Shown here in pieces: positions 1-32,009 of a stretch of 32,009 bases of DNA. The stretch is from Coriobacteriales bacterium. Lineage in GTDB: Bacteria; Actinomycetota; Coriobacteriia; Coriobacteriales; UBA8131. How positions within the stretch are numbered: position 1 is the first letter of the stretch; each line of letters starts with the position of its first letter. A program made the translations under genes and the position numbers. The notes below the pieces were generated by a model. It had not been told where the DNA came from. It searched no databases and saw only the letters and a list, made by a program, of their open reading frames with translations. The stretch lies in contig JAISEO010000090.1 of NCBI GenBank assembly GCA_031264075.1, forward strand, positions 1 through 32,009, read 5' to 3'.

Positions 1-116
1 TTCCAGGTCTGTTCGGGAGTGCAACGTCACTACTTGCGGTAATGGCGTTGTGCTCACGGGCAGAGCTGGGGCAAATCAGACGTGAGATGGCGGGCAATGA
101 ATAAATCGGCGCCTCC

Positions 117-2561
117 CTAAGCTTGTCCTGGAATGGTCTCGGTCCACGAACCGCGCGTGGAAACAACCTCCTGCGGCAGTTCGTCTCCTGCCACGTAGGG
201 ATATATCTTGCAGATCATACTCTTGATGGACGATCCGATGTCGCCCTCGCCGGTCTGCATGACGCGTGTGCAGTTATTGACGTTGGAGTCAAAGACGCCA
301 TAGAGATTGGGCTCGGCCGGCTCGGTCTCGGGGAACCACCAGCCGTGCTCGGCGTGCACGGTCTTCTCGTTGACCTCGCAGCTCAGCTTGGCTATCTGCT
401 TGAAGCGACCCTTGTCATTTTCAACCCAGACCCAGGCGCCGTCCTTGATGCCATAGCTGGCTGCCGTGGCCGGATTGATGGTGACCAGCGGCAGCGGGTG
501 AAACTCGCGCATCGTGGGAAGCTGTCGATGCTCCGAGTGAAAAAATTCGTAGGAGCGCCCGCCGCAGGTGAGTAGCAGCGGGTACTCCTGCATGAGCTCG
601 GGCGTGGAGTAAGGGCTCTCCAGCGGCTCAACATGAAATGGCGTGGGACTCAAACCCCATGCGGTAAATGTAGTAGGTGCAAGTTCTATGCGGCCACTCG
701 GCGTGGCAAACCCAAGTTCTCCGTTGCCGCGCAAGAGGCCCTTCTGGTACTTGTAGTAGGTGGCGTTGAAGCTATCGTACTGATAGCCGCAGGCCTCGGT
801 CAGTCCATCAAAATCCTTGTTGAACTCATCGGCAAAGGCATCGGTGCCGCCTTCTTCGGTGAGTCCACCCATGCCCGTGGCACTCTCGTTGCTCTGGATG
901 AAAGAGCCCGAGCGGAGGTTCAGATACCAGTCTACCAGATCCACGTCGGTTTCAAGCTGGAGTTCGTCAATAAAATACTCAGGATTGAGGCGCCGGCCCA
1001 GTTCGACGATGATCTGCTCGTCGCTTTTGGCCTCGTAGTACTCGCTCACCTTCTTCATCGTGCGCGCGGGCGTCCACCAGGTGCGGGCCGAGTTGCGCTC
1101 CGCGCTCATGGCCACCGGCAGCAGGATGTCTGCGTAGGCAATGGAAAACGGCGTCATGTACGGGTCCACGTTAACCACGAAGGGGCAGCGTTGCAGGGCC
1201 TTGTGTACGCGCGTCGAGTCCTGCGTGGGGCAGGCGATGGTATTGGAACTCTCGCACCAGATCATGTTACACGGGAAGGGATCCTCTGTCTCGAGTGCGT
1301 AGAGCATGCAGTCCGAGTCGGCCAGTGCGATATACTCCGCACCCTTGCGGCCGAAGGTATAGCTGCTCGTGAGCTTTTTGGCGCCCCACTCGGGAGGCAG
1401 TTGGTCCTCACCGGAGGAATACCCGGCGTTGATGTCAAAGGCGTTGCGGGTGAGGATGTTGCCGCCCGGGTTGTCGACGTTGCCGGTAATGGCCATGAGG
1501 TCGCAGGCGCAGAGATTGAGGGCCATGGCGCTCATCTGCTGGTCAAAGGCCAAGCCCCACTGGATGCAGGCCGGCTTTGAGGTGGCAAACAGGCGTGCGG
1601 CCCCACGGATGTCCTCGGCGTTGAGCCAGCACACCTCGGCAGCCCACTCGGGTGTCTTGTCCTCTATGGCCGCCCAGAGCTCATCGAGCCCCGCGCACCA
1701 GTAATCAACGAACTCCTGGTCGTAGAGCCCCTCAGAGATGATGACCTGCAACATGGCCATGCCCAGGGCCGCGTCCGTGCCGGGGCGCAGCTGCAGGAAG
1801 TACTCGGCGCGGGCGCCCCACCAGGTCAGGCGAGGGTCGATGGAGATTATCTTGGCGCCATTCTGCACGCAGGGTACGAGCCAGTGACCCAGATAGCCGT
1901 CGCCATTGGACTTGAGCGGCTCATTGCCCCAGACGATGATGCACTCAGGCACCTTCCACTCGGGATTGTTGTAGCGGTCATCGTGACACACGGCGGCATC
2001 GGCAATCGGAAAATCGCCCAGCGGCGCCATGGAACCGCAGACACGCGGCAGATAGCAGCTGAATCCCGTAAAGCCAAAGGTGCCGATGTTAGGCGTATGG
2101 AATATGGTCTTGGCAGCCCAGGGCACCTGCCAGTTGATATTGCGGCCAGTACCGTGAAATACAAAGATGGAGTTACCGCCATCCTTAGCCCAGATCTCAC
2201 GAACCCTGGCCTCTATGATGTCATAGGCTTCGTCCCAACTGATGCGTTCCCATTCGTTTCCGCCCTTTTCGCCCACCCGCTTCATCGGATACCTCACGCG
2301 ATGCTCACTGTTGATGGACTCCGTGAGGTTGAGGCAGCGCATACAGAGCCTGCCGTCGTTATAGGGCGCGAGTGGATCGCCTTCCACCCGCTCTACCTTG
2401 CCGTCTTTGGTGTAGAGCAGGATGCCGCAGGAATCATGGCAGCCCGGAGGTGAATAGTGGTAGGTGCGCGTGACGGTATAGCCGTCTTCCTCCCACCGCC
2501 ATTCTCCCTCGTGGTAGGCCTCTCGGTTGATGCCGTCCAAAAACTCCTGATAGTCTGTCAT
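117..2561 (-). CDS. Molybdopterin-dependent oxidoreductase (DMSO reductase superfamily, large catalytic subunit); resembles the Eggerthellaceae catechol-dehydroxylase/acetylene-hydratase-like group
   Basis: ORF of ~815 aa with N-terminal Cys motif (GCHDSCGILLYTKDGKVERVEGDP...GRLCMRC), ISWDEAYDII, GNVDNPGGN, HAEHGWWFPE typical of Moco enzymes; no Tat signal. Start may be GTG at 2573 (MSRVMTDY) or ATG at 2561 (MTDYQEF). Confidence 0.9.
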   Translation of the reverse strand: MTDYQEFLDGINREAYHEGEWRWEEDGYTVTRTYHYSPPGCHDSCGILLYTKDGKVERVEGDPLAPYNDGRLCMRCLNLTESINSEHRVRYPMKRVGEKGGNEWERISWDEAYDIIEARVREIWAKDGGNSIFVFHGTGRNINWQVPWAAKTIFHTPNIGTFGFTGFSCYLPRVCGSMAPLGDFPIADAAVCHDDRYNNPEWKVPECIIVWGNEPLKSNGDGYLGHWLVPCVQNGAKIISIDPRLTWWGARAEYFLQLRPGTDAALGMAMLQVIISEGLYDQEFVDYWCAGLDELWAAIEDKTPEWAAEVCWLNAEDIRGAARLFATSKPACIQWGLAFDQQMSAMALNLCACDLMAITGNVDNPGGNILTRNAFDINAGYSSGEDQLPPEWGAKKLTSSYTFGRKGAEYIALADSDCMLYALETEDPFPCNMIWCESSNTIACPTQDSTRVHKALQRCPFVVNVDPYMTPFSIAYADILLPVAMSAERNSARTWWTPARTMKKVSEYYEAKSDEQIIVELGRRLNPEYFIDELQLETDVDLVDWYLNLRSGSFIQSNESATGMGGLTEEGGTDAFADEFNKDFDGLTEACGYQYDSFNATYYKYQKGLLRGNGELGFATPSGRIELAPTTFTAWGLSPTPFHVEPLESPYSTPELMQEYPLLLTCGGRSYEFFHSEHRQLPTMREFHPLPLVTINPATAASYGIKDGAWVWVENDKGRFKQIAKLSCEVNEKTVHAEHGWWFPETEPAEPNLYGVFDSNVNNCTRVMQTGEGDIGSSIKSMICKIYPYVAGDELPQEVVSTRGSWTETIPGQA

Positions 2562-2580
2562 GACTCGACTCACTCTCGTG

Positions 2581-3366
2581 CTAATTTGCCAGCTGATAGC
2601 CGCCGTCGATGACGAGTATGGCGCCCGTCATCTGCTCAGAGGCGGGAGCGCCGAGGTACACGGCGAGGGCGGCAACCTCTATGGGCTCACCAAAGCGGCC
2701 CGTTGGGGTCATATCGAGCCACTGCTCGGCCAGGTCGGCAATCTCGAGTGCCGTCTTGAAATACCCGGGCGCAATGGCGTTGACACGGATGCCGTACTCG
2801 GCCCATTCCCAGGCGAGCATCTCGGTCATATGATTGGCACCGGCCTTTGCCGTGGAGTAGTTGACCATCTTCTGTGGCTTGTTGACGACGAGCCCGGCGT
2901 TGGAGGTGATGTTGATGATGGAGCCGCCGCCCGTGTCGCGCATCTTCTCGGCGGCCATGGCACTCATCATGAAGTAGGCGGTGAGATCCAGCGCAATGAC
3001 CCGGTGCCAGTTGGCAAAGTTGTCCTTGATGTAGCCGATGGCATCATCGCCGCCGCCACAGCCGGCGTTGTTGACCAGCACGTCTATCTTGCCAAAGTCT
3101 GTGACAAAGCCGTCAACCGCGGCCTGGGCATCTTCCTGCCTGGTCTGGTCGGCGCGATAGAACCGGACCTTGACGTCGGGGTATTTGGCCTGCAGGGCCG
3201 CCGCGGCCTTCTCACCCTTTTCCTGGGTGCGCCCCGTAAAGCCAACGTTGGCGCCCAACTCGGCATAGCCATCGGCAATGGCATTGCCCAGACCCTGGGT
3301 ACCGCCGGTGATGAGTACGTTGAGACCCTTGACATCAAAAGCATTCTTGAGTGACGTAATAGGCAT
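2581..3366 (-). CDS. Short-chain dehydrogenase/reductase (SDR) family oxidoreductase
   Basis: 261 aa; TGGTQGLG Rossmann motif, NNAG, YSTAK catalytic motif, C-terminal VIDGGYQLAN. Ends 8-20 nt before the downstream molybdoenzyme start, so probably co-transcribed. Confidence 0.93.
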   Translation of the reverse strand: MPITSLKNAFDVKGLNVLITGGTQGLGNAIADGYAELGANVGFTGRTQEKGEKAAAALQAKYPDVKVRFYRADQTRQEDAQAAVDGFVTDFGKIDVLVNNAGCGGGDDAIGYIKDNFANWHRVIALDLTAYFMMSAMAAEKMRDTGGGSIINITSNAGLVVNKPQKMVNYSTAKAGANHMTEMLAWEWAEYGIRVNAIAPGYFKTALEIADLAEQWLDMTPTGRFGEPIEVAALAVYLGAPASEQMTGAILVIDGGYQLAN

Positions 3367-3563
3367 GAGAGCCTCCTCTTTTCAAACTAGGTATCCGATC
3401 ATCTGAGCTGTAAAGCACCTTATGCATGCTCTTCACTCATTATCACGGGCACGGGGAGTCGTGACCATGAGCTGAAAGACTGAATTGCCTGCCAGAGCTT
3501 AGCCGCAAAGGCTAATATGCGCGCCCTGCGGAGTCCTGTACGCTCTGTGGCAGGCCGCTGCCG

Positions 3564-4952
3564 CTATTTTGGAGCAAGGCTCTCCTGCATGATGCCGAGG
3601 TCCTTTGCCTTCTCGTCGTCCACCCATCTGAGCTTTTTCTTGGTGGACTCGGCAACGATGACCGCGAGGATGCAGACGAGGCCAATGACGATGCTCACCA
3701 CAAAACAGGCAATATAGCTGCCGCCCTGCCAGCCCACGAGAAAGCCATACATGGTAGGCCCGACAAAGCCGATGGCACCGGTGCCGATGCGACACCAGGA
3801 GAAGATCTTGGCGTAGTCGCGGTTGCCGAAGATGCTCCGTATCAACAGCGGGGTGGACACGGCGTAGACGGAGTTCTGCACGCCAAAGAAGAAGCCGAAG
3901 AGGTAGAGCAGCCAGGGCTCCTGATTGAAGAAGATAAAGCCCACAAGGCCCACGATGACCAGCCCGAGCTGGATGATTATGGCCTTGTACACCCCTATGT
4001 AGTCCGTAACAAAGCCCATGACTATCTTGGACGCGATGTTGCCTATCATCACGGCCGAAACGAGTGTTGCGCCAAACATGCGATTTGCGGCAACGTCGTC
4101 ACCATAGAAACCCAGCGAGAAGCCAAAGGGATTCATCTGCGTGCCGAGACTCCCGTAAAAACTCACGAGGCCGCAGAGCAGGAACATACAGAGGAAGGGG
4201 AGGGAGAAGACGGCCACCCTGTTGGCAACGACCCCGGCATTGGGCCCGGCCGCCGCGGCCTTGCTGTGCTTTTGCTCTATCTGCTTTCTGGCCTCTTCCT
4301 CAGACCAGCCATAGGGGTTGAGCCCCATGTCCTCCGGCTTGAAGCGAAAGACGAAGAGGGTAAAGGGCAGTACCATGATGCAGATGACGAGCGCCGAGGC
4401 AAAGTAGGCGGTACGCCAGCCAAACTCGTTGATGAAGAAGGTGAAGAGTATCGAGAGCAGCGCCCCGCCGATGCCGGAGAAACACGACACGATGCCGAGC
4501 ACGAGCGCGCGCCGTTTGAAGAACCAGTTGCCGATGAGAATGGGCACCGGCATGACGAAGATGAAGCTGCCGGCAAGCCCAAAGATGAAGCCGGAGATAT
4601 ACCATTGCCACACCTCCGTATAGAGCCCGTTGATGGCAAAGGCGCCGGCGGTGAGAACGAAGGCCGTCGTGAGCACGATGCGGATGTTGTAGCGGGGCAG
4701 GATATGCCCTATCAGCGGCATGGCTATGATGGTGGCGAGAAAGTACATCGACATGTAGACCATGAGTTCGCCCTGGCGGGATGCCGGGTCATCGCCGAAG
4801 AAGTTGACGTCTGTGGCACTTATCACCGGTTGGACAAAGGCACCGATGCCCGCGTCCAGTATCGCCCCCAAGCCACCTGCCATCATGAAGCAGCAACCTA
4901 TCGCAATGAACCACGCATAGTGCAGTTTGCCTTTTGCCTGTGTCTGTTCCAC
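3564..4952 (-). CDS. MFS transporter (OFA/oxalate-formate antiporter-like)
   Basis: 462 aa, ~12 hydrophobic segments, MFS-type organisation beginning HYAWFIAIGCCFMMAGG. Confidence 0.88.
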   Translation of the reverse strand: MEQTQAKGKLHYAWFIAIGCCFMMAGGLGAILDAGIGAFVQPVISATDVNFFGDDPASRQGELMVYMSMYFLATIIAMPLIGHILPRYNIRIVLTTAFVLTAGAFAINGLYTEVWQWYISGFIFGLAGSFIFVMPVPILIGNWFFKRRALVLGIVSCFSGIGGALLSILFTFFINEFGWRTAYFASALVICIMVLPFTLFVFRFKPEDMGLNPYGWSEEEARKQIEQKHSKAAAAGPNAGVVANRVAVFSLPFLCMFLLCGLVSFYGSLGTQMNPFGFSLGFYGDDVAANRMFGATLVSAVMIGNIASKIVMGFVTDYIGVYKAIIIQLGLVIVGLVGFIFFNQEPWLLYLFGFFFGVQNSVYAVSTPLLIRSIFGNRDYAKIFSWCRIGTGAIGFVGPTMYGFLVGWQGGSYIACFVVSIVIGLVCILAVIVAESTKKKLRWVDDEKAKDLGIMQESLAPK

Positions 4953-5090
4953 CGTCTGTTCACCTGGCCTATCTGGTTTGATAACGCTTTGCAGGAACCG
5001 TACATCAACGCAGCCACTCTAACAGTTGGCGGACAGACTAGCCATAGGGCTACAAACCCTAAAGCAGCTGATGCACTTAGCTTGACAGTG

Positions 5091-5118
5091 CTATTATTGG
5101 CGCCTGAACAGGGGTCAA
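5091..5118 (-). promoter_or_regulatory. Candidate promoter for the MFS-SDR-molybdoenzyme unit
   Basis: On the minus strand TTGACC (5118-5113), 16-bp spacer, TAATAG (5096-5091), upstream of the MFS start. Match by eye only. Confidence 0.35.
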
Positions 5119-5220
5119 ACAACAGAGGCTAACCCGTTTGGTTGTAAGAGGGCTCTATTAGACCAAAAGGATGAGTGGCAGTATTAGGCCTCTCACCCTT
5201 TTCAGTCGAGCAGTGCGAAA

Positions 5221-5265
5221 CACAGGAGGGGCCGGCGGTTTTGTGCCCTCACCGTCCCCTCTGTG
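5221..5265. repeat. Second imperfect GC-rich inverted repeat next to the 5305-5360 palindrome
   Basis: CACAGGAGGGGCCGG (5221-5235) against CCGTCCCCTCTGTG (5252-5265); flanked by TTTTC on the + strand. Confidence 0.5.
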
Positions 5266-5304
5266 TTTTCAAGCCCCGGTCTTGTAGCCCCGGCCCTGGG
5301 GAAA

Positions 5305-5360
5305 GGGGGGACGGGGCAACTGTGCCATCAACGCCAGTGGCACAGTTGCCTCGTCCCCCC
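5305..5360. repeat. Long REP-like palindrome (23-bp arms, 10-nt loop)
   Basis: GGGGGGACGGGGCAACTGTGCCA / TGGCACAGTTGCCTCGTCCCCCC, one mismatch; lies 8 nt beyond the FKBP stop. Confidence 0.85.
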
Positions 5361-5367
5361 CCTGCCC

Positions 5368-5808
5368 TCAGGGATCAACAATGTCCACGAGTTCGATCCA
5401 GTACTCCAGTTCCTTGCCGGCAAGGGGGTGATTGAAGTCCACCTTGACATAATCCTCTGTGGCTTCAAGCACCCGTACCGGCAGCGTTATCCTGTTGAAG
5501 GGGTTCTCCCAGGAGAGGATGGAACCCACTTCCAGTTCGTCACCATGGGGAATCATAGTGCGGGGATACACCTGCACACCCTCGGGGTCGTGGTAGCCAT
5601 AGGCCTTCTCCGGTACGATGCGCAGGGTACGCTGATCCCCTGGCTCCATCTCATAGAGGGCCTCATCGATGCCGGGAGGCACGGCGCCGGTGCCGATGAC
5701 CACACGGTCCGGCTCTGCTTCCAGATACACGTCAACCGGCTCCTCGCCTGCCGCACCTCCGCTGTATCGGATGAGCGCGCACCTTCCAGAACGTTCCAGC
5801 TTACGCAT
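5368..5808 (-). CDS. FKBP-type peptidyl-prolyl cis-trans isomerase (SlyD-like, no His-rich tail)
   Basis: Residues such as GAVPPGIDEALYEMEPGDQRTLRIVPEKAYGYHDPEGVQVYPRTMIP and DFNHPLAGKELEYWIELVDI fit SlyD/FKBP. ATG at 5808 overlaps the upstream gene's stop (ATGCGTAA), so I prefer it to the ORF-track start at 5838. Confidence 0.87.
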   Translation of the reverse strand: MRKLERSGRCALIRYSGGAAGEEPVDVYLEAEPDRVVIGTGAVPPGIDEALYEMEPGDQRTLRIVPEKAYGYHDPEGVQVYPRTMIPHGDELEVGSILSWENPFNRITLPVRVLEATEDYVKVDFNHPLAGKELEYWIELVDIVDP

Positions 5809-6289
5809 CGGTGAGCATCTCGTCCACACGCTGGTCACCGCGCTGGGCGGTCATGCGCTCGGCGCTGGCGTTTTCCTCCACCTCAAAGTGGGCGGCCTTG
5901 CGCGCACCCTTGGCCGGGTCATGGACAAACGGGCCGCGGGCCTCATAGGGCTTGTACTGCGGCACCCAGAGCACCTGTTTGGTCTTGCTGTCCAGCTTGC
6001 GGGCAAGCTCCTCCACGGTGCCATAGCTCATGACATTGGCCAGGCAGTGGTGTACGCAGATAGGCTCCCTGCCCGTGCTGGTACGCTCGGCGCACAGATC
6101 GCAGAGATCGGTGGGAACAGGAATCTTGTTGAAGTTGAAGCGATGCTCCTCTATCTCCCACGGGCCGTCATCAAAGACACGGATGCCAAACTTGCCCACG
6201 GGATAGTCATGCTCTTCCTTGCACGTGACCTGGCAGACCTCGCAGCCGGTGCAGTATTCGTAATCTATCAGGAGTCCATAGTGTGCCAT
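5801..6289 (-). CDS. Ferredoxin-like 4Fe-4S subunit of molybdopterin oxidoreductase (two clusters predicted)
   Basis: 162 aa; CTGCEVCQVTC and CDLCAERTSTGREPICVHHC (8 Cys). Starts immediately after the catalytic subunit stop. Confidence 0.88.
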   Translation of the reverse strand: MAHYGLLIDYEYCTGCEVCQVTCKEEHDYPVGKFGIRVFDDGPWEIEEHRFNFNKIPVPTDLCDLCAERTSTGREPICVHHCLANVMSYGTVEELARKLDSKTKQVLWVPQYKPYEARGPFVHDPAKGARKAAHFEVEENASAERMTAQRGDQRVDEMLTDA

Positions 6290-6291
6290 GA

Positions 6292-8649
6292 TTACACCAA
6301 CTTTCCAAACTTGTCCCAGACCTCTGCCATGTTTGTGTCATAGCTCTTCTCCAGGGGCTTGATGTTGCAAATGCTGCACTTGTAGGGGGCACCAAAACCT
6401 ATCTTGCCCTGAAAGCCGTTGGGAAGGAGGTTATTAACGTTGGAGCGGAAGGTATGGTACGGGCCGTTGGCGTCCTTGTCGTCGGGCTCGAGCTCGGGGA
6501 ACCACCAGCCGTGCTGCGTGTGGATGGTCTTCTCGTCCACGGCCTGCGTGATCTTGGCCTTATAGACGGCAGAGCCGTAGTTGTTGTAGACCTCACACCA
6601 CTGGCCGTTGGCGATACCGAGGCGCGCGGCCACGAGGGGATGTATCTCCACGAGCGGGTCGGGGTTGAGCTCACGCAGAAGCGGAATCTGGCGATGCTCA
6701 CTGTGGAAGAAGGCATAGGTGCGGGCACCCGTGGTGAGTACGAAGGGGTACTCCTTGAAGAGATCCGGTGTGGAGACCGGTGAGAAGGGCGGCTCCTCGT
6801 AGTAGGGCAGGGGGTCGTCGCCAAACTGGTAGAAGGCGCTGGAGTACAGCTCGATACGGCCCGAGGGCGTGTTGAAACCCAGGTTGCCGTCGCGACGCAG
6901 GCTGCCACGCTCATACTTGAAGTAACTGACATCCTGCTGGAGGGTCACTTCCTTGTGCAGCTCGTCATAGGTGTACTGGCCGCCCAGGCGCAGATCGTTG
7001 ATGAAGTCGTACACGTCGTTGTACTGCTCCCACATATGCGGATTGAGACGCTTGCCCAACTCAAAGGCTATCTGCAGGTCGCTCTTGGAGTTGATGGGCT
7101 CAATGGCCTTGTTGCAGGCACCAAAGTACAGCGGGGCGGCCCCATACTCGGCAAAGAGGCAGCCGTCGCGCTCGACCACCGTGGCAAGCGGCAGAAATAC
7201 GTCGCAGGAGGCCTGGGCGGACGGTGTCATGAAGCAGTCCACACAGATGCAGAACTCCAGCGAGCGCAGGATGGCGTCATGCCAGCGGCGCGGCTCGCCC
7301 GAGGTGCAGGCCATGAGGTTGTTGCCGGTGTAGAGGCCCATGCGTACCGGATAGGGCACGTCGGTTTCCAGACATTCAAGGGCGAGGTCGGCCTGCGCGT
7401 TGAGGATCATGTTGCAGTAGCCGGGGTATTCCTTCATGCCTATCATCTTGGCGCCCAGCTCGGCCCCGATGCCCTTGTCAAAGCCAAAGCCGCCCTCGTT
7501 GAGGCCGGAGTTGATGTCACCCACCACCTGGCCACCGGGGCGGTCGATGTTGCCGGTGATGGCCATGAGGGCGACGACGGCCTGACCGTTCTGCATGCCG
7601 TTCTTCTTCTGATCCACGGCAAGACCCCAGAGTACACCGGCCGGCTTGGCCGTGGCATACATGCGGGCCGCTGCCTTGAGGTACTCAACATCGATACCGC
7701 AGATCTCCGCTGCCTTCTCGGCCGGCATCTCCGCGGCGCGCTCGGCCAGGGCCTCAAAGCCGTAGCACCAGTACTCGACAAAGTCCCTGTCGTAGAGTTC
7801 TTCCTTGATGATGGTGTCGATCATCGCAAGCGCCAGCGCGGTGTCCGTACCCGGACGCAGGCGCAGATGGTAGTCGGCGTGCGAACTGAGCCAGGTCACG
7901 CGCGGATCCACGCTGATGAGGCGCGCACCGCGCTTCATCAGGTCGGTGACCGCGTGGCCAAAGAAGCCGTCGGGGTTGGAAGGCAGTGGCTCCTTGCCCC
8001 ACATCATGATGACCTCGGGCACCTCATACTCCGGATCGTCGTAGCGTCCGGGCAGGGCGGCGGCATAGTCCAGCTCGGGATACGGAATGCCCGTGATATA
8101 GGCGCTGGCCGCCAGACGCGGCGTGTAGCAGGCATAGCCGCTCTGCGAGTAGCAGAAGTTGGGCGTGCAGAAGCTCATCGTGGCATAGGGCAACAGCGTG
8201 CCACCCTCACGGCCGGTACCGACGAAGATTATCATGCTCTCGCGGCCATACTGCCCCGTGATACGCCTCCACTCGCTCTCGATGAGGTCGTAGGCCTCAT
8301 CCCAGGTTATCTCCTCCCACTTATCATCCTGACCCCGGTATTTTGGGTCTCGCTTGAGGGGCTGTTGGATGCGCGAGGGATTGTAGACGTAGTCCTTCAT
8401 CGTGATGCAGCGCGGACACAGACGGCCCTGCGTAACGGGATGGTTCTCGTCTCCTTCTACCTTGACCAGCCTGCCGTTGTCATCCACGTACAGCTTGAGT
8501 CCACAACCCACCGGGTGACAGCCGGGAGGTGTCCAGATGCTGGAACGGGTGACCGTGAGCCCATCCTCCTCGTAGCGCCAGGGCTTACCAAGATCGTTGA
8601 CATCGGATAAGGTGTCCAGCGGCAGTGCCGGTGTAGCCTTTGTCTTCAT
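6292..8649 (-). CDS. Molybdopterin-dependent oxidoreductase (DMSO reductase superfamily, catalytic subunit)
   Basis: 785 aa; GCHPVGCGLKLYVDDNGRLVKVEGDENHPVTQGRLCPRC, ITWDEAYDLI, GNIDRPGGQ, HTQHGWWFPE. Clear paralogue of the 117-2561 gene. No Tat signal. Good RBS (AAAGGAGCG) upstream. Confidence 0.92.
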   Translation of the reverse strand: MKTKATPALPLDTLSDVNDLGKPWRYEEDGLTVTRSSIWTPPGCHPVGCGLKLYVDDNGRLVKVEGDENHPVTQGRLCPRCITMKDYVYNPSRIQQPLKRDPKYRGQDDKWEEITWDEAYDLIESEWRRITGQYGRESMIIFVGTGREGGTLLPYATMSFCTPNFCYSQSGYACYTPRLAASAYITGIPYPELDYAAALPGRYDDPEYEVPEVIMMWGKEPLPSNPDGFFGHAVTDLMKRGARLISVDPRVTWLSSHADYHLRLRPGTDTALALAMIDTIIKEELYDRDFVEYWCYGFEALAERAAEMPAEKAAEICGIDVEYLKAAARMYATAKPAGVLWGLAVDQKKNGMQNGQAVVALMAITGNIDRPGGQVVGDINSGLNEGGFGFDKGIGAELGAKMIGMKEYPGYCNMILNAQADLALECLETDVPYPVRMGLYTGNNLMACTSGEPRRWHDAILRSLEFCICVDCFMTPSAQASCDVFLPLATVVERDGCLFAEYGAAPLYFGACNKAIEPINSKSDLQIAFELGKRLNPHMWEQYNDVYDFINDLRLGGQYTYDELHKEVTLQQDVSYFKYERGSLRRDGNLGFNTPSGRIELYSSAFYQFGDDPLPYYEEPPFSPVSTPDLFKEYPFVLTTGARTYAFFHSEHRQIPLLRELNPDPLVEIHPLVAARLGIANGQWCEVYNNYGSAVYKAKITQAVDEKTIHTQHGWWFPELEPDDKDANGPYHTFRSNVNNLLPNGFQGKIGFGAPYKCSICNIKPLEKSYDTNMAEVWDKFGKLV

Positions 8650-8722
8650 GGATCGTCGCTCCTTTCACATACGTGCCCGCGTTGAGACACTCCTTCTGAT
8701 ACTTGCTCAATCTCTACTGCCC

Positions 8723-8767
8723 ATTCTAGGGTGCCGGATGCGATTGCGCTATCGGGAGTACCGTACT
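8723..8767 (-). promoter_or_regulatory. Candidate promoter/operator upstream of the 8649 molybdoenzyme
   Basis: Palindrome AGTAC-C-GTACT (8757-8767) and TAGAAT -10-like box (minus, 8728-8723); no good -35. Confidence 0.35.
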
Positions 8768-8815
8768 ATCTGCACAAAGAGGGCATACCTGCGGTAGTGC
8801 TTGGGGGGAGATTGA

Positions 8816-8856
8816 CAAAAAGCCCCGCGGGTGCGCGTTTCGCGCGCCCGCGGGGC
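8816..8856 (-). terminator. Rho-independent terminator of the giant surface protein gene
   Basis: On minus: GCCCCGCGGGCGCGCGAAACGCGCACCCGCGGGGC followed by TTTTTGTC; ~45 nt after the stop at 8903. Confidence 0.9.
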
Positions 8857-8902
8857 CTCAGGGCTTCAGGCCTCGGATCAGGTTTTGGATCTCAACTCAG
8901 GT

Positions 8903-11900
8903 TCACGCACTCCCACCTTCACGCTGCCTCTTGCGTGCGAATATCACAAAGGCGGCAATCGCCGCGCCCGCGATGAGGAGCGCCAGTGGCACGACGACGA
9001 GCAGAAACGCGGTGGTGTCCTCCTGCACCTGACCCGTGTTTGCCGTGTCGTCCTCAGCTTCGGGCGTGTTGGCCACACTGTCGCGTAGCGCGGGGCCTGC
9101 GTTCTGCTCGCTCGCCGCCGAGGCGGAGGCTTGGGAGTCAGGCTCTACAGCAGCGCTCTCGGTGGTCGTGGCCGCCGTGTCAGCCGCTGCCGCCGTGCCA
9201 GTATCTACCGGAGCCGGGATGTTCTCGGGAGCGGGGCCCGCATCCCCTGTTACGGGTGTTCTCGCTACGGCAAAGCTCGCGTTGCCGCTTCCCGCCCGAT
9301 AGCCGTCGTCAAAGTGCGCAGCCACGTTGAAGTTGCCGTTGTCGAGGCTGTCTACAAAGGCAGGGCTCAGCTCCACGATGACACTGCCGCTGCGAACGGT
9401 GCCGATGCTGCTTCCCCTCAGGCTGAGACTGCGACTACCGTCTGCGGCGGGTATGCCGAGTGTCGTATCCTCATCGTTGAAGGTGACACGCGTCAGCGTT
9501 TCGTGCTCCCCCTTGATACGGATGGTAACACCGATGCCGGTCTGGTTGATGCCTCCCTCAGCAGAGTTGGAGAGCAGCGGGTGGTCGTGGGCGAGTGCCG
9601 CGCCTGCCGCCTGGAGTTCGGCGAGGAGTGCCTCTGCCGCGCCCTCGGAGAGTGGCGGAGCTGCGGGATCCAGGGCAAGCTCCACGGCGGCCTGCGCCGT
9701 ATAGAAGCGCTTGAGGTCCCATTCCGGATAGTTCTCCGCGCCGAGTTCTACCCTGGGCCGTATGGTGTTCGTAGCGGCGAGTTCTTCTGTCCCCAGAGCC
9801 TGGGTCACCTCTCTGCTTGCCGTGACCGCCAGCTTCGCCAGCACACGCGACGCGCTGTAGTCCTGCCCGTAGAGGGAATCGTCAGGGGTAAACAGCGCCC
9901 AGGCGTAGTAGACGCCGTCCCTGCTGACGTCATAGGGCTTGCCAAAGCCGTCGGTGCTCGTGGCGTGTCCCGTGCTCACGCCGGGGACGCAGGACACGGG
10001 GTCTGCCTCCTCCCAGACGAAGCTGCCGGTGAGGGGGCCGTCTTCCACATCCACACCGAGGGGTGCTCCGTGCGGCGTGGAGTTGCTGAGCGACTCACCA
10101 AAGCGCAGCGCGCTTGCCACGATAATCCCCTCTGTCCACACGGGCTCGGCCGGACTGATGTCTGCAAATGCCTGTGCGGGCGGTGCGAGGGAGTAATTGT
10201 GGGCATGGGCGCCGGTGAGCGCAAAGCCCTGGAAGGTGACGGGCTTGGCCTCTTCCGCGTGCGCGTCGGTAAAGCTGGCCGAGGCAGCTGCTGTATCGAG
10301 CGCGACGCTGTCGGTTGCGTGTATGCCCTTGAGGAGGGCGTCCTCGGCGTTGAAGTCTGCCTCGGTGTTTCCGTCGTAGACCTTGCTCTCTGCCCTGATG
10401 CCGGAGACGGTGAGCTCACGTTGCGTGATATCCGCGGTGACCACCGTGGGCGTGTCGTCTTCTGGCCTCAGCCTGGGCTGGTCGTCGGTGAGGAGGTAGT
10501 GAGGAGCCTTGGTACCTGAGAGCGCAAAACCCGAGAAGCTGACGGGCTTGGCTGTGCCTACCTCTGTTGCCAGCACCTCGCCTGCGTCCACAAAGACCGC
10601 ACTGCCCACACTGATGCCGAGCGAGCCGCCGTCACCTGGTACCAGGCCTGCCACCGTATAGCTGCCATTGAGCGGCGCTGTGTCGGTGCCGTCATAGACG
10701 CGAGTGTCGGGAGCAGCTTCCCTGGGCGTGTAGGTGAGCTCGACGGGCCGCCTCTCCACGCTGAGACTGATGCGGACATCGTCGCCTCTGCGGGCATTGT
10801 AGTTGGGGCTTTCTGCACGCTCAAGGTAGAGGTTCGTAGAACCGGTGGCAAGGATGGTGACCGTGCCGTCTGCGCTCACCTCGGCCACAGAGCTGTTCGC
10901 GCTCCGCCATTCCCAGGTTCCGGTGCCGGAGCCACCGAGGGGATAGAGCTTGAAGGGCGCGTCGCCATAGGTTTTGGTAAGCAAGCTGGCAGCCGTGCCG
11001 CCCTCCGTGAGACTGATAGCGAGCGGATCCTGCTCTGCCTTTGCTATGCTGTAGGGGGAGAGGGTACCCTCTGAGGTTGTGTAGTCGGCATCTCCCGAGT
11101 AGACAGCACGCAGCATGTGGGTACCTGCACCGAGGGAGGTGGTCTGAAGTACTGCTCTGTCAAAGGGGTCGTCTTCTACCTTCTCCTCGCCGAGGAGCGT
11201 GGTGCCGTCCCCTCCGCCGTAGAAGGTAACTGTGCCTTTGGGGGCTGGGGTGCTGTCGGGGCTTGGAGAGGTAACGATTCTCGCTGTGAGCTTGACAGGC
11301 GTGCTGTAAGAAGCGCCTTGGGCAGGCTCTACGCTGAGGGAGACCTTGGTTCCCGCCTTTTCTATAGCGAGTTCTATGAGTGTCTGGGCCGGTGTATCGT
11401 TTCCTGTACCTGTGGCGCCTTCAAAACTCACACCACGAGGCGCATAGGAGACACAGAGGGTATAGGGCTCCTCGCGCGCAACGAGGGAGGACAGGTAGGT
11501 AGAGGCAGGCTTCAAGGTGAGGGTGCTCGATGCTATCGCGTAGTCTGTTCCCAGAACAAGCGGATGGTTGCCATCTGAGGTGTTCACGACGGAGGCCACG
11601 GTGTTACCGTTAAGCGTAAGTGCAGGGGCCACATCGACACCCGATTGCCCGAAGCGTATGAAAGTCGCTGTGGCACTTGCCGGTGTGCTGTCTTCGTAAT
11701 AGACGATGCCCTCGCTTCTTATGGCGGTGGTGTTACCTGCGCTGTCCGTTACGCGTACGTAGACCCTGTAGGTGCCAAAGTCAGGCAGGGTGGGGGTAGG
11801 AGAGCCCGCAGTCCATGGTTCCCATGTCTGGACCGGGTCATCTGCTGCCTCTCCTGCGTCTGCGAACAGAGGGGAGCCTTTGGGATTCTCTGCGTGGATG

Positions 11901-14900
11901 AGGTACTCGATGGTGGCCACACCTGAGCGGGTGTCTGTAGCTGAGAGGGCAAGCGTGGGAGCCGCTCCCTTGTAAAAGCGTGTGAAGCCCTCTGTGATAT
12001 CAAAGCTGTCGTAAACCTCGCCGCACACGGTCACAGAGGCCGCAGGCGCTGTGGTGTCATAGCCTATGGTGGCTTCCTGGGCCTGCTCGACATTACCAGC
12101 TTCGTCCACCGACCAGTAACGTATGGTGTGCAGTCCCTCGCTTCTCATGTCCAAGGTGAAGGGGACGGTGTATTCTGTGGAAAGGGCATCGTCGTCTATC
12201 CGGTAATAGGTCTTATCGACGATGCCGCCATCAGCGTCTCCCGCCCTCACATCAAAGTCTGTGACAGAGAGCGCTATCGTCTCACCAGCCTGTATCCACG
12301 AGCCGCTTACAGGGTTCACGGTCGTTACCGGGGCCACACCGTCGGTGTAGGTGGCGGTGAGGGTCACAGGCTCTGCGGGCATGCTGATGGTACCCGAGGC
12401 GCTCAGAGGCAGGGGTATCGCGGTGTCAACAGTCTGGGTCCAGGAGTGGAACTTCCAGCCTGCCTCAGGTGCCGCCGCCGCCAGGGCAACGGGCGCCTCT
12501 TCCGCAAAGACCCCTTTACTCGTCTGCGTGTTGGCGGGGATGCCGTAGGGGCTCTGTGCCGTGGGACGGGCAGAGCCTCCCGGGCCGCGGTCAAGCGTGA
12601 GGGCGTAGGTGGGCGTGATGCCCGTGACCTCGAAGGTGGCCTGGGCGAGCGTGTTATTGGAGAAGACTACGGCAAGCCGGTAGCTGCCGTTTGTCCGTGT
12701 CCAGTCTTCGTTCAGGGTAAAGACGAGCTGGTCGGTAAGATAAGTGGGATGGGTGGGGTCGTCTGAGAAGCGGAACTGATTAGGTCCGCCGGATGAGATC
12801 GTATAGTTTGCTGCAGCAAGTGAGATGAGGCCCGCTCCGTCTCCGGGTGAGTCAAGGTAGACCTCCCTTATCGAGACAGCGTTCCCAGAAGACCCGAGAT
12901 CGGCGCTCGTCTTGAGCGACAGTGCCGGTGCCACATACGAGGAGGCAGCAGAGAGGGCAGGAAGCACCTGGAAGCCTTCCATGTCCATGAGGTAGTTGAA
13001 GCCCGTACCGCCGTCAAGGATGTAGGTGGGGGCTGCAAGCCGCTGGCCTCTTACGATGTCGCCTGTTACGGTTACCGCATCGATGTCAAAGCTGGGGATG
13101 GACAGCCTGGCATTGCTCACAGATTTTGTGAACAGATTCTCATCCAGCGTGAAGAACACCCGCCACGTCCAAGTGTATTTTACCTGCAAGCTACCCTCGG
13201 TGCGCGGCTCGGAGTCCGCGTCCACGAGATAGATTGCGACAATGTCAAGACCTGGTATGGACAACCCGTCCTTATCGGTGAGTACGACAGGGCCTGTGTA
13301 GGGGCTCGAATCGCCGTTGTCCTGGATGCCGCCCTTTTCCGCTGTGTCTGCGAGTAGGGGATGGAAGGCAATGGGAACAGGGAGGCCCTCTGTGGCCTCT
13401 GTGGGCCGCTCCAGTGTGAACTGGATGATGTTGGAGGCGTAGTCCTCAAGCGAGGGCATGACACGGGCGCTCTCTATGGCGCGCGGCACGGTGATGGGGT
13501 ACACGGCTGAGATATAGTTGTGGCTCTGGCCGTCCACAACCTGGTCGGCGTTCTGTTTCTGGTAGGTATCAAGCTTGCCATTGAGATCGAGCCGTACGAC
13601 GACCGAGGCATTATCGCCTGTCTTGACTGCGGACGAGGCGGGTGCAATGTCTATGACGTAGTAGGTGTTGCCCGCTGTCTCGCCTGCATTGGCAAAGTCG
13701 GTGACACCCGGCTTCTTCACGACCGCGCTGTTTACCACTACCTCATCCCAGCTGAGGCCTCCCACTATGGGGTAGGCAAAGCTGAGTGTCATGGTATCGG
13801 ACACGCCGTCGCCATCCTCATCGCTGACGGCCACACCGTCGGGAGCAAACTCGGCCTTGGGGTGCACGGTGAAGATGACCGGCTGCTGTTCGGCTGGTGT
13901 CCCGTCACTGTAGCTGGTCGTTATCTCAGCCTCGTGCAGCCCGGGGGCAAGGCCAGACTGAGGTTGGATAGTCCAGGTATTTCCCGAGCCGTCAAGTGTG
14001 AACCAACTCGGCGCCGAACCTAGATTCGACCCTGTCCATGTTACGCTCGCAACGGTTCCCGCGACATGGACGGTCTGGGCTGCGAGGTCAGGGTCGGTGA
14101 GCTCGTAGCCCTGCAACTTGGCGTCAAAGCGCACCTCGGAGTAGTCATGGACGTAGAAGGCCGTGGCGGGTGAGGAGAACGAGCCTACCACACCCTCTTC
14201 TTCTGCCACTGCCGCCACGCGTATCGTGTAGCGCCCACCGCTAAGGTAGCCGCTGAGTTCGACGCTGGCGTCTGTGGTGATGTTGTCTGGGACTGGCAGC
14301 CAATCTCCATACGTAGGCTCGCCATCCTCGCCGGTCGTACCAACACGGTACTCATAGGCGGTATCCGCTGTAGCGTTGGTGACGGTGACGACGCTTGGGT
14401 CTGTGCTACTGGTCGGGTTATGTACGTTCACGGTGGGCTGTGCGGGACGCGTCGGTATCTCAAGCACCTTGGCAGCGGAGTCCACGGTGGCCGTTCCGGC
14501 CATCTTGATGATGTCTATGTCCTCGCCGAGCCAGGTGTCGTTGATGGGATAGCTGCCGCTGTCTGAGGCCTGTCGGGGGGTGTGGCCGATGCCCTCACTG
14601 GTGTTGCCGACGGAGTACCACGCAAAGGGAATAAGCCCTGCTATCGTGCGGTTGAGGTAGTCTATGTACGCATCAGGCGTGGCCTCCGGCACGGGCCGGA
14701 AGAAGGTGATGTCCTCACTGGCAGAGTCTCCCGCTATCCGGTAGGAATGGGTGAGCGTGCCCTCCTCGGCACTCCAGCTCTGCACGGTGAGGGCGCCGAC
14801 AAGCTCCGTGCCGTTGGCAAGCGGTGTGCCGGTGGCCGACTCGGGCCTGATGGGGATGAGCCAGGTGGCCGAGCTGCCATCGGGAGCGGGATCTACGGCA

Positions 14901-17900
14901 TGGGCGTAGTCGGTCTGGAAGATGGCGGCGTCAAGCTCAAAGGCCAGATTGGCACGCAGAAAACCGCGTACAGGATAGTCAAAGGTCACGAGTATGCCCG
15001 TGGAGGCGAGTGTGCCGTCCTGTCCGCCGGTCTGAACCGCGTCTACAACAGCTACGCTCACCGGTGTCATGACGTGTGTTGCCTTGTAGGCTGCCCTGTT
15101 GCCCGCCTCGTCTTCTACCACGACGTTAAACCAGTAAGAGGTGTTGGGGGCAAGTCCCTCGATGGTGAAGCTTGCAGTTTCTCCCCCGAGGTACCTCGAG
15201 CCGCCTTCGTTCACGGGCTCGCCGCCATGCTCTACGCAGTCCTTGGGGCTTTCCATGTCATCGCTTACCGAGGCATGGGCGTAGACGTAGTAGAGGAGGT
15301 CATAGCGGTCTGTGAAGGTGTTTTCGTCTGAGGCTTGGGTGCAGAGGAGCTCTATGCTCCAGGTCGGGGTCTCGCCCGAGGTATCTTCTGTGGGAGCGGA
15401 GGTCGTAAGCCTGCCGTCGTTCCCGGGCACGGGTGGTGTCGTCTCCTCGCTTACCTGCAGGGTGAGGCTTGTGAAGGCCACGTTGTAGTTGTTATCCGCT
15501 GCCTTCGTGAGCGTGAGGGTGGTGGTGCCTGCACTGACGAAGCTCACGGTGGCGTTGTCCCCGGAGGGCGTTATGGTGGCAACACCGGGGGCAGAGCTCT
15601 GCCAGGAGTAGGCGCCAGCGCCCTGACCGCCCGCAGCGGTGAGGGCAAGCGTCCGCGTCTCACGGGCCCGGGTGACCGTCGTGCCGGAGACCGTCTCGCT
15701 CTCCTCCTGTATCACGAGGCCGCTCTGACTGGCGGGGCTTACCGTGTAGGAGCCGAGGGCGCCCGAGCCTCCCGTGTAGTTGGTATCGCCCGTGTATTCG
15801 GCATGGATGGCCGGGTAATTGCCTGCGCCGAGCGTGACCGTGACGGATGCGGTGCCCGCGTCAGACAGGGCGAGAGCGCTCCCCGCAGCAAAGGGGCTTC
15901 CCGTGCCCGCGTCGGCGTAGAAGGTGACGGTGCCGGTGGGAGCAGCACCTGCGTTTGCAACGCTCGCGGTAAGCGTGACGTTGTCTGTGCCATAGGTGGC
16001 AGACGAGGCCGGTGTGGCTTTGAGCGTGACCTCCGGGCTGGCCTTGTCCACGTTGAGCGCTATCTCTGTGGTGGCCGGCGGGGTGTTGAGGTCGGCGCCT
16101 GCGCTTCCCCGGTTGTCGGGTGTGTAGGCCTCGCCCTGGGGCTTGTAGGACACGGTGAGGGTGTAGTTACCTGCGGCAAGGTTTTCCAGGTAGGCCGCCT
16201 TGAAGATGAGGGTGTCTCCTGTGTCTCCTGCGACGTTGTAGTGGGTGCCAGGCACAAGCAGGACCTCCCCGTTTCTGACCTCTGCCACCGTGTTGCCGTT
16301 AAGAGCCACGGTAGCCGGCTGGTCTACGCCGGAGAGCTTCGTGTAGCTGATGTTTTCTGTGACTGCCGCGCTGTCGTGGTAGATGATGATGCCGTCCCGG
16401 TAGTAGGAGGTATTGCCGGCCCAGTCGCGCAGCTTGACGTAGAGGATGGTCTTTTCGGCAGTGGCGAGAACGAACGTGGCTTTGTCCGCCTCGGCTCCCG
16501 CAAGCCAGAAGCTGTCCGGCTTGCCCAGGAGTTCCGCGAGGCTCAGTGCTTGAACGGAGCGCTGGTAGAAGACCCGCTCCATGCCGTCACCGCCCTCGTC
16601 GGTGGCCTGAACCGCCACAGAAACCGTGCCCTTGAAGAAGAGCTGGCCGAAGGGATCTTCGATGGTGCCGTCCTCTGAGCTGCCGCCGAGGAAGCCCATT
16701 GCGCCTCTCGGGTCGTAGTTGATGGTGGCCTCAGGGGCTACGCCGTCGCGGTAGACCTCGATGCTCGTGCTGTGGGGCGTGAACCCTCCGTTGTCCACCT
16801 GATAGCCTGCCCAGTCTGCGACCGACACCGTAACCGTGCCGCCCTGCACACCGGATACGGCAAGGGAGTAGTCCTGCCCACTGCCGGAAAGCTCGCCCTT
16901 CACCGCACTGCCCGTGCCATTCGTGAGGGTGATGCTGTCTGCGCTGAGGTCGGCGACTTCCTCGTCGAAGCTGAGACTCAGGTCCGTCGTGGTCTTGACG
17001 TTGGGACTGCCTCCCGTGCCGCCTGCCTGCGCCGCGGTGAAGGACACCATGCGTGTGGCGTAGACGTCAAGCGCGTAGTAGACAGCGGTGGTGTTGTCTT
17101 CTGCGGAGGTGGTACGCAGGTACAGGCGTGTGGGCCTGGCTCCCCAGGCTATGGTCTGGGTGTCGGAAAGCTCTGTGCTGAAGCCAGCGTTCGTGTAGAG
17201 TCTGGCTGCGGCAGTGCCGCCCGCTGTGCTCTGGCCCGCAAGCGTGAGGTCACCGAGGGCAAGCGTGCTCTCTCCCGGGGCAAGGTGTACGGCGAGGACC
17301 GCGGGCTCTGCGGAGGCAAGCCCCTTGGAGGCCGTGGTATCGTCTGCGCTCAGGGTGGCGGCGTGGCCGTTGGTCGCAACAGCGCTCACCGTGGGGCGCA
17401 CTATCCATTTTGCGTAGAAGACCTCCCCGTTCGTCGGTGCCGCGTTGCCGGGGGTCTGGGCCTGAGTCACGGGGCTTCCCGTAAAGCTGCCGTTGTCATA
17501 GCCTGCCGTGTCATACCAGCCCTTGAACACGTGGCTCCGGGACGTGACGGAAGCTGCCGCGGGGAGCGCAAGCGGGCTCACGTTGTAGGCGTGGTCGTAC
17601 TCGCCCGGCCGCGCGAGGTCGGTGGAGGCAATCCAGCCGGAGCCGGAGGGCAGGGCGATGTAGCTGGGGAGGGCTTTTTCGTCCGGGTCGCCTGTGAGCG
17701 CGGTCTTCGTGTGCACGGTGACCGTCGGCTTGTCCGAGCCCACCGTCACGCTCTGTATCTTCGAGGCGAAGCTCTCTCCCGGCGGTATCCTCACTTCGTA
17801 GCGCCCCGCCGTGACGTCCACGGAGCCGGAGGCCGTTCGCCAGCCATCCGTGACATTGGCGCCGTTGCGGCTGACGCGGTACTGGAAGGAGCCTGCGTAC

Positions 17901-20900
17901 TCGATACGCCCGTTGGAGGCGGTGTCGTCCGCGGCGTTTCTCGTAGTGATGCCCGTTGGGGCCGCGTCCTTACCGGCAATGACAAGCGGTGCGGAGGTGG
18001 CAGATGCCGGGTAGGTGCCGTCGGTAAGACGCGTGAGGGTGAGGGAGACAGGGCCTGCCTCAGCTGCGGCAGAGAGCGAGGCGTTGTTTGCCACGGTCGT
18101 GCCGTTCAGGGTGAGCGTGTAGTTCGCGGGGCTCACGCCACTCACAAAACTGACGGTCTCACCGGCGTAGTCCATGCGGAGCAGCGCCTGAGGTGAAGGC
18201 GTGGCAAAGGCAGTGTGCACGGTCTGGGCTATGGAGACCGCCGCGCTCTGGTTGTGGTTGTCGTCTGACCGCGCACGCACGAAGGCGCGGTAGGTACTCT
18301 GGGCGTTAAGACCCGTGAAGGTGTAGCTGGTTTCGTCTTTCTCATCTTTCCAGCTGCCGCTCGCCTCACTGAAGCTGAAATAAGCTGAAATAGGCCCTGG
18401 GGGGAAACCGCCCGTGAGCTTGATGGTGAAGCCGTCAGCGCTTATGTCGGTTACCTCCCCGGTCAGGGCGCTTATGTCCCAGTCAGCCTTTTCCACGGTG
18501 AGGTAAGCATTGGAGGTGGCGGTGTAGGGCTTGGCGTCATCACCCTCGCCCACGGTATAGTTCACCTGTATGATGGGCTGGAAGCTGCGTGCATGAAGGG
18601 GGACATAGAGAGGGTGAGGCTCGATGGTCCAGGCGGTGTTCTCACCGTAGGCTCCCACGGTCTGCGGCTCGGTTGGACCGTTCAGTATGAAGAACCCACC
18701 ATCATCGGGCAGAAGCGTAACAGCGTTTATCTCCAGAGTGACAGGCTTATCGGTGATGTTATGGATGGTGAGAGGCGTGGCTGCAAAGGTCTCGCCGTAG
18801 ACAAGCTGCCCGAGGTTCAGACTCTCCACGTAGAGCGGCGAGGATACCATGATGGAGAACGAAGCGGGGGCTTCGGCTGTGGCCGCATAGCGGATGTCGT
18901 AGTCGGCAATTCCCTCACCATAGGGAAGCGTCGCCTCGCCAGAGCTGATGTAAGCGAGGGCACGCCAGGTGTTGTCCGTATTCGTCTTATACTCGTAATC
19001 GAGCTCGTCCTCAAGCCCGGTGATGGTTATCGCCGTGCCCTCGCTTATCACCTCAGTCCCAAGGCCCGCAGGTGCTGCGGGGCGTTCACCCACGGTGGGT
19101 GTGGCCTCCCTGGAGGCAAAGCGCAGGGCGCCGGGATCGGCGGCAAGGCGCAGCCGTACCGTCCGCGGCGTTGCTTCTCTCCAGCCAAGTTCCGCAAAGG
19201 ACACCGAGGTGCCGGATTCAAGTGCCGTCCATGCCTCCGAGAAGGGCTGTAGCCACGCGAGGGCTGCAGACGAGATGAGCGTCTCCGCGGCGTAGTCGAT
19301 GCGGTAAGACTCCTCCCCAGGGGCGGCGGGGCGTGCGGGCACACTCACCGTGCGTTCGGGGCGTACGGCCGGCCCTGTGTAGGCGGTGTCTGCCGGGGCA
19401 CGGTAGGCCACCGTGAGTGCAGTGTTGCCGCTTGCCCCCAGCTCGTCGAGCGCGTCGAAGAGGCTCATGGTGGAGAAGGTCCCACCGAGCAGAGCTTCAA
19501 TCCTCGCTCCCGCTACGACACTCGCGTCATCGAGCTCGAGCCGTCCGGTGCCGGTGAAGCTGGCCCACTCGCCCTCTCCTCCGACGAGCCAGGCGCGCTG
19601 ACCCTGCCACTGCGAGTAGGCCTGGTACTCGGTGTTCGCAGGCACGGGGTCGGTACCCCCTGTTCCCGCTCCCACGGCGGAGGCGCTGTAGTCCTTGTCG
19701 AGCAGCACGTCCGGGTAGGGGTAGACGCGCACGCCGGGGAGCCAGGCGCCCTTCGCGGGGCTTGCCATGAGCTGGTAGGCGCGGGCGGAGTCAAGATTGG
19801 TGAAGGAGAGTGCGTCGCCGGTGGAAGAAGCGCTCTGCACGATGGCACCCGTGGCGGGGTCGGTAACGGCATAGGTGTAGCCTGGCTGTGCGGCCTCGGC
19901 TGCCAGGGTGATGGTCGTGCCGCCGCCATCACGAAAGACCGCCTCGGGGCTGATGTCTGTGGCCTCGGCCTCAGGGGTGGTGATCCTCAGCGCCGCGAGC
20001 GTGCCTGCCTCGTCAAAGGCGGCGTCCGCGTAGCCTATTTCCGTGTAGCCCGCGGGGCGCGCCACGAGATAGTAGCTCGTAGCGGGCCTGAGGTTCTCGA
20101 AGGCGAGATCGCCTCCCGTGCCCGGGGACCACTCCGTGCCGCCCTCAGACGCGGTGCCCGCGAGCGCGGGGGCATCGGTGAGGGGCCGGGCGTCCTCCGG
20201 ATTTTCTGTAACGGAGGCGGGGTCCTCCGCGAGCAGGGCGTACTGCACGGCGGCGTTGGTGTTGAGGAGGGTGAGGCGCACCTGTCGCGCGCCCTCACCG
20301 TAGAGCTCCATGCTGTAGGAGGGCAGCGCGGCGTCCGCGCCGCCGGAGGCCGGCACGAGCTTGGCGTCACGGTAGTAGCCGTTGTCGAGCACGGCGCCGG
20401 GGCTCATGTTGGTGCGGAGCCCTTCGTTGATGGCGCCCTCAGGGATGCCGATGATGCGGTAGGTCTTACCCGGGGTGAGGTCGTGGAAGCTGAGGATGCC
20501 GGTGTCGGTGAAGGGCGTGCCCTCGCCGTAGCTGGAGTACCAGCCGCCCGAGCCGAGGCCCGCTGTGGGACTGACGGCCACCGGGGAGAACCCGCTGCCC
20601 GCACCATCTGCGTCGTAGGTGGCGGCAAGGCCCGTGAGTTCATTGACCGACGAGCCGCGTACCTCGGCGAGGGCGTAGGCGAAGCCTGCCTTGGTGGTGG
20701 TGGAGATCGAGTTTTCGCCGGTGTAGGTGGCTTCCTGCTGAGGCTCAAGCTCGGTGCCTGAGGCGAAGGTGATATTGTCGAGGATGTTGCCGCTGGCACC
20801 ACCTGCCGGTGATGACACGGAAATGAAGCCGAACACCGTTGTGCCCTGACCCGCAGGCACAGTGTAGGAACCTGTCCGATGTACGAAATTGCTATCCCTT

Positions 20901-22246
20901 AAGTCAGCAGAAATGAACACATAGTAAGTCATGCCACCGTAGACAGTAGAATAGGTTCGATCAATGTCGTTAAACGTAGCGCCCTTGTCTGCGTTATAGG
21001 TGGCGGCGGTTATCTCCGATTTCGACAGAACCTGTCTGACAATAGCGTTGAAATGCGTGTATACATTCGCGCCGTAGTTGTACGATCCTCCCTGCGTAGT
21101 GATGGAGGACGCGCCGACGCTCGCAGACGCAGACGTCTTGTTCCAATAGTCCGTCACGCTCATATCCATGTAATCGGACTCCGCGTTGATGGCCGGGCCG
21201 ATGAGTACGGCCATGACATCCGGAACATCCTTATAGCTCGTTGTCAGGCTATTGTTTTTTGCCGCATGGTCTAACGACCACTCGTATATCTTGCCCGGTA
21301 CCGTGGCAACTTCCTGATAGATAGAGGATTCATTGACTGCAGAAAGCTCAGCCACCCGGCTATTGCTCCCATTGCCTATGTATGCATTGGCTGTGTTTGT
21401 TTCAAGAATCTTGGTGCCATAATGAGTCGTGTTCCAATAGCCTTGAGAAGGAGGATAGGTTGTCAGTGGGCTTTCGTTGCCATTCGTGTAAGAGAAGTCT
21501 CCATGTCGCACAGAGGTAAACAGCGTCCTCGCCACCACCTTCACCTCAGCCAAGCCACTGTCACGCTCACTCGTCTCGCCGGTGCCGCTTATGGTGCCAT
21601 CACCGTTGGAGTCAAAGTGATTGGTCACGGTGACCCAGTAGTAGTAATAGGTGGTCTCGTCCACCGCAGGGGTCGTAAAGTCGAGTACGGACTTGGTGCC
21701 GTCGGCAGCGAGGCTCGCGTCGTCCTCATTGCCAGTGCTGAAGGTCGAGGCGCCTTCGGTCTTGATGTTCGCGTTGTTTTTGTCCTGGGGTGCGTCGTAG
21801 GCCTGAGAGCGGTGCCACTCGTAGCTCAGGTAACCGCCATCCGGTGCGTCGGCGCGCACATAGAGGCGGGCTGCGGCCTCAGCGGAGTAGGTGGAGTCGG
21901 TCGGGCTCTGGGTGAACTGCGGCGAGGCGGCGGGTCTTCCGGTGCCGGTCTCGTCTGCCCCAAAGGCCGGCACGCCGCTTGACACCATGAGCGCGGCAAG
22001 CAGGAGGCAGAGCGCACGGCTCACCCTCAGGCGCAGGGTTGAATATCCGGGTTGTGTTGCAGTGCGTCTGGCAGACCCCCGGTGGCCGGCTCCTGCAAGA
22101 AAGGCTGCGAGCCCCCCCCCCCCCGTCATTTTCGGGGTTGTCTGCGCTGGGCGTGAGACAACGGCGTGCGTCGTGTGCGCAGTGTTCTCATACTCGGTAT
22201 CGTCTTGGTCGTGCGGGTCCTTCTTCACGTTCTTCGCGAAAATCAT
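8903..22246 (-). CDS. Giant multi-domain cell-surface protein (adhesin-like) with Ig-like, CBM_X2-like, MBG/YDG-like and InlB/Flg_new-like repeats and C-terminal TM anchor
   Basis: Uninterrupted ~13.3-kb ORF. Preferred start ATG at 22246 (MIFAKNVKK) with RBS AGAAGGGG ~6 nt upstream, rather than the ORF-track start at 22336. Signal peptide LRVSRALCLLLAALMVSSGVPAFGADE follows a ~75-aa leader. C-terminus is FLLVVVPLALLIAGAAIAAFVIFARKRQREGGSA. Confidence 0.92.
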   Translation of the reverse strand: MIFAKNVKKDPHDQDDTEYENTAHTTHAVVSRPAQTTPKMTGGGGLAAFLAGAGHRGSARRTATQPGYSTLRLRVSRALCLLLAALMVSSGVPAFGADETGTGRPAASPQFTQSPTDSTYSAEAAARLYVRADAPDGGYLSYEWHRSQAYDAPQDKNNANIKTEGASTFSTGNEDDASLAADGTKSVLDFTTPAVDETTYYYYWVTVTNHFDSNGDGTISGTGETSERDSGLAEVKVVARTLFTSVRHGDFSYTNGNESPLTTYPPSQGYWNTTHYGTKILETNTANAYIGNGSNSRVAELSAVNESSIYQEVATVPGKIYEWSLDHAAKNNSLTTSYKDVPDVMAVLIGPAINAESDYMDMSVTDYWNKTSASASVGASSITTQGGSYNYGANVYTHFNAIVRQVLSKSEITAATYNADKGATFNDIDRTYSTVYGGMTYYVFISADLRDSNFVHRTGSYTVPAGQGTTVFGFISVSSPAGGASGNILDNITFASGTELEPQQEATYTGENSISTTTKAGFAYALAEVRGSSVNELTGLAATYDADGAGSGFSPVAVSPTAGLGSGGWYSSYGEGTPFTDTGILSFHDLTPGKTYRIIGIPEGAINEGLRTNMSPGAVLDNGYYRDAKLVPASGGADAALPSYSMELYGEGARQVRLTLLNTNAAVQYALLAEDPASVTENPEDARPLTDAPALAGTASEGGTEWSPGTGGDLAFENLRPATSYYLVARPAGYTEIGYADAAFDEAGTLAALRITTPEAEATDISPEAVFRDGGGTTITLAAEAAQPGYTYAVTDPATGAIVQSASSTGDALSFTNLDSARAYQLMASPAKGAWLPGVRVYPYPDVLLDKDYSASAVGAGTGGTDPVPANTEYQAYSQWQGQRAWLVGGEGEWASFTGTGRLELDDASVVAGARIEALLGGTFSTMSLFDALDELGASGNTALTVAYRAPADTAYTGPAVRPERTVSVPARPAAPGEESYRIDYAAETLISSAALAWLQPFSEAWTALESGTSVSFAELGWREATPRTVRLRLAADPGALRFASREATPTVGERPAAPAGLGTEVISEGTAITITGLEDELDYEYKTNTDNTWRALAYISSGEATLPYGEGIADYDIRYAATAEAPASFSIMVSSPLYVESLNLGQLVYGETFAATPLTIHNITDKPVTLEINAVTLLPDDGGFFILNGPTEPQTVGAYGENTAWTIEPHPLYVPLHARSFQPIIQVNYTVGEGDDAKPYTATSNAYLTVEKADWDISALTGEVTDISADGFTIKLTGGFPPGPISAYFSFSEASGSWKDEKDETSYTFTGLNAQSTYRAFVRARSDDNHNQSAAVSIAQTVHTAFATPSPQALLRMDYAGETVSFVSGVSPANYTLTLNGTTVANNASLSAAAEAGPVSLTLTRLTDGTYPASATSAPLVIAGKDAAPTGITTRNAADDTASNGRIEYAGSFQYRVSRNGANVTDGWRTASGSVDVTAGRYEVRIPPGESFASKIQSVTVGSDKPTVTVHTKTALTGDPDEKALPSYIALPSGSGWIASTDLARPGEYDHAYNVSPLALPAAASVTSRSHVFKGWYDTAGYDNGSFTGSPVTQAQTPGNAAPTNGEVFYAKWIVRPTVSAVATNGHAATLSADDTTASKGLASAEPAVLAVHLAPGESTLALGDLTLAGQSTAGGTAAARLYTNAGFSTELSDTQTIAWGARPTRLYLRTTSAEDNTTAVYYALDVYATRMVSFTAAQAGGTGGSPNVKTTTDLSLSFDEEVADLSADSITLTNGTGSAVKGELSGSGQDYSLAVSGVQGGTVTVSVADWAGYQVDNGGFTPHSTSIEVYRDGVAPEATINYDPRGAMGFLGGSSEDGTIEDPFGQLFFKGTVSVAVQATDEGGDGMERVFYQRSVQALSLAELLGKPDSFWLAGAEADKATFVLATAEKTILYVKLRDWAGNTSYYRDGIIIYHDSAAVTENISYTKLSGVDQPATVALNGNTVAEVRNGEVLLVPGTHYNVAGDTGDTLIFKAAYLENLAAGNYTLTVSYKPQGEAYTPDNRGSAGADLNTPPATTEIALNVDKASPEVTLKATPASSATYGTDNVTLTASVANAGAAPTGTVTFYADAGTGSPFAAGSALALSDAGTASVTVTLGAGNYPAIHAEYTGDTNYTGGSGALGSYTVSPASQSGLVIQEESETVSGTTVTRARETRTLALTAAGGQGAGAYSWQSSAPGVATITPSGDNATVSFVSAGTTTLTLTKAADNNYNVAFTSLTLQVSEETTPPVPGNDGRLTTSAPTEDTSGETPTWSIELLCTQASDENTFTDRYDLLYYVYAHASVSDDMESPKDCVEHGGEPVNEGGSRYLGGETASFTIEGLAPNTSYWFNVVVEDEAGNRAAYKATHVMTPVSVAVVDAVQTGGQDGTLASTGILVTFDYPVRGFLRANLAFELDAAIFQTDYAHAVDPAPDGSSATWLIPIRPESATGTPLANGTELVGALTVQSWSAEEGTLTHSYRIAGDSASEDITFFRPVPEATPDAYIDYLNRTIAGLIPFAWYSVGNTSEGIGHTPRQASDSGSYPINDTWLGEDIDIIKMAGTATVDSAAKVLEIPTRPAQPTVNVHNPTSSTDPSVVTVTNATADTAYEYRVGTTGEDGEPTYGDWLPVPDNITTDASVELSGYLSGGRYTIRVAAVAEEEGVVGSFSSPATAFYVHDYSEVRFDAKLQGYELTDPDLAAQTVHVAGTVASVTWTGSNLGSAPSWFTLDGSGNTWTIQPQSGLAPGLHEAEITTSYSDGTPAEQQPVIFTVHPKAEFAPDGVAVSDEDGDGVSDTMTLSFAYPIVGGLSWDEVVVNSAVVKKPGVTDFANAGETAGNTYYVIDIAPASSAVKTGDNASVVVRLDLNGKLDTYQKQNADQVVDGQSHNYISAVYPITVPRAIESARVMPSLEDYASNIIQFTLERPTEATEGLPVPIAFHPLLADTAEKGGIQDNGDSSPYTGPVVLTDKDGLSIPGLDIVAIYLVDADSEPRTEGSLQVKYTWTWRVFFTLDENLFTKSVSNARLSIPSFDIDAVTVTGDIVRGQRLAAPTYILDGGTGFNYLMDMEGFQVLPALSAASSYVAPALSLKTSADLGSSGNAVSIREVYLDSPGDGAGLISLAAANYTISSGGPNQFRFSDDPTHPTYLTDQLVFTLNEDWTRTNGSYRLAVVFSNNTLAQATFEVTGITPTYALTLDRGPGGSARPTAQSPYGIPANTQTSKGVFAEEAPVALAAAAPEAGWKFHSWTQTVDTAIPLPLSASGTISMPAEPVTLTATYTDGVAPVTTVNPVSGSWIQAGETIALSVTDFDVRAGDADGGIVDKTYYRIDDDALSTEYTVPFTLDMRSEGLHTIRYWSVDEAGNVEQAQEATIGYDTTAPAASVTVCGEVYDSFDITEGFTRFYKGAAPTLALSATDTRSGVATIEYLIHAENPKGSPLFADAGEAADDPVQTWEPWTAGSPTPTLPDFGTYRVYVRVTDSAGNTTAIRSEGIVYYEDSTPASATATFIRFGQSGVDVAPALTLNGNTVASVVNTSDGNHPLVLGTDYAIASSTLTLKPASTYLSSLVAREEPYTLCVSYAPRGVSFEGATGTGNDTPAQTLIELAIEKAGTKVSLSVEPAQGASYSTPVKLTARIVTSPSPDSTPAPKGTVTFYGGGDGTTLLGEEKVEDDPFDRAVLQTTSLGAGTHMLRAVYSGDADYTTSEGTLSPYSIAKAEQDPLAISLTEGGTAASLLTKTYGDAPFKLYPLGGSGTGTWEWRSANSSVAEVSADGTVTILATGSTNLYLERAESPNYNARRGDDVRISLSVERRPVELTYTPREAAPDTRVYDGTDTAPLNGSYTVAGLVPGDGGSLGISVGSAVFVDAGEVLATEVGTAKPVSFSGFALSGTKAPHYLLTDDQPRLRPEDDTPTVVTADITQRELTVSGIRAESKVYDGNTEADFNAEDALLKGIHATDSVALDTAAASASFTDAHAEEAKPVTFQGFALTGAHAHNYSLAPPAQAFADISPAEPVWTEGIIVASALRFGESLSNSTPHGAPLGVDVEDGPLTGSFVWEEADPVSCVPGVSTGHATSTDGFGKPYDVSRDGVYYAWALFTPDDSLYGQDYSASRVLAKLAVTASREVTQALGTEELAATNTIRPRVELGAENYPEWDLKRFYTAQAAVELALDPAAPPLSEGAAEALLAELQAAGAALAHDHPLLSNSAEGGINQTGIGVTIRIKGEHETLTRVTFNDEDTTLGIPAADGSRSLSLRGSSIGTVRSGSVIVELSPAFVDSLDNGNFNVAAHFDDGYRAGSGNASFAVARTPVTGDAGPAPENIPAPVDTGTAAAADTAATTTESAAVEPDSQASASAASEQNAGPALRDSVANTPEAEDDTANTGQVQEDTTAFLLVVVPLALLIAGAAIAAFVIFARKRQREGGSA
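10155..10760 (-). repeat. Two tandem MBG/YDG-type domains near the C-terminus
   Basis: DTRVYDGTDTAPLNG...KPVSFSGFALSGTKAPHYLL and ESKVYDGNTEADFN...KPVTFQGFALTGAHAHNYSL are clear paired repeats. Confidence 0.75.
11045..12060 (-). repeat. Intragenic block copy B: '...DSAGNTT...EGIVYYEDS' + CBM_X2-like + Ig-like (Big_3-type)
   Basis: Protein-level similarity and same domain order as 15735-16745 (LNGNTVASVVN...LVLGTDYAIASSTLTL / KGTVTFYGGGDG). Confidence 0.65.
15735..16745 (-). repeat. Intragenic block copy A: '...DWAGNTSYYRDGIIIYHDS' + CBM_X2-like + Ig-like (Big_3-type)
   Basis: LNGNTVAEVRNGEVLLVPGTHYNV...LIFKAAYLENL and TGTVTFYADAG correspond to block B. Confidence 0.65.
22112..22124 (-). repeat. 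Homopolymeric tract of 13 C on + (13 G in coding sense), candidate phase-variation tract
   Basis: Read directly: ...ctgcgagccccccccccccgtcatt...; coding sense ATG AC(G)13 CTC = M T G G G G L. Confidence 0.93.
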
Positions 22247-22373
22247 GTCATAACCCCTTCTTATGCTCCCTGTCGTATGCCGCCTCTCCCGTTGTGCCCT
22301 GTGCTCGTGTGTACTGCCTGCGTGCGTCTTTCCCACGGCAAAACAGAATGCGTCCTGTTTGCATACACCAGCT

Positions 22374-22401
22374 ATATTACCTGATTTTGTGGATTTGTCC
22401 A
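22374..22401 (-). promoter_or_regulatory. Candidate promoter of the giant surface protein gene
   Basis: On minus: TGGACA (22401-22396), 16-bp spacer, TAATAT (22379-22374); ~120-nt 5' UTR to ATG at 22246. Confidence 0.45.
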
Positions 22402-22581
22402 GCCCCTGGGGGTATTTCTCACAGAATCTTCACATAGCGCCCGCCTCAGTTCAGGGCTCCTTTGACAGGCTGCCGTTTGCCAGCTGATTTGCGAAAAATC
22501 CTGAGTTTTGCTACCGTAGGGGGTCTTGGGTGCAACATACCTGTTTGTATCAGCACAATCGAGAAAAGGCCGAGGGACAAC

Positions 22582-24201
22582 TTGCCTGAGATTCCGGACG
22601 CTAGGAGTACCAGTAGCACGACGAAAAGAGTCTGGGAGGTCAGCCCCTTCGTGGTTTTTGGCCTCTGCGGATTTACGCTGTATCTTGCCTGGATGTTCAT
22701 AGTCTATATCTCGCCTTCGATGGCACCGGCGGTAATCACCGCCCCTCTGGAGGCCGAGGCCGCGGATCCCACCCCCTACCTCCTTTTCCGCTTTTTTGAA
22801 GTTGTGACGCTGTTCGTGGTGCTCCTCGTCGCCTGGCGTAGTTCCGATACGCTTTCCAGCATACAGGGAGTGCTGACAATGCTCGTGGGCAGCGTGGTGC
22901 TTGAAAGCCTTGCCTTTTTGGTTGTGGCCCTGCCCGACTCCCTCATGGGCATGATGGATCCAACGGTGCAGCTTATCCTGGCACTGAGCGCTTCGGTGCT
23001 GATGGGCCTTGGGCAGGGCTTCATGATCCTGCTCTGGAGCAGCTTCCTCTGTACGATAGGCGAGCATCGCATCGTCCTGTTTGTAACGCTGTGCGTAGGC
23101 TGTGCGGCCGGCCTGGTTCTGCTCCGATCGTTTCTCCAGCCCTCCCCTGCCGTGTGGGTCACCCTGCCGCTCGTGTGGCTGTCCATGGGCTGCTTTGCCT
23201 ATATCCGCTTTCGCCTGCCAGAGACGCCCAAACCGCTGCTCGTCAAGGGCAAGACCTCTGACAGACGCCAGCACATCTCCGCCAAATCCATCGTCTCGGT
23301 TGTCATCTACTGCAGTGCCATCGGCTTTGCCGCCAGTTTTATCGCGTGCTCGGGCAGTGGCCTTTTTGGCGTGGTGGCCGCGGCCGTGGCCGTTATCCTC
23401 GCCGCGATCATCACCGGCCTGGATTCCGCCCACTTCAGACTGATTACCGAGGATCACCTCGTCAAGCTCCACGCGCCGGCGGCAATCATCGGCTTTGCTC
23501 CCCTGTTCTTTAACGACCTCACCGCACAGATCCTCGGATGTGCCTTCCTGCTCTGCTTCTTCATGATAGTGTTCATCGTCAACCTCACGGCGCTCTCGGA
23601 GCATGTGCGGGTCTATCGCCTCAACTCCATCCGGGCATTTGGCTTTGGCAGGGCGGACAATGCCGCGGGTTTTCTGGTGGGCTCGAGTATCTTCTACCTC
23701 TGCTACTTCCCTCCCTATGAGTTGCTGTTTGGCACCATAGAGCAACGGATCTGGGAGACCCTGCTGCTGTTTGGCTTTCTTGCCGTCTTTGTGCTCGCTT
23801 CCTCGTTTGTCTTTGGAGACCACTACCCGGCGAGCAAGGGGAGCACCAAGACTGCCGTCAAGGCCAAGGCGGTGGAATCAAAGGGGAACATGCCCCGGGG
23901 CGATCTGTACACGCTCTCAACCTATATGCTTACGCAGCCCGAGGACCCGGATTCAAAGCGGAGCGGTGTGTGGACCCAGCGCGTCAAGGCGCTTTCGAGG
24001 GAATACGGGCTGTCGCCCAAGGAAACCGAGGTGCTCTTCCTGCTCGCAAAGGGACGCAACGCCGAGCATATACAGAACGAGCTCGTGGTCTCGCGGCATA
24101 CGGCCAAGGCCCATATCTATCATATCTATCAAAAGACCGGCGTCCACTCCCGGCAGGCGCTCATCGACATGCTCGAGAGCGTGGAGGTTGACTATGAGTG
24201 A
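22582..24201 (+). CDS. Membrane-spanning LuxR-type transcriptional regulator (multi-TM N-terminus, C-terminal HTH)
   Basis: Hydrophobic N-terminal half and C-terminal LSPKETEVLFLLAKGRNAEHIQNELVVSRHTAKAHIYHIYQKTGVHSRQALIDML. TTG at 22582 has upstream CGAGGGA RBS; the ORF is open from 22462, so the start is uncertain. Confidence 0.87.
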   Translation: MPEIPDARSTSSTTKRVWEVSPFVVFGLCGFTLYLAWMFIVYISPSMAPAVITAPLEAEAADPTPYLLFRFFEVVTLFVVLLVAWRSSDTLSSIQGVLTMLVGSVVLESLAFLVVALPDSLMGMMDPTVQLILALSASVLMGLGQGFMILLWSSFLCTIGEHRIVLFVTLCVGCAAGLVLLRSFLQPSPAVWVTLPLVWLSMGCFAYIRFRLPETPKPLLVKGKTSDRRQHISAKSIVSVVIYCSAIGFAASFIACSGSGLFGVVAAAVAVILAAIITGLDSAHFRLITEDHLVKLHAPAAIIGFAPLFFNDLTAQILGCAFLLCFFMIVFIVNLTALSEHVRVYRLNSIRAFGFGRADNAAGFLVGSSIFYLCYFPPYELLFGTIEQRIWETLLLFGFLAVFVLASSFVFGDHYPASKGSTKTAVKAKAVESKGNMPRGDLYTLSTYMLTQPEDPDSKRSGVWTQRVKALSREYGLSPKETEVLFLLAKGRNAEHIQNELVVSRHTAKAHIYHIYQKTGVHSRQALIDMLESVEVDYE

Positions 24202-25720
24202 CCGCGACTGGACGGCACACATAAAGAACCTGGAGGCGGAGCAGGAGCCCAAACGTGGCTGGCGTATCAACCCGTACTACTTCTTTGGCTTCATTGGCAT
24301 TGCGCTGTATGCCTCCTGGCTCTTTCTCAGTTATCTCAATCCGCAGCCGCTGTTTGGGTATCTGTTTACGCTGCCCTGGGAGGGTGCGGAGGGGCGGGGC
24401 GGCCTGACGGCCCAGCTTGCCATGATAGTCGTGGCAACGCTGGCGCTGGGCCTCGCCTGGTATTTCTCAGACTTCCTCTCCACCAATAACGGCAAAAGAC
24501 TCCTGCTTGTGCTTGCCGTCTGCCTCGGGCCGTGTTCGGGCCTGACTCCGCTTCTGGCAGACTGGGGGCTCGTGGAATACAGTCTCATCCCCTGGGCCCT
24601 TTCCGGCCTTGGCTACGCGGCCCTGCTCCTGCTCTGGAGCACGCTGCTCATCACCCTGGAACATAAGCAGCTCCTCCTCTTTCTGGCGGCGGCCCTGATA
24701 GTCGGCGCGGCCATCTACGTCTTTACCACCTCGTCTCTGCCCTATGCGTCGATGTTCTTCACCGCGGCCCTGCCCATAGGGAGCGTCGTGTGTTTTGTGC
24801 TCTCGCTCAATACCCGCAGGCAGATAATCGGCACGGAGCGCGCGGGCATCGTGGTGTCCGCTGCCGAGTCGGACGAGAAGGATCCCATCAATTGGAGGCT
24901 CATCGCCGATACGCTCACCTATACCCCCTGCCTGGGCATAGGTATCTACCTCATCATGCACGACTTTGAGTATCCCGCCAACATCGTCTGTGTGGGCCTG
25001 GCGACCATCGTCTCCTGCCTTATCCTCATCGTTGATACGCAGTGGCTCCACACACTCTCCTCCAAAATGCAGCTCAAGCTGTTCCTGCCGCTTTCGGCGA
25101 TCATCGTCTTTCCCCTGAGTTTTGTGGGCGGTATTGCGGAGATGATCTTCATCTTCCTGCTCTTCACGGTCTTCATGCTGAGCCTGGTTACCAACTATTC
25201 GGCCATTTCGCTGTGCGTACGCGTCTTTGAACTCTCGCCCATCCGGGTCTTTGCCTACGGGAGAGCCTTCAATCTGCTGGGCGTACTGGTGGGCTATGTC
25301 TTTGCCACCTTTGCCTTTGGCGAGGCGCTCGTGGCGGGCACGGGAATCGGAACCATACTGGCGTTTTGCGGATTGATGCTCGTATTCATCCTGGCCTCGA
25401 CCTTTGTGCTGGAAGACCACTACCCTGTCTCGAGCGAGGTGGCCGACGGCGAGATAAGCCTTGAGGAGGGTGCGATTCCCAAGCGGGACTCCTGGGACGA
25501 ACGCTGCGTACAGGTGGCCGAGGAGTACGGGCTTTCTCCGCGGCAATCCGAGATACTGGGCCTGCTGTCCAAGGGCCGCAACACGGTCTACATCAAGGAA
25601 AAGCTCGTTATCTCCCACTACACCGCCAAGGCCCATATCTACAACATCTATCAGAAGATGGGCATACACTCCCGCCAGGAACTCCTCAACCTCATAGAAC
25701 AGGTGGAGTTGGAGGGTTAG
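24194..25720 (+). CDS. Membrane-spanning LuxR-type transcriptional regulator, tandem paralogue
   Basis: MSDRDWTAHIKN...; multi-TM plus LSPRQSEILGLLSKGRNTVYIKEKLVISHYTAKAHIYNIYQKMGIHSRQELLNLI. ATG overlaps the upstream stop by 8 nt (ATGAGTGA). Confidence 0.9.
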   Translation: MSDRDWTAHIKNLEAEQEPKRGWRINPYYFFGFIGIALYASWLFLSYLNPQPLFGYLFTLPWEGAEGRGGLTAQLAMIVVATLALGLAWYFSDFLSTNNGKRLLLVLAVCLGPCSGLTPLLADWGLVEYSLIPWALSGLGYAALLLLWSTLLITLEHKQLLLFLAAALIVGAAIYVFTTSSLPYASMFFTAALPIGSVVCFVLSLNTRRQIIGTERAGIVVSAAESDEKDPINWRLIADTLTYTPCLGIGIYLIMHDFEYPANIVCVGLATIVSCLILIVDTQWLHTLSSKMQLKLFLPLSAIIVFPLSFVGGIAEMIFIFLLFTVFMLSLVTNYSAISLCVRVFELSPIRVFAYGRAFNLLGVLVGYVFATFAFGEALVAGTGIGTILAFCGLMLVFILASTFVLEDHYPVSSEVADGEISLEEGAIPKRDSWDERCVQVAEEYGLSPRQSEILGLLSKGRNTVYIKEKLVISHYTAKAHIYNIYQKMGIHSRQELLNLIEQVELEG

Positions 25721-25771
25721 CATGTCAATCCAGGTATTTTACGGATTGTAACAAATTGAAATGTGTTGTGC

Positions 25772-25840
25772 TATAATGACCTCATTAAGCTTGGGCCTGC
25801 CCAAGAGTATCCCCCCGCTTCGGCGGGGGTGAATTCTTTT
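25772..25840 (+). ncRNA. Candidate short transcript: extended -10 promoter, small hairpin, terminator-like hairpin
   Basis: TGCTATAAT (-10 at 25772-25777), perfect 7-bp stem CTTGGGC-CT-GCCCAAG (25790-25805), terminator-like stem (25812-25829). Confidence 0.3.
25812..25840 (+). terminator. Rho-independent-like terminator after the LuxR pair
   Basis: CCCCCGC-TTCG-GCGGGGG followed by TGAATTCTTTT; the T-tract is not immediately adjacent to the stem. Confidence 0.7.
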
Positions 25841-26237
25841 ATAGTCCCAGAACCTGCTTGAGCCTCTCCTGTATTTCTACAAAAACATTCTTGTCCACGT
25901 AGCCAATTTTCCTGCGCAGCCGCGAAGCATCCACAATGCGAGACTGCGTGAGCAAGGCAACGCTTGTCTTTCCTGAATGTCCGTCAAAAGGAAAGTAGTA
26001 ATAGCCTCTTCTTTGAGTTGCGGAAAGCGGAAGCACAGGGCAGCTCATGTTGCCATATTTCTGGATAATCAGGACCGGACGGGTATACTGTACGCCCTTT
26101 CCGTCGTTCTCATGGCCTACATTCTCACCAACATTGCAGACCCAGATCTCACCCTTTTTGAAAATCGAAGGCTTGAGGGCGTCGTTGTGAATCCTGGCCT
26201 TTGTCTTCATCCAGTTTTGGTAGTCTTTTTTATCCAT
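25839..26237 (-). CDS. PemK/MazF-like type II toxin family protein, no adjacent antitoxin seen
   Basis: KKGEIWVCNVGENVGHENDGKGVQYTRPVLIIQKYG...PVLPLSATQRR...SVALLTQSRIVDASRL. Start ATG at 26237 (MDKKDYQNW) has GGGAG RBS; the ORF track extends to 26306. Confidence 0.82.
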   Translation of the reverse strand: MDKKDYQNWMKTKARIHNDALKPSIFKKGEIWVCNVGENVGHENDGKGVQYTRPVLIIQKYGNMSCPVLPLSATQRRGYYYFPFDGHSGKTSVALLTQSRIVDASRLRRKIGYVDKNVFVEIQERLKQVLGL

Positions 26238-26309
26238 CAGGTATACTCCCAATCGCCTACAGCATTCGTCAACAGATCGCATAAGCAATATTGGCTCGGA
26301 ATGCATGTG

Positions 26310-27572
26310 TCACAGCTGCCAGCTGTTGAGATAGTCCTGCTGCTGGGGGCTCAGTACGTCGATTTCTGCTCCCCAGGCGGTGAGCAGTTCCTGTGAGATG
26401 AGCTCGTCGACCTCGGCGGACACGTCGATGACCCGGGGCTCGAGCCTCCCCCTTTTCTCCTTGATAGAGAGCACGCTGTGGTACTGTACGGCAAAGCTCA
26501 GGTCCATGATCTCCGCGGGATGCCCGTCGGCGGCCGCGATGTTGACGAGCTTGCCCTCTGCGATGACGTTGATGCGCCTGCCGTCCGACAGCACGTAGGC
26601 CTCGATGTTCCGGCGCGCCTCAAAGTGGCTGGAGGCCAGCGCTTCAAGCCCGGCCACATCCACCTCAACGTTGAAATGCCCCGCGTTGCAGAGCAGCACA
26701 TCGTCGCGCATCAGCTGCATATGCTCCGTTGTGATGACGTCCTTGCAGCCGGTGGCCGTGATGAAGATGTCTCCCCTGGCTGCCGCCTCAGCCATGGGCA
26801 TGATGGCATGTCCGTCCATACGCGCCTCGATGGCCTTGACGGCGTCGACTTCCGTGACGATGACCGAGGCCCCGAGCGCCGCCGCTCGCAGTGCGATACC
26901 ACGCCCGCACCAGCCGTATCCCGCGATGACCACGGTCTTGGTGGCGATGAGAAGATTGGTGTTGCGCATGAGCGAATCCCAGACGCTCTGGCCGGTGCCG
27001 TAGCGATTGTCGAAGAGGTGTTTCATGCGGGCATCGTTGACGGCTATCATGGCAAAGCGCAGAAGACCCGCGGCCTCCAGGGCCTTGAGACGGATGACGC
27101 CGGTGGTGGTTTCCTCGCAGCCGCCCCAGAGTTCCTCCGCCAGATCCGGACGGCTGGTGTGCAGGAGGTTGACCAGGTCGCCGCCGTCGTCGATGAGAAT
27201 ATTTGGCCTGTGCTCCAGGCTCATCTCGATATGCCTCGTGTAATCGGCATCGCTCTCGCCGTGCACCGCAAAGACGCTTACGCCGCTTTCTACCAGCGCC
27301 GCGGCCACGTCGTCCTGGGTGGAGAGCACGTTACTCCCGGTGGCACACACCGAGGCACCGGACAGGGCAAGCACCTGGCAGAGGTAGGCGGTCTTGGCCT
27401 CCAGGTGAATGGAGACGCTGAGTTTGACGCCGGCCAGCGGTTTTGCCTCGGGCGGCAGGGCCGTGACGCGCTCCTCGATGGCACGGAGCAGCGGCATGTG
27501 GCTGCGTACCCACGCAATCTTCTGCGCACCGCTCGGTGCCAGGGCAATGTCGTATACCTCATAGGTGCTCAT
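26310..27572 (-). CDS. ahcY: Adenosylhomocysteinase (S-adenosyl-L-homocysteine hydrolase) family protein
   Basis: [72 protein letters not shown] at 27572 with AAAGGGACGG upstream. Confidence 0.9.
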
Positions 27573-27645
27573 GTTCCCGTCCCTTTCTTCCCTCCATTCG
27601 TCTTGACCACGGTAGTGGAGCATCGTCTATTGTAACCGCAAACTA

Positions 27646-28554
27646 TCAGAGTCTTGCTCGGGGATGACAGGTGAGATACTCCCCGCGGAGATGGCCACGT
27701 CCCACGTGCGTGTAGATCTGGGTGGTGGCTATGGAAGCGTGGCCGAGCAGCTCCTGGATAGAACGCAGGTCGGCGCCTCCCTCCAGCAGATGCGTGGCAT
27801 AGGAGTGCCTGAGGCTATGGGGATGCAGGCTGTCCAAGCCCACCCGCCTGCCATAGTTTACGACGATGCTGTACACCCCACCTGAGCCCAGTCGCTCGCC
27901 GCGCACATTGAGAAAGACGGCACTGCCCTCGCTGGGCTGGGTCTGCCTCTTGGTGTGCAGCAGGCCCCGCGCCTCCTGCAGATAGCGTGTGAGGGCAGCG
28001 TGTGCCGAGCCGCTGACCGGTACCATGCGCTCCTTGCTCCCCTTGCCAAACACACGGATGAGGCCCCCGTCCAGATCGCACTCGGCCAGGTCCAGCGCGG
28101 ATATCTCCGATACCCTGAGGCCACATCCATAGAGCAGCTCCAGCAGCGCGCGGTTGCGTGTTCCCGCTGGCGTCGGCTCAAACTGCTGGTCGAACAATGC
28201 TTCTACCTGCTTGATGCTGAGAGACGGTGGCAGGTGCGCAGGCACCCGGGGCATCTTGAGCACGGCAGCCGCGTTGTGTGCCGCCAGACCGTCCTGGGCC
28301 ATGAATCCGCAGAAGCCTTTGATGGCGGACACGCTGCGTTTGAGTGAGGACGGCGCACATCCCAGCTCTGCGAGCTCGCCCAGATACACGACAATCGCCT
28401 GATAGCTGAGCGAGTCGGTGGGCTCGTCTGCGCCCTGCGCATTGATGCAACGCCGCAGATCGCGTTGATAGCCCTCTATCGTCGCAGGGGCCGCACCCCT
28501 CTCCACGCGCAGATAGGAGAGGTATTCGTCGAGCGCCGCGTTGAGGGTTACCAT
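27646..28554 (-). CDS. xerD: Tyrosine recombinase, XerC/XerD type
   Basis: 302 aa; [65 protein letters not shown]. Confidence 0.9.
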
Positions 28555-28566
28555 GCCTGCGGAGTC

Positions 28567-29658
28567 CTACTGGGGGGATGTTGCCAGGATACCGGCGGCA
28601 AACGCCGCCGAGAAGAAGGCCGGGTCGTCATCTCTGCCCCTCCCCATCGTGGTAACCTCGACGCCTCTGAGGTCTACGGCATCGAGCTCAGCGAAGACCG
28701 GCACCAGAGCATGCCTGGCGAGGATGCCGCTTTCCTCCATCTGCTGCATCACTTCCCGCGTTTGCGAGGCGCTCAGGTTGCCGGGCAAGGGAAGCCGTGC
28801 CTCGCAGAGGCAGACCCTGCCGAGGACGGTTCTGGTGTGATGGCTCAGCCCGTGATGACGAGGACGTGCGTCCTGCCACGAAAGTCGGAGTACGGCCAGA
28901 GGCGTGCCACCGAGGGCCGCAGCGGCGTTGAGTGCCTCCCCCTGGGCGATGCCGCTGTGCCCAAAGGCCGTGCCGCTGCCCACCACGCCCGGCCCGGGAG
29001 CCACGATGGCCACGTCCGCCGCGCAGACCGTATGCGCCGTGAGCAGCGCGCTGTAGAGGTTGATGGCCTCGTACTGGCCGCCAAAGGCCTGTCCCGCGCT
29101 CACCGTCTGGTCTATGAGCCCTGCCTCTCTACAGTGGTGAAGCACATCGGAAAACGCCAGGGGCAGGGCGGCCGCGTCGTTCATGAGGTAGGCCACGGTG
29201 GCCTCGGGGGCTGCGTGCTTTATCGCCGCGGCCACCAGGGGCACCTGGGAGTGCAGTTCGCAGCAGACCACGGGCATGCCCTCGATGCTCTCCGCATTTT
29301 GCAGGAGTGCATGAGAGGGTGCGTCCTGCTCTTCCACGCTGTCCACCGCCCTTTGCAGCGGGGTGTAGCGCAGCTTGACGATATGGCCGTAGCGCCTGTC
29401 TTCGGTAAAGGCTTCATCGGGCACGACGAACGCCACGCCGCCGGTGCCCAGCTGCAGCTCAAGGCCCGTGGTGTTGACGAGCACCCGCTGCCCAATGGCC
29501 ACACGGGAGCCCAGCGTCAGGTAATTACAGGCCCGTAGGGTCGCAGCAGCGTCGGGAGAATCAGCAGAGTCGGCAGCGTCGTCAAGCCTCACCCGGACAG
29601 TCTGCAGGCCGCTACGCGTGTCAAGGATCTCCAGGACCGTTGCGTGCCGCAGGCTCAT
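28567..29658 (-). CDS. DUF3866 family protein
   Basis: MSLRHATVLEILDTRSGLQ...; ADVAIVAPGPGVVGSGTAFGHSGIAQGEALNAA, RHHGLSHHTRTVL fit DUF3866 as I recall it. ATG overlaps the yebC stop (ATGA). Confidence 0.7.
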   Translation of the reverse strand: MSLRHATVLEILDTRSGLQTVRVRLDDAADSADSPDAAATLRACNYLTLGSRVAIGQRVLVNTTGLELQLGTGGVAFVVPDEAFTEDRRYGHIVKLRYTPLQRAVDSVEEQDAPSHALLQNAESIEGMPVVCCELHSQVPLVAAAIKHAAPEATVAYLMNDAAALPLAFSDVLHHCREAGLIDQTVSAGQAFGGQYEAINLYSALLTAHTVCAADVAIVAPGPGVVGSGTAFGHSGIAQGEALNAAAALGGTPLAVLRLSWQDARPRHHGLSHHTRTVLGRVCLCEARLPLPGNLSASQTREVMQQMEESGILARHALVPVFAELDAVDLRGVEVTTMGRGRDDDPAFFSAAFAAGILATSPQ

Positions 29659-30413
29659 TCGTCCAGGGCCTGCGCTATCTCGTCGGTCATATCCATGCTG
29701 TGATAGACATTCTGCAGATCTTCCAATTCTTCCAGCCTGTCCACGAGCCTCATGACCTTTCGGGCATCGGCAACGCTGACCTCGGTGGGCGTGGTAGGCT
29801 CCATGATGAGCTCGTAGCCCTTGATCTCCAGGCCCTGTTCCACAAGAGCATCGCGCACGCGGGCAAGTTCGGTGGGGCTGGTGAGCACTATCCACTCGTC
29901 GCCGGCATCCTCGTAGTCGTCACCGCCCGCCTCGGCCACGGCAAGCATGAACTCGTCCTCATCGGGCATCTGCCCCTTGTCCAGGGTGAGCTGCCCCTTG
30001 CGCCCAAACTGAAAGGCCACAGAGCCCGTTGTGCCCAGGTTGCCGTTAGTATGCGTAAAGGCCGCCCGCACGTCCGCCGCCGTACGGTTGCGATTGTCGG
30101 TGAGAGCCTCTATATAGATGGCCACGCCGGCGGGGCCGTAGCCCTCATAGATAACCGTCTCGTACACGGCGCCGTCAGAGCCGGCACCAAAGGCCTTCTT
30201 GATGGCCCAGTCTATCTTGTCTCGGGGAAGACTGTAGCTCTTTGCCTTGGCAACCGCTGCCGCCAGGCTGGCATTGTTCTCGGGGTTGGGGTCGCCACCC
30301 TCCTTGGCTGCAACCGTGATGTTGCGACTGAGCTTGGAAAAGAGCGCGCTGCGCTTCTTGTCCTGTGCCGCCTTGCGGTATTTTGTGGTAGCCCACTTAG
30401 AGTGTCCGGACAT
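29655..30413 (-). CDS. yebC: YebC/PmpR family DNA-binding/translation factor
   Basis: MSGHSKWATTKYRKAAQDKKRSALFSKLSRNI...; EGYGPAGVAIYIEALTDNRNRTAADVR. Confidence 0.95.
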   Translation of the reverse strand: MSGHSKWATTKYRKAAQDKKRSALFSKLSRNITVAAKEGGDPNPENNASLAAAVAKAKSYSLPRDKIDWAIKKAFGAGSDGAVYETVIYEGYGPAGVAIYIEALTDNRNRTAADVRAAFTHTNGNLGTTGSVAFQFGRKGQLTLDKGQMPDEDEFMLAVAEAGGDDYEDAGDEWIVLTSPTELARVRDALVEQGLEIKGYELIMEPTTPTEVSVADARKVMRLVDRLEELEDLQNVYHSMDMTDEIAQALDE

Positions 30414-30731
30414 CGCTCTTCTCCATTCTGCCGCCACGGGGCGGCACAGACAAGGGGGAGACAGGCTCGGGCGAATAGGTCTCGCGCCTGCCCTCCCTCG
30501 GTTTTTCTTCCTGATATTCTAGCAGTTAGCTCGCGGTGTTGCTGGTCTACCTGAGCTGGCCTGCGTTAAGACCGCGTTTGGAACTGGTTGGCAAAGTTTT
30601 GCTGGCGTTTGGAACTGTTGCAGAATGAGTTAAGATGGGGCGGTTACAATGGATTCTCAGGAACATTGCGGTGCCTGTGCGATACACTCCGGACTGTGCT
30701 GTACTGCTGCGACGACACCGCAATGTTTCTC

Positions 30732-30760
30732 TTGACTACGAACATGTGTTCGTATAGAAT
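30732..30760 (+). promoter_or_regulatory. recA promoter with LexA/SOS box embedded in the spacer
   Basis: TTGACT (30732-30737), 17-bp spacer, TAGAAT (30755-30760). CGAACATGTGTTCG (30739-30752) matches the Gram-positive/actinobacterial SOS consensus CGAAC-N4-GTTCG. Confidence 0.92.
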
Positions 30761-30792
30761 TAAGGAGTCATCGGACATCGAATGGAGCAGAC

Positions 30793-31878
30793 ATGAACAT
30801 GGACAAGGAAAAGGCCCAGGCGCTAGAGCTTACCACGGGAGAGATCGAAAAGAAGTTTGGCAAGGGTTCCATCATGCGCTACGGCGAGGGCGGGCCCAGA
30901 CTTGAGCTGGAAGCCATCCCTACCGGCATTCTCGCGTTGGACGCGGCGCTGGGCATCGGTGGCGTGCCCCGTGGCCGCATCATCGAGATATTCGGGCCCG
31001 AGTCGAGTGGCAAAACGACCCTCGCGCTCCAGATCATCGCCGAGGCACAGGCCATGGGTGGTATCGTCGCCTTCATTGATGCCGAACACGCACTTGATCC
31101 CACCTATGCCGCGCGCCTGGGTGTGGACATTGACGAGGTGCTCGTGTCTCAGCCGGATACCGGCGAACAGGCGCTGGAGATATGCGACATGCTCGTGCGA
31201 TCCAATGCCATCGACTGCATCGTCGTAGATTCAGTGGCTGCCCTTGTACCCCGAGCAGAGTTGGATGGAGAGATAGGCGATGCTTCCGTGGGCCTGCAGG
31301 CCCGGTTGATGAGCCAGGCACTCCGCAAGCTGGCCGGCTCGCTTTCCAAATCCAACACCACCTGCATCTTCATCAATCAACTCCGCGAAAAGATCGGTGT
31401 GATGTACGGCAATCCCGAGACCACCACCGGGGGCCGCGCTCTCAAGTTCTTCTCCTCAATCCGTATCGACGTCCGCAAAATCGAATCCATCAAGAAGGGC
31501 ACCGACTTCATCGGCAACCGTGTTCGCGCCAAGGTCGTCAAGAATAAGGTCGCAGCCCCCTTCCGTCAGGCCGAGTTCGATCTGATATTTGGAGAGGGTG
31601 CCTCGAAAGAGGGGGGTATCCTTGATATGGCGGTTGAAGAGGGCATCGCCAAGCGGTCAGGTGCCTGGTATACCTATGGCGAACAACGCCTTGGCCAGGG
31701 CCGCGAGGCTGCGAAGGAATATCTGAAGGAAAACCCGAGTCTTCGTAATGAGATAGAGCAGAAGACCAGAGCTGCCCTGGGCATGACAACAGACGGGAGC
31801 ACGGCTGAGAGTGAAGCGCCCACAGCGCCCGCAGCCGAACAGGGAGACACTGGAGAGACCGGGAATCCCGCAGTCTGA
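30793..31878 (+). CDS. recA: RecA recombinase
   Basis: [64 protein letters not shown]. Confidence 0.98.
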
Positions 31879-31895
31879 GAAAGGGCGACGGGGAC

Positions 31896-31951
31896 GGGAC
31901 AGCGTGACAGCAGGGACGGGGCTGGGACAGTGGGACAGTAGGGACGGGGCT
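31896..31951. repeat. Two tandem 28-bp repeats downstream of recA
   Basis: gggacagcgtgacagcagggacggggct / gggacagtgggacagtagggacggggct, 25/28 identical. Confidence 0.85.
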
Positions 31952-32009
31952 GGTGTCCCACCTTCGCCAATCACAGAAGAAGAGTGTCTACACAGTAAAA
32001 CCGGTGGGA

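Follow-up and report, generated by a model that had tools for sequence, protein, structure and literature searches.

The window, that is, the whole 32,009-nucleotide stretch of DNA analysed here, is an entire contig (C28) of a 2.18-Mb parent genome assembled in 105 contigs. It carries a block of six minus-strand genes, transcribed in the order MopB-A, Fe-S subunit, FKBP, MFS transporter, SDR and MopB-B, and the contig stops 117 b past MopB-B, at base 1 (Table 1). The original prediction had described two molybdenum-cofactor (Moco) enzymes, an MFS transporter, an SDR and a ferredoxin-like subunit on one strand, and these open reading frames proved real and correctly placed. The FKBP gene (5368-5838) and a pair of LuxR-type regulators (22462-25720) were absent from its inventory.

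Table 1. Features of the putative catechol dehydroxylase locus and its surroundings, in window positions
Feature	Position	Strand	Remarks
MopB-A, predicted Gordonibacter-type catechol dehydroxylase catalytic subunit	6292..8649	-	785 aa, no Tat/TM; Pfam, tree, active site, fold
Fe-S small electron-transfer subunit, two [4Fe-4S] motifs	5801..6289	-	162 aa, 8 Cys
FKBP-type peptidyl-prolyl isomerase, probable dedicated folding factor	5368..5838	-	Pfam; kept neighbour of MopB-A orthologs
Palindrome, 30-bp arms	5298..5367		Directly after FKBP stop; REP-like family
MFS transporter, presumed substrate importer	3564..4952	-	Pfam
Classical SDR	2581..3366	-	Pfam; TGGTQGLG, NNAG, S-YxxxK
MopB-B, predicted second catechol dehydroxylase catalytic subunit	117..2573	-	818 aa; tree, active site, fold
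LuxR-type regulator 1, N-terminal membrane domain	22462..24201	+	
LuxR-type regulator 2, membrane domain	23771..25720	+	ORF start over-extended; true start near 24203
4477-aa surface protein gene, outside the system	8903..22336	-	Between MopB-A and its regulators

Pfam supported every gene assignment except that of the Fe-S subunit, which scored below its Pfam cut-off; the cysteines of this protein fall into two motifs (13, 16, 19, 23 and 63, 66, 78, 82). The conserved start of MopB-B is probably the ATG at 2561, and the true start of FKBP probably lies slightly downstream of the annotated one, which overlaps the Fe-S gene. Spacings within the block are short: 2 nt between MopB-A and the Fe-S gene, an overlap or abutment between the Fe-S gene and FKBP, and 7-19 nt between SDR and MopB-B. 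FKBP and MFS are separated by 415 nt, beginning with the palindrome, and the block may therefore be expressed as two transcripts. The palindrome folds strongly (-66 kcal/mol for a 91-nt stretch, z -6.2) and is a member of a genome-wide REP-like family, its pattern being matched 33 times in the genome, frequently by inverted pairs, versus 0 for a reversed control. It is possibly a transcript-end or stability element. An Rfam search of the window gave no match, and a promoter scan found nothing above chance. The MFS protein is distant from lactate, monocarboxylate and bile-salt transporters.

The gene block is real and far beyond chance, because at least four other genera (genomes G008, G001, G015 and G013) carry the same block, with MopB-A 79-89% identical. 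Within the family of the window, MopB-A orthologs (79-96% identity) were found in six other genomes, and in four sister genomes the order MopB-A, Fe-S, FKBP, MFS, SDR, MopB-B is kept, together with two LuxR genes. The SDR is 81-95% identical across the sister clusters. Three same-genus genomes (71-87% complete) gave no match at E 1e-50. In the sister genomes, the LuxR pair normally stands beside MopB-A on the opposite strand, in divergent orientation. In the window it is parted from MopB-A by the 13.4-kb gene of the surface protein (YDG, Big_3_5, CBM_X2 and InlB-like repeat domains), which is not there in the sister loci. A PemK/MazF-like toxin gene (25839-26306, minus strand) lies downstream of the regulators.

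The six other genomes with MopB-A orthologs are MAGs of Coriobacteriales/Eggerthellales, and their isolate codes include Cf509, Rs511 and Roe453. Judging from these codes, which we read as termite host codes, they are probably termite-gut MAGs; a termite MAG survey that reports the actinobacterial family UBA8131 (PMC9137090) fits such an origin. Related blocks occur in Gordonibacter pamelaeae, Gordonibacter sp. 28C, Gordonibacter sp. Marseille-P2775 and Raoultibacter timonensis, where MopB-A (63-67% identity), Fe-S and FKBP genes are accompanied by MopB-B-type enzymes with their own Fe-S and MFS genes. The G. pamelaeae block, at 3.4606-3.472 Mb in strain DSM 19378, lies within a region at 3.44-3.51 Mb, which is probably the hotspot of 11 uncharacterised catechol dehydroxylases (CDHs) reported near (-)-eddh (PMC11887054).

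As judged from sequence, both MopB proteins are cytoplasmic CDHs of the Gordonibacter type, additional members of an already known family. Neither contains a Tat motif or a transmembrane segment, as the original prediction had held for Tat signals, and both agree with the description of this type as cytoplasmic, Tat-less proteins of about 750-850 aa (PMC7028382). An MFS gene and a LuxR-type regulator also lie nearby, as described for such clusters (PMC12771579). In a FastTree phylogeny of 195 sequences and an IQ-TREE phylogeny of 50 sequences that included the respiratory enzymes of the same genome (E. lenta Dadh was left out), the two proteins fell inside one CDH clade (SH 0.998 and UFBoot 100, respectively). 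MopB-B grouped with a pair identified as (+)-Eldh1/2 (UFBoot 100), and MopB-A with the probable Gs Vadh (UFBoot 99). Support was weak (SH 0.51, UFBoot 78) for the node that connects the MopB-A and Eadh/Eldh sides, each of which contains probable characterised CDHs. The acetylene hydratase row used in this placement is partial, having been reassembled from alignments. The dehydroxylase-like class assigned by the original prediction is thus upheld, and the placement among respiratory reductases that it had named as one refutation did not occur.

The characterised CDHs in these trees were recognised from their genomic context rather than by accession. The (+)-Eldh1/2 candidates are an adjacent G. 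pamelaeae pair, 73.8% identical to each other and separated by an assembly gap; the published pair, GPA_25800/25810, is 74% identical (PMC11887054), and its locus tags are consecutive because the Fe-S gene between the two was lost in the assembly gap. The Eadh pair was recognised by the PF04909 decarboxylase that it flanks (PMC12771579). For Gs Vadh, the candidate is a MopB of strain 28C (C12) with an Fe-S gene, genes for two CitMHS-type transporters and a LysR gene after it. Two other LysR-adjacent MopBs of this strain (L160 and L162) were rejected, as the two-transporter locus fits better. Since CDHs are highly substrate-specific and the identity of MopB-A and MopB-B to characterised CDHs is only 37-47%, a substrate cannot be transferred from any of them.

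That the two proteins are ordinary respiratory reductases of a small inorganic or S-/N-oxide acceptor appears extremely improbable. Their best curated profiles are indeed the generic Fdh, PhsA and DmsA models, but the scores lie far below the NCBIfam cut-offs for DmsA, TorA and PhsA (for DmsA, 207 versus 777.7 bits), whereas the DmsA of the same genome passes the curated cut-off (985) and branches far from both. Moreover, a Tat signal and an NrfD/DmsC anchor gene are missing from the locus. The same absence bears on the kinship with Eggerthella and Gordonibacter dehydroxylases originally proposed: the Gordonibacter half stands, and the Tat-exported, membrane-anchored Eggerthella type does not apply. 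Eggerthella-type CDHs (Dadh, Hcdh, Cadh) share the reaction class, but differ in having Tat signals, membrane anchors and TorD/NapGH-like accessories (PMC7028382, PMC11887054), all of them absent from the window locus. The genome has 23 molybdopterin-binding-domain matches, and eight of these were of CDH type in the trees (two in the window, three on C74, two on C50 and one on C53).

The nearest solved structure for both proteins is acetylene hydratase of Pelobacter acetylenicus (2e7z), the top fold match (TM 0.82 for MopB-A and 0.75 for MopB-B) at about 30% identity. The AlphaFold models had mean pLDDT values of 80.5 and 78.7, with low confidence at the Fe-S loop, and for this reason they do not settle how the cluster is ligated. 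In an alignment with acetylene hydratase, the Mo-ligand cysteine (Cys141 of the hydratase) was kept in 33/33 CDHs (C174 in MopB-A and C173 in MopB-B), and Arg606 was retained in both proteins. The likeness might suggest that a small unsaturated compound is hydrated or undergoes some other non-redox reaction, a reading that we consider scarcely credible. The essential Asp13 of the hydratase is replaced by His in all 33 CDHs (His45 and His46 in the two MopBs), Lys48 by Arg and Ile142 by Tyr in both, and the adjoining gene for a partner with two clusters, a feature that sets the MopBs apart from the hydratase, implies electron input.

The Fe-S region differs as well: both MopBs are without the first Fe-S cysteine of acetylene hydratase, and an added cysteine two residues past the fourth is present in 31/33 CDHs versus 0/15 other enzymes. 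The resulting motif derived in this analysis, C/D-H-x(2-3)-C-x(27-28)-C-x2-C, is present in both proteins, and we propose it as a sequence signature of the CDH clade.

Pyrogallol transhydroxylase (TthL), in contrast, is remote. For MopB-A it gave E 5.9e-13 versus 1.9e-79 for acetylene hydratase, it was not among the sequence matches listed for MopB-B, and it ranked 19 and 38 in the two fold searches. The twofold kinship suggested by the original prediction thus survives for the hydratase, albeit with the catalytic Asp absent, and fails for the transhydroxylase. Gallate fermenters combine a transhydroxylase with a ring reductase, and two MopBs with one SDR resemble this logic, the more so as no other accessory gene of the sister clusters is as conserved as the SDR. 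By analogy, the enzymes might move hydroxyls rather than remove them, with a phloroglucinol-reductase-like SDR feeding ring cleavage. We regard this as quite improbable: apart from the distance to TthL, both enzymes lie inside the CDH clade, the cluster contains no ring-cleavage gene, and the PDB matches listed for the SDR do not name phloroglucinol reductase.

An Fe-S gene follows the MopB-A orthologs in 35/36 loci. For MopB-B, the downstream sequence was long enough in five termite-lineage loci (L032, L033, L036, L038 and L041), and none of them has an adjacent Fe-S gene, whereas the orthologs of the Gordonibacter/Raoultibacter type have their own in 4/4. The termite-type MopB-B may thus share the Fe-S subunit of MopB-A, or it may use one encoded elsewhere.

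FKBP is a second regular companion of MopB-A, lying within 1.5 kb downstream of 32 of the 34 orthologs with enough sequence, as against 0/44, 1/19 and 2/64 at other CDH groups (3/127 in total), all counts being taken from related loci and hence not from independent events. G. pamelaeae has seven FKBP genes, five of them no more than 5 kb away from a CDH gene (binomial P 7e-5, a value that ignores paralog clustering). In the genome of the window, the FKBP matches outside long frames on C85 and C66 number three, all adjoining CDH genes (one on C28 and two on C74). A literature search for FKBP together with catechol dehydroxylase found no paper that mentions both. FKBP is a probable dedicated folding factor for MopB-A.

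Taken as a whole, the locus is in all likelihood a polyphenol-dehydroxylation operon that would combine import, an SDR step and two reductive hydroxyl removals, a reading supported by family membership, cofactor-site residues, the lack of export signals and the conserved gene linkage. The MFS transporter would import a small molecule bearing a catechol or pyrogallol group, and the SDR would oxidise or reduce a side-chain alcohol or ketone using NAD(P)H. In the cytoplasm, MopB-A (together with its 2x[4Fe-4S] partner) and MopB-B would each take off one aromatic hydroxyl reductively, presumably in turn, at a cysteine-ligated bis-MGD molybdenum centre, the compound serving as electron acceptor; the order of steps and the electron flow are likewise our suggestion. 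The two membrane LuxR proteins may sense the compound, and FKBP may aid the folding or maturation of MopB-A. Homology to assayed enzymes supports reductive C-O cleavage at Mo, with electrons arriving via small Fe-S subunits. In the mechanism proposed for CDHs, the para-OH binds Mo, and tautomerisation is followed by oxygen transfer with rearomatisation (PMC7028382).

The two catalytic subunits could instead act on different compounds, the locus being two single-enzyme units, MopB-A/FeS/FKBP and MFS/SDR/MopB-B. The 415-nt gap with its strong palindrome falls between these units, and MopB-A and MopB-B are apart in two genomes, G003 (on separate contigs) and G006. We hold this to be rather unlikely, since the two remain adjacent in several genera, Gordonibacter and Raoultibacter among them, and the termite-type MopB-B, without an Fe-S gene of its own, is placed with that of MopB-A. 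Under the favoured reading of a joint dehydroxylation operon, a further conjecture may be offered tentatively, as one that could well be wrong. The MopB-A orthogroup would depend on its own FKBP for folding or cofactor maturation, as Tat-exported types do on TorD-like chaperones, and one termite-lineage 2x[4Fe-4S] subunit would serve two catalytic subunits, giving a two-step, SDR-coupled dehydroxylating respiration of a wood polyphenol.

Several known systems resemble the locus in part. The (+)-Eldh1/2 system of G. pamelaeae (PMC11887054) likewise has paired cytoplasmic CDH subunits and the same Fe-S motif, and MopB-B belongs to its clade at 45-47% identity. However, the Eldh proteins are 74% identical sisters, whereas identity between MopB-A and MopB-B is only about 40%, and MopB-B goes with an SDR and an MFS gene and, in its lineage, without an adjacent Fe-S gene. 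The eam cluster of Gordonibacter sp. 28C (Eadh1/Eadh2; PMC12771579) also has two CDHs without signal peptides, an MFS transporter, a LuxR regulator and small 4Fe-4S partners; in place of its decarboxylase, Eah, the window cluster has an SDR and FKBP, and identity to Eadh is just 37-43%. Gs Vadh of the same strain (PMC11887054; assigned by context) is the closest probable characterised relative of MopB-A (44%), but its unit has a LysR regulator and CitMHS-type transporters and is without FKBP, SDR and a second CDH.

The window cluster was rejected as the ellagic acid (eam) locus, as Eadh orthologs sit elsewhere, on contig C50. There, genes at 71751-74408 (L175) and 82751-85387 (L176) encode orthologs 66-69% identical to both probable Gordonibacter Eadh enzymes, and a PF04909 decarboxylase gene (81122-81874; L181) adjoins one of them. 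By sequence, this bacterium, which probably comes from a termite gut, appears to hold an eam-like cluster for ellagic acid/urolithins on C50. On contig C74 (891-11693; L042), three further CDHs (A3, A2 and B2 types) stand in a row with Fe-S, MFS and two FKBP genes. MopB-B2, located on C74 in this genome, instead adjoins the LuxR pair in sister genomes. Genes of the URO-D family (methyltransferase-like) and of the metallo-beta-lactamase fold lie beside MopB-B2 in termite-type MAGs (L031:444-2431, L034:15060-17155 and L042:12331-13263); on C74 itself, only the metallo-beta-lactamase-fold gene of these two kinds is present. These neighbours possibly serve O-demethylation of methoxylated aromatics ahead of dehydroxylation. 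CDH-clade enzymes also occur in Moorella, Sporomusa and Candidatus Formimonas (L111, L113, L116 and L118), and the enzyme on C53 (L179) is 59-62% identical to this acetogen group.

A literature search combining catechol dehydroxylase and termite turned up one paper that mentions each once, and no relevant paper on termite-gut polyphenol dehydroxylation. The linkage of FKBP to MopB-A offers a concrete explanation for the difficulty of producing cytoplasmic CDHs in standard hosts. An uncharacterised CDH group, common to human-gut Gordonibacter and probably termite-gut Coriobacteriales, is now placed in a defined, conserved operon with its accessories, and this points to polyphenol dehydroxylation as a component of the chemistry of the termite gut.
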